In this document: positions 1 to 54,094 of the stretch, in pieces
Layout of the letters: each line of letters opens with the position of its first letter
Numbering within the stretch: position 1 is the first letter of the stretch
Origin: Sphaerotilus natans
GTDB taxonomy: Bacteria; Pseudomonadota; Gammaproteobacteria; Burkholderiales; Burkholderiaceae_C
DNA length: 54,094 nt
Reading direction: 5' to 3'
Assembly (NCBI RefSeq): GCF_900156335.1
Contig: NZ_FTMZ01000028.1
Coordinates: 1-54,094 of the forward strand
Program-made: the position numbers and the translations under genes
The notes under the pieces: generated by a model
Database searches by the model: none
What the model was told of the DNA's origin: nothing
Seen by the model: only the letters and a program-made list of their open reading frames with translations

Positions 1-77
1 ACCAGCAGGGAGTAGGCGATGGGAATGCCCAGGGCCATGGCGCCGAGCAGGGAGCCGAGGAAGATGAAGACGGTCAT
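1..77 (-). CDS. TRAP transporter large permease (DctM), N-terminal fragment
   Basis: Only the first 25 or so codons are inside the window; the gene runs off the left edge. The ATG at 77 gives MTVFIFLGSLLGAMALGIPI followed by AYSLL, a hydrophobic start typical of the 12-helix DctM/SiaM subunit that forms the sodium-driven channel of TRAP transporters. It follows a DctQ gene and a DctP gene on the same strand with short gaps, the usual P-Q-M order. The family call rests on this short segment plus context, so the substrate cannot be read from it. Confidence 0.8.
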   Translation of the reverse strand, partial: MTVFIFLGSLLGAMALGIPIAYSLL

Positions 78-110
78 GGAATCGGTACCCGGAGACAGGG
101 GAGGGCGAGA

Positions 111-665
111 TCAGTGGCGGGCCGCAGCGGCGTCCTTGTGGGCGGCCTCGAGCTGGGCGAGGTCCTCGGACTCCTGGACCAGGACAAGCTCGTCGTCGGA
201 GAGGCGCCCGGAGAGGGTGCGCAGCAGCTGGCCGACGAGAATGAGGCCGGAGAGGACGGCGAAGACGACGCCGGAGAGGTAGAACCAGCCCACGGAGAGG
301 CCGCTGACCGGGGCCTCGACCTCGCGGTTGATCTGGACCTGGGCCCAGGCGCCCGACAGCAGCAGCCAGGTGACGAAGAGCATGGCGAGCTGGGCGATGA
401 CCAGGCAGACGATCTTGCCGGAGCGCCCGAGCTGGCCCACGAGCATGTCGGTGCCGAGGTGGCCGTTGTCCTTGAGGGCGACCACGGCGCCCAGGAAGGT
501 CATCCAGACGAAGAGCCAGCGCGAGAGCTCCTCGCTGATGGTGATGCCGGAGTTGAAGACATAGCGCAGCACCACGTTGCCGAACACCAGCACCACCATC
601 GCCGCCAGCAGCAGCCCCATCACGGCTTCCAGCAGCCGGCAGAAATCGTCCAGAACCTTGGCCAT
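111..665 (-). CDS. TRAP transporter small permease (DctQ)
   Basis: A protein of 184 residues with four hydrophobic stretches (about residues 10-32, 47-65, 86-108 and 127-148), the expected topology for the small membrane subunit that docks the binding protein onto DctM. The conserved DctQ features are present: a first helix followed by RYVFN and then SEELSRWLFVW. A GTG lies one codon upstream (668), but AGGAG is 7 bases from the ATG at 665 and only 4 from the GTG, so I prefer the ATG. It sits between dctP (710-1729) and dctM (1-77) in one operon and would act in the cytoplasmic membrane. Confidence 0.88.
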   Translation of the reverse strand: MAKVLDDFCRLLEAVMGLLLAAMVVLVFGNVVLRYVFNSGITISEELSRWLFVWMTFLGAVVALKDNGHLGTDMLVGQLGRSGKIVCLVIAQLAMLFVTWLLLSGAWAQVQINREVEAPVSGLSVGWFYLSGVVFAVLSGLILVGQLLRTLSGRLSDDELVLVQESEDLAQLEAAHKDAAAARH

Positions 666-709
666 CACCTGTCTCCTCGTGGGTCGTCTTCAGTTCATGC
701 CGGAGCCGC

Positions 710-1729
710 TCATTGGCCGGCGCGCACCTTCTCGACAGACGCGTACACCTCCTTGACCAGCGGCTCGCCCAGCTCGCGGGTGAACTTGTCCAGCACCGGC
801 TTGGAGCGCTCGCGCAGCTTGGCGATCTCGGCGGCGGGCAGCTCGTGCACGTTCATGCCGCGCTTCTTCAGCTCGGCCAGCACCTTGGCGGCCTCGTCGC
901 GCGCGACCTTGCGCTGGTAGAGCGCCGTCTCCTGGGCCGCCTCGCGCAGGATCTTCTGCTCCACCGGCGAGAGCTTGTCCCAGAACTTCTTGCTGACGAT
1001 GACCGCCTGCGGCGTGTACATGTGGTTGGTCAGCGTCAGGTGCTTGGACACCTCGTTGTACTTGCCGTCGAGGATGTTGAGCAGCGGGTTGGTCATGCCG
1101 TCGATGGCGCCCTGCTCCAGCGCCGAGTAGGTCTCGGTGAAGGGCATCGGCACCGGCGAGGCGCCCATGGCCTTCATGAACTCGGTGTAGATCGGCGTGG
1201 GGATCACGCGCATCTTCATGCCGTTGAAGTCGTCGGCCTTGGTGATCGGCTTCTTGACGGTGTGGATGTGGCGAAAGCCCAGGTCCCAGTAGGCCAGGCC
1301 GACCAGACCGCGCTCCTGCAGCTTGTCGAGCAGGCGGCGGCCGATCGGGCCGTCGGCCAGCGCGTCGGCCTCCTTCGTGTTGGCGAACAGGAAGGGGAAG
1401 TCGAAGATCGCCATCTCCTTGACGTTGCCCGCCAGCAGGCTGGCGTTCATCACCGTCATCTCGACGGTGCCGCCCTGCATGGCCGAGACGGTCTGCAGGT
1501 CCGGGCCGAGCGCGCCGCCGGGGAAGGGCCTGACGGTGATCTTGCCGCCGGTCTTGGCCGCGACGATCTCGGCGAACTTCTCGACGCCCATCACCTGCGG
1601 ATGGCCCTTGTTGCTGGCCGACGGGAACTTGATGGTGCGGGTCTCGATGTCGTTGGCATGACCAAGGTTGCAGGCCAGCAGCGCAGCCGAGGCCAGCAGC
1701 GACAGCGAAAGACGGCGAAGGATGTTCAT
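710..1729 (-). CDS. TRAP transporter solute-binding protein (DctP family)
   Basis: A periplasmic binding protein of 339 residues. The N-terminus has two arginines, a hydrophobic core to about residue 20 and then an AHA-like cleavage region ending in GHAND; an LLAC motif just before it leaves a lipoprotein anchor possible. The family block KMRVIPTPIYTEF followed by YSALEQGAIDGMTNP contains the conserved arginine that binds the ligand carboxylate. AGGAG lies 6 bases upstream of the ATG. It is followed by dctQ and dctM and preceded by a shikimate-dehydrogenase-like gene, so the ligand is probably a hydroxylated ring acid or similar carboxylate; that is inference. Confidence 0.9.
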   Translation of the reverse strand: MNILRRLSLSLLASAALLACNLGHANDIETRTIKFPSASNKGHPQVMGVEKFAEIVAAKTGGKITVRPFPGGALGPDLQTVSAMQGGTVEMTVMNASLLAGNVKEMAIFDFPFLFANTKEADALADGPIGRRLLDKLQERGLVGLAYWDLGFRHIHTVKKPITKADDFNGMKMRVIPTPIYTEFMKAMGASPVPMPFTETYSALEQGAIDGMTNPLLNILDGKYNEVSKHLTLTNHMYTPQAVIVSKKFWDKLSPVEQKILREAAQETALYQRKVARDEAAKVLAELKKRGMNVHELPAAEIAKLRERSKPVLDKFTRELGEPLVKEVYASVEKVRAGQ

Positions 1730-1787
1730 GGTTGTCTCCTGGGTGAATGGAACAGCGGGAAATGGAACGAGGGTGTGACGTGTGCGA

Positions 1788-2633
1788 TCAGGCGGTGATC
1801 ACCTGGCGCACGCCAGAGAGGTCCGCACGCATCGCGCGGGCCACTTCGGGCAGGCCGAAGAATTCGAGATAGGCCGGCACCTGCTGCACCAGCATCTCGA
1901 AGCCAGCATGGGCCTCGATGCCGCGCGCGGCGCAGGCGCGCATCAGCGGCGTCGTGGCCGACTTCATCAGGATGTCGAAGACCTGCGTGCCGGGCTCGAT
2001 GCGCTCGACATCGAGCGGCAGCGGATCTGCGGGGTTCATGCCCAGCGGCGTGGCCTGGATGATCAGGTCGTGGCCGGCCGGATCGGCGCTGGCGGCGTGC
2101 AGGCGCGGGCCCGAGCCCTCGGACTGCAGGCGCTCGACCAGGCGCCGGGCACGGTCGCCCAGGTCGTGGATCGAGAGCTGGGCGATGGGCGTGTCCAGCA
2201 GCGCGGCGGCGATGGCCGCGCCGGCGCCGCCCGCGCCCAGCAGCAGCACGCGCCGGCCCGCCAGCGCGATGCCGTGGTGGGCCAGCGCGCCCACCAGGCC
2301 CAGGCCGTCGAACAGCGCGCCTTCGAGCGTGCCGTCAGCCGCACGCCGCACCGCATTGACCGAGCCGGCGCGCCGGCCGTGCACGTCGATGCCCGACAGC
2401 GCCGGCAGCAGCGCCGGCTTGTGTGGCACCGTCGCCCACAGCCCGGCGATGCTGCCCGAGCCGAGCACCTCGCGGGCGAAGCTGGCGGCGCGGCCCGCCG
2501 GCACATGGGCGGGCACCAGCACCGCATCGATGTCGTGCTGTTGGAAGATGCGGTTGAACAGGACCGGCGCGCGGACCTGGGCAACCGGGTCGCCGATCAC
2601 CATGAAGACGCGGGTCTGGCCGGAAATGTGCAT
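1788..2633 (-). CDS. Shikimate dehydrogenase-like oxidoreductase (paralogue 1, divergent site)
   Basis: 281 residues with the AroE fold: an N-terminal substrate domain, TVPHK with the catalytic lysine near residue 70, and a nucleotide motif GAGGAGAA near residue 138. It differs from true AroE at substrate contacts: the usual SxSP serine pair is VRAP, and the usual NTDG is LFDG, which keeps the aspartate but loses Asn-Thr. This favours a catabolic NAD(P)-dependent dehydrogenase for a quinate- or shikimate-like ring acid over the biosynthetic enzyme. It is the first gene of an operon with dctP, dctQ and dctM and is divergent from an IclR gene. No good ribosome site precedes the ATG at 2633. Confidence 0.78.
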   Translation of the reverse strand: MHISGQTRVFMVIGDPVAQVRAPVLFNRIFQQHDIDAVLVPAHVPAGRAASFAREVLGSGSIAGLWATVPHKPALLPALSGIDVHGRRAGSVNAVRRAADGTLEGALFDGLGLVGALAHHGIALAGRRVLLLGAGGAGAAIAAALLDTPIAQLSIHDLGDRARRLVERLQSEGSGPRLHAASADPAGHDLIIQATPLGMNPADPLPLDVERIEPGTQVFDILMKSATTPLMRACAARGIEAHAGFEMLVQQVPAYLEFFGLPEVARAMRADLSGVRQVITA

Positions 2634-2681
2634 GAAGGAAACGGAGGCGGGTCGTGAAACAAGGGCGGGGCGTGGAGGCGC

Positions 2682-2689
2682 ACTCTAGG
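2682..2689 (-). promoter_or_regulatory. Candidate -10 element CCTAGAGT for the operon starting at 2633
   Basis: On the minus strand this reads CCTAGAGT, about 50 bases before the start of the shikimate-dehydrogenase-like gene. The same octamer occurs at 14962-14969 and 19520-19527 before two other catabolic operons, which raises its likelihood as a sigma-70 -10 box. No convincing -35 element is visible, as expected for an activator-dependent promoter. Confidence 0.35.
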
Positions 2690-2728
2690 GTGATGAACCG
2701 CGCCGGACCAGATGATGCACCCGCGTCA

Positions 2729-2766
2729 TGACCGATAATCGGATCACTTTGTCCGTTGATCGGTCA
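2729..2766. promoter_or_regulatory. Candidate IclR operator (inverted repeat)
   Basis: Eight-base arms TGACCGAT (2729-2736) and ATCGGTCA (2759-2766) are perfect inverted repeats. The left part also holds the 11-base palindrome CCGATAATCGG (2732-2742). The site ends five bases before the IclR start codon and lies in the divergent gap between that gene and the TRAP/dehydrogenase operon, where it could control both. Assignment to this regulator is by position only. Confidence 0.55.
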
Positions 2767-2771
2767 TTTTT

Positions 2772-3572
2772 ATGGAAAACCCTGAACCGCTGCCGCCGTC
2801 CGAACCCCGCCGCCAGGCCATCGATCCGGCCGACCTGATCGTCGGCCTGGGCCGCGGGCTGGCGGTGATCGAGTCCTTCGACGACGAGCATGCGCGCATG
2901 ACCTGCGCCGAGGTGGCCGAGCGCACCGGGCTGCCGCGCACCTCGGCGCGGCGCCACCTGCTGAGCCTGTGCCACTACGGCTACGCCGACACCGACGGCA
3001 AGCGCTTCTGGCTGTCGCCGCGGGTGCTGCGGCTGGGCCAGAGCTACCTGGAGAGCGCGCGGCTGCCGCGCCTGGTCCAGCCCTTCATCCAGCGCCTGTC
3101 GATGCAGTGCGGCGAGACCGCCAACGTCAGCGTGCTCGACGGCCACGAGATCGTCTACGTGGCACGCAGCAACAGCCCGCGGGTGGTGTCGATCGGCTTT
3201 CTGGCCGGCGCGCGGGTGCCCGCGCATGTGGTCGCCCCCGGCCCGGTGCTGCTGGCCGAATTGAGCGAGGAGGCGCAGACCGCCTGGCTGGACCGGCACG
3301 AGTTCGCCGCCTTCACCGCCAGCACGCCGGTCGACCGGGCGGGCTTCGCCGAGCAGGTGCAGCTGGCGCGCCGGCGCGGCTGCGGCATCTCGGTGGGCCA
3401 GCTCGACGGTGGCCTGAGCGGCGTGGCCGTGCCGCTCAAGGATCGCCGTGGCGAATGCCGCGCCGCGCTGGGCATGACGCTGCAGACCGCCGCCTGGAGC
3501 GAGGCCCGCATCGTCGAGACGCTGCTGCCGCCGCTGCTGGAGACGGCCGCGACGCTTCGCGTGCTGCTGTAG
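2772..3572 (+). CDS. IclR family transcriptional regulator (PcaR/PobR-like)
   Basis: 266 residues. An N-terminal winged helix-turn-helix (about residues 20-80) starts with GLGRGLAVIESFD and contains the recognition region GLPRTSARRHLLSL. The C-terminal half is an IclR effector domain. The GLxRGLxVIE opening is typical of the IclR branch that controls aromatic and hydroaromatic acid catabolism. It is divergent from the dehydrogenase/TRAP operon at 1-2633, its likely target. The ATG lacks a Shine-Dalgarno sequence and follows a T-run, so the message may be nearly leaderless. The ligand is unknown. Confidence 0.9.
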   Translation: MENPEPLPPSEPRRQAIDPADLIVGLGRGLAVIESFDDEHARMTCAEVAERTGLPRTSARRHLLSLCHYGYADTDGKRFWLSPRVLRLGQSYLESARLPRLVQPFIQRLSMQCGETANVSVLDGHEIVYVARSNSPRVVSIGFLAGARVPAHVVAPGPVLLAELSEEAQTAWLDRHEFAAFTASTPVDRAGFAEQVQLARRRGCGISVGQLDGGLSGVAVPLKDRRGECRAALGMTLQTAAWSEARIVETLLPPLLETAATLRVLL

Positions 3573-3604
3573 CCGTGCGGCCGGGCGTGCGGCGGCGGCG
3601 CGGC

Positions 3605-4429
3605 TCACGCCCGTGGCGGCAGCCCGGCCAGCAGCCGGCGCGTGGCCTCGACCGCCTGGCACGCCCAGGCGACGTGGCCCAGTTCGCGCGCGCGCGACTC
3701 GCTCGGGATCTCGATGCTGATCGGCAGATCGTCGGGCAGCGCGCCGAGCAGGCCGGCCAGGTCGATGCCGCCCTCGCCGGGCAGCAGCCGCTCGCAGCGG
3801 GCATCGAAGATCATCGCCTCGACCGTGTCCGGCCCCGGCACGCGGCCGTCGCAGACCTGCACATAGTTCAGGCGCGCGTGCGGCAGCGCCGCCACATCGG
3901 CCAGCGTGCTGGCCGAGCGGGCGAAGTGCAGCGCGTCCACCAGCACGCCGCCGTTGGGCTGATCGGCCGCGGCCACCACCCGCGCGGCGGTGCGCACGTC
4001 GGCCACCGCCGTCCAGGGCATGCACTCCAGGTCGGCGGTCAGCCCGTGCGCGGCGGCGGCCTCGCACAGCCGCGCGAACGCGTCGGTCAGGCGGGCCTCG
4101 TCGGGGTCGTCGCCGGCGACCAGCACATGGCGCCCGCCGAGCTGCTCTCCGATCTCGAGGAAGCGCCGCCAGGCCTCGAGCGAGAAGTCCGCCCCGAGGC
4201 GCACCACCTCCAGGTCGAGCACCCGCACGCCGGTGTCGCGCACCGCCGCGAGCGTCTCGCGCAGCAGCTCGGGCCGCTCGGCCAGCGCGTGGTGCACGCC
4301 CCCCGGCGCCGAGGGCAGCAGGCGCAGGCCCACGCCCTGGCAGCCGACTTCGGCGGCGATCTGCAGGAAGCGCGGCGGCTCGACGGGCAGCGCCACCAGC
4401 TGCGCCAGCGACAGCAGTCGTTGCGTCAT
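3605..4429 (-). CDS. Sugar phosphate isomerase/epimerase-type TIM-barrel enzyme, possible ring-acid dehydratase
   Basis: 274 residues of the xylose-isomerase-like TIM-barrel (AP endonuclease 2) superfamily. Likely divalent-metal ligands are spread in family order: Glu in LECMPW, Asp-Ala-Leu-His in VDALHFAR, Gln/Asp in NYVQVCDG and Glu in ISIEIPSES. 3-Dehydroshikimate dehydratases (AsbF/QuiC type) belong to this superfamily, and the neighbours include two shikimate-dehydrogenase-like genes, so a dehydratase that helps aromatise a ring acid is plausible but not proven. GGAG lies just upstream of the ATG at 4429. It is the last gene of the operon that begins at about 8710. Confidence 0.75.
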   Translation of the reverse strand: MTQRLLSLAQLVALPVEPPRFLQIAAEVGCQGVGLRLLPSAPGGVHHALAERPELLRETLAAVRDTGVRVLDLEVVRLGADFSLEAWRRFLEIGEQLGGRHVLVAGDDPDEARLTDAFARLCEAAAAHGLTADLECMPWTAVADVRTAARVVAAADQPNGGVLVDALHFARSASTLADVAALPHARLNYVQVCDGRVPGPDTVEAMIFDARCERLLPGEGGIDLAGLLGALPDDLPISIEIPSESRARELGHVAWACQAVEATRRLLAGLPPRA

Positions 4430-4445
4430 GACGGCTCCTTCGGGC

Positions 4446-5069
4446 TCACTTCAGCGGCGACACCGCGGTCGGCAGGTAGATGCCGGACTTCATCTGCGGC
4501 ATCAGCCAGGCCGGGCCGCCCACCGGCGGCCACACGCCCTGGCTGACCGCATCGGCGCGCGCCTTCGAGCGCTCGTTCAGCGAGGCCGCAGGCCAGATGT
4601 GGGTGATGCGCGGCGTGCCCTCCAGCGCGTACATCGCGATCGTGCACGGCGAGATGCGGGTGCGCTCGGGCAGCGCCTTCTCCCAGGCCGCCAGCGTGGG
4701 CTGCAGGCCGCCGGTCTTGAGCTCGTAGCTGCGGATCTCGTAGATCGGGCCGAAGCTGCCCGGCTCGACCGGCGCCATCCACGGGAAGGGCGCGTAGCCG
4801 GCCAGGTCCATGCGGGTGAGGAAGTCGGCGCAGCCGAAGGGGTTGGCGGCCATCAGCGTACGGCGGCGCTCGCGCGACATCTCGGCTTCGCTGGCGAAGC
4901 CGCGCAGCACCACCAGCTCGTTGAGCGCGCCGATGTCGGAGAACCAGCAGCCCAGCAGCGTGCCGGCGGCCTCCGGATCGCGGCTCCAGGCCTCGACCGC
5001 GGTGGCGGCCGTGGGCGTGGTGCCCAGGCGCAGGGTCAGCGTGGCGAGTTCATAGACGGCGTGGCTCAT
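4446..5069 (-). CDS. NIPSNAP family protein
   Basis: 207 residues made of two related halves of a ferredoxin-like alpha/beta barrel. The second half begins with YEIRSYELKTG, the classic NIPSNAP signature (Y-E-x-R-x-Y-x-L). Small NIPSNAP proteins occur in many bacterial catabolic operons, but their reaction is not established. The start codon overlaps the stop of the upstream flavoprotein (ATGA at 5066-5069), so the two are translationally coupled. No signal peptide is seen, so it is cytoplasmic. A role next to the flavoprotein is inferred only from that coupling. Confidence 0.82.
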   Translation of the reverse strand: MSHAVYELATLTLRLGTTPTAATAVEAWSRDPEAAGTLLGCWFSDIGALNELVVLRGFASEAEMSRERRRTLMAANPFGCADFLTRMDLAGYAPFPWMAPVEPGSFGPIYEIRSYELKTGGLQPTLAAWEKALPERTRISPCTIAMYALEGTPRITHIWPAASLNERSKARADAVSQGVWPPVGGPAWLMPQMKSGIYLPTAVSPLK

Positions 5070-6847
5070 CGGGTCAGGTCCTTGGATCGTTCGGAAAGGG
5101 AAAGGGAGGCGGAGATCGGGCGGGGCGGGGTGCCCACGGGCAGGCCGGCGGCGTCATGGGCGGCGAGGAAGCCGAAGGTCATGCCGGGCCCGAGCGTGAT
5201 GCCGCCGCTGGGGTAGCAGCCGCCCATCACGCTGGCCTGGTCGTTGCCGACCGCCCACAGGCCGGCAATCGGCGTGCGGTCGGCGCTCAGCACCCGCGCG
5301 CGGGCGTCGGTGCGCAGACCGGCGAAGGTGCCCAGGCTGCCGGGCAGGATCTCGACGGCGTAGAAGGGCGCCTGCTCGATCGGCGCGACGCAGGGGTTGG
5401 GGCCGGGATGGCTCGCATCGCCCTGCATGCGGTTGTAGGGCGTGCCGCCGCGGTCGAAGGCGGGGTCGAGGCCGTCGCGGGCGGCCGCGTTGTATTCGGC
5501 CAGCGTGCGCTCGAAGGCGGTCGGCTCGATGCCGCAGGCCGCCGCCAGCGCCGCCGGCGTGCGGCCCCGGCGCAGGTAGCCCGAGCGCAGCGCCGGCCCC
5601 AGCGGCAGCGGCGCCGGGCGCACATGACCCAGGCCGTAGCGGCGGATGAAGCGGTGGTCGCAGACCAGCCAGGCGCGCATCGGCTCGTCCGGGGGCGTGG
5701 CGGCCTGCAGCGCGCTCATCAGGTCGTGGTAGGAATCGGCCTCGTTGGCGAAGCGCCGGCCGTGGCGGGTGACCGCGATCAGGCCGGGCTTGCCGCGCTC
5801 GATCAGGTGCGGGAAATGCCCCACCGAGCCATCGGCGCGCACCACCCGCGACACCGGCGCCCAGGCCACCGGCGAGGCGCCGCAGGCGACCTGGCCGCCC
5901 GCCGCCTCGCCCAGACGCAGGCCATCGCCGGTGTTCTCGGGCGGCGCGGCCGACCAGTGGTGGTTGCCGTCCTGGCGCGCGATCAGCGCCGCCAGCCGCG
6001 CGGGGTCGTGCGGGAAGCCGCCGCAGGCCAGCACCACGCCGGCCAGCGCCTCGACCGTCCGCTCGGCGCCGGCGCTCGTGCCCAGCACCGCGCCGGTGAC
6101 GCGGCCCTGCGCGTCCTGCAGCAGCCGGCGCACCGGCGCCGAGGTGCGGATCTCCACGCCGCGCTCCAGCGCCGAGGCCGCCAGCCGCGCCACCAGCGCA
6201 TTGCCGTTGACCAGATGCCGGCCTCGGCCGTGCACCAGGCGCTGGGCCAGGTGGCGGCTCACCCGGCGCGCGGCGTGCGTCAGGCTCGCCGCGGAGCGGG
6301 TGACGTTCATGAAATGCTTCAGGTCCGCGCCGCTGGCGATGCCCATGCCCAGGAAGGAGATCAGGTCCAGCGGCGGGCGCATCCGGTGCAGATGGGCCCC
6401 GAGCCGGCGGCCGTCGAAGGGCGCGGCGCAGACCGAGCGCCCGCCGGTGCGCGCGCCGGGGCTGCGGCCGTGGAAGTCGGGGATGGCGTTGCCGTCGATG
6501 AAGTCCACCGCGGTGTGCTCGCGCAGGAAGGAGATCATGCGGTGGCCGTTCTCCAGGAAGGCCTGGATGCGCGCCTCGTCCATCTGCGCGCCCAGCTCGT
6601 GGCGCAGGTAGGTGAGCGGCTCCTCGGGCGGCTCGGCCAGGCCGGCCTCGCGCGCGAGCGGGTTGTGCGGGATCCACAGCCAGCCGCCCGACCAGGCGCT
6701 GGTGCCGCCGAACTGCGCGGCCTTCTCGGCCACCAGCACCTTCATGCCGAGCGCGGCGGCGGTCACCGCGGTGGCCAGCCCGGCCGCGCCGGAGCCGATC
6801 ACCAGCAGATCGACCGTCTCGGCGTCACGTGGGTCGCGGGCCACCAC
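5066..6847 (-). CDS. FAD-dependent ring ketone dehydrogenase, 3-ketosteroid-delta-1-dehydrogenase-like
   Basis: 593 residues of the fumarate reductase/KstD flavoprotein superfamily. The FAD dinucleotide motif GSGAAG is at residues 18-23, followed by GGTSAWSGG. The C-terminus carries YPSGGITLGPGMTFGFLA with Tyr545 and Gly549 spaced as in the Y-P-x-x-G active-site block of ketosteroid delta-1-dehydrogenases, which abstract hydrogens beside a ring ketone. The substrate is not necessarily a steroid: flanking shikimate-dehydrogenase-like genes suggest a cyclohexanone-type acid. The start is GTG (6847 or 6844) after a GAGG-like site. The 3' end overlaps the NIPSNAP start. No signal peptide or Tat motif is seen, so it is probably cytoplasmic. 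Confidence 0.82.
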   Translation of the reverse strand: MVARDPRDAETVDLLVIGSGAAGLATAVTAAALGMKVLVAEKAAQFGGTSAWSGGWLWIPHNPLAREAGLAEPPEEPLTYLRHELGAQMDEARIQAFLENGHRMISFLREHTAVDFIDGNAIPDFHGRSPGARTGGRSVCAAPFDGRRLGAHLHRMRPPLDLISFLGMGIASGADLKHFMNVTRSAASLTHAARRVSRHLAQRLVHGRGRHLVNGNALVARLAASALERGVEIRTSAPVRRLLQDAQGRVTGAVLGTSAGAERTVEALAGVVLACGGFPHDPARLAALIARQDGNHHWSAAPPENTGDGLRLGEAAGGQVACGASPVAWAPVSRVVRADGSVGHFPHLIERGKPGLIAVTRHGRRFANEADSYHDLMSALQAATPPDEPMRAWLVCDHRFIRRYGLGHVRPAPLPLGPALRSGYLRRGRTPAALAAACGIEPTAFERTLAEYNAAARDGLDPAFDRGGTPYNRMQGDASHPGPNPCVAPIEQAPFYAVEILPGSLGTFAGLRTDARARVLSADRTPIAGLWAVGNDQASVMGGCYPSGGITLGPGMTFGFLAAHDAAGLPVGTPPRPISASLSLSERSKDLTR

Positions 6848-6856
6848 GGCGGCGCC

Positions 6857-7690
6857 TCAACGGGGCTGGCGCGGCTGCGCCGCCAGCGCGCCGTCTTCCA
6901 GCAGGAAGTCGACCATGCGCTCGCACACCGCGGCGAACATGCCAGCGCCCACCTGCGTGCGGCAGCCCAGCGAGCGCGCCACCTCCAGCAGCGGCGTGAC
7001 CGCCGGCGCGGTGATGACATCGCCCACGAACATCTCGCCCGTCAGGCGCGAGACATCGACCGGCAGCGCGTCGTCCGGGCGCATGCCCGCCGGCGTGGCG
7101 TTGAAGACCACGTCGAAGCCGCTCGGGTCGGTCGAGCCGGCGCGCACCCGCTCGCCGTGGCGCTCGCGCAGGCGCCGGATCAGGCCGTCGCGTTTCGCGC
7201 CGTCGCCGTCATGGATGGCCAGCTCGGCCGCGCCGGCGTCGAGCACCGCCTGCGCGATCGCGGTGCCGGCGCCGCCGGCGCCCACCAGCAGCACGCGCCG
7301 GCCCTCGATCACGCAGCCCTCGGCGCGCTGCGCCTCGACGAAGCCCAGGCCGTCGGCGTGGTCGCCGTGCCAGCGGCCGTCGGCGTTGCGGCGCATCACG
7401 TTGACGCCTTCGAGGAAATGCGCCCGCTCGGTGGCGGTGGCGCACAGCCGGTAGGTCTCCAGCTTGTGCGGCACGGTCAGGATCAGGCCGTCGACATTGC
7501 GTGCCAGGCTCAGGCCCGCGATGAAGCCGGCCAGATCGGCCGGGGCGACATGGATCGGGATGACCACCGCGTTGACGCCGCGGTCGATCAGCCGCTGCGT
7601 GACGCCCGAGGGCGACTTCACCTGGGCGATCGGGTCCCCGAGGATGGCAATGACGCGGGTGGCCCCGCTGAGGGTGTCGGCGATGTTCAT
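6857..7690 (-). CDS. Shikimate dehydrogenase-like oxidoreductase (paralogue 2, divergent site)
   Basis: 277 residues with AroE architecture: ILGDPIAQVKSP at the N-terminus, TVPHK with the catalytic lysine near residue 81, and GAGGAGTAIA for NAD(P). The NTDG block of true AroE is HADG, so the catalytic aspartate is kept while the Asn-Thr pair is lost. Only one serine of the usual SxSP pair remains. With paralogue 1 (1788-2633) it shares the GDPxAQV motif, suggesting both belong to one catabolic subfamily. It lies between an orphan DctP gene and the KstD-like flavoprotein with gaps of 6 and 9 bases, clearly one operon. A quinate- or shikimate-like substrate is inferred. Confidence 0.78.
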   Translation of the reverse strand: MNIADTLSGATRVIAILGDPIAQVKSPSGVTQRLIDRGVNAVVIPIHVAPADLAGFIAGLSLARNVDGLILTVPHKLETYRLCATATERAHFLEGVNVMRRNADGRWHGDHADGLGFVEAQRAEGCVIEGRRVLLVGAGGAGTAIAQAVLDAGAAELAIHDGDGAKRDGLIRRLRERHGERVRAGSTDPSGFDVVFNATPAGMRPDDALPVDVSRLTGEMFVGDVITAPAVTPLLEVARSLGCRTQVGAGMFAAVCERMVDFLLEDGALAAQPRQPR

Positions 7691-7696
7691 GTGATT

Positions 7697-8710
7697 TCAG
7701 CGCTTGGCGCGCACCTTCTGGACCTCGGCGACCATCTCCTGCACCAGCGGCTCGCCGATCTGGCGGGCGTACTTGTCGAAGACAGGCCGGGCCTTCTCGC
7801 GCATCCGGGCGATCTCGGCCGGCGCGACCTCGTTGACCTGCAGCTCCTTGCGCAGCGTCTCCAGCGCCTCGGCGTTCTTCTGGCGCGAGACCTTGCGCTG
7901 GTAGTCGCGCGCCTCGGCGGCGGCCTCGAGCACCAGCTTCTTCTCGTCCTCGCTGAAGGTGTCCCAGACCTTGCGGCTGATCAGCAGCGCCTGCGGGTTG
8001 TACATGTGGCGCGTCACCGAGTAGTACTTCTGCACCTCGTGGAACTTCTGCACCTGCATGGTGATGGGCGGATTGGTCGCGCCATCGACCGCGCGCTGCT
8101 CCAGCGCGCTGTAGAGCTCGGGGAAGGGCAGCGGCACCGCGTTGGCGCTCAGCGTGTTGAGCAGGTCCAGGTAGATCGGCGTCTGGATCACGCGCATCTT
8201 CAGGCCAGCCAGATCCTCGAGCTTCGTGATCGGGCGCCGGCTGTTGTGCATGTTGCGAAAGCCCAGCTCCCAGTAGGCCAGGCCGACCAGGCCCTTGGCC
8301 GGCAGCAGGTCGAGCAGCTTGCGCCCGATCAGGCCATCGACCACCGCATCGGCCTCGCGCTCGCTCTCGAACAGGAAGGGCATGTCGAAGATCGCCATCT
8401 CCTTGACGTTGCCTTGCAGCAGGCTGGCGTTGAGCAGCGTGAAGTCGATCGTGCCGCCCTGCAGCGACGACAGCACCGGCAGGTCGCCGCCCAGCGTGCC
8501 GCCGCCGAAGATCTTCAGCTTCATGCGCCCGGCGCTGCGGGTGCGCAGCAGCTCGGCGAAGCGCTCGACGCCGTCGTACTGCGCGGTGCCGCGGTCCACC
8601 ACCAGCGAGAGCTTCAGGTTGCGGTCCTTGAAGTCGGCGGCCTGCGCGGCCAGGCTGGCAGCGGCCAGCACGGTGGCGGCCAGCACGGTGTTCAGCGTCT
8701 TCTTCAGTAT
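7697..8710 (-). CDS. TRAP solute-binding protein (DctP family), non-AUG start
   Basis: About 337 residues, similar in family blocks to the DctP at 710-1729 (KMRVIQTPIYLDLL, then YSALEQRAVDGATNP). No ATG exists near its start. AGGAG at 8717-8721 is 6 bases from an ATA codon (8708-8710), the exact spacing used by the other dctP gene. The encoded N-terminus from there is LKKTLN plus a hydrophobic core to SLAAQA, a complete signal peptide. A start at the in-frame GTG (8686) would remove the lysines. Initiation is therefore probably at ATA or the next codon CTG (8707). No membrane subunits are adjacent, so it may share the DctQM at 1-665. Confidence 0.82.
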   Translation of the reverse strand: MLKKTLNTVLAATVLAAASLAAQAADFKDRNLKLSLVVDRGTAQYDGVERFAELLRTRSAGRMKLKIFGGGTLGGDLPVLSSLQGGTIDFTLLNASLLQGNVKEMAIFDMPFLFESEREADAVVDGLIGRKLLDLLPAKGLVGLAYWELGFRNMHNSRRPITKLEDLAGLKMRVIQTPIYLDLLNTLSANAVPLPFPELYSALEQRAVDGATNPPITMQVQKFHEVQKYYSVTRHMYNPQALLISRKVWDTFSEDEKKLVLEAAAEARDYQRKVSRQKNAEALETLRKELQVNEVAPAEIARMREKARPVFDKYARQIGEPLVQEMVAEVQKVRAKR

Positions 8711-8750
8711 GTCGGTCTCCTCGTGGCTCAGATCACGGGAGCAGATGTTA

Positions 8751-8768
8751 ATTCACCAATTGGTGAAT
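8751..8768. promoter_or_regulatory. 18-base perfect palindrome, probable TetR operator
   Basis: ATTCACCAATTGGTGAAT is a perfect palindrome about 40 bases before the dctP start and 120 before the TetR gene. The half-site TGGTGAA recurs at 8823-8829, and ATTCACCA recurs at 8868-8875 just before the TetR ribosome site. This places operators before both divergent genes, the classic arrangement for a TetR-type autorepressor. Confidence 0.7.
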
Positions 8769-8822
8769 AACAAGATGATTGATACGCCTTAAATTCTTCA
8801 TTGAATGCGTGTTTTCCCGGAA

Positions 8823-8875
8823 TGGTGAACTGCCGCACCGATCAAGCCCGTTTGTGCAGGGGCCATAATTCACCA
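8823..8875. promoter_or_regulatory. Second candidate TetR site: half-sites TGGTGAAC and ATTCACCA
   Basis: TGGTGAAC (8823-8830) and ATTCACCA (8868-8875) repeat the arms of the palindrome at 8751-8768 in this divergent gap. They lie 15-60 bases before the TetR start codon at 8891, positions suited to autoregulation. The long separation between them makes cooperative binding to the main palindrome more likely than one dimer bridging the two. Confidence 0.45.
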
Positions 8876-8890
8876 CAAAGAGAAACCGAG

Positions 8891-9535
8891 ATGCCCCGCC
8901 CCGCCCCGTCCCCCGAGAACCGCACCCGCGACGCCGAGCGCTCGCGCCAGGCCATCCTGTCCGCCGCGCTGGCGGCCTTCGCCGAGCACGGGCTGGGGGG
9001 CACGCGCATCGACGACGTGGCCGCCCGCGCGGGCGTGGACAAGCGGCTGATCTACTACTACTTCCGCACCAAGGACGGCCTGTTCAGCGCCGTGCTGGAG
9101 GAGGTCTATGCCGGCATCCGCAACGCCGAGGCCGAGCTGCACCTGGCCGAGCTGCCGCCGGTGGAGGCGATCACCCGCCTGGTGGACTTCACCTGGGCCT
9201 ATCACCTCGATCACCCGGAGTTCATCACGCTGATCAACAGCGAGAACCTGCACCGCGCAGCCCACATCGCGCAGTCCGAGCGCATCCGCACGCTGCACTC
9301 GCCGCTGATCGGCACGCTGGGCACGGTGCTCGAACGCGGCCGCGAGGAGGGCGTGTTCCGCGGCGGGGTCGATCCGCAGCAGCTCTACATCTCGATCGCC
9401 GGGCTGTGCTACTTTTATTTCTCGAACCGCCACACGCTGGGCGTGATCTTCGGCCGCCCGGTCGACAGCCCGAAGGCGCTGCACGAGCGCCTCTCGCATG
9501 TGCGCGAGATGGTGCTGGGCTATCTGCTGCGCTGA
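8891..9535 (+). CDS. TetR family transcriptional regulator
   Basis: 214 residues when started at the ATG at 8891, which follows GAGAAACCGAG; an in-frame start at 8801 would add residues unlike the family and span the proposed operators. The N-terminal helix-turn-helix runs from about residue 15 to 60, with AILSAALAAFAEHG, TRIDDVAARAGV and the recognition helix ending KRLIYYYFRTKDGLF. The remainder is an all-helical ligand domain. It is divergent from the orphan dctP operon and probably represses it until a pathway acid or its CoA ester binds. The ligand is unknown. Confidence 0.9.
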   Translation: MPRPAPSPENRTRDAERSRQAILSAALAAFAEHGLGGTRIDDVAARAGVDKRLIYYYFRTKDGLFSAVLEEVYAGIRNAEAELHLAELPPVEAITRLVDFTWAYHLDHPEFITLINSENLHRAAHIAQSERIRTLHSPLIGTLGTVLERGREEGVFRGGVDPQQLYISIAGLCYFYFSNRHTLGVIFGRPVDSPKALHERLSHVREMVLGYLLR

Positions 9536-9550
9536 GGCCGCGCCTCAGCG
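9530..9550. terminator. Bidirectional stem-loop between convergent TetR and SorC genes
   Basis: CGCTGAGGC (9530-9538) and GCCTCAGCG (9542-9550) form a perfect 9-base-pair stem with a CGC loop. The TetR stop TGA lies in one arm and the SorC-family stop in the other. There is no strong T-run on either side, so termination efficiency is uncertain, but the position between convergent stops fits a shared terminator. Confidence 0.55.
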
Positions 9551-10567
9551 CCGCGTCGCATCGTCCAGATGCAGCACCGCCATTGCGTTGGTGGCGGTGG
9601 TGGCCAGCGTGTCGATGGTGCCGGTGCGCAGCGCGCCCAGGATCGCGGTGGTCTTGCTCGACTCGCCGGCGATGGCGATGACGTTGGGAATGCGCGTCAG
9701 GTCCTGCGTGCTCAGGCCGACGACCCGGCCCTGGATCGGGCCCATCGCCGAGCGGCCGTGGATGTCGATGAAGTCGTAGCCCATGACATCGCCGACGATG
9801 CCCTGGCGCTTGGCCTCGGTGATCTCCTGCGCGCTGAACCAGCCCATGCGCACCATGTTGCTGTCCTCGCTCATGTCGCCGATGCCCACCAGCGCCACAT
9901 CGGCGCGGCGCGCCTTGTCCAGCGTCTGGCGCACGGTGTCGTTCTCCAGCAGCGTGGCCCGCAGCGTGATGTCGTCGACCATCGCCGGCGCGTAGAGCGT
10001 CTCGCTCTCGCCGCCGAAGCGCGCGGCCAGCCGGCGGCAGATGTGGTCGGGGTTCATGGTCTCGCCGCCGCGGTAGCTGCCGCCGATGGCGCAGACGAAG
10101 GTCGCCGCGCGCCGGCTGGCCGGCATCGCGTGCTCGCTGACGGCGCTGACGTTGCGGCCCATGCCGACGGCCACGATGGCGCCGTCGCTCAGGTTGCGGT
10201 CCAGCCAGGTGGCCACCAGCGCGGCCAGCAGCGCGCGCTGCTTGTCGGCGTCGACGTGATCGACCGACAGCAGCGCCCGGCTGATGCCGAAGCGGCGCAC
10301 CAGCTCGCGCTCCAGGTCCACCGTCAGCGAGGGATGGTGCTGCACCCGGATCTCGACGATGCCCAGGTCCTGCGCCTTCCTGAGCATGCGCCCGACGGTG
10401 GCGCGGCTGATGCCGAAGCGGCGCGAGAGCTCCTCCTGCGTCTGGCCGTCGACGTAGTAGAGCGTGGCGATGCGGGTCAGCTCCTCGGTGCTCATCGAGG
10501 TCGAGGAGGAGGAAGAAGGGCCGGGGGCCGGGGACGAACTGGGGGCGCGGGTGCTCATGGCCGTCAT
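9545..10567 (-). CDS. SorC/DeoR family sugar-phosphate-responsive transcriptional regulator
   Basis: Up to 340 residues. After a low-complexity Ser/Pro leader it has a helix-turn-helix at LYYVDGQTQEELSRRFGIS plus RATVGRMLRKA, then the large C-terminal SorC sugar-binding domain with GMGRNVSAV and GDVMGYDFIDIHGR. Members of this family sense phosphorylated sugars. Starts at 10567, 10558 and at MSTEELTRIA (about 10495) are possible; none has a clear ribosome site, and the last matches where the family usually begins. It is divergent from the transketolase-transaldolase fusion gene, its likely target, through the GATC-rich dyads at 10603-10767. Confidence 0.87.
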   Translation of the reverse strand: MTAMSTRAPSSSPAPGPSSSSSTSMSTEELTRIATLYYVDGQTQEELSRRFGISRATVGRMLRKAQDLGIVEIRVQHHPSLTVDLERELVRRFGISRALLSVDHVDADKQRALLAALVATWLDRNLSDGAIVAVGMGRNVSAVSEHAMPASRRAATFVCAIGGSYRGGETMNPDHICRRLAARFGGESETLYAPAMVDDITLRATLLENDTVRQTLDKARRADVALVGIGDMSEDSNMVRMGWFSAQEITEAKRQGIVGDVMGYDFIDIHGRSAMGPIQGRVVGLSTQDLTRIPNVIAIAGESSKTTAILGALRTGTIDTLATTATNAMAVLHLDDATRR

Positions 10568-10602
10568 TGTGCGGCCGCGTCACCCTGCGTCTTGCTCACG
10601 AC

Positions 10603-10618
10603 ATGATCTTTTGATCAT
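10603..10618. promoter_or_regulatory. GATC-rich inverted repeat, candidate SorC operator 1
   Basis: ATGATCTTTTGATCAT consists of perfect 6-base arms ATGATC and GATCAT around TTTT. The core GATCTTTTGATCAT recurs at 10754-10767 in the same AT-rich divergent gap, and TTGATCAA lies at 10630-10637. Position just upstream of the SorC-family gene suggests autoregulation. Confidence 0.6.
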
Positions 10619-10751
10619 CAATAAAATTTTTGATCAATTCATGGAATGAACTTTATGGCAATTTTTATGCATATTTACGGAATTTTGTGTGGATATGGCG
10701 GATGTAAAAGCCTGAGTCGCAGGTCATCCAGGGTGATTTGGTGTTCATGAT

Positions 10752-10767
10752 TTGATCTTTTGATCAT
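10752..10767. promoter_or_regulatory. GATC-rich inverted repeat, candidate SorC operator 2
   Basis: TTGATCTTTTGATCAT repeats operator 1 with one changed base, 149 bases away and about 60 bases before the fusion gene start at 10826. Two copies plus the palindrome TTGATCAA at 10630-10637 would allow looping by a tetrameric SorC-type regulator. Confidence 0.6.
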
Positions 10768-10825
10768 TACGAATTACATTCGCTCAGACCTGTTCAAGTT
10801 CACACCTTCTGCCGGATTCCCGACG

Positions 10826-13800
10826 ATGACCTCTCCCTCCCGCCGAACCCTGGCCGACGCGCTGCGCGCGCTGGCGATGGACGCCGTTCAGCAGGCCAGC
10901 TCCGGCCACCCCGGCATGCCGATGGGCATGGCCGACATCGCCGAGGCGCTCTGGCGCCATCACCTCAGGCACGACCCGGTCGCGCCCGACTGGGCCGACC
11001 GTGATCGCTTCGTGCTCTCCAACGGCCACGGCTCGATGCTGCTCTACGGTCTGCTGCACCTGAGCGGCTACGACCTGTCGATCGACGACCTGAAGGCCTT
11101 CCGCCAGCTGCACAGCCGCACGCCCGGCCACCCGGAGCTTGGCTATGCGCCCGGCGTCGAGACCACCACCGGCCCGCTGGGCCAGGGCATCGCCAACGCG
11201 GTCGGCATGGCGCTGGCGGAAAAGCTGCTGGCGGCCGAGTTCAACCGCCCCGGCCACGCGGTCGTCGATCACCGCACCTGGGCCTTCCTGGGCGACGGCT
11301 GCCTGATGGAGGGCGTCAGCCACGAGGCCTGCGCGCTGGCCGGCACCTGGGGCCTGGGCAAGCTGACCGCCTTCTGGGACGACAACGGCATCTCGATCGA
11401 CGGCCATGTCGAGGGCTGGTTCAGCGAGGACATTCCCGGTCGCTTCGAGGCCTACGGCTGGCAAGTCATCCGCGGCGTGGACGGCCATGACAGCGCCGCG
11501 CTGGATGCCGCCATCGCGCAGGCCAAGGCCGAGACCGCGCGCCCGACACTGATCTGCTGCCGCACCACCATCGGCTTTGGCTCGCCCAACAAGGCCGGCA
11601 CGCACGACAGCCACGGCGCGCCGCTGGGCGCGGCCGAGATCGCCGCGACCAAGGCCGCTCTCGGCTGGTCGCACGGCCCCTTCGAGATCCCCGAGGACGT
11701 GCGCACCGCCTGGGACGCGCGCGAGACGGGCCAGGCCGCCCGCCAGCAATGGCAGCGCCGCTTCGACGCCTACGCCGACGCCCACCCCGCGCTGGCCGCC
11801 GAGCTGGCGCGCCGCCTGGCCGGCGATCTGCCCGAAGGCTTCGCTGCGCTGGCCGAGCGCGCGGTGACCGAGGCCGCCGCGCGCGGCGCCACCCTGGCCA
11901 GCCGCAAGGCCAGCCAGGAGTCGATCGCCGCCTTCGCGCCGGCACTGCCCGAGCTGCTGGGCGGCTCGGCCGACCTGACCGGATCGAACCTGACGAACTG
12001 GCCCGGCTGCGTCTCCGTCACCCCTGAGCGGCTGCGCGCGGGCGAGGGCGGCAACTACCTGCACTACGGCGTGCGCGAGTTCGGCATGGCCGCGATCATG
12101 AACGGCGTGTCGCTGCACGGAGGCTTCCGGGCCTTCGGCGGCACCTTCCTGATGTTCAGCGAGTACGCCCGCAACGCGCTGCGCATGGCCGCGCTGATGA
12201 AGCAGCCGGTCATCCAGGTCTTCACGCACGACTCGATCGGCCTGGGCGAGGACGGCCCGACCCACCAGCCGGTCGAGCAGACCGCCACGCTGCGCCTGAT
12301 CCCGAACATGGATGTCTGGCGCCCGTGCGACGCGGTCGAGACGCGCGCGGCCTGGGCCGCGGCGCTGCAGGCTACCGATCACCCGACCTGCCTGATCCTG
12401 AGCCGCCAGAACCTGGCGCACCAGCCGCGCGACGCCGCGCAGCTCGCGGCCATCGCCCGCGGCGGCTACGTGCTGCGGCCGGCCGAGGGCGAATCCCAGG
12501 GCCTGCGCCCGCAGCTCGTGCTGGTGGGCACCGGCAGCGAGGTGTCGCTCGCCGTGCAGGCCCGCGAGCAGCTCGCCGCCCGCGGCGTGCGCGCCCGCGT
12601 CGTCTCGCTGCCCTCGCTGTTCGCCTTCAAGGCGCAGGACGCGGCCTGGCGCGAGTCGGTGCTGCCCGCGGGCGTGCCGCGCGTGGCGGTCGAGGCTGGC
12701 GCCACCTCGGGCTGGCGCGAGATCGTCGACCTGGACGGCGCGGTCGTGGGCCTGGACACCTTCGGCGAATCGGCGCCGGCGCCGGCGCTGTTCCAGCATT
12801 TCGGCATCACCGCCGAGGCGGTCACGGCTGCCGGCCTGCGCGTGCTGGGGCTGGACAGTCCGCTCAAGGCGGTGGCGCGCCACGGCCAGCAGATCTGGCT
12901 GGATCAGCTCTCGCGCACGCTGGTGGCCAGCGGCGCGCTGCAGCGCTGGATCGACGACCACGGCATCGCCGGCGTGACCAGCAACCCGGCGATCTTCGCC
13001 CAGGCCTTCGCGTCGGATGCGGCCTACGCACCGGCGCTGGCGCAGCTGCGCGCCGAGGAGCCCGATCTCGAGCGCCGCTTCGAGCGCCTGGCCATCGCCG
13101 ACGTGCAGGCCGCCTGCGAGGTGCTGCAACCGCTCCACCAGCGCAGCGCGGGCGACGCCGGCTTCGTCAGCTTCGAGGTCTCGCCGCGCCTGTCGCGCGA
13201 CGGCGCCGGCACGCTGGCGGCCGCGCGCCGCCTGTGGGCCGAAATCGGCCGCCCCAACGCGATGATCAAGATCCCGGCCACGCCCGAGTGCCTGAGCGCG
13301 ATCGCCGACGCGGTGGCCGACGGCATCAACATCAACGTCACGCTGATCTTCTCGCCGCGCCAGCTGCTGCAGGTCTTCGAGGCCTGCGAGCAGGGCCTGC
13401 GCCGCCGCCAGGAGCGCGGCCTGCCGGTGGACCGCGTGCGCTCGGTGGCCAGCCTGTTCGTCAGCCAAGTGGACACATTGGTCGACCGCCTGCTGCCGGC
13501 CGGCTCCGAGGCACTGCGCGGCGAGGTCGGCATCGCCAACGCCCGCCACGCCTACGCGCTGTGGCTGGACCGCTTCGGCGGCAGCGAGTTCGCCGGGCTG
13601 CGTGCGGCCGGCGCCCGCGCGCCGTCCTGCCTGTGGGCCAGCACCGGCGTGAAGAACCCGGCCTGGCGCGACACCCGCTATGTCGAGGCGCTGATCGGCC
13701 CCGACACGGTCGACACCGTGCCCGACGCGACGATGGCCGCCTTCGCCGACCACGGACAGGCCGCGCGCACGCTCGACACCGCACTGCCCGAGGCCCGTGC

Positions 13801-13921
13801 CACGCTGGCCGCGGCCGCGCGCTGCGGCATCGACCTGGACGTGCTGGCCGAGCAGCTGCAGGCCGAAGGGCTGGCGCAGTTCGAGCAGGCCTTCGAGCGG
13901 CTGATGGCGGCGGTGGCTTGA
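10826..13921 (+). CDS. Transketolase-transaldolase fusion protein
   Basis: 1031 residues combining two pentose phosphate enzymes. Residues 1 to about 670 are a complete transketolase: [10 protein letters not shown] near the start, the thiamine diphosphate motif GDGCLMEG from residue 156, catalytic Glu446 in SEYARNA, and [11 protein letters not shown]. From about residue 677 ([16 protein letters not shown]) a full-length transaldolase begins, with GVTSNPAIF, the Schiff-base Lys815 in MIKIPAT, and INVTLIFS. No stop or frameshift separates them. The start at 10826 ([14 protein letters not shown]) fits the family; the frame is open upstream but that part overlaps operator DNA. Channelling of sedoheptulose 7-phosphate between domains is inference. 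Confidence 0.93.
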
Positions 13922-13938
13922 ACCGGCCCGGCCACTGA

Positions 13939-13954
13939 AGGATCTTCAGATCCT
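13939..13954. terminator. Hairpin between convergent fusion and LysR genes
   Basis: AGGATC (13939-13944) and GATCCT (13949-13954) form a 6-base-pair stem with a TTCA loop. The stop codon of the LysR gene (13946-13948) lies in the loop. No T-run follows, so a terminator role is tentative. Confidence 0.35.
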
Positions 13955-14863
13955 CCTCCAGGACGGATCGTTCTGGAGATGATGGGCCGCCCGGTGCAGA
14001 TGCGTCAGGAAATGGCGCACCACCGGCCTCAGCGCCGTCTCGACCCGGGTGATCGCGCCCAGCACCAGCCCGAGCGGCGCCTCCTGCAGCGGCGGTATCT
14101 CGATGAACGGCGCGGCGGCCGGATGCAGGGCCAGCGGCCGTGGCATCAGCCCGACGAAGTCGGCGCCGCCGATCAGCGACAGCAGCCCGAGCGTGGAGTT
14201 GACGGTGGCACCGCATGCGGGCGGCTCCAGCCCGTTCTGCTCGAACAGCCGCCGGCCGTAGCCGGTCACGCCTGACAGCCCGGTATAGACCCAGCGGGCC
14301 CCGCGCAATGCCTCCAGCGAGCGGGCCGTGGCGTGCACGCTGCCGCGCCGCGCCACCACCACCATCGACATCGGCATCAGCACCTCGACATGGAACTCGC
14401 CCGGCGGCAGCCGGTCGGGAATCGGTCCGAGCGCGATGTCGACATCGCCCCGGCGCAGGTTCATCAGCTGCTCGATGTAGAGCTCCTCGTTGATCTGCAG
14501 GTGCACGCCGTCGAACTCGCGGCTGAAGGTGCGCAGCGTCTCGGGCACCAGCAGCATCACCGCCAGCGGCACCGCGCCGATGCGCAGCTGTCCGCTCATG
14601 CGCCCGCCGAGCTGCCCGATCTCCTGGGCCGCGCCAGCCAGCTCGCGCAGCGCCAGGCCGGCGCGCTCGTAGAGCACCTTGCCCTGGGCGGTGGGCGTCA
14701 CGCCGGTGGTCGAGCGCACCAGCAGCGGCGCGGCCAGCTCCTGCTCGAGCTCGCGGATCATCTTCGTCAGCGCCGGCTGCGACACGCCGATGCGTCGGGC
14801 CGCCGCACGCAGGCTGCCTTCGTCGATGGCGGAAATCAGGGCGCGCAATGCAGGGATCTTCAT
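13946..14863 (-). CDS. LysR family transcriptional regulator
   Basis: 305 residues. The N-terminal helix-turn-helix (residues 1-60) reads ALRALISAIDEGSLRAAARR and then GVSQPALTKMIRELE; the rest is a periplasmic-binding-like effector domain with LRRGDVDIALGP. A GTG directly precedes the ATG at 14863 and could also start translation. It is divergent from the TRAP transporter and gallate dioxygenase operon (15071-19431) across a 207-base gap, so it is the probable activator of that operon with an aromatic acid as inducer. The effector is inferred from context only. Confidence 0.9.
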   Translation of the reverse strand: MKIPALRALISAIDEGSLRAAARRIGVSQPALTKMIRELEQELAAPLLVRSTTGVTPTAQGKVLYERAGLALRELAGAAQEIGQLGGRMSGQLRIGAVPLAVMLLVPETLRTFSREFDGVHLQINEELYIEQLMNLRRGDVDIALGPIPDRLPPGEFHVEVLMPMSMVVVARRGSVHATARSLEALRGARWVYTGLSGVTGYGRRLFEQNGLEPPACGATVNSTLGLLSLIGGADFVGLMPRPLALHPAAAPFIEIPPLQEAPLGLVLGAITRVETALRPVVRHFLTHLHRAAHHLQNDPSWRRI

Positions 14864-15070
14864 CACCGGAATGATATCTCCCTGGGGTAAACCCTGAAAA
14901 CGTGATAACCAGACGTGATCGCAACGGCAGACACGACATCTTTTGCGCTCCGAGCGCTCTGCCTAGAGTTCGGCCGTTCGAGATTGACCCGGCGCAAGAC
15001 CGGGTCGCTGCCCCCTCCCAACCTTCCAACGACCGCGCGCCCCGAAGCGGGCCGGCGTCGAGGAGACGAC
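14864..15070. promoter_or_regulatory. Divergent control region of LysR and the TRAP-dioxygenase operon
   Basis: The gap contains the inverted repeat GGGT-AA-ACCC (14885-14894) and a direct repeat of ACGTGAT (14900-14906 and 14913-14919). CCTAGAGT at 14962-14969 is a candidate -10 box on the plus strand. AGGAG at 15061-15065 is the ribosome site of the first transporter gene. The repeats near the LysR start are plausible regulator contacts; no exact LysR consensus dyad is clear. Confidence 0.45.
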
Positions 15071-15619
15071 ATGACGACTGGATCGGACACCGGCACCCGC
15101 CGGCCCGAGGACGGCGGCCGCCTGTTGCGGCGCCTGTGCGATTTCAACGCCGCCATCGGTGGCCTGGTGCTGGTGGCAATGGCCGGCATGACCACGGTGA
15201 GCGTGGTGGGCCGGGCCTTCTTCGCGCACCCGATCCTGGGTGACGTCGAGCTGGTGCAGCTCGGCAGCGCGGTGGTGGTGGCCTGCTTCCTGCCCTACAC
15301 CCAGTTCCGGCGTGGCAACCTGATCGTGGACTTCTTCACCACGAACGCCTCGGCCGGTGCGCAGCGCCGCATGGACGCCTTCGGCACGCTGCTCTACACG
15401 CTGGTGATGGCGCTGGTGCTGTGGCGCGTGGGCGCTGGGGCGCTGGCGATGCATGCGTCGCAGGAAAGCTCGATGCTGATGAGCCTGCCGCTGTGGTGGC
15501 CGTATGCGCTGATGCTGCCTGGCCTGGCGCTGTGCGTGCTGATCGGCCTGCAGCAGACGCTGGGGCTGCTGCGCGCACCGGCCGGCGAGACGGCGCAGAC
15601 GGCGGAGGTGACGCCATGA
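15071..15619 (+). CDS. TRAP transporter small permease (DctQ)
   Basis: 182 residues starting at the ATG after GAGGAGACGAC. Four hydrophobic helices (about 27-49, 60-78, 99-120 and 140-160) and the segment GRAFFAHPILGDVELVQLGS match the DctQ subunit. The reading frame is open far upstream, but the ribosome site fixes this start. The stop overlaps the start of the large permease (ATGA at 15616-15619). It belongs to a Q-M-P set that leads into an aromatic ring-cleavage gene. Confidence 0.88.
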   Translation: MTTGSDTGTRRPEDGGRLLRRLCDFNAAIGGLVLVAMAGMTTVSVVGRAFFAHPILGDVELVQLGSAVVVACFLPYTQFRRGNLIVDFFTTNASAGAQRRMDAFGTLLYTLVMALVLWRVGAGALAMHASQESSMLMSLPLWWPYALMLPGLALCVLIGLQQTLGLLRAPAGETAQTAEVTP

Positions 15620-16941
15620 GCACGATGTCCATCGGACTGACGATGTTCGGCGCCATGCTGGTGCTGATGGCGGTGCGCGTGCCGATCGCGATCTCGATGT
15701 TCGTGCCCGGCGCGCTGGGCTACATCGTGCTGTCGGGCTGGGATCCGCTGCTGGCTCACCTGAAGGGCGCCGTCTACGGCCGGGTCTCGGTCTATGACCT
15801 CTCGGTGATTCCGCTGTTCATGCTGATGGGCGCGTTCGCGGTGCAGGGCGGGCTGTCGAAGGCGCTGTTCGACTTCGCCAACGCGCTGCTGGGGCGCTTT
15901 CGCGGCGGCATGGCGATGGCGGGCGTGCTGGCCTGCGCCGCCTTCGGCTCGATCTCGGGCTCGACGGTGGCCACCACCGCGACCATCGCCCAGGTGGCCT
16001 ACCCGGAGATGCGCCGCATCGGCTTCTCGGGTCGGCTGGCCACCGCCGCGCTGGCCACCGGCGGCACGATGGGCGTGCTGCTGCCGCCCTCGGTCACGCT
16101 GATGGTCTACGCCATCCTGACCGAGCAGAACATCACCAAGATGTTCCTGGCCGCCTATGTGCCGGCGCTGCTGGCCGCGGCCGGCTACATCCTGGCCATC
16201 GCGCTGGTGGTGCGGCTGCAGCCGGGCCAGGCCCCGGCCGCGCAGGCCGCCTCCGGTCGCGAGATTGCCACCGCCGCGGCGCGGGTGTGGCCGATCATGA
16301 CCATCTTCGTGGTCGTCTTCGGCGGCATCTACGGCGGCCTCTTCACCGCCACCGAAGGCGCTGCCATCGGCAACCTGCTGACTTTCGCGATCACGCTGAT
16401 CAAGCGCGAGATGACACTCGACAAGCTGCTGGCGTGCATCCGCACCACCGCGCAGACCAGCGGCATGATCTTCCTGATCTTCATCGGCGCGGACATGATC
16501 AACGCCGCCCTGGCGCTGTCGCAGCTGCCCGCGCAACTGGCGGACATCGTCTCGCACCTGCAGATCTCGCCGATGGTGGTGATGGCCGGCATCATGGTCT
16601 TCTACATCCTGCTCGGCTGCGTGATGGACGAGATGAGCATGATCCTGCTGACCGTGCCGACGCTGTTCCCGGTCATCATGGGCATGGACTTCTTCGGCCT
16701 GGACGCCTCCGACAAGGCGCTGTGGTTCGGCATCCTGATCCTCACCGTCTGCGAGATCGGGATGATCTTCCCGCCGGTGGGCCTGAACGTCTACATCATG
16801 AACGGCCTGGCCAAGGACGTGCCCATGGTCGAGACCTACAAGGGCGTCGTGCCCTTCCTGCTGACCGACGCGGTGCGCCTGGCGCTGCTGATCGGCTTTC
16901 CCTCGATCGCGCTGTGGCTGGTGCACCGGCTCACCGGCTGA
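15616..16941 (+). CDS. TRAP transporter large permease (DctM)
   Basis: 441 residues with about 12 hydrophobic helices. Family blocks include MAVRVPIAISMFVPG, GSISGSTVATTATIAQVAYP, TGGTMGVLLPPSV and GMIFPPVGLNVYIMNG. It would form the ion-coupled translocation pathway in the cytoplasmic membrane. It overlaps dctQ by four bases and precedes the binding protein gene by 89 bases. The transported compound is likely an aromatic or other carboxylate metabolised by the downstream dioxygenase; this is by context. Confidence 0.93.
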   Translation: MSTMSIGLTMFGAMLVLMAVRVPIAISMFVPGALGYIVLSGWDPLLAHLKGAVYGRVSVYDLSVIPLFMLMGAFAVQGGLSKALFDFANALLGRFRGGMAMAGVLACAAFGSISGSTVATTATIAQVAYPEMRRIGFSGRLATAALATGGTMGVLLPPSVTLMVYAILTEQNITKMFLAAYVPALLAAAGYILAIALVVRLQPGQAPAAQAASGREIATAAARVWPIMTIFVVVFGGIYGGLFTATEGAAIGNLLTFAITLIKREMTLDKLLACIRTTAQTSGMIFLIFIGADMINAALALSQLPAQLADIVSHLQISPMVVMAGIMVFYILLGCVMDEMSMILLTVPTLFPVIMGMDFFGLDASDKALWFGILILTVCEIGMIFPPVGLNVYIMNGLAKDVPMVETYKGVVPFLLTDAVRLALLIGFPSIALWLVHRLTG

Positions 16942-17030
16942 CGACGCCCCCTCCCGTTCCTGCTCGCTTTCCACCCGATTTTCCGCCCGACCTGAGGCGG
17001 CTTCCCCGGCCTTTGCCCAAGGAAACTTCG

Positions 17031-18077
17031 ATGACGACCCAGAATCTGCTGCGCCCGCTGGCCGCTGCCGCCACACTGCTGTCGGCCCTGATTGCCCCGA
17101 TGGCCGCCCAGGCCCAGGAGGTGACGCTGAAGGTGCACTTCTTCCTGCCGGCCACCAGCTACGCCGCGACGCTGTTCATCCAGCCCTGGTGCGAGAAGAT
17201 CGCCCGCGAGTCGGCCAACCGCATGAAGTGCCAGCTCTACCCCTCGATGCAGCTCGGCGGCACGCCGGCGCAGCTCTACGACCAGGCCCGCGACGGCGTG
17301 GCCGACGTGGTCTGGACGCTGCCGGGCTACACCGCCGGGCGCTTCCCCAGCCTGGAGGCCTTCGAGCTGCCCTTCATGATGCAGAACCCCGAGGCCACCT
17401 CCAAGGCCTTGTGGGACTACACCCAGAAGTACAGCCAGGACGAGTTCAAGGACGTCAAGCCCCTGGCCTTCCATGTGCACGGCGACGGCGTCTTCCACAT
17501 GACGAACAAGCCGATCAAGACCCTGGCCGATCTCAAGGGCCTGAAGTTGCGCGCGCCCACCCGCATGACCAACAAGTACCTGGCGATGCTGGGGGCCACG
17601 CCGGTGGGCATGCCGGTGCCGCAGGTGGGCGACGCGCTGTCCAAGGGCGTGATCGACGGCGCGGTCGTGCCCTATGAGGTGGTGCCCTCGGTCAAGATCC
17701 AGGAACTGGTCAAGTACCACATCGAGACCGACCCGGCCGAGCCGGCCTTCTACACCTCGACCTTCGTGTTCGCGATGAACAAGGCCAAGTACGAGTCGCT
17801 GCCGGCCGACCTGAAGAAGGTGATCGACGCCAACGCCGGCCAGGCGCTGTCGGGGCAGATCGGCCGCGCCTTCCTGCAGGCCGATGCCGACGGCAAGAAG
17901 CTCACCGCAAAGAACACCACCCAGGTCATCCCGGCGGCAGAGCTGGCCGCCTGGAAGGCGGTCGGCACCAAGCTGGCCGACAGCTGGGTGTCCGACATGA
18001 ACGGCAAGGGCAAGCCGGGCGCGAAGATGCTCGAGGACGCCCGCGCGCTGATCGCCCAGCACGCCGCCAAGCGCTGA
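17031..18077 (+). CDS. TRAP transporter solute-binding protein (DctP)
   Basis: 348 residues with a signal peptide (hydrophobic core about 8-25, cleavage after AAQAQ). The mature part includes LKLRAPTRMTNKYLAMLGAT with the carboxylate-binding arginine, then DALSKGVIDGAVVPYEV. It is clearly diverged from the two DctP proteins in the first 9 kb, so it probably binds another ligand. AAGGAAACTTCG precedes the ATG. The next gene, 34 bases downstream, encodes the gallate dioxygenase-like enzyme, suggesting gallate, protocatechuate or a relative as ligand. Confidence 0.9.
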   Translation: MTTQNLLRPLAAAATLLSALIAPMAAQAQEVTLKVHFFLPATSYAATLFIQPWCEKIARESANRMKCQLYPSMQLGGTPAQLYDQARDGVADVVWTLPGYTAGRFPSLEAFELPFMMQNPEATSKALWDYTQKYSQDEFKDVKPLAFHVHGDGVFHMTNKPIKTLADLKGLKLRAPTRMTNKYLAMLGATPVGMPVPQVGDALSKGVIDGAVVPYEVVPSVKIQELVKYHIETDPAEPAFYTSTFVFAMNKAKYESLPADLKKVIDANAGQALSGQIGRAFLQADADGKKLTAKNTTQVIPAAELAAWKAVGTKLADSWVSDMNGKGKPGAKMLEDARALIAQHAAKR

Positions 18078-18111
18078 AGCGCTGATTTCCCCTGTCCTGG
18101 AGCCTCATCGC

Positions 18112-19431
18112 ATGGCACGCATCATCGGCGGCATCGCCGTCTCGCACACCCCCACCATCGGCTTCGCCTTCGACCAGAAAAAGCATGCCGACCCGGTCTG
18201 GGCCCCCATCTTCTCGGCCTTCGAGCCGGTCAAGCAGTGGCTGGCCGAGCAGAAGCCCGACGTGGCGATCGTGACCTACAACGACCACGTCACCTCCTTC
18301 TTCTTCGACCACTACTCGGCCTTCGCGCTGGGCATCGGTGAATCCTGGTCCGCGGCCGACGAGGGCGGCGGCGCGCGCGACCTGCCGCCGGTGGCCGGCC
18401 ATCCGGGCCTGGCTGCGCACATCGGCCAGTCGCTGATGATGGAGGAGTTCGACCTGTCCTTCTTCCAGGGCAAGGGGCTGGACCACGGCGCCTTCTCGCC
18501 GATGTCGGTGCTGTGGGACCACCAGCAGGCGGGCGGCTGGCCGGTGAGCATCGTGCCGCTGCAGATGGGCGTGCTGCAGTTCCCGGTGCCGACGGCGCGG
18601 CGCTTCTATAAGCTCGGCCAGGCGCTGCGCCGCGCGGTCGAGAGCTACCCCGAGGACCTGCGCGTGGTGGTGGTGGCCACCGGCGGCCTGTCGCACCAGG
18701 TGCATGGCGAGCGCGCCGGCTTCAACAACACGCCCTGGGACCTGCAGTTCCTCGAGCTGTTCGAGCAGGACCCCGAGCGCCTGGCGCAGCTGACGCATGC
18801 CGAGCTGGCCGAGCTCGGCGGTGCCGAGGGCGCCGAGGTGATGATGTGGCTGACGATGCGCGGCGCGCTCTCCAGCCAGGTGAAGAAGCTGCATCAGGCC
18901 TACTACCTGCCGTCGATGACTGGCATCGCCGCGGCGATCTACGAGAACCAGGCCGGCCCGGTGATCGCCGGCGAGGTCGAGCGCCACCGCGCCGCCATGC
19001 AGGTGCAGCTCGCCGGCGCCGAGCGCCTGGCCGGCACCTACCCGTTCAACTTCGAGCGCAGCGTCAAGGCCTTCCGCCTGAACGGCTTCCTGCATGGCCT
19101 GATCGAGCCTGACCAGCGCGCCGCCTTCCGCGCCGACGAGCTGGCGGTGATGCAGGCTGCCGGCCTGACCGCAGAGGAAATCCGCCTGGTGCACCAGCGC
19201 GACTGGCGCGGCCTGATCCACTACGGCGTCATCTTCTTCATGCTGGAGAAGCTCGGCGCGGTGGTGGGGGTGTCGAACCTGCACATCTACGCCGCAATGC
19301 GCGGGCAGTCGCTGGAGGACTTCCAGAAGACGCGCAACGCGCCGGGGGCGCTGTACTCGGTGGCCGGCAAGGACGCCGGCGCGCTCGACTGGAATGCGCC
19401 CGAGCACGCACCGGCCGACACCCACCGCTGA
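18112..19431 (+). CDS. galA: Gallate dioxygenase (fused LigB-LigA extradiol dioxygenase)
   Basis: 439 residues. The N-terminal LigB domain (about 1-285) has the iron ligands His12 in SHTPTIG and the histidine in YNDHVTSFF, the catalytic histidine in GGLSHQVHGER and the acidic block GAEGAEVMMW. The C-terminal part (about 325-425) is a LigA-like small domain with FRLNGFLHGLIEPDQRAAF. Separate LigA and LigB form protocatechuate 4,5-dioxygenase, while this fused arrangement at about 420-440 residues is that of gallate dioxygenases (GalA, DesB), which open gallate to 4-oxalomesaconate. The lower-pathway isomerase, hydratase and aldolase genes are not in the window. It ends a TRAP transporter operon. 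Confidence 0.82.
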   Translation: MARIIGGIAVSHTPTIGFAFDQKKHADPVWAPIFSAFEPVKQWLAEQKPDVAIVTYNDHVTSFFFDHYSAFALGIGESWSAADEGGGARDLPPVAGHPGLAAHIGQSLMMEEFDLSFFQGKGLDHGAFSPMSVLWDHQQAGGWPVSIVPLQMGVLQFPVPTARRFYKLGQALRRAVESYPEDLRVVVVATGGLSHQVHGERAGFNNTPWDLQFLELFEQDPERLAQLTHAELAELGGAEGAEVMMWLTMRGALSSQVKKLHQAYYLPSMTGIAAAIYENQAGPVIAGEVERHRAAMQVQLAGAERLAGTYPFNFERSVKAFRLNGFLHGLIEPDQRAAFRADELAVMQAAGLTAEEIRLVHQRDWRGLIHYGVIFFMLEKLGAVVGVSNLHIYAAMRGQSLEDFQKTRNAPGALYSVAGKDAGALDWNAPEHAPADTHR

Positions 19432-19481
19432 ATCCGTCCCACAGGAAGCCTTGGCCTGAATGATGAATTCAAGTTAACAAT

Positions 19482-19506
19482 GGATTGAATACTGGCAGAT
19501 CAATCC
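19482..19506. promoter_or_regulatory. Perfect dyad upstream of ttdA, candidate LysR binding site
   Basis: GGATTGA (19482-19488) and TCAATCC (19500-19506) are perfect 7-base inverted repeats separated by 11 bases. The dyad ends 15 bases before the -10 candidate at 19522, so it sits where a LysR-type activator would contact polymerase. The LysR gene at 21090-22025 between ttdB and ttuC is the likely protein. Confidence 0.6.
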
Positions 19507-19519
19507 GTATCAGGTTCAA

Positions 19520-19527
19520 CCTAGAGT
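19520..19527 (+). promoter_or_regulatory. Candidate -10 element CCTAGAGT of the ttdAB promoter
   Basis: CCTAGAGT lies 39 bases before the ttdA ATG, directly after the LysR-type dyad. The same octamer occurs before two other catabolic operons in this window (14962-14969 plus strand, 2682-2689 minus strand). A good -35 box is missing, in line with activation by a LysR protein. Confidence 0.45.
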
Positions 19528-19565
19528 CACGCTCCGACGCCACAGCGCCCAGGAGCGTGACCCTC

Positions 19566-20492
19566 ATGACCCCCGACAAGATTGCCAGTCCGGCAGACCG
19601 CGATGCCGCCATCCACGACCTCACCGAGGTCATGTCCAAATTCACCTCGTGGATCGGCAAGCGCCTGCCGACCGACGTGACCCAGCGCCTGGGCCAGCTG
19701 CGCGAGCAGGAGGTCAACTTCCTGGCCAAGGAAGTCTACGAGTCGATGCGCCAGAACCAGCAGGCCGCCGACGAGCTCGACCGCCCGAGCTGCCAGGACA
19801 CTGGCGTGATCCAGTATTTCCTGACCGCCGGCGCGAAGTTCCCGCTCCTGGGCGAGCTCGAGGACATCCTGCGCAACGCCACGCTGGGCGCCACTCGGGA
19901 CGGCCCGCTGCGCCACAACGCCGTCGAGACCTTCGTCGAGAAGAACACCGGCACCAACACCGGCAGCAAGATTCCCTGGCTGGACTGGGAGATCGTCCCG
20001 GACAGCGACAGCGTCATCATCGACGTCTACATGGCCGGTGGCGGCTGCACGCTGCCGGGCGCGGCCACCGTGCTGATGCCGGGGCAGGGCTACGAGGGCG
20101 TGGCCGAGTTCGTCTTCGACGTCATCACCTCGCGCGGGGTCAATGCCTGCCCGCCGCTGCTGGTGGGCGTGGGCGTGTCCACCTCGGCCGAGACGGCCGC
20201 GCGCCTGTCGAAGAAGGCCATCCTGCGCCCGGTCGATTCGCGCCACCCCAACGACAACGCTGCGCTGATGGAGGAGCTGCTCGCCGAGGGCCTCAACGAG
20301 CTTGGCCTGGGCCCGCAGGGCCTGACCGGCAACAACAGCGTGATGGGCGTGAACATCGAGTCCTCCGCGCGCCACCCCTCCACCATCGGCGTGGCGGTGT
20401 CCACCGGCTGCTGGGCGCACCGCCGCGGCAAGATCCGCATCAACGCCGACCTCTCCCACGACGTGCTGTCCCACGAAGGATTCAAGCTGTGA
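19566..20492 (+). CDS. ttdA: L(+)-tartrate dehydratase alpha subunit
   Basis: 308 residues, matching the two-subunit class I fumarase/tartrate dehydratase family (E. coli TtdA is about 303). The iron-sulfur cluster cysteines are visible in [18 protein letters not shown] and [11 protein letters not shown]; the blocks [14 protein letters not shown] and [11 protein letters not shown] are very close to TtdA as I know it. With TtdB it converts L-tartrate to oxaloacetate and is oxygen-sensitive. AGGAG lies 10 bases before the ATG; a GTG at 19557 is too close to it. A class I fumarase role cannot be excluded, but the surrounding tartrate genes favour TtdA. Confidence 0.9.
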
Positions 20493-21097
20493 TCAAGACC
20501 CTCACCACCCCCATCAAGGACGAGGACCTGGAGTCGCTCCAGGTCGGCGACGTGGTCTACCTGACCGGCACGCTGGTGACCTGCCGCGACGTGGCCCACC
20601 GCCGCCTGATCGAGCTCGGCCGCGAGCTGCCGGTCAACCTGGAGGGCGGCGCGATCTTCCACGCCGGCCCGATCGTGCGCCAGAAGGCCGACGGCGAGTA
20701 TGAGATGGTCTCGATCGGCCCGACCACCTCGATGCGCATGGAGAAGTTCGAGCGCGAGTTCATCCGCCAGACCGGCGTCAAGCTGATCGTCGGCAAGGGC
20801 GGCATGGGCCCGGAGACCCAGGCCGGCTGCGTCGAGAACAAGGCGGTGCACGCGATCTTCCCCGGCGGCTGCGCGGTGCTGGCCGCCACCCAGGTCGAGA
20901 AGATCGAGGCGGCCGAGTGGACCGACCTGGGCATGCCCGAGACGCTGTGGGTCAACCGGGTGCGCGAGTTCGGTCCGCTGATCATCTCGATCGACACCCA
21001 GGGCCGCAACCTGATCGAGGAGAACAAGGCCGTCTTCAACCAGAAGAAGAAGCCCATCCTCGAGCGCATCAATCAGAAAGTGCGCTTCATCAAGTGA
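20489..21097 (+). CDS. ttdB: L(+)-tartrate dehydratase beta subunit
   Basis: 202 residues, the beta half of the two-subunit class I hydro-lyase (E. coli TtdB is about 201). It begins at a GTG overlapping the ttdA stop (GTGA). Conserved blocks include [34 protein letters not shown] and VGKGGMG. The two subunits form the tartrate-to-oxaloacetate enzyme. The last 8 bases overlap the 3' end of the convergent LysR gene, so no separate terminator fits between them. Confidence 0.9.
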
Positions 21098-22025
21098 GGT
21101 CGCCCCGCGAGGGGAAGCGCTGCGCGAAGTCCTGCGCGATGAAGTCGACGAAGGCGCGCACCCGCGCCGCGAGCTGGTGGCGAGGCGGATACACCGCGTG
21201 GATGTCGGCGTCCGGCGTGACGTGCTCGGGCAGCACCTGCACCAGCCGACCCGACTGCAGGTAGCGCTCCACATCCCACTCGGCGCGCATGACGATGCCG
21301 TGGCCGTCGAGCGCCCAGTTCACCGCGATCTCGCCGTCGTTGGTCGTGAGGCTGCCGCGCGTCTTGACCGATTCGGTCACGGCGCTGCGGCCGCGCCCGC
21401 TGGTGAGCCGCCACAGCCCGTAGGCTTCCTCGCCCTGGCGGATGCCGATGCAGTTGTGCTGCGCCAGCTCGTGGGGCGTGCGCGGCGTGCCGTGGCGCGC
21501 CAGATAGGCCGGCGAGGCGCACAGCAGCCGCCGGTTGGGCGCCAGCCGGCGCGCGATCACCCGCGCGTCGGGCGGCTCGCCGAAGCGGATGCAGACGTCG
21601 AAGGCGTCGTCGGTCAGCGGCGGCGGATTGACCGAGAGCTGCAGCTGCACCTCCACCTCCGGATGGCGCTCGGCGAAGCGCGAGATCAGCGGCGCCACAT
21701 GGCTGCGCCCGAAGCCCAGCGTCGCGTTGACCCGCAGCAGCCCGCGCGGCGTCGAGCGCGACACCCCCAGCAGCTGCTCCAGATCGTGGATATCGCCCAG
21801 GATCCGCCGTGCATGCGCCAGGCAGAGCTCGCCCTCAGGCGTGAGGCTCATGCGCCGGGTGGTGCGGTTGACCAGCAGCACGCCCAGCCGCGCCTCCATC
21901 TGCGCCAGATGCTTGCTCACGGCCGGCGTGGTGATGCCCAGCTCGCGCGCGGCGGCGCTGAGGCTGCCGCAGGTGGCCAGCGTCGAGAAGAAGCCCAGGT
22001 CGGCGGGTTGCAGGGCGGTGCTCAT
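21090..22025 (-). CDS. LysR family regulator of the tartrate locus (TtuA-like)
   Basis: 311 residues from the ATG at 22025; a TTG four codons upstream is less likely. The N-terminal helix-turn-helix contains [20 protein letters not shown] and the effector domain has [18 protein letters not shown]. It is inserted between ttdAB and ttuC and is divergent from ttuC, mirroring the LysR gene ttuA of the Agrobacterium vitis tartrate region. It probably activates both ttdAB and the ttuC operon with tartrate as co-inducer. Its 3' end overlaps ttdB by 8 bases. Confidence 0.88.
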
Positions 22026-22063
22026 CGTGAAGGGCAAAGGCGAGTCTTGATCTTTAACCTGGG

Positions 22064-22118
22064 GTGAATGATAGCTTCACTTTGCTGGCAATGGGTGGCC
22101 TGAACCGGCCTCTAAAGT
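22064..22118 (+). promoter_or_regulatory. Candidate operator and -10 element of ttuC
   Basis: GTGAA (22064-22068) and TTCAC (22076-22080) form an inverted repeat with a 7-base spacer in the LysR/ttuC divergent gap. TCTAAAGT at 22111-22118 is a candidate -10 element 37 bases before the ttuC start at 22155, resembling the CCTAGAGT boxes elsewhere in the window. Confidence 0.4.
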
Positions 22119-22154
22119 CCGGCCCGTTCCTTCATCGTTTCTGGAGACATGTCC

Positions 22155-23222
22155 ATGAGGACCTACAAGATCGCGACCATTGCCGGTGACGGCATCGGCA
22201 AGGAGGTCGTGCCGGCGGGCCGCGAGGTGCTGCAGACGCTGGCGCGTCAGGGCGGCGGCTTCGCGTTCGAGTTCGAGGACTTTGGCTGGGGCGGGGATTA
22301 CCACCGTGCGCACGGCGTGATGATGCCCGCCGACGGACTGGAGGCGCTGCGCGGCAAGGACGCCATCCTGTTCGGCTCGGCCGGCGACCCGGACATCCCC
22401 GACCACATCACGTTGTGGGGCCTGCGCCTGAAGATCTGCCAGGGCTTCGACCAGTACGCCAACGTGCGCCCGACGCGCATCCTGCCGGGCATCGATGCGC
22501 CGCTCAAGCGCTGTCGCCCTGAAGACCTGAACTGGGTCATCGTGCGCGAGAACTCGGAGGGCGAATATTCCGGCGTCGGCGGCCGTGTGCACCAGGGCCA
22601 TCCGATCGAGGCGGCCACCGATGTCTCGATGATGACCCGCGCCGGCGTCGAGCGTGTGATGCGCTTCGCCTTCAAGCTGGCGCAGAGCCGCCCGCGCCAG
22701 CGGCTGACCGTCATCACCAAGAGCAACGCCCAGCGCCACGCGATGGTGATGTGGGACGAGATCGCGCAGCAGGTGTCGGCCGAGTTCCCGGACGTGTGCT
22801 GGGACAAGGAGATCGTGGACGCGGCCACCGCGCGCATGGTCAACCGGCCGGCCTCGCTGGACACGATCGTGGCCACCAACCTGCATGCCGACATCCTCTC
22901 CGACCTGGCCGCCGCGCTGGCGGGCAGCCTGGGCATCGCGCCCACCGGCAACATCGATCCCGAGCGCCGCTACCCCAGCATGTTCGAGCCGATCCACGGC
23001 TCGGCCTTCGACATCATGGGCAAGGGGCTGGCCAATCCGATCGGCACCTTCTGGAGCTGCGTGATGCTGCTGGAGCACCTCGGCGAGCAGGAGGCCGCGG
23101 GCCGCCTGATGCAGGCCATCGAGGCGGTCACCGCCGACCCGTCGCTGCACACCGGCGACCTGGGCGGCCAGGCCACGACCGCCCAGGTCACGGCGGCCGT
23201 CTGCGCCCGCCTGGCGCAGTGA
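22155..23222 (+). CDS. ttuC: Tartrate dehydrogenase/decarboxylase
   Basis: 355 residues of the isocitrate/isopropylmalate dehydrogenase family. MRTYKIATIAGDGIGKEVV opens the protein; VRENSEGEYSGVGG, TKSNAQRHAMVMWDE and EPIHGSAFDIMGKGLANPIG carry the substrate, metal and NAD contacts. The tartrate subgroup, rather than LeuB, is indicated by these blocks and by the neighbours. It oxidises or decarboxylates tartrate isomers, giving glycerate from meso-tartrate. GGAG lies 8 bases from the ATG at 22155 but only 2 from the in-frame ATG at 22149, so the later start is preferred. Confidence 0.88.
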   Translation: MRTYKIATIAGDGIGKEVVPAGREVLQTLARQGGGFAFEFEDFGWGGDYHRAHGVMMPADGLEALRGKDAILFGSAGDPDIPDHITLWGLRLKICQGFDQYANVRPTRILPGIDAPLKRCRPEDLNWVIVRENSEGEYSGVGGRVHQGHPIEAATDVSMMTRAGVERVMRFAFKLAQSRPRQRLTVITKSNAQRHAMVMWDEIAQQVSAEFPDVCWDKEIVDAATARMVNRPASLDTIVATNLHADILSDLAAALAGSLGIAPTGNIDPERRYPSMFEPIHGSAFDIMGKGLANPIGTFWSCVMLLEHLGEQEAAGRLMQAIEAVTADPSLHTGDLGGQATTAQVTAAVCARLAQ

Positions 23223-23393
23223 GGCCCAGGCCCGCGCTGCACTGCGCGGCCTGACGTTCCCTCCGCCGGCCTTGAGGCCGGCGCGATGCACAACAGAAAA
23301 CCATGTTTCGCGGCCCGCCTGGCCGTTCCCCGGCTCTCGCCTGCGCGAGGCCGGGGGGCTCGGGCGCGTCCGCGCCTTTGCAGGAGACTTCCC
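23223..23393 (+). other. Intergenic gap between ttuC and the DctA-type gene
   Basis: A 171-base gap inside an otherwise dense operon. It contains GGCCTTGAGGCCGG-type inverted repeats near 23267-23283 and further GC-rich repeats around 23330-23375. No convincing small gene or promoter is seen. The hairpins could attenuate transcription or protect message ends. AGGAG at 23382-23386 is the ribosome site of the next gene. Confidence 0.35.
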
Positions 23394-24761
23394 ATGCGCC
23401 GCTGGTTCGGCAAGCTCTATGTCCAGGTGCTGATCGGCGTGTTCGCCGGCGTGGCCCTGGGCGTGCTTCACCCCACGCTCGGCAGCGACCTCAAGCCGCT
23501 GGGCGACGCCTTCATCCGCCTCATCAAGATGGTGTTCGCCCCGGTGATCTTCGCCACCGTGGTGCTGGGCATCGCCCGCATGGAGAACATGAAGGAGCTC
23601 GGCCGTGTCGGCGTGCGGGCCCTGCTCTATTTCGAAGTGCTGTCGACCTTCGCGCTGGTGCTGGGTCTGATCGTGGTCAACCTGGTCGAGCCGGGGGCGG
23701 GCATGCATGTCGATGCCTCACAGCTCGACACCAAGGCGATCGCCAGCTACACCGCCAGCGCAGCCAAGCCCGCCACCCTCACCGATTTCCTGCTGAATCT
23801 GGTGCCGATCAGCGTGGTCGATGCGCTGGCCAAGAACGACATCCTGCAGATCCTGGTCTTTGCCACCTTCTTTGGCGTGGCGCTGTCGCAGGTCGGTCCG
23901 CGCGGCCGGCCGGTGGTGGAGTTCCTGGAGGCCTTCACCCACGGCATCTTCGCGGTGGTGAACATGGTGATGCGCCTGGCGCCGCTGGCGGCCTTCGGCG
24001 CGATGGCCTTCACCGTGGGCAAGTACGGGCTGGGCTCGATCGCGTCCCTGGGCAAGCTGATGGCCACGATGTACCTGACCTGCGCGCTGTTCGTGGTGCT
24101 GGTGCTGGGCCTGATCGCGCGGCTGTGCGACTTCAGCCTGTGGAAGTTCCTGAAATACATCCGCGACGAGCTGTTCACCGTGCTGGGCACCAGCTCGTCG
24201 GAGTCGGCCGTGCCGCAGCTGATGCGCAAGCTCGAGCACGCGGGCGTGTCCCGGCCGGTGGTCGGCCTGGTGGTCCCCTCGGGCCTGACCTTCAACCCGG
24301 ACGGCCAGTGCATCTATTACACGATGGCGGCGATCTTCGTCGCGCAGGCCACCGACACCTCGCTCACGCTCACCGACCAGATCACGGTGCTGGGCGTGCT
24401 GCTGCTCACCTCCAAGGGGTCGGCGGGCGTGACCGGCTCGGGCTTCATCACGCTGGCGGCGACGCTGGCCTCGCTGGGCAAGATCCCGGTGGCCGGCATG
24501 GTGCTGCTGCTGGGTGTCGACCGCTTCATGTCCGAGGCCCGTGCGCTGACCAACACCATCGGCAACGCGGTGGGCACACTGGCCATCGCCCGCTGGGTGG
24601 GGGCGCTCGACCGCCAGCGCCTGGACGATGTGCTCGAGGGCCGGGTGTCGGCCGAGCTGCCGCAGGAGGCCGTGCGCACCGTCCCGTCCGAGCCGATGCC
24701 CGACAGCGCAGCCGTGCCTTCGGTCGCTCTGGAGGCCGCCCCTGTGCGGTCGCTGGCCTGA
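23394..24761 (+). CDS. DctA-type dicarboxylate:cation symporter with altered substrate motif
   Basis: 455 residues of the DAACS family, with eight transmembrane helices and two re-entrant hairpins expected. The hairpin serines are in [12 protein letters not shown]. The TM7 substrate/sodium motif, normally NLDGT or NMDGT, is NPDGQ at residues 301-305. Because the gene lies between tartrate dehydrogenase and glycerate kinase, it probably imports tartrate in place of the MFS carrier TtuB known from Agrobacterium vitis. AGGAG is 7 bases before the ATG; the frame is open upstream but lacks family sequence there. Confidence 0.88.
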
Positions 24762-24771
24762 GGCGGTCGCG

Positions 24772-26085
24772 ATGAACGCTTCCCTCAACCCGCGCACCCT
24801 GCTGCGCGAGATGTTCGACGCAGCCGTGGCCGCCGCCCAGCCGGCGCGGTGCGTGCCGCCCCATCTGGCCGACCTGCTCGCCGCCCCGCCGCGCGGCCGG
24901 CTGATCGTTCTGGGGGCCGGCAAGGCGTCGGCCGCGATGGCACAGGCGGTCGAGGCCCACTGGCCGGGGCCGCTCTCCGGCCTGGTCGTCACCCGGCATG
25001 GCCACGCGGTGCCGTGCCGGCACATCGAGATCGTCGAGGCTGCGCACCCGGTGCCCGATGCGGCCGGCGAGGTCGCCGCACGGCGCATGCTGGCGATGGT
25101 GCAGGGCCTGGGGCCCGAGGACCGGGTGCTGTGCCTGATCTCGGGCGGCGGCTCGGCGCTGCTGCCCTTGCCGCTGCACGGGCTCACGCTGGCCGACAAG
25201 CAGGCCATCCACCGCGCGCTGCTGGCCAGCGGCGCGACGATTGCCGAGATGAACTGCGTGCGCCGCCACCTCTCGGCGATCAAGGGCGGGCGGTTGGCCG
25301 CGGCCTGCGCGCCCGCCCAGGTGATCAACCTGGTGCTGTCGGACGTGCCGGGGGACGATCCCATCGACATCGCCTCCGGTCCGACCGTGGCCGATCCCAG
25401 CACCTGCGCCCAGGCGCTGGAGATCCTCGACCGCCATGCGATTGCGCTGCCCGCGCCGGTGCGCCGAATGCTGGAGTGCGGCGAGGCGGAGTCGCTCAAG
25501 CCCGGCGACCCGCGCCTGCCGCCGATCGAGACCCGCCTCGTGGCCACACCGCAGGCCGCGCTGGAGGCGGCCGCCGAGGTGGCCCGCCGCGCCGGCGTGG
25601 CGGTGCACCTGCTCGGCGACGCGATCGAGGGCGAGGCGCGCGAGCTCGGCCGGGTCCTGGCGGGCATCGCCCGCCAGGTGTCCCGGCGCGGCCAGCCCTT
25701 CGCTGCGCCCTGCGTGCTGCTGTCGGGCGGCGAGACCACGGTGACGCTGCGCGGCCCCGAAGCCCGCCAGGGCCGTGGCGGGCGCAATGTCGAGTTCCTG
25801 CTCGCCCTGGGCCTGGCGCTCGAAGGCGAGCCCGGCGTGCAGGCGCTGGCGGCCGACACCGACGGCATCGACGGCCGCGAGCCGGTCGCCGGAGCGTGGC
25901 TGACCCCCGACAGCCTGGCGCGTGCCCGCGCCCTGGGCCTGAATCCGCGGCGCTGCCTCGAGGCCCATGACGGCCACGGCTTCTTCGGCGCGCTGGGCGA
26001 CGGCGTCGTCACCGGCCCGACGCTGACCAATGTCAACGACTTCCGCGCGATCCTGATCGACGCGGATCGCCCCCAGGAGGGCTGA
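24772..26085 (+). CDS. ttuD: Glycerate 2-kinase (TtuD/MOFRL family, formerly hydroxypyruvate reductase)
   Basis: 437 residues. The N-terminal glycerate kinase domain has VLGAGKASAAMAQAVE and CLISGGGSALLPLP; SDVPGDDPIDIASGPT precedes the C-terminal MOFRL domain with LLSGGETTVTLRG and RNVEFLLALGLAL. This class phosphorylates D-glycerate at C2; the TtuD name comes from a historical hydroxypyruvate reductase assignment. It would convert glycerate made by tartrate dehydrogenase to 2-phosphoglycerate. Ten bases separate it from the transporter gene, and pyruvate kinase follows after 3 bases. Confidence 0.9.
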   Translation: MNASLNPRTLLREMFDAAVAAAQPARCVPPHLADLLAAPPRGRLIVLGAGKASAAMAQAVEAHWPGPLSGLVVTRHGHAVPCRHIEIVEAAHPVPDAAGEVAARRMLAMVQGLGPEDRVLCLISGGGSALLPLPLHGLTLADKQAIHRALLASGATIAEMNCVRRHLSAIKGGRLAAACAPAQVINLVLSDVPGDDPIDIASGPTVADPSTCAQALEILDRHAIALPAPVRRMLECGEAESLKPGDPRLPPIETRLVATPQAALEAAAEVARRAGVAVHLLGDAIEGEARELGRVLAGIARQVSRRGQPFAAPCVLLSGGETTVTLRGPEARQGRGGRNVEFLLALGLALEGEPGVQALAADTDGIDGREPVAGAWLTPDSLARARALGLNPRRCLEAHDGHGFFGALGDGVVTGPTLTNVNDFRAILIDADRPQEG

Positions 26086-26088
26086 ACG

Positions 26089-27531
26089 ATGATGACCCCG
26101 CCTTGCCATGCCAAGATCGTCGCCACGCTGGGTCCGTCCAGCGACGACCTGGCCACGATCACCGCGCTGGCCCAGGCCGGCGCCGATGTGTTCCGGCTGA
26201 ATTTCAGCCACGGCAGTCACGAGGACCACCGCCTGCGGCTGCAGCGCATCCGCGCCGCCGAGGTTGCGCTGGGCCGCCCGCTGGGCGTGCTGCTCGACCT
26301 GCAGGGCCCGAAGCTGCGCGTGGGCCGCTTTGCCGAGGGCGGCGCGGAGCTGGCCGACGGGGCGGCCTTCCGCCTCGATCTGGACACCGAACGCCTCGGC
26401 GACCGCCACCGCGTGGCGCTGCCGCACCCGGAGATCTTCGCCGCGCTGCAGTCCGGCATGGCGCTGCTGCTCGACGACGGCCGGCTGCGCCTGCAGGTGG
26501 AGCGGTGCGGCGCGGACTTCGCCGAGACGCGGGTGGTCTGCGGTGGCCGGCTCGGCGACCGCAAGGGCGTCAATGTGCCCGATGGGGTGCTGCCGATCTC
26601 GGCGCTCACCCCCAAGGACCTGGCGGATCTGGACTTCGGCCTCGGGCTGGGCGTGGACTGGATTGCGCTGTCCTTCGTGCAGCGGGCCGCCGATATCGAG
26701 GCGCTGCGGGCGCGGGTGGGCGCGCGCGCGGGCATCGTCGCCAAGCTGGAGAAGCCTGCGGCCATCGACGCGCTCGACGAGATCCTGGCCGTGACCGACG
26801 CGGTGATGGTCGCCCGCGGCGACCTGGGCGTGGAGCTGCCCGCCGAGCAGGTGCCCGCGATCCAGAAGCGCATCGTGCGGGCCTGCCGGCACCTGGGCAA
26901 GCCGGTGATCGTGGCCACGCAGATGCTGGAATCGATGGTCGCCGCACCGGTGCCCACCCGCGCCGAGGCCTCCGACGTGGCCACCGCGATCTACGACGGC
27001 GCCGACGCGGTGATGCTCTCGGCCGAGACCGCCTCGGGCCGCCATCCGGTGGCGGCGGTGGCGATGATGGACCGCCTCATCGCCTGCACCGAGGCCGATC
27101 CGCTGCACCGCGCCGCGCTCGAGGCCAGCCACACCGCACCGCGCCCGCTGACCGCCGACGCCATCGGCTGGGCGGCGCGCTCGGTGGCCGGTCTGCTCGA
27201 CGTGGGCGCGCTGGTGGCCTACACCCACTCCGGCGCCTCGGCGCTGCGCATGGCCCGCGAGCGCCCGCGTGCGCCCATCCTCGGCATGACGCCGTGTCAG
27301 GACACCGCGCGGCGGCTGACCCTGGCCTGGGGCGTGCAGCCGGTGTGGTGCCGCGACGTGCGCGATGTCGACGACATGACCGCCCTGGCGCTGGAGACCG
27401 CGGCGGCCCAGCCGGGCGCCCGCGGCGGCTGCAGCGTGGTCATCGCCGCCGGCATGCCCTTCGGCAGTCCTGGCTCCACCAACCTGCTGCGCATCGCGCA
27501 GCTGGGCGACCTCCCGGCCGATCCGGCCTGA
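26089..27531 (+). CDS. ttuE: Pyruvate kinase (TtuE-like)
   Basis: 480 residues, the normal bacterial length. KIVATLGPSSDD starts the barrel; LDLQGPKLRVG, the active-site block VAKLEKPAAIDALDEIL, VMVARGDLGVELP and the ATQMLESM segment are present, followed by a C-terminal regulatory-type domain. It converts phosphoenolpyruvate to pyruvate. As the last enzyme of the tartrate operon it matches TtuE of Agrobacterium vitis; a separate housekeeping pyruvate kinase is expected elsewhere. AGGAGG overlaps the end of ttuD. Confidence 0.92.
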   Translation: MMTPPCHAKIVATLGPSSDDLATITALAQAGADVFRLNFSHGSHEDHRLRLQRIRAAEVALGRPLGVLLDLQGPKLRVGRFAEGGAELADGAAFRLDLDTERLGDRHRVALPHPEIFAALQSGMALLLDDGRLRLQVERCGADFAETRVVCGGRLGDRKGVNVPDGVLPISALTPKDLADLDFGLGLGVDWIALSFVQRAADIEALRARVGARAGIVAKLEKPAAIDALDEILAVTDAVMVARGDLGVELPAEQVPAIQKRIVRACRHLGKPVIVATQMLESMVAAPVPTRAEASDVATAIYDGADAVMLSAETASGRHPVAAVAMMDRLIACTEADPLHRAALEASHTAPRPLTADAIGWAARSVAGLLDVGALVAYTHSGASALRMARERPRAPILGMTPCQDTARRLTLAWGVQPVWCRDVRDVDDMTALALETAAAQPGARGGCSVVIAAGMPFGSPGSTNLLRIAQLGDLPADPA

Positions 27532-27537
27532 CATCCA

Positions 27538-27555
27538 GCGCCCCGACGAGGGCGC
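27538..27555 (+). terminator. Stem-loop between pyruvate kinase and TctC-type gene
   Basis: GCGCCC (27538-27543) and GGGCGC (27550-27555) pair around CGACGA, eight bases after the pyruvate kinase stop. A second palindrome, CCTTTAAAGG (27561-27570), overlaps the ribosome site of the next gene. The stem may terminate partly or set differential expression of the binding protein; no long T-run is present. Confidence 0.4.
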
Positions 27556-27579
27556 CCCTTCCTTTAAAGGAGACAAATC

Positions 27580-28584
27580 ATGTCCACGAGCTCCCAAAAC
27601 CGCCGCCCGCTGCTGCGCGCGCTCTCCCTGCTCACCCTGCCGGCGGTGCTGCTGGCCGCACTGCCTGCCCCGGCGCTCGCCCAGGCCTGGCCGAGCAAGC
27701 CGGTCACGCTGATCGTGCCGTTCCCCGCCGGGGGCACCACCGACGTGCTGGCGCGTGCGCTGGGCGAGCGGCTCTCGCAGAGTCTGGGCCAGGCGGTGAT
27801 CGTCGAGAACAAGCCCGGCGCCGGCGCCACGCTGGGCGCCGATCTGGTGGCCAAGTCCAAGGCGGACGGACACACGCTGCTGATGGGCGCGGTGCACCAC
27901 ACCATCGCGCCGGCCGTCTACCGCCGCCTGCCCTACGACCTGCAGAAGGACTTCGCGCCGCTGAGCACCGTGGCGATGGTGCCCAACGTGCTGGTGGTCA
28001 ATGCGGCGGCCACGCCGGCGCGTAGCGTCGCCGAGTTCGTCGCGCTGGCGAAGAAGGCCCAGCCCGGCTTCAGCTACGGCTCCAACGGCAACGGCACCGC
28101 GCAGCACCTGATCGGCACGCAGTTCGAGAACCTCACCGGCCTGGACCTGACGCATGTGCCCTACAAGGGCAGCGGCCCGCTGACCACCGACCTGCTCGGC
28201 GGCCAGATCCAGATGTCCTTCGACACCGTCACGCCGGTGCTGGCGCACATCCGCAGCGGCAAGCTGCGCGCGCTGGCGGTCACCACCGCACAGCGTTCGA
28301 GCGCGCTGCCGGACGTGCCGACGATGGAGGAGGCCGGACTGAAGGGCTTCGCGATCGGTACCTGGTTCGGCGTGCTGGCGCCGGTGGCCACGCCGAAGGA
28401 AATCACCACCCGGCTGTCGAGCGAGATCGTGAAGGTGATCCAGTCGGCCGATTTCCGCCGCCGCCTGGCCGAGATCGGCGCCGAACCGGTGGGCAACTCG
28501 CCCGAGCAGATGGCCGCGCAGATCCGTGCCGAGACTGACAAGTTTGCCGGCCTGGTCAAGGCCGCGAAGGTCACGATCGAGTGA
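27580..28584 (+). CDS. Tripartite tricarboxylate transporter (TctC/Bug family) binding protein
   Basis: 334 residues with a signal peptide (NRRPLLRALSLLTLPAVLLA core, cleavage near ALAQ). The Bug-family blocks are WPSKPVTLIVPFPAGGTTD, the IVENKPGAGATLGAD segment and HVPYKGSGP. Such periplasmic proteins bind small carboxylates. The matching TctA/TctB membrane subunits are absent, as is common in Burkholderiales. The position after the tartrate enzymes suggests a tartrate or related hydroxy acid ligand. AAAGGAG precedes the ATG by 7 bases. Confidence 0.92.
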   Translation: MSTSSQNRRPLLRALSLLTLPAVLLAALPAPALAQAWPSKPVTLIVPFPAGGTTDVLARALGERLSQSLGQAVIVENKPGAGATLGADLVAKSKADGHTLLMGAVHHTIAPAVYRRLPYDLQKDFAPLSTVAMVPNVLVVNAAATPARSVAEFVALAKKAQPGFSYGSNGNGTAQHLIGTQFENLTGLDLTHVPYKGSGPLTTDLLGGQIQMSFDTVTPVLAHIRSGKLRALAVTTAQRSSALPDVPTMEEAGLKGFAIGTWFGVLAPVATPKEITTRLSSEIVKVIQSADFRRRLAEIGAEPVGNSPEQMAAQIRAETDKFAGLVKAAKVTIE

Positions 28585-28602
28585 AGCGGGATCGATGACG
28601 CC

Positions 28603-28935
28603 TCACCAGGTGCTCGGCGGCGGCTCTTGGGGGAAGGCAGGCCGCTGAGCCCCCTGCTTCAAGCGCTTCATGAAATCGCGGAAGTGCGGCGCCAGCTCGG
28701 CGAACAGCGGGTGGCCGCGGTTCTCGAGCATGACCTCGCCGAAGAGCTTCAGACCGACGGCCAGCGCGGTGGCGGTGTCGGCATCGAAGTCGCCGCGGCC
28801 GCGCATGCGCTCGGTGATGGCCAGGATGTCGTCGTGGTTGCCGGCCTCGAACTGCAGCGGCGCAGCGTGGGTCGACGGGTTGCCGTGGGCGTCGGCCAGA
28901 TGCTCGACGGTGATGCGGTAGCGGTGCTGTTTCAT
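28603..28935 (-). CDS. DUF3861-type small protein
   Basis: 110 residues beginning KQHRYRITVEHL, then PLQFEAGNHDDILAI and LGLKLFGEVMLE-like segments. These match what I recall of the DUF3861 family, whose function is unknown. The protein is cytoplasmic, with no membrane segment. It follows a PadR-type regulator gene by 25 bases on the same strand and has AAGGA before its ATG, so the two are probably co-transcribed. Confidence 0.72.
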   Translation of the reverse strand: MKQHRYRITVEHLADAHGNPSTHAAPLQFEAGNHDDILAITERMRGRGDFDADTATALAVGLKLFGEVMLENRGHPLFAELAPHFRDFMKRLKQGAQRPAFPQEPPPSTW

Positions 28936-28960
28936 GGGTGTCCTTCCGTGCGTGCCGGGT

Positions 28961-29620
28961 TCAGAAGCGGCCGATCTCGACGGCCGCGCGGTCGATCGCC
29001 TCGGCGATCTGGCGCACGGTGGCTGCGTCGGGCGGCGTCTCGCCGTCGAAGCGCAGCCGCAGCGCGGTCTTCAGGTTCTCCATCGCACGCTGGATGTCGG
29101 GCACGCGCCGGGCGCGGACCTGGTCGCGGGCGTGCGCCAGCCGAGCCTCGATGCGCGCCAGCGCCTCGGCCTGCTCGGCCAGGTGGCCGCGGCCGGCCTC
29201 GGTCAGCGCGTACTGGCGCCGGCTGCCCTCGGCGGCGGCAGCCTCGGCCAGACCGAGGTCTTCCAGCATCGTCAGCAGCGGGTAGATGGTGCCGGGGCTC
29301 GGGCTGTAGTCGCCGCCGACCTGCTCGCCGATGGCCTTGATGACCTCGTAGCCGTGGCTGGGCTGGCGCGCCAGGATCTGCAGCACCAGCAGCTTCAGGT
29401 CGCCACCGTCGAACATGCGGCCGCGCCGGCCGCCATGACCACCGCGGCCGCCGCCATGGCCACCGAACTCCAGGTCGGCGCGGATCTCGGCGCGGTGCCT
29501 GTCGCAGTGATGGCCCGGGTGGTGGCCATGGTGCGCATCACGGTGAGCGCCGCGGCGGCCGTCGCAGGCCGGCGACGCGAAGGGGGAAGGAAAGTGAGGG
29601 GGGAAATGTCGGGGATGCAT
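28961..29620 (-). CDS. PadR family metalloregulator with His-rich N-terminus (YqjI-like)
   Basis: 219 residues. The first 65 residues are rich in His, Gly and Arg with a cluster HHGHHPGHHCDRH, followed by a PadR winged helix domain starting GGDLKLLVLQILARQPSHGYE and containing SPSPGTIYPLLTMLEDLGL. E. coli YqjI, a nickel-responsive PadR repressor, has the same layout of a metal-binding tail plus winged helix, and the C-terminal AIDRAAVEIGRF also fits it. A transition metal (Ni, Fe or Zn) is the likely signal. The usual YqjI partner, a ferric reductase gene, is not adjacent here. Confidence 0.82.
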   Translation of the reverse strand: MHPRHFPPHFPSPFASPACDGRRGAHRDAHHGHHPGHHCDRHRAEIRADLEFGGHGGGRGGHGGRRGRMFDGGDLKLLVLQILARQPSHGYEVIKAIGEQVGGDYSPSPGTIYPLLTMLEDLGLAEAAAAEGSRRQYALTEAGRGHLAEQAEALARIEARLAHARDQVRARRVPDIQRAMENLKTALRLRFDGETPPDAATVRQIAEAIDRAAVEIGRF

Positions 29621-29668
29621 GTCTTTCGGGAAGGATTCGAAGATCCAGAAGTCTGTTTCGATGGATCT

Positions 29669-29680
29669 AAGATATATCTT
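29669..29680. promoter_or_regulatory. Palindrome AAGATATATCTT, candidate PadR operator
   Basis: A perfect 12-base AT-rich palindrome about 50 bases upstream of the PadR-type gene, in a stretch markedly richer in A and T than its surroundings. TATATC-type palindromes near PadR genes commonly mediate autorepression. The assignment is by position. Confidence 0.5.
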
Positions 29681-29723
29681 GAAAAAATCTAGATCAACTG
29701 TCGTGCTGAATGTCCTGGAAGGC

Positions 29724-29798
29724 GCAAGGGCTGAATCTCGCCACGGCGAGAAAGTGCATGCGGCGCTCTCTCACCGCTGCGGGCGTTTCAGCCCTTGC
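29724..29798. repeat. Nested inverted repeats at the 3' end of the tyrosine recombinase
   Basis: GCAAGGGCTGAA (29724-29735) and TTCAGCCCTTGC (29787-29798) are perfect 12-base inverted repeats. Inside lies a second stem, TCTCGCC (29736-29742) with GGCGAGA (29745-29751). The right arm covers the recombinase stop codon. The structure could be a terminator or a folded recombination site. It lacks the GTT/AAC core of integron attC sites. Confidence 0.5.
29779..29798. repeat. Imperfect 20-base direct repeat flanking the recombinase, left copy
   Basis: GCGGGCGTTTCAGCCCTTGC resembles GCGGGCGATTCAAGTCCTTGC at 31775-31795, on the other side of the recombinase gene, with about three differences including one indel. 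The two copies bracket the gene almost exactly. They could be core-type sites or a chance match in GC-rich DNA. Confidence 0.35.
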
Positions 29799-31746
29799 CC
29801 CAGACCTTCTTCATCGCCTGCAGCCGCTGCCGCTGCTCGGTGGTGACATAGACCGTGGTGGTGGCCAGCGAGGCGTGGCCGAGGTTCTGCTGCGCGATCT
29901 CGATGGGCAGGCCGCGCGCGATGGTGTGGCTGGCGTGGCTGTGGCGCAGCCAGTGGGTGCTGGCACGCTCCAGGCGCAGCGCGCTGCGCTCGTCGCCCTG
30001 TGCGCGCCAGGCCGCGGCGGTGCGGATGAAATGCGCCTTGAGCTGGTCATAGAGCGTCGAGCCGGCGATGCCGCCGCGCGGGTTGGTGCCGGTGCGCTCG
30101 GCCAGATGCGCGGCCAGCCCCGGCGCGCGCTCGGCCAGATCGGTCGCGCGGCCGAGCAGGAAGACCTCGCGCTGCGCCGGATCCTGCAGGTCACCCGACA
30201 GCCCGCGCGAGACCAGATAGCCTGAGAGCTGGCGCACCACGTCCTCGGGCACCGGCACCTGGCGCACGCGCCGGCCCTTGCCGACGACGCGCAGCATCCA
30301 GCCCTGCTCGGGCAGGCCGTCGTCGCCCTCGGGCGGGAACTCCACCCATTCCAGATCGCCCGCGCGCGCCGCGACGATCTCCGACAGCCGCAGCCCGGTG
30401 GCGTAGAGCAGCCGCAGCGCCACCCGCAGCCGGTGGTGGGCCGAGCCGGGCGGGAGCTGATCGAGCTCGGCGTCCAGCCGGCGCCACTGCGCTGACGACA
30501 GGCTGCGCGCGGTCTGGATGCGTGGCGCGATCGAGCGCGGCACGCTCACCGCGCTCCACGGGTTGCCCATCAGGTAGTTCTGGTCGACCAGGAAGCCGTA
30601 GAGGTTCTTCAGCACCGTCAGCGCATGGCGCTGCGCCGAGGGCGACAGCGGCCCCTCGAAGGGCCGCCAGGCCGGCGACCAGCGCTCGCGGCTGCGCGGC
30701 GCGCACCAGCGCGAGGCCGGCTGCGGATCGGCCAGGAAGTCGCGGTAGGCCACGCAGTCCTCCTGCGTCATCGACGACAGCGCCCGGCCGCGCTGCACGA
30801 TCGCCCACAGCACGAAGCGCTCGGCCTCCTTGCGGTAGGCACGCTGGGTGTGCGAGCCCGGCGTCTTCGAGGCGATCCAGGCCTGCACCGCCGCCAGATC
30901 GTCCTCGGCGGCGAGCAGGCATTGCGCCTGCGGGCGGCGAAAGCGCCCGTCGCGGCCGTCCAGGCCGGCGGGCACGATCAGCCGCTCGATCGGCACGACC
31001 GCGGTGGCCGCGGCCACCAGCTCGCCGCGGGTCGACGGGTCCAGCGTGCGCCGAGGCAGGGCGGCTCGCTCGTCCAGGCGCAGGCCGGGGCTGTCGCCAT
31101 GCTCATGCAGCCAGTCGACCAGGCGCGCGGCCTTGATCGGTCCGACGGCACGCACCCCGCGCCACCAGCTCGGACCGAGCGCATTGATGCGATCGACCAG
31201 CTGTCCCAGCAGCAGCAGACCGGCAGCCTCCAGATGCCCGGCCAGCGCCGGCGCGAACCAGGCGCGCACCGCGTCCGCCGCCTGCGGCACCTGTGCGCCC
31301 TGCAGCTCCAGCCAGCGCAGCGCGTCGAGCTGGCGCCGCACCAGGCGCTGGCGGCGCTGCAGCCGCCGGCTGGCACGGCCGTGCGCGGCCTCGAAGGCGG
31401 CAATCTGCACCGCCTCGGGCTCGTCGTCCAGACCCTGTTCCTCGGCGAATTGCGCCAGCGACGGCAGCACCGGGTCAGGCTGGCCCAGCGTCTGCACATC
31501 GAGCTGCAGCAGCCGCGCAAGCTGGAATCGGTCGGTCTGCAGCGCGATGCGCACCAGCGCCTCGCGGATCCAGCGCAGGGTCGCGCGCACCACCCGCGCG
31601 TCGCCCGCCTCGCCCTCGATGGCCAGGTAGCGGCGCCAGCAGTCGCCATGGTCCAGACCCTGCACCACCGCGCGCATGAAGGCGAAATGGCCCAGGTGCA
31701 GGCGACGGGGAGACAGCGACTGGGACAGGGGAGGCAAGAGGCTCAT
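29788..31746 (-). CDS. Tyrosine recombinase/phage integrase with large N-terminal extension
   Basis: 652 residues. The C-terminal catalytic domain has the family residues Arg in YATGLRLSEIVAAR, His-x-x-Arg in HWLRHSHASH, the histidine in NLGHASLATT and the nucleophile tyrosine in TTVYVTTEQ. A SAM-like core-binding domain precedes it (SHTQRAYRKEAERFVLWAI). The first 300 residues form a helical N-terminal region of the type (DUF3701, as I recall) found with chromosomal integrases in Burkholderiales. The start at 31746 (MSLLPPLSQSL) avoids overlap with the divergent small gene. No phage or tRNA genes are nearby, so it may be a resident enzyme. Confidence 0.85.
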   Translation of the reverse strand: MSLLPPLSQSLSPRRLHLGHFAFMRAVVQGLDHGDCWRRYLAIEGEAGDARVVRATLRWIREALVRIALQTDRFQLARLLQLDVQTLGQPDPVLPSLAQFAEEQGLDDEPEAVQIAAFEAAHGRASRRLQRRQRLVRRQLDALRWLELQGAQVPQAADAVRAWFAPALAGHLEAAGLLLLGQLVDRINALGPSWWRGVRAVGPIKAARLVDWLHEHGDSPGLRLDERAALPRRTLDPSTRGELVAAATAVVPIERLIVPAGLDGRDGRFRRPQAQCLLAAEDDLAAVQAWIASKTPGSHTQRAYRKEAERFVLWAIVQRGRALSSMTQEDCVAYRDFLADPQPASRWCAPRSRERWSPAWRPFEGPLSPSAQRHALTVLKNLYGFLVDQNYLMGNPWSAVSVPRSIAPRIQTARSLSSAQWRRLDAELDQLPPGSAHHRLRVALRLLYATGLRLSEIVAARAGDLEWVEFPPEGDDGLPEQGWMLRVVGKGRRVRQVPVPEDVVRQLSGYLVSRGLSGDLQDPAQREVFLLGRATDLAERAPGLAAHLAERTGTNPRGGIAGSTLYDQLKAHFIRTAAAWRAQGDERSALRLERASTHWLRHSHASHTIARGLPIEIAQQNLGHASLATTTVYVTTEQRQRLQAMKKVWGKG

Positions 31747-31774
31747 GCCCGAATTGTCGGCAAAACCCGGGAAC

Positions 31775-31795
31775 GCGGGCGATTCAAGTCCTTGC
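31775..31795. repeat. Imperfect direct repeat flanking the recombinase, right copy
   Basis: GCGGGCGATTCAAGTCCTTGC lies about 30 bases upstream of the recombinase start and matches the copy at 29779-29798 apart from about three differences. See that entry for the interpretation. Confidence 0.35.
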
Positions 31796-31843
31796 AGGAG
31801 AGGTCGATACCCCTTGGGCCATCCACTCCAACGAAGACGCATC

Positions 31844-32065
31844 ATGGCCATTCCCGTCCCTCCGCCGTCCCACCCCTGCTGGCAGCGCATGGCCAGCGGC
31901 GGCATGAGCCGCCTGAAGACCACCCACCTGGGAACGCAGATGCTGGCCAAGCGGCTGGAGCGCAGCAGTGATCCGGTGCCGTCCAAGGCCGCCGAGATCC
32001 ATGCCTTCTTCGCCAAGTGGGAGCGGGTGCTGGCCGCCGAGCTGGCGCAGGTCACGACGATCTGA
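31844..32065 (+). CDS. Small uncharacterised protein
   Basis: 73 residues starting MAIPVPPPSHPCWQRMASG. The middle is basic (SRLKTTHLGTQMLAKRLERS) and the end is helical (AAEIHAFFAKWERVLAAELAQV). I do not recognise the family, but the codon usage is coding-like and the frame is compact. It is divergent from the recombinase and precedes the gene at 32118 by 52 bases. No signal peptide or membrane segment is present. An upstream in-frame start at 31676 would overlap the recombinase and is unlikely. Confidence 0.6.
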   Translation: MAIPVPPPSHPCWQRMASGGMSRLKTTHLGTQMLAKRLERSSDPVPSKAAEIHAFFAKWERVLAAELAQVTTI

Positions 32066-32117
32066 CGCCACGTCAAGCCACGCCGCACCGAACCGCATCT
32101 CTCCGAGGAATTTCGCG

Positions 32118-33104
32118 ATGAACGAACTGATTTCCGTTGCCGCCGCTGCCGAGCTGATCCGCAACGGCACCGCCCTGAGCATCGCCGGCACCGCCGGCGC
32201 GCTGCGCGCGCTGCCGGCCGGCGCCTGGATCGGCGGCACGATCCCCTATTTCATGGTCTCCGGCGGCGGCGTGGTCGTCGGCGACGACCGCGTCTTCGTC
32301 ACCGACCTGTCCAAGGTGGGTGCCGAGGTCCGACTCGCCTGCTACGGCCCCGACGAGCTGGCCCGCATCACCGCCGAGGCCTTCGACAACGGCTTCTCGC
32401 TGACCATCATCCCGGCCGGCGGCCAGGCCCACGGCCGCTTCGCCCGCGAGGCCACCGACTCGGCCGACGCCTTCCTCAAGCCGACGGTGGGCTGGATCTC
32501 CGGCATCCACCTCGACGACATGGGCCGCGCGCGCGCGCTGGTCTTCGACGGCCGCAGCGGCCGCGAGGTCGAGGACGGCGCGGTCGTCGCCCACATCCGC
32601 CTGCCCGACGACAAGCTCGCCTCGGTCGAGATCGTCAACATCTTCGAGCAGGACGACGGCGACGTGCTGCGCTTCGACCAGGTCGGCTTCGAGGCGACCG
32701 AATGCACCGTCAACGGCGAGCGCGTCAACCTGGCCCAATACCTGGCCAAGCGCGGCGCCACCGACGGCCGCCTGCCGCTGGTGGGCGACTACGCGGGCGC
32801 CTGCATCAACGTCTCCTTCCAGTCGATCGACGTCGACAAGGGCCAGGTGGCGTTCTACGCCCCGGTCTTCACCGGCATCGACTACCGCCTGGCGCGCCCG
32901 GTCGGCGACTACACGGCCGAGTTCCGCCGCCGCCTGGCCGAGTACGACGCCACCGGCGCGGTGTTCTCGTGCAACTGCATCCTGAACTTCCTGTTCGGCG
33001 AGCTCGAGGGCAAGGCGATCGGCGGCGTCGAGGGGCCGGTGACCTTCGGCGAGATCGCCTACCAGCTGCTGAACCAGACCATGGTGGTGGTGCGGGTGCA
33101 GTGA
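32118..33104 (+). CDS. Uncharacterised cytoplasmic protein (possibly DUF6976)
   Basis: 328 residues from the ATG after GAGGAATTTCGCG. It begins MNELISVAAAAELIRNGTAL, has IGGTIPYFMVSGGGVVV near residue 40, and ends with CNCILNFLFGELEGKAIGG followed by GPVTFGEIAYQLLNQ. The last part recalls the C-terminal block of FIST sensory proteins (a Cys-containing stretch and a gly/glu block), and I have a weak memory of a DUF6976 family with this opening. No catalytic motif is clear. It precedes an iron-type alcohol dehydrogenase gene by 124 bases. Function unknown. Confidence 0.7.
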   Translation: MNELISVAAAAELIRNGTALSIAGTAGALRALPAGAWIGGTIPYFMVSGGGVVVGDDRVFVTDLSKVGAEVRLACYGPDELARITAEAFDNGFSLTIIPAGGQAHGRFAREATDSADAFLKPTVGWISGIHLDDMGRARALVFDGRSGREVEDGAVVAHIRLPDDKLASVEIVNIFEQDDGDVLRFDQVGFEATECTVNGERVNLAQYLAKRGATDGRLPLVGDYAGACINVSFQSIDVDKGQVAFYAPVFTGIDYRLARPVGDYTAEFRRRLAEYDATGAVFSCNCILNFLFGELEGKAIGGVEGPVTFGEIAYQLLNQTMVVVRVQ

Positions 33105-33228
33105 TGCCCCCCGGTCCGGACGCGTCCTCGCCTCCGGATCTACCCGCGGCCTGTCGCGCAGGTGACGGCCGCACCCGGCCGGCTCCGAACAATCGGCCCT
33201 CGTCGCACATGACCAGGGAGAAACGCCG

Positions 33229-34419
33229 ATGTTCGCCGAGCCGCTGCCCGCCTTCGTGTTCCAGACGGTGCGCCGCATCGAAAGCGCGCCCGGTCTGGCC
33301 CGCCGCCTGGGCGAGCTGGTCAGCAGCCTCGATCCCCCGGGGCGCAGCGCGCTGATCGTCACCGATGCCTTTCTCGCGTCCAGCGGCCTGATCGCGCCGG
33401 CCCGCGCCTCGCTGGAGGCGGCCGGCTGGCAGGTGGCCGTCTTCGACGCGGTCACGCCGGACCCGTCCGAGGCGGTGGTCGAGGCGGCCCGCCAGGCCGC
33501 GCTGGTGCATGGTGCCGGGCTGGTCATCGGCTTCGGCGGCGGCAGCAGCATGGATGTGGCCAAGCTGGTAGCCTGCCTGGCGCGGCCCGAGGCGCCGGCG
33601 CTGTCCGAGCTCTACGGCATCGACACCCGCGTGGTCGCGCGCCTGCCGCTGGTGCAGGTGCCGACCACCGCCGGCACTGGCTCCGAAGTCACCCGCATCG
33701 CCATCGTCACCACCGGCGCCGACACCAAGGCCGGCGTGGTCAACCGCGCGCTGCTGGCCGATCTGGTGCTGCTCGACGCCGAGCTCACCGTCGGGCTGCC
33801 GCCGGCGGTCAGCGCCGCGACCGGCATCGACGCGATGGTGCACGCGATCGAGGCCTTCACCAGCCGGCTGCGCGCCAATCCGCTCTCCGACCTGCTGGCC
33901 GTCGACGCGCTGCGCCGGCTCGACCGGCACCTGCTGGCGACCCTCGCCGACGGCCACGACCTGGCCGCGCGCGAGCAGATGCTGCTCGGCGCGATGCTGG
34001 CCGGCATGGCCTTCGAGAACGCGCCGGTCGCGGCGGTGCATGCGCTGGCCTATCCGCTGGGCGGGCAGTTCCATCTGCCGCACGGGCTGAGCAACGCGCT
34101 GGTGCTGACTCCGGTGCTGCGCTTCAACCGGCCGGCGGCGCAGGCGCGCTATGCCGCGCTGGCCGCGCAGCTGCTGCCCAAGGCGAGCGCAGGCCTGGAC
34201 GAGGCGCAGCGCTGCGAGGCCTTCATCGCGCATGTGGCGCAGCGGGTGGCCGACTGCGCGGCCTGCGGCCTGGCGCAGCGGCTGCGCGACTGCGGCATAC
34301 CGCGCGATGCGCTGCCGGGGCTGGCGGCCGCCGCGATGCAGCAGCAGCGCCTGCTGCAGAACAACCCGCGTCCGCTGACCGAGGCCGACGCGCTGGCGAT
34401 CTACGAGGAGGCCTGGTGA
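33229..34419 (+). CDS. Iron-containing alcohol dehydrogenase
   Basis: 396 residues of the group III metal-dependent alcohol dehydrogenases. The NAD-binding block GFGGGSSMDVAKLVA is near residue 104 and PTTAGTGSEVTRIAIVT follows. Metal ligands are visible as Asp and His in TGIDAMVHAIEAF and the histidines of VHALAYPLGGQFHLPHGLSNA. The substrate alcohol or aldehyde cannot be read from the sequence. Its stop overlaps the start of the thioesterase gene (GTGA), so the two act together, perhaps on a short acyl compound. Confidence 0.9.
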   Translation: MFAEPLPAFVFQTVRRIESAPGLARRLGELVSSLDPPGRSALIVTDAFLASSGLIAPARASLEAAGWQVAVFDAVTPDPSEAVVEAARQAALVHGAGLVIGFGGGSSMDVAKLVACLARPEAPALSELYGIDTRVVARLPLVQVPTTAGTGSEVTRIAIVTTGADTKAGVVNRALLADLVLLDAELTVGLPPAVSAATGIDAMVHAIEAFTSRLRANPLSDLLAVDALRRLDRHLLATLADGHDLAAREQMLLGAMLAGMAFENAPVAAVHALAYPLGGQFHLPHGLSNALVLTPVLRFNRPAAQARYAALAAQLLPKASAGLDEAQRCEAFIAHVAQRVADCAACGLAQRLRDCGIPRDALPGLAAAAMQQQRLLQNNPRPLTEADALAIYEEAW

Positions 34420-34865
34420 GCACCCATCCCCCGACGACCCGCGCCGACTATCCGCATGTCGGCAGCGTCAGCACCCGCTGGAACGACAACGACCGCTACG
34501 GCCATGTCAACAACGCCGTCTACTACCAGTACTTCGACAGCGTCATCAACGAGGTGCTGATCCACCAGGGCGGCCTGGACATTCAGCGCGGCGAGGTGGT
34601 CGGCTTCATCGTGCGCTCGGAGTGCGACTTTCTCGCGCCGGTCGCCTATCCCGGCCTGCTGGAGGTCGGGGTGGTGGTGCGCCGGCTCGGCCGCAGCTCG
34701 GTCACCTACGAGACCGCGCTGCTGCGCCCGGGCGAGGACCGGCCGGCCGCGATCGGTCGCATGGTCCATGTCTTCGTCGACACGGCCAGCGGCCGCCCGA
34801 CCGACATTCCGGCTCCGATCCGCGCGGTGCTGGAGCGGCTGCTGCGGCCGCTGCCCGGCGGCTGA
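34416..34865 (+). CDS. Acyl-CoA thioesterase (4HBT hotdog family)
   Basis: 149 residues from a GTG overlapping the alcohol dehydrogenase stop. The block TRWNDNDRYGHVNNAVYYQY holds the aspartate and HVNN typical of 4-hydroxybenzoyl-CoA thioesterase-like proteins (YbgC/FadM type), and the rest has the hotdog pattern RSECDFLAPVAYPG. It would hydrolyse an acyl-CoA in the cytoplasm. The acyl group is unknown. It is the last gene before the convergent ABC transporter operon, with a 24-base gap. Confidence 0.88.
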   Translation: MSTHPPTTRADYPHVGSVSTRWNDNDRYGHVNNAVYYQYFDSVINEVLIHQGGLDIQRGEVVGFIVRSECDFLAPVAYPGLLEVGVVVRRLGRSSVTYETALLRPGEDRPAAIGRMVHVFVDTASGRPTDIPAPIRAVLERLLRPLPGG

Positions 34866-34889
34866 AGCCCGGGCCGCCGATCCACCGGC

Positions 34890-35657
34890 TCAGTGCAGCG
34901 CGGCGAGGAACTGGCGCAGCTCCGGCGTCTGCGGCGCACCGAAGATCTGCTCGGGCGGCCCCACTTCGTGGATGCGGCCGGCGTGCATGAACACCACCCG
35001 GTCGCTGACCTTGCGCGCGAAGCCCATCTCGTGCGTGACCATCATCAGCGTCATGCCCTCGGCGGCGAGCGACTCCACCACGCGGAGCACCTCGCCGACC
35101 AGCTCCGGGTCGAGCGCCGAGGTGATCTCGTCGCACAGCAGCACGCCCGGCTCCATCGCCAGCGCGCGGGCGATCGCCACCCGCTGCTGCTGACCGCCAG
35201 AGAGCTGGTCCGGCCAGGCGTCGAACTTCTCGGCCAGGCCGACCCGCTCGAGCAGCCGGCGCGCCACCGCCTCGCCGTCGCGGCCCGGGCGGCGGTGCAC
35301 CAGCGCCGGCGCCAGCATCACGTTGCGCCCGACCGACAGGTGCGGGAACAGGTTGAAGCCCTGGAAGATCATGCCGACCCGCTGGCGCAGCGCGCGCATC
35401 GCCGCGGCGTCGCCGTGGCGCAGCGGCCGGCCGTCGACCGACAGCGCACCGCCTTCGAAGGTCTCCAGGCCGTTGACGCAGCGCAGCAAGGTGCTCTTGC
35501 CCGAGCCGCTGCGGCCGATGATGGTGACCACCTCGCCGCGGTCCACCTCCAGGTCGATGCCCTTGAGCACCTCGTTGGGGCCGAAGCGCTTGCGCAGGCC
35601 CTGCACGCGCACCACCGGATCGGCCGCCGGGCCGGACAGATTCTCAGACGCGTTCAC
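34890..35657 (-). CDS. Polar amino acid-type ABC transporter ATPase
   Basis: 255 residues, close to GlnQ/HisP. Walker A is GRSGSGKST, the signature is LSGGQQQRVAIARALAMEP and Walker B is VLLCDEITSALDP, with the switch histidine in MMVTHEMGFA. The start is a GTG at 35657, overlapping the upstream permease gene by 14 bases. Last gene of a binding protein-permease-permease-ATPase operon that starts at 37778. It powers import across the cytoplasmic membrane. Confidence 0.93.
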   Translation of the reverse strand: MNASENLSGPAADPVVRVQGLRKRFGPNEVLKGIDLEVDRGEVVTIIGRSGSGKSTLLRCVNGLETFEGGALSVDGRPLRHGDAAAMRALRQRVGMIFQGFNLFPHLSVGRNVMLAPALVHRRPGRDGEAVARRLLERVGLAEKFDAWPDQLSGGQQQRVAIARALAMEPGVLLCDEITSALDPELVGEVLRVVESLAAEGMTLMMVTHEMGFARKVSDRVVFMHAGRIHEVGPPEQIFGAPQTPELRQFLAALH

Positions 35658-36294
35658 GACGCAGTTTCCTCTCGAGGTGCAGGCTCCAGGCCGACACCGG
35701 CCAGCAGAGCAGGAAATACATCAGCGCGACACAGCCATAGACGGCCAGCGGCTGGAAGGTGGCATTGACGATCATCGTGCCGGCGCGGGTCAGCTCGACG
35801 AAACCGATCACCGAGGCCAGCGCGGTGCCCTTGATGACCTGCACCAGGAAGCCGACCGTCGGCGCCACCGCGATGCGCAGCGCCTGCGGGCCGACCACAT
35901 GGCGCATCGTCTCGCCGAAGGACAGCGCCAGGCTGCCGGCGGCCTCCCACTGGCCGCGCGGCACCGCCTCGACGCTGCCTCGCCAGATCTCGCACAGGAA
36001 GGCCGAGGCGTAGAGCGTCAGCGCGAGAGCCGCCGCCGCCCAGGCCGGCACGTCCAGCCCCAGCAGCGCCAGGCCGAAGTAGGCGAGAAAGAGCTGCATC
36101 AGCAGCGGCGTGCCCTGGAACAGGCGCACATGCAGCGCCACCAGCGGCGCCAGGCGGGGGCGCGCCAGCCGCAGCAGCAGCAGACCCAGGCCCAGCAGCC
36201 CGCCGCCGACGAAGGCCGCCAGCGACAGCAGCACCGTCCAGCGCGCCGCCAGCATCAGGTTGCGCAGGATGTCCCACAAGGTGAAATCGACCAT
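35644..36294 (-). CDS. Polar amino acid-type ABC transporter permease 1
   Basis: 216 residues with about five transmembrane helices and the HisM/GlnP-type motifs LFQGTPLLMQLFLAYFGLAL and GSVEAVPRGQWEAAGSLALS, the latter an EAA-loop that contacts the ATPase. Paired with the permease at 36298-36975, it would form a heterodimeric channel. It starts three bases after the stop of that gene and overlaps the ATPase gene. Confidence 0.92.
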   Translation of the reverse strand: MVDFTLWDILRNLMLAARWTVLLSLAAFVGGGLLGLGLLLLRLARPRLAPLVALHVRLFQGTPLLMQLFLAYFGLALLGLDVPAWAAAALALTLYASAFLCEIWRGSVEAVPRGQWEAAGSLALSFGETMRHVVGPQALRIAVAPTVGFLVQVIKGTALASVIGFVELTRAGTMIVNATFQPLAVYGCVALMYFLLCWPVSAWSLHLERKLRRERV

Positions 36295-36297
36295 GGC

Positions 36298-36975
36298 TCA
36301 CCTCCCCGTGGCCGCACGGCGGCCGAAGATCCAGCGCGGACCGATCTCGTCGAGCAGCCGGCGCAGCAGCAACGACAGCCCCAGGTAGATCGCCGCGCCG
36401 ATCAGGAAGGCCTCGAAGGCGCGGAAGTTGCGGCTCTGGATCAGGTTGGCCTGATAGCTCAGCTCGGCCGCGGCGATCTGGCCGCAGACCGACGAGCCCA
36501 GCATCACGATGATGATCTGCCCGACCAGCGCCGGCCAGACCCGGCCCAGCGCCGGCGGCAGCACCACCCGCAGGAAGACCTGCCGCTCGTCGAGCGCCAG
36601 GCTGCGCGCGGCCTCGATCTGGCCGCGCGGCGTCGCCTCCAGGCCCGCGCGCACGATCTCCGCCGCATAGGCGCCCAGATTGACCGTCATCGCGATCAGC
36701 GCCGCCGTTTCCGGCGAGAGCTTCACGCCAGCGGCCGGCAGCCCGAAGAACACGAAGAAGAGCTGGACGATGAAGGGCGTGTTGCGCACCAGCTCCACAT
36801 AGGCGATGACCGGCCAGCGCCAGGCCGCCGGCCCCCACACGCGCATCCAGGCGCAGGCCACGCCCACGGCAGTGCCCAGCACGGCCGAGAGTCCGGTCAG
36901 CGCCACCGTCAGCGCCGCGCCGCGCAGCAACAGCGGCCACTGCTCCAGCACCGCCGCAAAATCGAGCGAAATCAT
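36298..36975 (-). CDS. Polar amino acid-type ABC transporter permease 2
   Basis: 225 residues with about five helices; ELVRNTPFIVQLFFVFFGLP and the EAA loop AGLEATPRGQIEAARSLALD are diagnostic of the His/Glu/Gln/opine permease family. The open frame extends far upstream but the ATG at 36975 fits the family start (LDFAAVLEQWPLLLRG) and lies 11 bases after the binding protein stop. The ribosome site is weak, which suggests translational coupling. Confidence 0.92.
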   Translation of the reverse strand: MISLDFAAVLEQWPLLLRGAALTVALTGLSAVLGTAVGVACAWMRVWGPAAWRWPVIAYVELVRNTPFIVQLFFVFFGLPAAGVKLSPETAALIAMTVNLGAYAAEIVRAGLEATPRGQIEAARSLALDERQVFLRVVLPPALGRVWPALVGQIIIVMLGSSVCGQIAAAELSYQANLIQSRNFRAFEAFLIGAAIYLGLSLLLRRLLDEIGPRWIFGRRAATGR

Positions 36976-36986
36976 CGCGCCCGCCG

Positions 36987-37778
36987 TCACTGCGGCAGGT
37001 TGCCGGCCGGGCGGCCCAGCCAGCGCTTGGCCAGCCGGTCCAGCTCGCCCGAGCTGCGGGCCTCGGCGATGATCTCGTTGACGCGGCCGCGCAGCGCATC
37101 CTCGCCCTTGGCCACGCCGATGAAGTTGGGCGAATCCTTCAGCACGAACTTGAACTCGGTGCCGAGCTGCGGGTTGCGCGCCATCAGGTTGCCGGCCACC
37201 GAGGCGCCGGTGGCGATCGCCACGACCTGGCCCGAGACGAAGGCCGAGACAGTGGCGTTGTTGTCCTCGAAGCGGCGGATCTCGGCGTCGGCCGGCGCGA
37301 TGCGGCTGAGCTCGATGTCCTCGATGGCGCCGCGGGTCACGCCCACCGCCTTGCCCGCCAGGTCGGCCGCGCCGCGGATCGTCACGCCCTTGGCGGCGAA
37401 GACCGCCTGGAAGAAGGGCGAGTAGGCCGCGGTGAAGTCGATCACCTTCTCGCGCTCCGGGTTCTTGCCCAGCGTCGAGATCACCAGATCGACCTTGCGG
37501 GTCTGCAGATAGGGAATGCGGTTGGCGCTGGTCACCGGCACCAGCTCGACCTTCACCCCCATCTTCGCCCCGATCAGCTGGGCCATGTCGATGTCCAGCC
37601 CCTGCGGCTTGAGGTCGGTGCCGACGAAGCCGTAGGGCGGAAAGTCGGTCGGGATGGCGATGGTGATCTGCTTGCGGCTGCTGATGTCGGCCAGCGCATC
37701 GGCCCGGGCCAGGCCGGCAACGCTGCTCAGGCCGGCGATCAGGGCGACGGCCACAAGGCCACGGCGGGAAACGGTCAT
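36987..37778 (-). CDS. Polar amino acid-type ABC transporter binding protein
   Basis: 263 residues of the SBP_bac_3 family. A signal peptide with SRRG and a hydrophobic core ends near ARADA. The mature start KQITIAIPTDFPPYGFVG, then LDIDMAQLIGAKMGVKVELV and DLVISTLGKNPEREKVIDFT, are family hallmarks. It captures the ligand in the periplasm. Because the linked LacI gene and oxygenase genes point to a methylated or otherwise substituted polar metabolite, the ligand may be a betaine, amine or inositol-like compound and not a standard amino acid. AAGGA precedes the ATG. Confidence 0.9.
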   Translation of the reverse strand: MTVSRRGLVAVALIAGLSSVAGLARADALADISSRKQITIAIPTDFPPYGFVGTDLKPQGLDIDMAQLIGAKMGVKVELVPVTSANRIPYLQTRKVDLVISTLGKNPEREKVIDFTAAYSPFFQAVFAAKGVTIRGAADLAGKAVGVTRGAIEDIELSRIAPADAEIRRFEDNNATVSAFVSGQVVAIATGASVAGNLMARNPQLGTEFKFVLKDSPNFIGVAKGEDALRGRVNEIIAEARSSGELDRLAKRWLGRPAGNLPQ

Positions 37779-37815
37779 GGATCGGATTCCTTGGTTCAGG
37801 CTGACAGAAACTGTA

Positions 37816-37836
37816 TGCACTTTCGTATTCAGTGCA
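37816..37836. promoter_or_regulatory. Inverted repeat TGCACT-N9-AGTGCA before the ABC transporter operon
   Basis: Perfect 6-base arms at 37816-37821 and 37831-37836 lie about 40 bases before the binding protein start. GTGCATTGC at about 37923 is a related half-site near the end of the LacI gene. A LacI-type dimer is the probable ligand of the dyad; that is inference from position. Confidence 0.5.
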
Positions 37837-37938
37837 ATGCGTGTGCCAGCCTTGACCCGACCTCCCGCGGGCCGGTCTGCCCTGTTGCGGTGCGCAGCGC
37901 ACAAGAACCGACCTCGTTTCCGGTGCATTGCGTCCTTT

Positions 37939-38994
37939 TCAGGGCAAGTTCTCCGCAATGAACAGCTCCACCGGCACGGTGAGCTGCGCCGCGCGGGCAC
38001 GGGCCTCGGGCGGCTGGTCGAGCGCGGCGTGCATCGCCTCGACCACCGTCTGCGCCAGCCGCGCGATCGGCGAGACCAGCACCAGATCGACCACGCCGTC
38101 GATCAGCGCGCGGCGGTGCTCGGCGGTCAGGCCGTTGCAGACGGTGACCACATGGCGCGCGTGTCCGGGCGGACGCTCGGCGCGCAGCGCGCGGATGATG
38201 CCCGGCGTGCCGCCGCCGCCGGCGTCGTACAGACCGGCCAGGTCGGGGTGGCGGTGCAGCAGGTCGAGCGTGGCCTCGTGCGCGAGCTGCTCGTCCTCCA
38301 GATTGACCTGGGTGTCGAGCACCCGCAGCTGCGGCGCGTGCTCGCGCAGGTAGGCGCGAAAGCTCATCTCGCTGGCCTCGTGGCCCAGGTAGCGGTGGCT
38401 GCCGACGAAGACCGCCACCGGCCCCGGCGCACGCGCCAGGCGGCTGACCGCCCAGGCCGCGCTGCGGCCGCAGCGCCGCGGATCGACGCCGACATAGCCG
38501 GCGCGCAGCGGCGAGCCCAGATCGCTCAGCAGCGCGAACACCGGCCGGCCGAGCCGGTGCAGCTCCTCGACGACCGCATCCACATGCGGATGGTCCACCG
38601 CGACCACCGCCAGCGCGTCCACCTCGCGGCCGAGCTCCAGCATCTGCCGCGCCACCGCCGCCGGATCGGTCGCGTCCAGGTGGTCGATCACCGCGACGCC
38701 CGGCCGCGCATGGCGTGAGGCCGCCGCGCTGATCTCGCGCCCGAGCTCGCGGTAGAAGGCCTCGTGGCGGCGCAGCAGGCAGAAGCCCAGCGTGCGGGTG
38801 CGGCGCTCGCCGCGCTCCATCAGCCGCGCGCGCATCAGCGCCGCGCCGTGGTAGCCGATGCGCTCGGCCGCCTCGATCACCCGCAGCGCGGTGGCCTCGC
38901 GCACCGGCAGCCGGTTGTTGATGACACGGTCCACCGTCGCGGTGCTCACGCCGGCGGCCTGCGCGACCGCCTCCAGCGTCGGCCGCGCGCTCAC
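37939..38994 (-). CDS. LacI family transcriptional regulator
   Basis: 351 residues. The N-terminal LacI helix-turn-helix is PTLEAVAQAAGVSTATVDRV, followed by the hinge helix; the remainder is a type 1 periplasmic-binding-protein-like effector domain, with LLSDLGSPLRAGYVGVD. It lies upstream of and in line with the ABC transporter operon, and is divergent from the MocD-like gene over 215 bases, so it probably controls both. This branch with a ribose-binding-like domain often senses sugars or inositols. Confidence 0.9.
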   Translation of the reverse strand: MSARPTLEAVAQAAGVSTATVDRVINNRLPVREATALRVIEAAERIGYHGAALMRARLMERGERRTRTLGFCLLRRHEAFYRELGREISAAASRHARPGVAVIDHLDATDPAAVARQMLELGREVDALAVVAVDHPHVDAVVEELHRLGRPVFALLSDLGSPLRAGYVGVDPRRCGRSAAWAVSRLARAPGPVAVFVGSHRYLGHEASEMSFRAYLREHAPQLRVLDTQVNLEDEQLAHEATLDLLHRHPDLAGLYDAGGGGTPGIIRALRAERPPGHARHVVTVCNGLTAEHRRALIDGVVDLVLVSPIARLAQTVVEAMHAALDQPPEARARAAQLTVPVELFIAENLP

Positions 38995-39209
38995 GCACCG
39001 CTCCCGGCGGGGGGCGTTTCCGGGTTATCCCGCGGCGCTGATGATGGAAATGACATGCTGCATGGCGTCATGGCTGATCGCTTCTGATGGGAAATGATGG
39101 ATGTCGATTGTCGCGCCGCAAGCGCCTGCCTACGATGCGCCCCAGCCTGGATCGAAATGAATTTCCAGACGCAGCGAAAACGCAAAACAACCCATCCTGG
39201 ACGGAGACG
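38995..39209. promoter_or_regulatory. Divergent control region of LacI-type and MocD-like genes
   Basis: Contains three copies of GAAATGA (39047-39053, 39091-39097 and 39154-39160), the last within the inverted repeat GAAAT-GA-ATTTC (39154-39165). TACGAT at 39131-39136 is a candidate -10 element on the plus strand. GGAG before 39210 is the ribosome site of the next gene. No small gene is seen. Confidence 0.45.
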
Positions 39210-40235
39210 ATGAGCACGCATGACGACTATCGGATGATCGGCGGCGCGGGCGAGCGGGCGCAGGCCGCCGGCCTCGTGGGCGCCGAGTGGTACAAGAGCC
39301 CGGTGCCGCGCGCGACGATGAAGGCGCTGATGAAGCGCGAGGACGCGCCGGCCGTGCGCGACACGCTGCTGTGGTTCGCGCTGATCGCCGCCGCCGGCGT
39401 CTGGATGGCGCTGAGCTGGGGGACAGCCTGGTTCGCGCTGGCCTTCTTCGTCTACGCCACGCTCTACACCGGCGCGGCGGATGCGCGCTGGCACGAGTCC
39501 AGCCACGGCACGGCCTTTCGCACCCGCTGGATGAACGACGCGCTCTACCAGCTCTCGAGCTTCATGGCGCTGCGCCGCCCGACGCGCTGGCGGTGGAGCC
39601 ACACCCGCCACCACAGCGACACGCTGGTGACCGGGCGCGACCCGGAGATCAACGTGATGCTGCCGGCGCGCCCGGGCAAGATCGTGCTCAACCTCTTTGC
39701 GCTGCACTACGGCCCGCACGAGATCGCGCGGGTGCTGGCCCACGCCTGCGGCCGCATCGACGCCGAGGAGCGCAGCTACGTGCCCGAGACCGAGTGGCCG
39801 CGCCTGATCCGCGAAGCCCGCGTGTGGGTGCTGATCTGGGCGGCGGTGTTCGCGCTGGCCTGGGGCATCGGCAGCGTGCTGCCGCTGTTCTATGTCGTGT
39901 TCCCGTGCTTTGCCGGCGCCTGGCTGCACACCTTCTTCGGTCTGACGCAGCACGCCGGCCTGCCCGAGAACGTGCTCGACCACCGGCTCAACTGCCGCAC
40001 GGTGACGATGAACCCGGTGTTCCGCTTCCTCTACTGGAACATGAACTACCACATCGAGCACCACATGTACCCGATGGTACCCTACCACGCGCTGCCCCGG
40101 CTGCACGAGGCGATGCGCGACGACTGCCCCGCGCCGTACCCCGGCGTGCTGGCGGCCTACCGCGAGATCCTGCCGGCGATCCTGCGCCAAGCGCGCGAGC
40201 CCGACTGGTCGGTGCAGCGGCCGATGCCGCGCTGA
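39210..40235 (+). CDS. MocD-like diiron hydroxylase (fatty acid desaturase fold)
   Basis: 341 residues. Membrane-type diiron ligands appear in the three His boxes: HESSHG, HTRHH and HIEHH. Hydrophobic helices lie near residues 55-95 and 205-235. It is followed by a Rieske ferredoxin and an FAD reductase, the exact component set of MocD, MocE and MocF, the demethylating system for the rhizopine 3-O-methyl-scyllo-inosamine in Sinorhizobium. The enzyme probably hydroxylates or demethylates a small polar compound, not a fatty acid. GGAG precedes the ATG at 39210; upstream in-frame starts lie in the regulatory region. Confidence 0.82.
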   Translation: MSTHDDYRMIGGAGERAQAAGLVGAEWYKSPVPRATMKALMKREDAPAVRDTLLWFALIAAAGVWMALSWGTAWFALAFFVYATLYTGAADARWHESSHGTAFRTRWMNDALYQLSSFMALRRPTRWRWSHTRHHSDTLVTGRDPEINVMLPARPGKIVLNLFALHYGPHEIARVLAHACGRIDAEERSYVPETEWPRLIREARVWVLIWAAVFALAWGIGSVLPLFYVVFPCFAGAWLHTFFGLTQHAGLPENVLDHRLNCRTVTMNPVFRFLYWNMNYHIEHHMYPMVPYHALPRLHEAMRDDCPAPYPGVLAAYREILPAILRQAREPDWSVQRPMPR

Positions 40236-40301
40236 TGCCGCGCTGATGCCTGCTCTCTCTCGTTCCTCTTCCATTCTTGTTGCTTTCCCAGGAGACACGC
40301 C

Positions 40302-40610
40302 ATGAGCGACTGGATCGATGTGTGCGCGCTGGACGACCTCGACGACGAGGACGTGACGCGCTTCGACCACGGCGGCCGCACCTATGCCGTCTACCGCTGC
40401 GGCGATCGGGTCCATGCCACCGACGGCCACTGCACCCACGAGCGGGTGCACCTGTGCGACGGCCTGGTCATGGACCATGTGATCGAGTGCCCCAAGCACA
40501 ACGGCCGCTTCGACATCCGCGACGGCCGCGCGCTGGGGGCGCCGGCCTGCGTCGACCTGAAGACTTGGCCGGCGCGCGTGGCCGGCGGCGTCATCCAGAT
40601 CCAGGTCTGA
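40302..40610 (+). CDS. MocE-like Rieske 2Fe-2S ferredoxin
   Basis: 102 residues. The Rieske cluster ligands are Cys-x-His in GHCTHERVH and Cys-x-x-His in ECPKHNGRFD. It would carry electrons from the reductase encoded two bases downstream to the MocD-like hydroxylase. AGGAG lies before the ATG. The family is that of bacterial dioxygenase-type ferredoxins; MocE is named on operon order. Confidence 0.87.
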   Translation: MSDWIDVCALDDLDDEDVTRFDHGGRTYAVYRCGDRVHATDGHCTHERVHLCDGLVMDHVIECPKHNGRFDIRDGRALGAPACVDLKTWPARVAGGVIQIQV

Positions 40611-40612
40611 TC

Positions 40613-41866
40613 ATGCCCAGCCCCTTGCCCCGTCCCATGGTGATCGTCGGTGCCGGCCATGCCGGCGGTCGCGCGGCGCAGGCGCTGCGCGAGTTCGGCT
40701 GGACCGGCCCGGTGATGATGATCGGCGCCGAGCCGCACCTTCCCTACGAGCGCCCGCCGGTGTCCAAGGGCCTGCTCACCGGCGAGCAGACGCCCGAGCG
40801 CTGCCAGCTGATGTCGGCCGTCGATCTCGACCGGCTGCAGGTCAGCCAGGTCGTGGCCTGGGTCGAGCGCATCGATCCGGTGCGGCGCGAGCTCTGGCTG
40901 ACGGGCGGGCCGCAGCAGGCGCGCCGCCGCATCGACTACGAGGCGCTGCTGCTGGCCACCGGCGGCCACCTGCGCCGGCTGCGGGTGCCGGGGGCGGAGG
41001 CGGTCGGCATCATCGGGCTGCGCACGCTCGACGACGCCGCGCGGCTGGCGCCGCGGCTGCAGCCCGGGGCGCGGGTGCTGGTCGTGGGCGGCGGCTTCAT
41101 CGGGCTGGAGGTGGCGGCCTCGGCGCGCCAGCGCGGCTGCGAGGTGCTGCTGCTGGAGGCCGGCGAGCGGCTGCTCGGCCGCGCGGTGCCGGCGGCGCTG
41201 GCCGCCGACGTGCTCGCGCTGCACCGCGCGCAGGGCGTCGAGGTGCGGCTGGGCTGCGCGCCGACGGCCTTCGCGCTGGCCGGCGACGGGCGCCGGCGCG
41301 TGCAGCTCGACGACGGCAGCGAATGGCGCGCCGACGTGATCGTCGCCGGCATCGGCATCGAGCCGGCGGTGGAGCTGGCGCGCGAGGCGGGTCTGGCGGT
41401 CGGGCGCGGCATCAGCGTGGACGCCACGCTGGCGACCTCGGCGCCGGGCATCTTCGCCGCGGGCGATGTCGCCGAATTCCCCGGCGTGCAGGACGGCCGG
41501 CCCATGCGCCACGAGAGCTGGCACAACGCCGAGACGCAGGCCCGCGTGGCCGCGGCCAACCTGCTCGGCCGCGGCGAGCGGCTGCAGGCGCTGCCCTGGT
41601 TCTGGTCCGACCAGTACGACCACCAGATCCAGGTCGCGGGCGATCCGGCGCTGGGCGTGCGCGGCGTGGCCCGGGCGCTGGAAGGCGGCGCGCGCATCGA
41701 CTTCCACCTCGACGACGCCGGCCGGCTGGTGGCCGCCAGCGGCTTCGGCCCGACCTCGGCGCTGGCACGCGAGTTCAAGCTGGCGCGCTGGCTGCTCGAA
41801 CGCGGCGCGCAGCCAGGCGCCAAGGCGCTGGCCGATCCGGGCGTGCGCCTGCGCACGCTGGGCTGA
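40613..41866 (+). CDS. MocF-like FAD-dependent ferredoxin reductase
   Basis: 417 residues of the putidaredoxin reductase type. The FAD motif is VIVGAGHAGGRAAQALRE, the NAD motif is VLVVGGGFIGLEVAASARQR, and GIFAAGDVAEFPG closes the FAD site. The family's C-terminal dimerisation domain follows, with WFWSDQYDHQIQVAG. It reduces the Rieske ferredoxin with NAD(P)H. The start at 40613 lies two bases after the ferredoxin stop. Confidence 0.9.
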   Translation: MPSPLPRPMVIVGAGHAGGRAAQALREFGWTGPVMMIGAEPHLPYERPPVSKGLLTGEQTPERCQLMSAVDLDRLQVSQVVAWVERIDPVRRELWLTGGPQQARRRIDYEALLLATGGHLRRLRVPGAEAVGIIGLRTLDDAARLAPRLQPGARVLVVGGGFIGLEVAASARQRGCEVLLLEAGERLLGRAVPAALAADVLALHRAQGVEVRLGCAPTAFALAGDGRRRVQLDDGSEWRADVIVAGIGIEPAVELAREAGLAVGRGISVDATLATSAPGIFAAGDVAEFPGVQDGRPMRHESWHNAETQARVAAANLLGRGERLQALPWFWSDQYDHQIQVAGDPALGVRGVARALEGGARIDFHLDDAGRLVAASGFGPTSALAREFKLARWLLERGAQPGAKALADPGVRLRTLG

Positions 41867-41933
41867 GCCCGGCGCCGAACCACCCAGTCGATCCGACCCA
41901 CCCGATCGACCTCACCGAGCCTTTCGCCTTCCC

Positions 41934-42968
41934 ATGACATTCCCGACCCTGCCGCCGCCCGGCGACCTGCCGGCCATCGGCATCAACATCGACGGCGTGC
42001 TCGAGCACGACGGCCTGCCCACGCCCGACGCCGCCACCCGCTTCGCCTGGATCCGCGCCTGCGGCGCCTTCGACTACATCGAGAAGAACATCGACCCGAG
42101 CGAGGACTTCGCGCCCTGGTTCGATCTGGTCGAGCGCCATGGCGTGCCGATCGGCGTCTTCGGCGGCATCTTCCGCGCCGGTGCCGACGAGGCGCTAATG
42201 CGCCAGGGCCTGGCCACCGGCGGGCGGCTGGGCGCGCGGCTGTTCAACATCCAGCTCCACGACCGCCATGCCGACGGCCACCGCCTGTCCGACGAGGAGG
42301 TGGTGCGCTTCTACGCCGACGCCTTCGAGCACGGCCAGCGCAGCGGCTGCCTGCCCAGCCTGGAGGTGCATGTGGACATGTGGAACGAGCGCTTCCACCG
42401 GGTCGAGGCGGTGGCCGAGCGGCTCGCCCGGCAGGGTCTGCCGCTGCGGCTGACGCTGGACCACTCGCACCTGATCTTCAAGATCGACGATCCGGCCGAG
42501 CTGGCCCTGTCGGAGATCGACGGCGGGCGCGATGGCGGGCGCACCTGGCTGGCGCCCGACGGCGCGCAGTGCCTGTGGCGCCGCTGGCTGGCCGAGGGCT
42601 GGGTGGTGCATGCGCACGCCCGCAGCGTCGCCACCGGGCGCGGCCCCAACCCGCTGACGCGGCGCCGCGACGGCCGCCCGGGCCGCTCGATCCAGTACCC
42701 CTTTGTCCGCCCCGAGGCCGGCACCTTTCCCGGCGTCTGGCAGGAGGAGCGGCTCGCCGTCTGGAAGCAGGCGGTGCTCGACCTGCTGGCCTGGATGCGC
42801 GCCCACCCCGAGCGCGCGCCGCGCCAGATCAGCTGCGAGTTCATTCCCTTTCCGGACTACGGCGGCGGCCTGCGCTGCTCGATCATGGACAGCAACCTGG
42901 CCTGCGCGGACTGGCTGCGCGCGCAGTGGGCCGCCACGGCCGGTGGCGCGGGCCCTCAGCCCGCGTAG
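41934..42968 (+). CDS. Xylose isomerase-like TIM-barrel protein of the MocDEF-type operon
   Basis: 344 residues. Metal-ligand candidates occur in family order: Glu in PSLEVHVDMWNE, Asp-His in LTLDHSHLIFK, His in WVVHAHARS and Glu in ISCEFIPFPDYG. The superfamily includes sugar and inositol isomerases, epimerases and dehydratases. Sixty-seven bases separate it from the reductase gene, so it is probably co-transcribed and acts on the product of the oxygenase. The 3' end overlaps the convergent STAS gene by 13 bases. The substrate is unknown. Confidence 0.72.
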   Translation: MTFPTLPPPGDLPAIGINIDGVLEHDGLPTPDAATRFAWIRACGAFDYIEKNIDPSEDFAPWFDLVERHGVPIGVFGGIFRAGADEALMRQGLATGGRLGARLFNIQLHDRHADGHRLSDEEVVRFYADAFEHGQRSGCLPSLEVHVDMWNERFHRVEAVAERLARQGLPLRLTLDHSHLIFKIDDPAELALSEIDGGRDGGRTWLAPDGAQCLWRRWLAEGWVVHAHARSVATGRGPNPLTRRRDGRPGRSIQYPFVRPEAGTFPGVWQEERLAVWKQAVLDLLAWMRAHPERAPRQISCEFIPFPDYGGGLRCSIMDSNLACADWLRAQWAATAGGAGPQPA

Positions 42969-44287
42969 CGACGGTACAGCATCAGCAGCATCTCCACCTC
43001 CTCGGGCGCCGGCACGTCCCAGCCGTTCATGCCGAGGTCCTGCAGCGCCTGGCGGCCCTTGTCGTGGCCGCCCAGCCCGGTCAGCGCCTCGCGCAGCGGC
43101 TGCGCCAGCGCCTGGCAGGACGGGTGCAGCAGCAGCAGGTGCGAGGCCACCCGCGTCTCGCTGCGCTCGAGCACCCGGGTGCCGGCGCGCGCCAGCGCCG
43201 ACAGCCGCTCGTGGCCGCGGCTCGACATGAACAGCAGCTCGGCCTGGCCCGAGAGCAGCATCTTCAGCGCGGCGATCTCGCTGCCGGCGAAGCGGCGCGG
43301 CAGGCCGGTGGAGTCCAGCCCGCACTCGTCGCAGAAGAAGCGCCCGAGCACGAAGACGAAGCTGCGCTCCAGCGCCGTCACCACCTGCGCACCGGCGAAG
43401 TCGGCCAGCGCGGCTCGGGGGTCGTCATGGCGCACGATCAGGCTGACCTCGTCGCAGTCGTCCTGAGGCCGTGCCACCGGCAGATAGCCATGCTGCTGCA
43501 TCAGCGCGCAGGCATCGAAAGGCCGGGCGAAGACCAGTGCCGGCGCCTGGGCGCGCGCACGGCCTGACGCGGCGCCATCCTCGAAGTCCTCGACCGACAG
43601 CGACACCGTGCGCCCGAGCGTGCGCTGAAGCAACGTGTTGAGGTAGTACCAGCCGGTGAGCTGCTGGCTGTTCTGCTGGCTGACGATGAAGTCGAGCCGG
43701 TCGCCTGGCGGCGGCGCGGCGGCGGCGAACATCGCCGGCAGAGCAGGCGCGCCTGCGTCCGCAGGTGCCGCGCAGGCCGCTGCAGGGGCGGGGGGCACGG
43801 CCTCCGGCGTCGGTGCAGCTACGCCCGGACGCACGATGCGGCGCATCTGCGGCGGGCCGGCGGGCCGAGCGGCGGCGACCACCGGGCGCACGCCCGGCGG
43901 CATTGCCCGGGCCGGGCCGCCCGGTGCCGTGCTGCCCGCCGCGGCGACGATCGCCGCAGCGCCATCCGGCTCGGCGAAATAGCGCATCAGCCCGGTCATC
44001 TTGAACAGCATGCTCAGCGTGCGGTTCAGGCTGCGTGCCTCCAGCCGCAGGCCCTGGCCACGCCAGTGCTCGAGCAGCCGCAGCAACTGCGCCAGGCCCA
44101 TCGAGTTGACGCGCGACACCGCGGCGAAGTCCATCACCACCTGGCGGTCGGCGGGCGGCTGGCGGTGCAGCGGCTCGAAGGCGGCCGCCGCGCTCACGTC
44201 GATCTCGCCGCTCAGGCGCAGCAGCGTGGTGCGGGTGGCCTCGTCGCGGGTCGCGTCGATGTGCAGCGTCGTCGGGAAATCGGTCAT
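42956..44287 (-). CDS. STAS anti-anti-sigma domain fused to a PhnD-like binding domain
   Basis: 443 residues. Residues 1-115 are a STAS domain with LLRLSGEIDVSAAAAFEPL and VVMDFAAVSRVNSMGLAQL; Ser62 is where SpoIIAA-type proteins are phosphorylated. A Pro/Ala-rich linker (about 115-215) leads to a PhnD-like fold (RLDFIVSQQNSQQLTGWYYL, ALVFARPFDACALMQQHGYL), the family of phosphonate ABC binding proteins. There is no signal peptide, so the binding domain would act in the cytoplasm. The ATG overlaps the stop of the SpoIIE-type phosphatase gene (ATGA), so the phosphatase is the likely partner of the STAS domain. Confidence 0.82.
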   Translation of the reverse strand: MTDFPTTLHIDATRDEATRTTLLRLSGEIDVSAAAAFEPLHRQPPADRQVVMDFAAVSRVNSMGLAQLLRLLEHWRGQGLRLEARSLNRTLSMLFKMTGLMRYFAEPDGAAAIVAAAGSTAPGGPARAMPPGVRPVVAAARPAGPPQMRRIVRPGVAAPTPEAVPPAPAAACAAPADAGAPALPAMFAAAAPPPGDRLDFIVSQQNSQQLTGWYYLNTLLQRTLGRTVSLSVEDFEDGAASGRARAQAPALVFARPFDACALMQQHGYLPVARPQDDCDEVSLIVRHDDPRAALADFAGAQVVTALERSFVFVLGRFFCDECGLDSTGLPRRFAGSEIAALKMLLSGQAELLFMSSRGHERLSALARAGTRVLERSETRVASHLLLLHPSCQALAQPLREALTGLGGHDKGRQALQDLGMNGWDVPAPEEVEMLLMLYRRYAG

Positions 44288-47043
44288 GCGGTGCTGGAGC
44301 CCGGCAGCTCGCCGAGCTCGTGGTGGTACAGGAACTGGAAGCCGGCGTCGCGATCGGGGTCGGGCGGCTGCCGCAGCGACCACAGCAGCGTGATCTGCGT
44401 CAGGCGCTGCGGCTGCACCCGCACCTGCATGTAGTCGCTCATGCGCCACATCAGGTAGAGGCCGGCCCCGCCGACACCGGCCTCCAGCCCCTGCTGGCCG
44501 GCGTTCAGGGCCAGCCGGCGCAGGAAGATCGACGGCGTGAAGGTGCCCCAGCGGTCGCTCATCGACAGGCCCAGGCGGTCGCCATCGCGGCGCAGCTGCA
44601 GCCGCAGACCCTCCTGCGGCTGCACCTCGCGCACCTCGCCCTTGTGGTGCAGCTTGCCGCCGGTGGCATCGACCGGCGCGCCGTACAGGCCGTTCTCGAT
44701 CAGCTCGTCGCTCATCAGCACGACGATGTCGCGCAAGCCCTCGGGCAGGTCCGGCTGGGCATCGAGCCAGTCGGCCAGACCGGCCATCGCGCGGGCCTTG
44801 TCGCTGCTGTGGGCGAAGGTCCAGACCGCCTCGTCGCTGGGCGCGGCGATCCAGCGCGCCAGGTCGTCGATGCCGTCGAGATGGTGCTGGTCGAGCAGCG
44901 CCTGCCAGCCCAGCTCGCGCAGGAAGGACTGGTCGTCGGGCAGGACGCGGCGGATGCCGGCCTCGCACAGCGCTGGCAGCATCGGCAGCAGCGCGCCCGA
45001 GGCATGGGTGGCGACGACGCGCTGGCGCGCCACCGGCGCCGGCAGGCCGCCGGCCTCCACCACCGCCGCCGCCTCGACCTGCAGCAGGTCACGCGCCGCG
45101 GCCAGCCGTCCGGGCAGCGCCGGCGCGCCCTCGACGCGGGCCATGTGGGTCACGCACATCGCGGTGGCATCGTCGTCGAAGCCCTCGCGGCCGGCATGCG
45201 CGGCCAGCGCGGCGAAGACCCGCTCGAGCAGCGTGTCGGCGGCCTCGGCGGCATGGTCGTAGAGCAGGTTCTCCAGCCCCTCGTGGCCGAAGGCCTGGCG
45301 CTGGCCGTTCTCCTGCTCGACCAGACCGTCGGTGTAGAGGAAGAGGCGGTCGCCGGGCTGGATGTCGAAGGTGATCGCGGCGTAGGCCGGCTCGCGCACC
45401 CGGCCCAGCGGCACCCCTTCGACCTCGATCATGCCCCAGCCCTGCTCGGCGTCGAGCCAGTAGTAGGGGAAGGCATGGCCGGCGTTGGCGATGCGCAGCC
45501 GCCCGGTGCGGGCATCGAGGCTGCAGCACAGCATCGTCATGAACATGCTGTCATGGCTGGACGCCAGCAGCGCCTCGTTCAGGTGCTCGAGCATCGCCGC
45601 CGGGTCGGTCTCGCCCTGGCTGGCGAGCTGGTGCACCGCCATCTTCGCGGCACTCACCAGCGTGCCGGAGGCCACGCCGTGGCCGCTGACGTCGCCGATC
45701 AGGAAGATCGCGTGGCGGCCGTCGACCGCGTAGTGGTCGTAGTAGTCGCCGCCGACCTCGGTCGAGGTGGTCAGCCGCGCCAGGCCCTGCAGGCCCGGCA
45801 GCGCGATCTCCGGCGCCGGCAGCATCGCGCGCTGCAGCACCGCCGCATGCGCGACCTCCTGGCGCAGCCGGCTGCCCAGCGCCTCGGTGCGCTCGAGCGC
45901 CTGCTGCAGTTCCTGCTCGGCCTGCTTGCGCTGGGTGATGTCGACGCCGGTGGCCAGGTGCAGCAGCGTCCGGCCGCTGACCGGGTCGCGCAGCTCGGCG
46001 TTCGACCACTCGACCGTCAGCAGGCGGCCGTCGCGGGTGCGCAGCGGCGTCTCGGTGCGCCCCGTGCCGGCGCCGCCCAGGAAGAGCTTCTCCATCGCCG
46101 GATCGGCCGCCGCCTCCGGGGGCAGGAAGGTCGACAGGAAGTCGCGGCCGTGCACCTCGGCCTCGGCGTGTCCGGTGACCTTCTGGCTGTGCTGGTTGAA
46201 CAGCGCGATGCGCCCGGCGCTGTCCAGCCCGATGATCAGCGCCTGCGAGGTGTCGACCACCCGGTCGCTGAACTGCTGCTGGCGCACCAGCCGCTCGGTG
46301 GCCCGGCGCACCCGGTTGACCAGCGGGCGGTAGATCAGCGCGGCCTCCAGCAGCAGGGCCAGCAGCGTCACGCCGTAGACGATGCGCTCATAGAGAATGG
46401 CCCGGGCCACCTCGGCCTCGCTCTCCTTCTCGTACTGCTGCACCGCCTGGTTGAGCGTGACCAGCAGCGGGCCGGAAGCCGCCGCGGTGATCGCGCGCAG
46501 CTCGGGCGGCACCGCGCCGGGTTGCTCGTCGACGCGGCGCATCAGCGCGCGCAGCTGCTCGACATAGTCGCGCACCTGGCGGTCGAGGTGCTGCGGCTCG
46601 CCGAAATAGAGCGTGTTCATCGTCGCCGACATCGTCGCGGGCAGGCCCAGCGCGGTGCTGCCGCGGGTCAGGCCCTCGTGCGAGCTCAGCAGCAGGCCGG
46701 TGACCCGGTCCAGCTCGGTGCGCAAGGTGCGCCGCTCGGCCTCGTCGCGGCTGGCCACCAGCCGGGTGGCGAACAGCGCAGCGCGCTGCGACAGCATGCG
46801 CTGGCGGCCGCTGATGTTGACGATGGTCGCCGCGCTGCTGTTGATGCTCAGCACATCGTGCAGGATCAGGAAGTTGGCGGTGGCCAGGATCGCGATCAGC
46901 AGCAGGCCGGTGATCGAGCGCAGCCAGATGCCGCGGGTGAGCTGAGCGACATTGCGGTCGGCGATCGCGGTGGCCGCGGCATCGGGGGCAGTGGCGCCGC
47001 GATCGGGCAGAGCGGAGGCGGCGTCGGAGGGTAGGGCGGCCAT
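44284..47043 (-). CDS. Membrane PilJ-PAS-SpoIIE phosphatase-ATPase regulator
   Basis: 919 residues. TM1 is about 43-63 and TM2 about 221-240; between them a PilJ/NarX-like sensor has VNISGRQRMLSQR (75-87). A PAS domain (about 260-375) is followed by a coiled coil and a SpoIIE/PP2C phosphatase with metal aspartates in GGDYYD (431-436) and DVSGHG (451-456). The C-terminus has a GHKL-type ATPase region with SDELIENGLYG, resembling anti-sigma kinases. It could both phosphorylate and dephosphorylate the STAS partner encoded next. The ATG at 47043 is chosen because the sequence upstream is not protein-like. Confidence 0.85.
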   Translation of the reverse strand: MAALPSDAASALPDRGATAPDAAATAIADRNVAQLTRGIWLRSITGLLLIAILATANFLILHDVLSINSSAATIVNISGRQRMLSQRAALFATRLVASRDEAERRTLRTELDRVTGLLLSSHEGLTRGSTALGLPATMSATMNTLYFGEPQHLDRQVRDYVEQLRALMRRVDEQPGAVPPELRAITAAASGPLLVTLNQAVQQYEKESEAEVARAILYERIVYGVTLLALLLEAALIYRPLVNRVRRATERLVRQQQFSDRVVDTSQALIIGLDSAGRIALFNQHSQKVTGHAEAEVHGRDFLSTFLPPEAAADPAMEKLFLGGAGTGRTETPLRTRDGRLLTVEWSNAELRDPVSGRTLLHLATGVDITQRKQAEQELQQALERTEALGSRLRQEVAHAAVLQRAMLPAPEIALPGLQGLARLTTSTEVGGDYYDHYAVDGRHAIFLIGDVSGHGVASGTLVSAAKMAVHQLASQGETDPAAMLEHLNEALLASSHDSMFMTMLCCSLDARTGRLRIANAGHAFPYYWLDAEQGWGMIEVEGVPLGRVREPAYAAITFDIQPGDRLFLYTDGLVEQENGQRQAFGHEGLENLLYDHAAEAADTLLERVFAALAAHAGREGFDDDATAMCVTHMARVEGAPALPGRLAAARDLLQVEAAAVVEAGGLPAPVARQRVVATHASGALLPMLPALCEAGIRRVLPDDQSFLRELGWQALLDQHHLDGIDDLARWIAAPSDEAVWTFAHSSDKARAMAGLADWLDAQPDLPEGLRDIVVLMSDELIENGLYGAPVDATGGKLHHKGEVREVQPQEGLRLQLRRDGDRLGLSMSDRWGTFTPSIFLRRLALNAGQQGLEAGVGGAGLYLMWRMSDYMQVRVQPQRLTQITLLWSLRQPPDPDRDAGFQFLYHHELGELPGSSTA

Positions 47044-47179
47044 GGGCAGGTCGTTGCGGCGGGAATCGGACCGGCAGCACAGCCGGTGAAGCGTCGAGCC
47101 GCGGGTCGCGTGCTCGATCCCTGTGCAGCAACGGCCATGCCAGCGGTTTTCCTTCGTGCACGCCGCCCCGAGTTCGTGA

Positions 47180-47196
47180 TTGATTTCACAAATCAA
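47180..47196. promoter_or_regulatory. Inverted repeat TTGATTT-CAC-AAATCAA
   Basis: Perfect 7-base arms (47180-47186, 47190-47196) in an AT-rich island of the divergent gap between the SpoIIE-type gene and truC. Position suits an operator for the signalling operon. The regulator is not known; no transcription factor gene adjoins this gap. Confidence 0.5.
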
Positions 47197-47297
47197 AAGC
47201 GCAATTCTGGTGCCATGCCTCAAAGAGCTTCACAGGCACCGCCCTGGTGCGTGGCGGACGCCGGTCCGGTACCGCTCGGGTGCGCGATGATCGGCGC

Positions 47298-48161
47298 ATG
47301 AACGACCCGACGACCGATGCCCTGCCGATGCCGATGCCCCTGCCGGTGCTCTGGCAGGACGAGCACCTGATCGCCATCCGCAAGCCCGCGGGCTGGCTGG
47401 TGCACCGCACCGGCCTGGACGCCGGCGAGACCCGCTTCGTGGTGCAGACGCTGCGCGACCAGCTCGGCGGCACGCATGTGCATCCGGTGCACCGCCTCGA
47501 CAAGGGCACCTGCGGCGTGCTGCTGCTGGCCCTGCACCCGGAGGCCGCGCGCCGCCTGGGCCAGGCCTTCATGGCCGCCGGCGAGGTGCGCAAGCGCTAT
47601 CTGGCGCTGGTGCGCGGCTGGGCGCCGGCCGAGGCCTGGGTCGATCACGCGCTGCGCCTGGATGACGCGCCCGCCGACGCCCCGGCGCAGCCCGCGCAGA
47701 CCCGGCTGCGCCGGCTGGCCGCCTTCGAGCGGCAGGAGTCCAGCGACGGGCGCTTTCCCTCGACGCGCGTGTCGCTGGTCGAGGCCGAGCCGCTGACCGG
47801 GCGGCGCCACCAGATCCGCCGCCATCTCAAGCACCTGGCGCACCCCATCCTCGGTGACGCCACCCACGGCAAGGGCCCGCTGAACCGCTGGTGGGCCGAG
47901 CGGCTCGGGCGGCAGCGGCTGTGGCTGCATGCGCAGACGCTGGAGCTGGTGCACCCCTTCACGCAGGAGCTGCTGCGGCTGCACAGCGGGCTGACCTGGC
48001 AGGCGCCGGCGGGCGTTCTTGCGGTCGAGGCGCACGCGCCGGCGGACGCCCACGGCGACCTGGCCGGCTGGTGCGGGCTGATCGGCCCGCTGGGCCTGTG
48101 TCGTCAGGCCGGCGAGCGGGCCTCGGCGAGCGACACGGCCGCGCGCAGCCCCGCCAGGTAG
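47298..48161 (+). CDS. truC: tRNA pseudouridine(65) synthase
   Basis: 287 residues of the RluA family. The catalytic aspartate lies in HRLDKGTCGVLLLAL; the TruC-specific C-terminal half GRRHQIRRHLKHLAHPILGD, GKGPLNRWWAERLG and RLWLHAQTLEL marks the tRNA U65 enzyme. It modifies tRNA in the cytoplasm and is a housekeeping gene, suggesting chromosomal context. The last 58 bases overlap the convergent aroQ gene; the tail beyond GLIGPLG is unlike the family and may be a run-on to the first stop. Confidence 0.85.
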   Translation: MNDPTTDALPMPMPLPVLWQDEHLIAIRKPAGWLVHRTGLDAGETRFVVQTLRDQLGGTHVHPVHRLDKGTCGVLLLALHPEAARRLGQAFMAAGEVRKRYLALVRGWAPAEAWVDHALRLDDAPADAPAQPAQTRLRRLAAFERQESSDGRFPSTRVSLVEAEPLTGRRHQIRRHLKHLAHPILGDATHGKGPLNRWWAERLGRQRLWLHAQTLELVHPFTQELLRLHSGLTWQAPAGVLAVEAHAPADAHGDLAGWCGLIGPLGLCRQAGERASASDTAARSPAR

Positions 48162-48556
48162 CTGTCGAGGCCCAGCCCGCTGATCTGGCCCTGCACGATC
48201 TCGGCGAAGACCGAGTGGTGGCGGAAGGGCTCGCGGGCGTGGATGTTGGACATGTGCAGCTCGACGATGGGGCAGGTCAGGATGGCCAGTGCGTCGCGCA
48301 GGCCGTAGCTGTAGTGCGTCCAGGCGCCGGCGTTGATCAGCACGGCGTCCACGCCGTCGAAGTAGGCCTGGTGGATGCGCTCCACCATGGCGCCCTCGTG
48401 GTTGGTCTGAAAAGTCTCGACGGTGACCCCCAGGGTCTGGGCCAGGGCCTGGAGCTGGGCGTTGATGTCGTCCAGGGTGAGGGTGCCGTACTGCCGCGGG
48501 TCGCGGCGGCCGAACATGTTGTGGTTGATGCCATGCAGCATCAGGATGCGTTTCAT
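48104..48556 (-). CDS. aroQ: Type II 3-dehydroquinate dehydratase-like (AroQ variant)
   Basis: 150 residues, the usual type II length. The Arg and Tyr of the active-site lid are in GRRDPRQYG, the catalytic histidine in NIHAREPFRHHS, and NHEGAMVERIH is intact. Differences from canonical AroQ include HGINHN in place of NGPNLN and NAGAWTHYS in place of NPGAYTHTS. This fits a catabolic dehydratase acting between quinate and 3-dehydroshikimate. AAGGA precedes the ATG. It is the last gene of the operon that starts at 52599. Confidence 0.85.
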   Translation of the reverse strand: MKRILMLHGINHNMFGRRDPRQYGTLTLDDINAQLQALAQTLGVTVETFQTNHEGAMVERIHQAYFDGVDAVLINAGAWTHYSYGLRDALAILTCPIVELHMSNIHAREPFRHHSVFAEIVQGQISGLGLDSYLAGLRAAVSLAEARSPA

Positions 48557-48593
48557 CGTCGATTCCTTCCGGGAGAGGCGAGGGCGGTGCGGG

Positions 48594-49457
48594 TCAGTCC
48601 AGCGGCACGGTCAGGCGGTCGATCACGGCGGTGGTGGCCGGGCGCACGCCGCGCCACCAGGCAAAGGCCTCGGCCGCCTGCTCCACCAGCATGCCCACGC
48701 CATCGGCCACGCCGCGCACGCCGGCCTGGCGGGCCAGCGCCAGGAAGGGCGTCAGGCCCTTGCCATAGGCCAGTTCGTAGGCGGTGCCCATGGGGCTGAA
48801 CACGCTGGCGGGCACCGGCGGCAGCTGGCCGGTGAGGCTGGCGGAGGTGGCGTTGACCACCAGGTCAAAGCGGCCCTGCGCGGCCAGCTCGCCGTAGCCG
48901 CAGGCCTGCAGCGTGGCGGCGCCGGGCTGGCCTTGGCGACCTGCGGCCACTGCCGCCACCTCAGCCACCAGGGCGTGGGCCTTGGCTTCGTCGCGGTTGG
49001 CCAGCACCAGGGTGGCCGGGCCGGCGGCCAGGAAGGGCAGCAGCGCGCCCCGGGCCGCGCCACCGGCGCCCAGCAGCAGCACGCGGCGGCCGGCCAGGGG
49101 GCATTGCAGGTTGACCTCGATGTCGCGGCGCAGGCCGATGCCGTCAAAGTTCTCGGCCAGGATGCGCCCGCCCTCGAACTTCAGCGCATTGGCGGCGCCG
49201 GCCAGCGCGGCACGCTCGCTGCGCTCGTCGGCCAGGGCGCAGGCGCGCAGCTTGAACGGGGCGGTGATGTTCAGGCCCAGGCCGCCCGCGGCGCGGAAGT
49301 CCAGCACCTGGCGCTCGAAGCCGTCGGCTGGCGTGAGCGGGCCCTCCAGCGCCTCGTAGCGCAGGCTGTGGCCGCAGGCCTGGGCGAAAAGGCCGTGGAT
49401 CAGCGGGGACTTGCTGTGCTGGATGGGGTGGCCGATGACGGCGTAGCGGTCGCTCAT
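48594..49457 (-). CDS. aroE: Shikimate dehydrogenase (AroE-type, paralogue 3)
   Basis: 287 residues and the closest of the three paralogues to canonical AroE: HPIQHSKSPLIHGLFAQ, NITAPFK with the catalytic lysine, and GAGGAARGAL for NADP. The NTDG block is NFDG, keeping Asn and Asp but replacing Thr. The start overlaps the CoA-transferase stop. Grouped with AroQ and CoA-ester genes, it is more likely catabolic (quinate or shikimate) than the sole biosynthetic enzyme, but both remain possible. Confidence 0.85.
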   Translation of the reverse strand: MSDRYAVIGHPIQHSKSPLIHGLFAQACGHSLRYEALEGPLTPADGFERQVLDFRAAGGLGLNITAPFKLRACALADERSERAALAGAANALKFEGGRILAENFDGIGLRRDIEVNLQCPLAGRRVLLLGAGGAARGALLPFLAAGPATLVLANRDEAKAHALVAEVAAVAAGRQGQPGAATLQACGYGELAAQGRFDLVVNATSASLTGQLPPVPASVFSPMGTAYELAYGKGLTPFLALARQAGVRGVADGVGMLVEQAAEAFAWWRGVRPATTAVIDRLTVPLD

Positions 49458-50707
49458 GGCTGGTCTCCGGTGGGGCGGGGGCGGTGGCTGGCCAGCACGC
49501 CGGCGGCCTGCAGCGCGGCGATCTCGGCCTCGCTGTAGCCCAGGGCGCGGGCCACGTCGGCGTTGTGCTCGCCCAGGTCAGGTGCCACGGCGGGCACGGG
49601 GGTGTGGCAGTCGCTGAAGCGGAAGGGCAGGTTGGGCAGGCGCAGCGCGCCGTAGCGCGGGTGCTGCTGTTCCAGCACCATGCCGCGGGCCTGGATCTGC
49701 GGGTCAGCCAGCACCTCGTCGATGCGCTGCACCTTGGCCGCGGGCACGTCGATGCCGTCCAGCAGCGCCAGGATGTCGGCCACGCGGCGCGCCGCCACCC
49801 AGGGCTTGACGACGGCCAGGATGGCCTCGCGCCCGGCGTTGCGGCCCACCGCGTGGTGGAAGCGGGTGTCCTGGCCAAAGCCGGCCGGGCCGCCGTGGGC
49901 CTCGACCAGCGCGGCAAAGCGCTTCCAGGCGTCATCGACCTGGGCGGCGATCACCAGGTCGCCATCGGCGGCGCGGAACACGCCGTAGAGGGTGGAGGTG
50001 GGCATGTCGTGCCCGGTCTGCTCGGGCAGCACGCCCTGGAGCGTGTAGCACTGCACCGCGTACTCGTGCATGGAGACCAGGGTGTCGTAGAGCGCCATGT
50101 CGATGTGCTGCCCCTGGCCACTGCGGACCCGGCCCAGCAGCGCGGCATTGATGGCCGCCACCGCGTGGATGCCGGTGTACATGTCGCCCAGCGAGATGCG
50201 CAGCAGCGGCGGCGCCTCGCCCGGCGTGCCCACCATCTGCATGATGCCGCTCTTGGCCTCGGCGATCAGGCCGAAGCCGGCGCGGTGCGCGTCGGGCCCG
50301 GTGTGGCCATAGGCCGAGATGCTGCAATACACCAGCCGCGGGTTGCGCGCCCGCAGCTCGGCCTGGCCCAGGCCCAGCTTGTCGAGGGCGCCGGGGCGGT
50401 AGTTCTCGATGAACACGTCGGCGCTGTCGCACAGGCGGTGCATGAAGTCGCGGCCGCGTGGGTCCTTGAGGTTCACGCTCACGCCCTGCTTGCCCATGTT
50501 GAGCTGCAGGAAGTAGCCGCTGCTCTGGTCGTCCAGAACGGTGGCGTGCTGGCGGCCGGCGTCGCCGCTGCCCGGCCGCTCCACCTTGATGACCTCGGCG
50601 CCCAGCGCGGCCAGGCAGCGCCCGACGTAGGGGCCCGCCAGGAAGTGCGAGTAGTCGATGACGCGGATGCCGCGCAGCGGCAGCGCTTGCGGGGTGGCGG
50701 CGCTCAT
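49454..50707 (-). CDS. Family III CoA-transferase (CaiB/BaiF)
   Basis: 417 residues, standard length. LRGIRVIDYSHFLAGPYVGR at the start, LNMGKQGVSVNLKDPRGRDF, and the catalytic aspartate in DMYTGIHAVAAINAALLGR are family marks. Members move CoA between acids. Its start overlaps the MaoC stop (ATGA) and its stop overlaps aroE, so it is firmly in one operon with them. It may activate a hydroxy acid for the MaoC hydratase; the substrate is unknown. Confidence 0.9.
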   Translation of the reverse strand: MSAATPQALPLRGIRVIDYSHFLAGPYVGRCLAALGAEVIKVERPGSGDAGRQHATVLDDQSSGYFLQLNMGKQGVSVNLKDPRGRDFMHRLCDSADVFIENYRPGALDKLGLGQAELRARNPRLVYCSISAYGHTGPDAHRAGFGLIAEAKSGIMQMVGTPGEAPPLLRISLGDMYTGIHAVAAINAALLGRVRSGQGQHIDMALYDTLVSMHEYAVQCYTLQGVLPEQTGHDMPTSTLYGVFRAADGDLVIAAQVDDAWKRFAALVEAHGGPAGFGQDTRFHHAVGRNAGREAILAVVKPWVAARRVADILALLDGIDVPAAKVQRIDEVLADPQIQARGMVLEQQHPRYGALRLPNLPFRFSDCHTPVPAVAPDLGEHNADVARALGYSEAEIAALQAAGVLASHRPRPTGDQP

Positions 50708-51222
50708 GCGGTGGCTCCGGGGGTGTTGTCGGTGCTGTGGGCGCTTTGTTCACCATGGGCGCTGGCCTCCACCGCCCCCGGCCGGCGCGGCACCATCAGC
50801 CGGTGCTCGCCCTTTTGCACCACCTGGCCGTGCTGGTTGATCAGCTCGCTGGGCAGCACCACGATGCCCCAGCCGGGCCTGCTGCGGCTGGCACGCATCG
50901 TGCCGACCCGAAAACGCACATGCAGCACGTCGTTGACCTTGATGGGCAGCAGGAAGTCCCAGGTCCAGCCCAGGGACATGCCGGGCAGGAAGCGGTAGTC
51001 GCTCTGCGTCTTGAGCCCATCGGCGATGGACTGGCCGAACAGGCCGTGCGCCACCAGGCAGCCAAAGTGGCTGGCCTGGGCGTAGGCCTCGTCCACATGC
51101 ACGGGGGTGTGGTCGCCGGTGAGGTCGGCGTAGGCCTGGATGCGTTCCTTAGTGACGACGTAGCTGGGGCTGATGCAGGTGTCGCCCTCGCGGGCGTCGT
51201 CCCAGTATTTCTCGGGGCTCAT
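50704..51222 (-). CDS. MaoC-type dehydratase/hydratase
   Basis: 172 residues with a single hotdog domain. The hydratase region has DLTGDHTPVHVDEAYAQASH with the catalytic Asp-His pair, then FGCLVAHGLFG. These proteins hydrate or dehydrate 2-enoyl-CoA compounds. Its stop overlaps the CoA-transferase start. Forty-nine bases separate it from the VOC gene upstream. Confidence 0.87.
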   Translation of the reverse strand: MSPEKYWDDAREGDTCISPSYVVTKERIQAYADLTGDHTPVHVDEAYAQASHFGCLVAHGLFGQSIADGLKTQSDYRFLPGMSLGWTWDFLLPIKVNDVLHVRFRVGTMRASRSRPGWGIVVLPSELINQHGQVVQKGEHRLMVPRRPGAVEASAHGEQSAHSTDNTPGATA

Positions 51223-51271
51223 GGCGGTTCTTTCCGAAGGGGTGGGGGCAGCGTGCGGAGCGGCGGCCCCG

Positions 51272-51652
51272 TCAGGCGCGGGGGTTGACGGCCAGGGCCT
51301 GGGCCACGCTGCCTGGGCTGGCCTGGATCAGTTCGACGGCCAGGCCATCGGGCAGGCGCAGCCAGTTGCGGCCCTGCGGCATCTCGGTCACGCCGAAGGC
51401 CTGGGCGGCGGCGAGCGCGGCTTCCAGGTCGTCGCACATCACGCCCAGGTGGGCGAGGCGGCCCTCGGGGCCCTCAAAGTGCGGGCTGGCGATGAACTGC
51501 AGCCCGCCCAGGGTCCAGACCTGCTGCGGCTGTTCCACCGTGCCTTGCACCTCGCGCAGGGGCATGCCCAGCACGTCGTGGAAGAAGCGGATGTGCCAGT
51601 GGATGTCTTTCACCCACAGGGCGACGTGTTCCAGATAGGCCTTCGTGGTCAT
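51272..51652 (-). CDS. VOC family metalloprotein (glyoxalase/dioxygenase-like)
   Basis: 126 residues with paired beta-alpha-beta modules. Possible metal ligands are His in LEHVALWVKDI, His in LAHLGVMCDDLE and Glu in GLAVELIQ. The reaction of such single-domain VOC proteins is not predictable. Its start overlaps the stop of the ketopantoate-reductase-like gene, so it is co-translated with it. Confidence 0.83.
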   Translation of the reverse strand: MTTKAYLEHVALWVKDIHWHIRFFHDVLGMPLREVQGTVEQPQQVWTLGGLQFIASPHFEGPEGRLAHLGVMCDDLEAALAAAQAFGVTEMPQGRNWLRLPDGLAVELIQASPGSVAQALAVNPRA

Positions 51653-52599
51653 TGGACGGTCTCCTCGCGTTGTCGGTCGGTCATGGCGCGTTCGATGCCC
51701 TTGATGCAGGCCACCAGCGTGCGGTTGACGGGGGTGGGCACGCCCAGGCGTTCGCCCTGGCGCACCACGGCGCCGTTGATGAAGTCGATCTCGGTGAGCG
51801 CGCCCTTTTCCAGGCTCTGCAGCATCGAGGTCTTGAAGCCCGGCCCCAGGCCGGCGCTGGCGAGCTGCCAGGCCTGCGCCGGCTCGCTCAGGCTGAGGGC
51901 GATGCCGGCGGCGCGGGCCACGGCCATGGCCTCGGCCACGGCGGCCTGGGCGGTGGCGGCCAGCAGCGGCTCGTCATAGAGCGGGCCGTAGCTCAGGCGG
52001 GTGATGCCGGTGAGCGCGCCGGTGGCCACATTGACCAGCAGCTTGTCCCAGACCGTGCCCAGGATGTTGAGGCTGACGGTGGTCTGCAGCCCGGCCTGGT
52101 TGAAGACCTCGGCGAGGGCCTGCACCCGCGGCGACAGGCGGCCGTCGAGCTCGCCGATCACCGTGGCCTTGCCGGTCAGGCCGGCCTGGATGTGGCCGGG
52201 GCCGCGCATCACCCCGCCGACATAGGTGCGGCCCACCAGCACACGCTCGATGCCGACCAGATCGGCCAGCACCTCCTCGTGCCCCAGGCCGTTCTGCAGC
52301 GGCATCACCATGGTGTCGGGGCCGATCAGCGCGAGTGCCCCGCGCATCGCCGCCTCGGTGTGCGCGGACTTGACCAGCACGATGACCAGCTCGGAGACGC
52401 CCGCCTCCTCCGGCCGCTGGGTGGCCCGCACCGCGATGTGGCGGCTGCCGCGCTCGTCGTCGACGCGCAGGCCCTCACGGCGCATGGCCTCGACATGCGC
52501 GGCCGAGCGGTTCAGCAGCCAGACCTCGTGGCCGGCCTCGGTCAATGCGGCGCCGATGGCGCTGCCCAGCGCTCCCGCGCCCAGGATGGTGATCTTCAA
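51649..52599 (-). CDS. Ketopantoate reductase family oxidoreductase (PanE-like)
   Basis: 316 residues, starting at TTG (52599) five bases after AAGGAG. The NADP motif is ILGAGALGSAIGAAL; the catalytic lysine is in WDKLLVNVATGALTG and the acidic block is EIDFINGAVVRQG. The family reduces 2-oxo acids, with 2-dehydropantoate as model. First gene of the aroQ operon and divergent from a LysR gene, so a catabolic 2-oxo acid substrate is likely. Confidence 0.87.
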   Translation of the reverse strand: MKITILGAGALGSAIGAALTEAGHEVWLLNRSAAHVEAMRREGLRVDDERGSRHIAVRATQRPEEAGVSELVIVLVKSAHTEAAMRGALALIGPDTMVMPLQNGLGHEEVLADLVGIERVLVGRTYVGGVMRGPGHIQAGLTGKATVIGELDGRLSPRVQALAEVFNQAGLQTTVSLNILGTVWDKLLVNVATGALTGITRLSYGPLYDEPLLAATAQAAVAEAMAVARAAGIALSLSEPAQAWQLASAGLGPGFKTSMLQSLEKGALTEIDFINGAVVRQGERLGVPTPVNRTLVACIKGIERAMTDRQREETVQ

Positions 52600-52660
52600 G
52601 CGAACTCCTTCGTGTGCTCGGCACGATAGGCAGCGGCGCTTATTCGATCAATTCAATGCG

Positions 52661-52678
52661 GGCAATATCATCATTGCC
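52661..52678. promoter_or_regulatory. Inverted repeat GGCAAT-N6-ATTGCC, candidate LysR site
   Basis: Perfect 6-base arms (52661-52666, 52673-52678) in the 93-base gap between the divergent PanE-like operon and the LysR gene, 15 bases before the LysR start. Position fits autoregulation and activation of the operon. Confidence 0.5.
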
Positions 52679-52692
52679 TGGAGCAATGAACC

Positions 52693-53598
52693 ATGACGAT
52701 GCCCGACCTGCCCGAGCCCCGCCTGCTGCAGCTCTTCGACCGGCTCTACGACACGCGCAGCGTCACCCGCACGGCCGAGCAGCTCGGCCAGAGCCAGCCC
52801 ACCGTCAGCCTGGGGCTGGGGCGGCTGCGCGCGCAGCTGGGCGATCCGCTGTTCGTGCGGGTGCCCGGCGGCATGGCCCCGACGCCGCGCGCGGACGCGC
52901 TGATCCAGCCCTGCCGGGAGATCCTGGAGGCGCTGCGCCGGCTGCCGACCTGGCAGCCGGGCTTCGATCCGGCCACGACACGGCGGCGCCTGCGCATCGG
53001 CATGACCGACGCCAGCCATGTGACGCTGCTGCCGCGGCTCCTGGCCGACCTGCACGACGCCGCGCCCGGCCTGCGGCTGGAGATCGCCGGCATCGACGGC
53101 CACACTGGCCGGGCGCTCGAAAGCGGCGAGCTCGATCTGGCCATCGGGCATGTGCCCTGGCTGGGCGACGGGCTCTATCAGCAGCAGCTCTTCGAGCAGG
53201 ACTGGGTCTGCCTGAGCCGGCGCGCGCATCCCCGGCTGGACGGCGCGGTGCTGGATGCGGCCGCCTACCGCGCCGAGGGCCATGTGCTGATCGCCGCCGG
53301 CACCGGCGCGCACCTGCTGGACCAGGCGCTGGTGCGCGCGCGCATCGAGCGGCGTGTCGTGCTGGAGCTGCCGGGCTTTCTCGGGCTGGGCGCGCTCGTC
53401 GGCAGCACCGACCTGATCGTCACGCTGCCGCGCCACATCGGCACGACGCTGGCCGACACCCACGCGCTGCAGCTGCACGCCTGCCCGGTCGAGGTCGAGG
53501 GCTTCGCGGTGCGCCAGCACTGGCACGCCCGCCACCACCACGACGAAGGCAGCCGCTGGCTGCGCGGGCGGGTGGTGGCGCTGTTCAGCGCGCGCTGA
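52693..53598 (+). CDS. LysR family transcriptional regulator
   Basis: 301 residues. The helix-turn-helix contains SVTRTAEQLGQSQPTVSLGL and the effector domain begins at RRRLRIGMTDASHVTLLPRL. This NodD/NahR-like branch often senses aromatic or hydroaromatic compounds. It is divergent from the PanE-VOC-MaoC-CoA-transferase-aroE-aroQ operon, its likely target. The 3' end overlaps the TIM-barrel gene by 14 bases. Confidence 0.9.
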   Translation: MTMPDLPEPRLLQLFDRLYDTRSVTRTAEQLGQSQPTVSLGLGRLRAQLGDPLFVRVPGGMAPTPRADALIQPCREILEALRRLPTWQPGFDPATTRRRLRIGMTDASHVTLLPRLLADLHDAAPGLRLEIAGIDGHTGRALESGELDLAIGHVPWLGDGLYQQQLFEQDWVCLSRRAHPRLDGAVLDAAAYRAEGHVLIAAGTGAHLLDQALVRARIERRVVLELPGFLGLGALVGSTDLIVTLPRHIGTTLADTHALQLHACPVEVEGFAVRQHWHARHHHDEGSRWLRGRVVALFSAR

Positions 53599-54094
53599 AG
53601 TGCCGCGCCACCAGCTGGTCGATGCCCTGGCGCATCAGCCGGCTCGATTCGGCCGCGCGTTCCTCCCAAGCGAACACACAGGCCGAGACCAGCCCGTCGA
53701 AGCCGATGTCGGCCATCGCCTTGAACAGGCCGTCGAAGTCCACCTCGCCCTGGCCGATGTCCAGGTGCTGATGCACCCGCACCTGGCTGGAGCCCGGCGG
53801 GTTGACGATGTAGCGCAGCTGGCTGCTCTTGGTGTGGTCGAAGGTGTCGGCCACGCGCACATGCGCCAGCAGATCGCCCGCCTCGCGCACCATCGCGCCG
53901 ATGTCGCGGCCGTAATAGAAGGTGTGCGGCGCGATGAAGCTGAGCTTCAAGGCCTTGGAGCCGATGTTGCGCACGATGTCGCAGGCCGGCTGGTACTGCT
54001 CGATCCAGTCCTCCGGGTGCGGCTCGACCGAGAGCGTCACGCCCTCGCGCTCAAGGATCGGCAGCAGCTCGTCCATCGAGCGGAACCAGGCGGC
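53585..54094 (-). CDS. Sugar phosphate isomerase/epimerase-type TIM-barrel protein, 3' part
   Basis: The window holds the last 169 codons; the gene begins beyond the right edge. Metal-site candidates are Glu-His in VTLSVEPHPEDW, LSFIAPHTFYYGRD and His in HVRVADTFDHTK, with a histidine in VHQHLDIGQGEVDF. It belongs to the same superfamily as the proteins at 3605-4429 and 41934-42968, and the HQHLDIGQGEVDF block suggests an IolE- or inosose-dehydratase-like group. An internal ATG at 54076 is not the real start, since the frame stays open to the edge. Confidence 0.75.
   Translation of the reverse strand, partial: AAWFRSMDELLPILEREGVTLSVEPHPEDWIEQYQPACDIVRNIGSKALKLSFIAPHTFYYGRDIGAMVREAGDLLAHVRVADTFDHTKSSQLRYIVNPPGSSQVRVHQHLDIGQGEVDFDGLFKAMADIGFDGLVSACVFAWEERAAESSRLMRQGIDQLVARHFSAR

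Follow-up and report, generated by a model that had tools for sequence, protein, structure and literature searches.

Quinate/shikimate catabolism, the aromatization of cyclohexanecarboxylate and the desaturation of 3-ketosteroids are the closest known systems to the Sphaerotilus locus considered here. The first shares with it an AroE-family dehydrogenase, a QuiC-type TIM barrel, an acid transporter, a PcaR-like regulator and protocatechuate as the likely product. To our knowledge, it requires neither a flavoprotein desaturase nor a NIPSNAP protein. In the second (ChcB1/B2, ChcC1, and ChcC2; NF053676, NF053677, and NF053701), represented in NCBIfam by families whose organism is presumably Sinomonas cyclohexanica, KstD-like flavoproteins desaturate an oxocyclohexane carboxylate after oxidation of a hydroxyl. 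As far as we know, its dehydrogenases are SDR enzymes, and a QuiC-like dehydratase plays no part in it. Finally, KstD desaturates 3-ketosteroids at C1-C2.

The Sphaerotilus locus carries an AroE-like enzyme, a KstD-like flavoprotein, a NIPSNAP protein and a QuiC-like TIM barrel in a single operon. We read this operon as a module that breaks down a hydroxycyclohexane carboxylate, saturated at least in part, which would be aromatized to protocatechuate, and give this reading a probability of about one half (0.52). The gene set, its conservation, the residues and the neighborhoods are observed; from these we infer the substrate, the product and each of the reactions between them.

Organization and conservation of the locus

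The window, that is, the whole stretch of DNA analyzed, is an entire Sphaerotilus contig of 54,094 nt. Operon 1 has five genes, DctP2–SDH1–FAD-A–NIPSNAP–TIM barrel, separated by 6, 9, -4, and 16 bp in this order, with a TetR gene beside. The adjoining operon 2 (SDH2–DctP1–DctQ–DctM) diverges from an IclR gene, with a spacing of 138 bp between SDH2 and IclR; it reads IclR, SDH2, TRAP genes, and is then interrupted by the start of the contig. The features are as follows.

1..77, minus strand: probable DctM (TRAP large permease), first codons only; ATG at 77 directly after DctQ, identity inferred from position
111..668, minus strand: DctQ, TRAP small permease (PF04290, 102.7 bits)
710..1729, minus strand: DctP1, TRAP solute-binding protein (PF03480, 306 bits)
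1788..2633, minus strand: SDH2, AroE-like dehydrogenase (PF08501, 47.9 bits; clade and gene context)
2772..3572, plus strand: IclR regulator, PcaR/PcaU/PobR-like (PF01614, 100 bits; TIGR02431, 257 bits)
3605..4429, minus strand: TIM-barrel protein, probable dehydratase with a QuiC-type active site (PF01261, 71.7 bits; residues; model)
4446..5069, minus strand: NIPSNAP protein, two-lobed alpha+beta barrel (PF07978, 94 bits; model pLDDT 94)
5066..6847, minus strand: FAD-A, KstD-like flavoprotein, probable ketone alpha,beta-desaturase (PF00890, 326 bits; F125, Y373, Y545, G549)
6857..7690, minus strand: SDH1, AroE-like dehydrogenase of the core module (PF08501, 44.7 bits; clade)
7697..8686, minus strand: DctP2, TRAP solute-binding protein (PF03480, 274 bits)
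8897..9535, plus strand: TetR regulator, divergent to operon 1 (PF17938, 163 bits; 82% identity in locus L039)
18112-19431: gallate dioxygenase, beside TRAP genes (NF009904, 733.7 bits against a cut-off of 412)
48594-49457: further AroE-family gene, above the AroE cut-off (228 against 200 bits)

All the genes named in a preliminary description of this DNA (the dehydrogenase pair, flavoprotein, NIPSNAP, TIM barrel, two DctP, IclR, and TetR) were thus located by domain matches. Of its TRAP transporter, the membrane part amounts to DctQ and 77 bases of the probable DctM, incomplete because the contig begins there. C48 and C13 are contigs that end in split QuiC genes. Neither the final 3 kb of C48 nor the initial 3 kb of C13 shares sequence with the initial 3 kb of C27, and the window contig was not joined to either.

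The set recurs among relatives. By direct tblastn, the 49 fully flanked homologous loci contain SDH1 in 49 cases, the TIM barrel in 48, NIPSNAP in 47, a second flavoprotein (FAD-B) in 46 and an IclR in 46; all four core genes occur together in 47/49. This association exceeds chance. Carriers of the kinds that move small acids are found in at least 38/49, counting only those gene clusters of which one member was scanned or which bear a DctP label, and FAD-A and NIPSNAP are fused in 18/80 FAD-A loci. The distribution of the set is patchy: an order-level search at E 1e-150 gave a FAD-A-like match in 13/250 genomes, and a class-wide search at E 1e-170 matched 1/276, the window's own. No title or abstract in the literature covered, which includes PMC9324987, PMC10558750, and PMC5906575, describes the set; this is weak evidence of absence, subscription papers being mostly outside that coverage.

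Active sites of the core enzymes

SDH1 and SDH2 score 128.8 and 138.5 bits against the AroE family TIGR00507 (cut-off 200) and do have the divergent sites that had been ascribed to them. Ser14 and Ser16 of AroE are taken here to have a carboxylate-binding role; the first is Val in both proteins, and SDH1 retains the second, where SDH2 has Ala. The catalytic Lys65, Asp102, and Asn86 of AroE (numbering as we assume it) are kept in all 89 aligned rows. In the tree, SDH1 falls in a clade of 73 rows (support 100/95) separate from the quinate-type dehydrogenases, which is a difference from quinate/shikimate catabolism. SDH2 belongs to another clade, of 13 rows (99/100). The best solved-structure match of both is 4k28, a shikimate dehydrogenase family protein presumably from P. 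putida; it shares the QVKS motif with SDH1, but its branch is long and its position beside the SDH1 clade weakly supported (90/83). A biosynthetic role in the shikimate pathway was considered for SDH1 and SDH2 and dropped because a further pair of AroE-family genes is present in the genome, of which one lies in the window (48594-49457) and scores above the AroE cut-off.

The flavoprotein FAD-A is probably a ketone alpha,beta-desaturase. Tyr545 and Gly549, rightly singled out in the preliminary description, correspond in the alignment to Tyr487 and Gly491 of KstD1 from Rhodococcus, and Tyr373 to Tyr318, the numbering and active-site roles of KstD1 being those we assume. Equivalents of these three residues are kept in 80/80 FAD-A proteins. 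In contrast, the position of KstD1 Tyr119 is Phe125 in the window protein (Phe in 78/80 and Met in 2/80), and the activity of FAD-A is therefore not assured. With the NCBIfam KstD equivalogs FAD-A reaches 435, 400, and 333 bits, below the respective cut-offs of 789, 788, and 793. A fumarate-reductase-like flavoprotein was also considered and rejected, flavocytochrome-type families scoring far under KstD-type ones for FAD-A.

With three of four residues matching and KstD 7p18 as the closest solved structure by sequence (E 2e-86), FAD-A could be a steroid or terpenoid ketone dehydrogenase lying among unrelated neighbors. We consider this very improbable. Tyr119 is replaced, and His347 and Lys353, common to 80/80 FAD-A, 66/66 FAD-B and 7/7 paralogues, are absent from both steroid references. 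Moreover, the gene company is unlike that of steroid clusters: AroE-like and QuiC-like proteins are near-constant companions, and small-acid carriers are frequent.

FAD-B keeps Y119 and Y318 in 66/66 proteins and Y487 and G491 in 63/66 aligned. In Sphaerotilus hippei its gene sits between DctP2 and SDH1 (order of L039/L150), a place where the window has none. A search of the window assembly, which has gaps, with the FAD-B of a same-genus relative matched FAD-A alone, so that a copy elsewhere in the genome was discarded, possible assembly gaps aside; FAD-B is also missing in L041, L090, and L108. Since FAD-B is present in nearly all relatives (46/49) and was not found here, the window copy of the module may be reduced or inactive.

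The TIM-barrel protein (P0004) is a probable dehydratase. Its residues E135, D165, H168, Q191, D194, R211, and R214 align with QuiC 5hmq; E240 lies beyond the printed 5hmq stretch and aligns with the split QuiC of the window genome and relatives. The metal ligands and base of the QuiC TIM domain are kept. The second, HPPD-like domain of fused QuiC is absent. The sole NCBIfam match is QuiC NF042435, at 47 bits against a cut-off of 1200, and identity to split QuiC is 26-28%, a further difference from quinate/shikimate catabolism. The ten best Foldseek matches of the model (pLDDT 96) include 5hmq, which we take to be the only recognized dehydratase among them. The role of QuiC as a dehydratase is described in the literature covered. 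Some relatives have a separate QuiC in the same cluster, which means that the TIM barrel is no mere stand-in for QuiC.

Isomerases or putative isomerases also rank among the top structures matched by the TIM barrel, which would suit a cyclohexanecarboxylate-type route. There, two flavoproteins like ChcC1 and ChcC2 would convert 4-oxocyclohexanecarboxylate into 4-hydroxybenzoate, without dehydration and with the TIM barrel as an isomerase. Indeed, FAD-A scores higher with ChcC2 (479 bits) than with the KstD equivalogs, and one SDR neighbor tested reaches 211 bits with ChcB2. However, these scores are far under the cut-offs (900 and 350, respectively; for ChcC1, FAD-A gives 338 vs 1000; ChcC1 and ChcC2 being NF053676 and NF053677), a generic family fits the SDR better, and for FAD-B a KstD model (428 bits) outscores ChcC2 (414). 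The AroE-like enzyme and the QuiC-like dehydratase would be superfluous, and the window genome, like L041, L090, and L108, lacks the second flavoprotein in the sequence searched. Hence, this route appears rather improbable.

The Foldseek matches of the NIPSNAP model are all remote; the best ten, at 6-11% identity, include putative monooxygenases, an anthrone-oxidase-like protein and a coproheme decarboxylase.

Genomic neighborhoods and the possible product

Within the sequence examined, a ligAB or split QuiC match of at least 38% identity occurs in 14/80 FAD-A loci vs 0/20 control stretches, and the other 66/80 have neither at this level. When every quinate or ligAB marker of at least 30% identity is counted, the figures are 19/80 vs 1/20 (a dehydroquinase in L146), a weak contrast among related, non-independent loci. 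L058, L078, L106, L107, and L109 enter only the larger count, with a dehydroquinase, SDH or 34% QuiC marker alone; L046, L057, L084, L088, and L100, with an SDH marker alone at 26-29% identity, enter neither.

Plasmids give further cases. Among 87 records found, 12 were examined and 11 of these had annotation. QuiC is present in 3/11 (H1, H22, and H25) and pcaGH in 2/11 (H19 and H22), that is, one or the other in 4/11. QuiC and a further SDH lie beside the set in Paracoccus alcaliphilus, Gemmobacter fulvus (also with pcaGH) and Antarctobacter, and pcaGH lies beside it in Novosphingobium. No NIPSNAP is annotated beside the flavoprotein and TIM barrel in Gemmobacter and Antarctobacter, and no SDH or TIM barrel at the pcaGH-bearing Novosphingobium locus. 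Whereas the window FAD-A has Phe125 and Ser372, the first position is Met or Thr and the second Gly in these four flavoproteins, which may thus form a sister group.

The window genome itself encodes split QuiC, dehydroquinase and LigAB. A LigA-family gene occurs in 5/6 genomes with a FAD-A of at least 60% identity, the window's own included, vs 34/244 others (Fisher p 0.0004, with genome size uncontrolled and the 60% line set after the hits were known), and in 6/13 genomes with any FAD-A-like match (p 0.007, genome size likewise uncontrolled).

Gallate rather than protocatechuate could be the product, a tetrahydroxy acid or 3-dehydroshikimate being converted by AroE-like and flavoprotein steps to gallate, which gallate dioxygenase would open. 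By counting, a tetrahydroxy acid that undergoes oxidation, desaturation and dehydration leaves a trihydroxybenzoate; a gallate dioxygenase with TRAP genes beside it lies in the same window (18112-19431); and in G008, of the same genus, an SDH2-like gene with a QVRA motif directly follows a gallate dioxygenase 71% identical to it. However, a regulator and a transketolase-transaldolase gene separate the module from the gallate cluster, the dioxygenase being 9.4 kb from DctP2. Furthermore, a match of at least 70% to it was found only in L216 and the window piece among 229 loci, and in 0/80 FAD-A loci, where the best match was 42% and LigB-like. We therefore think gallate unlikely.

Acyl-CoA dehydrogenase (20/80 loci) and CoA transferase (19/80) have no use in the scheme proposed below. 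In locus L157 of G008 they adjoin the core genes. They evoke another cyclic acid route, via CoA thioesters and without aromatization. Such genes were not found in most loci, nor are they annotated in the four alphaproteobacterial QuiC/pcaGH records, whose gene tables are incomplete, and this route seems to us quite unlikely.

As to operon 2, the preliminary description had placed both operons in one pathway, which is probably not the case. SDH2 represents a separate clade, and SDH2-like genes are mostly found with an IclR and sometimes with split QuiC: in the 18 places examined out of 44 listed, they adjoin a similar IclR in 15 and have split QuiC nearby in 6, absences at L217 (3 kb) and five loci of 9-10 kb meaning little because the sequence is short. 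The window IclR scores 257 bits with TIGR02431, below its cut-off of 285. Members of the SDH2 clade and of its sister clade co-occur with split QuiC, class II dehydroquinase or gallate dioxygenase. Given these neighbors, SDH2 looks like a shikimate/quinate-type catabolic dehydrogenase, and operon 2, probably separate from operon 1, appears to be of the shikimate/quinate type or of the gallate type.

Proposed pathway and implications

In our preferred reading, aromatization to protocatechuate, a TRAP carrier would take up the ring acid and SDH1 would turn a ring hydroxyl into a ketone with NAD(P)+ as acceptor. FAD-A would then strip two hydrogens beside this ketone, in the manner of KstD, and the TIM barrel would remove water by QuiC-type metal chemistry, giving the aromatic ring. 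NIPSNAP may act beside FAD-A, perhaps as a tautomerase or as a helper of an unstable enone. Oxidation, desaturation and dehydration just suffice to aromatize a cyclohexane and cost one hydroxyl, so that a trihydroxy acid, for example dihydroshikimate, would yield protocatechuate, to be opened by LigAB encoded elsewhere in the window genome. Operon 2 (IclR, SDH2, TRAP) would be a neighboring shikimate/quinate-type operon feeding the same pool. This hydroaromatic reading is supported by the KstD-type residues of FAD-A, the QuiC-type residues of the TIM barrel, the PcaR/PcaU-like IclR, and the QuiC, pcaGH (protocatechuate dioxygenase) or ligAB neighbors of a minority of relatives, which belong to several lineages. 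Of the aromatizing pathway first suggested, oxidation, desaturation and dehydration of a hydroaromatic acid fit the enzymes and some neighborhoods; its extension over two operons probably does not hold.

Lactic acid bacteria make dihydroshikimate-like acids from quinate. Tentatively, and with more doubt than for the module itself, operon 1 might exemplify an undescribed, widespread route by which aerobic Proteobacteria aromatize saturated hydroaromatic acids (dihydroshikimate-like or isomers). Its trio would be an AroE-like enzyme changed at the acid site, a KstD-type desaturase with, or fused to, NIPSNAP, and a second, QuiC-like dehydratase; the route would converge with quinate catabolism on protocatechuate or gallate. 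If so, several conserved families that are only generically labeled "FAD-dependent oxidoreductase," "NIPSNAP family protein," "sugar phosphate isomerase/epimerase," and "shikimate dehydrogenase," which recur in many soil and freshwater Proteobacteria, would gain a function, and NIPSNAP beside a flavoprotein a testable role. It would also call for caution in labeling these AroE-like genes as shikimate biosynthesis, and would give these bacteria an extra way from ring acids to protocatechuate or gallate.

Gene layout and conservation of the module

The assembly of the organism totals 4.63 Mb in 57 contigs, one of which (C27) is the window in its entirety. The genes that the preliminary description had placed in two adjacent operons with IclR and TetR regulators are all located there, SDH1 and SDH2 being AroE-like dehydrogenases and FAD-A a KstD-like flavoprotein.

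Genes of the two operons
8686-7697, minus strand, DctP2, operon 1
7690-6857, minus strand, SDH1, operon 1
6847-5066, minus strand, FAD-A, operon 1
5069-4446, minus strand, NIPSNAP, operon 1
4429-3605, minus strand, TIM barrel, operon 1
2772-3572, plus strand, IclR, divergent from SDH2
2633-1788, minus strand, SDH2, then DctP1, DctQ and a probable DctM

From DctP2 to the TIM barrel, the intergenic gaps of operon 1 are 6, 9, -4, and 16 bp, and a TetR gene is divergent from this operon. Only the first 77 bases of the probable DctM are present, the contig ending there.

With FAD-A as query, genome contigs yielded 574 relatives, of which the best 80 were kept as loci. These are mainly from Beta- and Alphaproteobacteria, with a few Gammaproteobacteria, and in 18 of the 80 NIPSNAP is joined to the C-terminus of FAD-A. 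When the gene set was searched for in these relatives, its core genes were found to recur together: among the 49 of the best 80 loci having 10 kb on either side, a direct recount gave SDH1 in 49, the TIM barrel in 48, NIPSNAP in 47, and all three with FAD-A in 47. FAD-B, a second flavoprotein usual in relatives, and an IclR each occur in 46 of the 49 (L041, L090, and L108 have no FAD-B nearby), and a carrier gene (ABC, TRAP, tripartite tricarboxylate, or MFS) in at least 38. A search of the assembly with a relative's FAD-B matched FAD-A only and thus found no FAD-B; in Sphaerotilus hippei, FAD-B sits between DctP2 and SDH1, which in the window are 6 bp apart. FAD-A-like genes are present in 13/250 genomes of the order at E 1e-150 and in 1/276 genomes of the class at E 1e-170.

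Active sites of the flavoproteins and of the TIM barrel

The closest solved structure to FAD-A is the steroid dehydrogenase 7p18. The Tyr545 and Gly549 reported for the KstD-like flavoprotein were borne out: Y373, Y545, and G549 align with Tyr318, Tyr487, and Gly491 of KstD1 (4c3x) and are kept in 80/80 FAD-A. The position of KstD1 Tyr119 is Phe in 78/80 and Met in 2/80. In FAD-B, Tyr119 and Tyr318 are found in 66/66, and Tyr487 and Gly491 in 63/66. His347 and Lys353 occur in 80/80 FAD-A, 66/66 FAD-B, and 7/7 paralogues vs. 0/2 steroid references. FAD-A matches the generic subfamily PRK06134 of NCBIfam (862 bits, cut-off 747); its best named small-ring relative there is ChcC2, a 4-oxocyclohex-2-ene-1-carboxylate desaturase, well under the ChcC2 cut-off. 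Paralogous flavoproteins with Tyr at position 125 (L043 17350-20083, L221 1694-4900, L229 12060-15831) are accompanied by SDR rather than AroE-like dehydrogenases, which suggests that sister pathways exist.

The sole NCBIfam match of the TIM barrel is QuiC, 3-dehydroshikimate dehydratase (47 bits). Glu135, Asp165, His168, Asp194, Arg211, Arg214, and Glu240 do not vary among 23 orthologues, and Gln191 hardly does; in Gemmobacter and Antarctobacter, position 191 is His. The printed stretch of 5hmq covers seven of these eight residues and agrees at all seven, and the split QuiC of the own genome and of two relatives agrees at all eight. A passage of PMC9324987 presents 5HMQ as the QuiC prototype and states that this class binds metal via Glu, Asp, and Glu. 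The AlphaFold model (pLDDT 96) has Lmo2234, IolI, and QuiC as best structural matches, so that the predicted fold by itself cannot tell a dehydratase from an isomerase.

Operon 2 and other clusters of the window

The catalytic Lys, Asn, and Asp are kept in all 89 aligned AroE-like rows, and in the SDH1 group Val replaces the first carboxylate serine, in agreement with the divergent site reported earlier. A tree of 103 rows places SDH1 within a clade of 73 (support 100/95); SDH2 belongs to another, of 13 rows (99/100), whose sister (96/86) comprises eight dehydrogenases, each accompanied by a dehydroquinase, a split QuiC, or both. Eighteen loci with an SDH2-like gene were inspected: in 15, the gene adjoins an IclR resembling that of the window, and split QuiC is found in six (L152, L203, L204, L208, L209, L210). 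For the PcaR/PcaU/PobR family, the score of the window's IclR is 257 bits, under the cut-off of 285. The SDH2 clade and the company of its sister, the IclR, and the split QuiC neighbours therefore make operon 2 look, from sequence, like a shikimate/quinate-type operon rather than the second half of operon 1's pathway, which departs from the single pathway first proposed for both. In one further arrangement among the 18 (L216 9191-11409, genome G008), an SDH2-like gene with a QVRA motif stands directly behind a gallate dioxygenase gene (71% identity to that of the window), a hint that an AroE-like enzyme may act on the way to gallate.

The window itself carries a gallate-type cluster at 13946-24761.

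Genes of the gallate-type cluster
Within 13946-24761, LysR, ahead of the TRAP carrier
14915-18077, TRAP carrier
18112-19431, gallate dioxygenase (733.7 bits, cut-off 412)
19485-21097, two fumarase-like subunits
After 21097, second LysR, isocitrate/isopropylmalate-type dehydrogenase, and dicarboxylate symporter

At 48104-51222, a CaiB-type CoA transferase and a MaoC-type hydratase (weak match) form a tandem array with a class II dehydroquinase and an AroE above cut-off, so that shikimate-pathway genes stand within an apparently catabolic operon. One 1053-residue frame at 10760-13921 has transketolase and transaldolase domains.

Links to aromatic-acid catabolism and proposed chemistry

LigAB or split QuiC (at least 38% identity) were found in 14/80 FAD-A loci (best 80 of 574) vs. 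0/20 control stretches, and any quinate or ligAB marker (at least 30%) in 19/80 vs. 1/20. Twelve plasmid records were opened, 11 of them annotated. Paracoccus alcaliphilus has QuiC and a further SDH close to the module set; Antarctobacter heliothermus and, together with pcaGH, pcaC, and pcaD, Gemmobacter fulvus have them close to FAD and TIM genes; in Novosphingobium, pcaGH is near the flavoprotein gene. Family membership of the plasmid QuiC and PcaH was confirmed, QuiC falling under the two-domain cut-off. In the stretches of the other seven annotated records, QuiC and pcaGH are both absent, but three carry other aromatic genes some kilobases away: Diaphorobacter has genes for catechol and benzoate, Paracoccus sp. 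MA has a 4-carboxy-4-hydroxy-2-oxoadipate aldolase, and P. methylovorus has pcaF together with phenylacetate genes. The four QuiC/pcaGH-linked flavoproteins may form a sister group, since they have Met or Thr in place of Phe at position 125 and Gly in place of Ser at 372.

In the own genome, contig C48 ends in split QuiC, while C13 begins with a QuiC tail, dehydroquinase, and LigAB. Two copies of the N-domain gene of split QuiC stand at these contig ends (L199, L200; 96% identical over 110 bp shared), which may have caused assembly breaks. A LigA-family gene is present in 5/6 genomes (own genome included) with FAD-A of at least 60% identity, a line set after the fact, vs. 34/244 others (p 0.0004), and in 6/13 FAD-A-like genomes (p 0.007), both p values ignoring genome size and kinship.

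Quinate/shikimate catabolism and Chc aromatisation are already known and have parts in common with the module, whose tested proteins fall below the curated cut-offs of both. The earlier remark that no described operon with this set was known holds insofar as a literature search, with subscription journals mostly outside its scope, found no publication on it; the novelty is judged real but unproven.

In KstD chemistry, the new double bond forms between C1 and C2, the ketone being at C3. We infer a scheme in which ring-hydroxyl oxidation, desaturation, and dehydration would each yield one of the three aromatic double bonds; SDH1, FAD-A, and the TIM barrel would be just enough for aromatisation, at the price of one hydroxyl. 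Desaturation of this type would convert 3-oxo-dihydroshikimate into the very substrate of QuiC, 3-dehydroshikimate. A plausible natural substrate is dihydroshikimate: PMC10558750 lists among its references Carr et al. (1957), on the reduction of quinate to this acid by lactic acid bacteria. As QuiC and the TIM barrel can share one cluster, the latter probably has another, related enone as its substrate, for example a stereoisomer. The best explanation, held slightly weaker because the QuiC-linked flavoproteins differ at position 125, is that a hydroxycyclohexane carboxylate would be oxidised, desaturated, and dehydrated to protocatechuate via operon 1, to which we give a little over an even chance (about 0.5).
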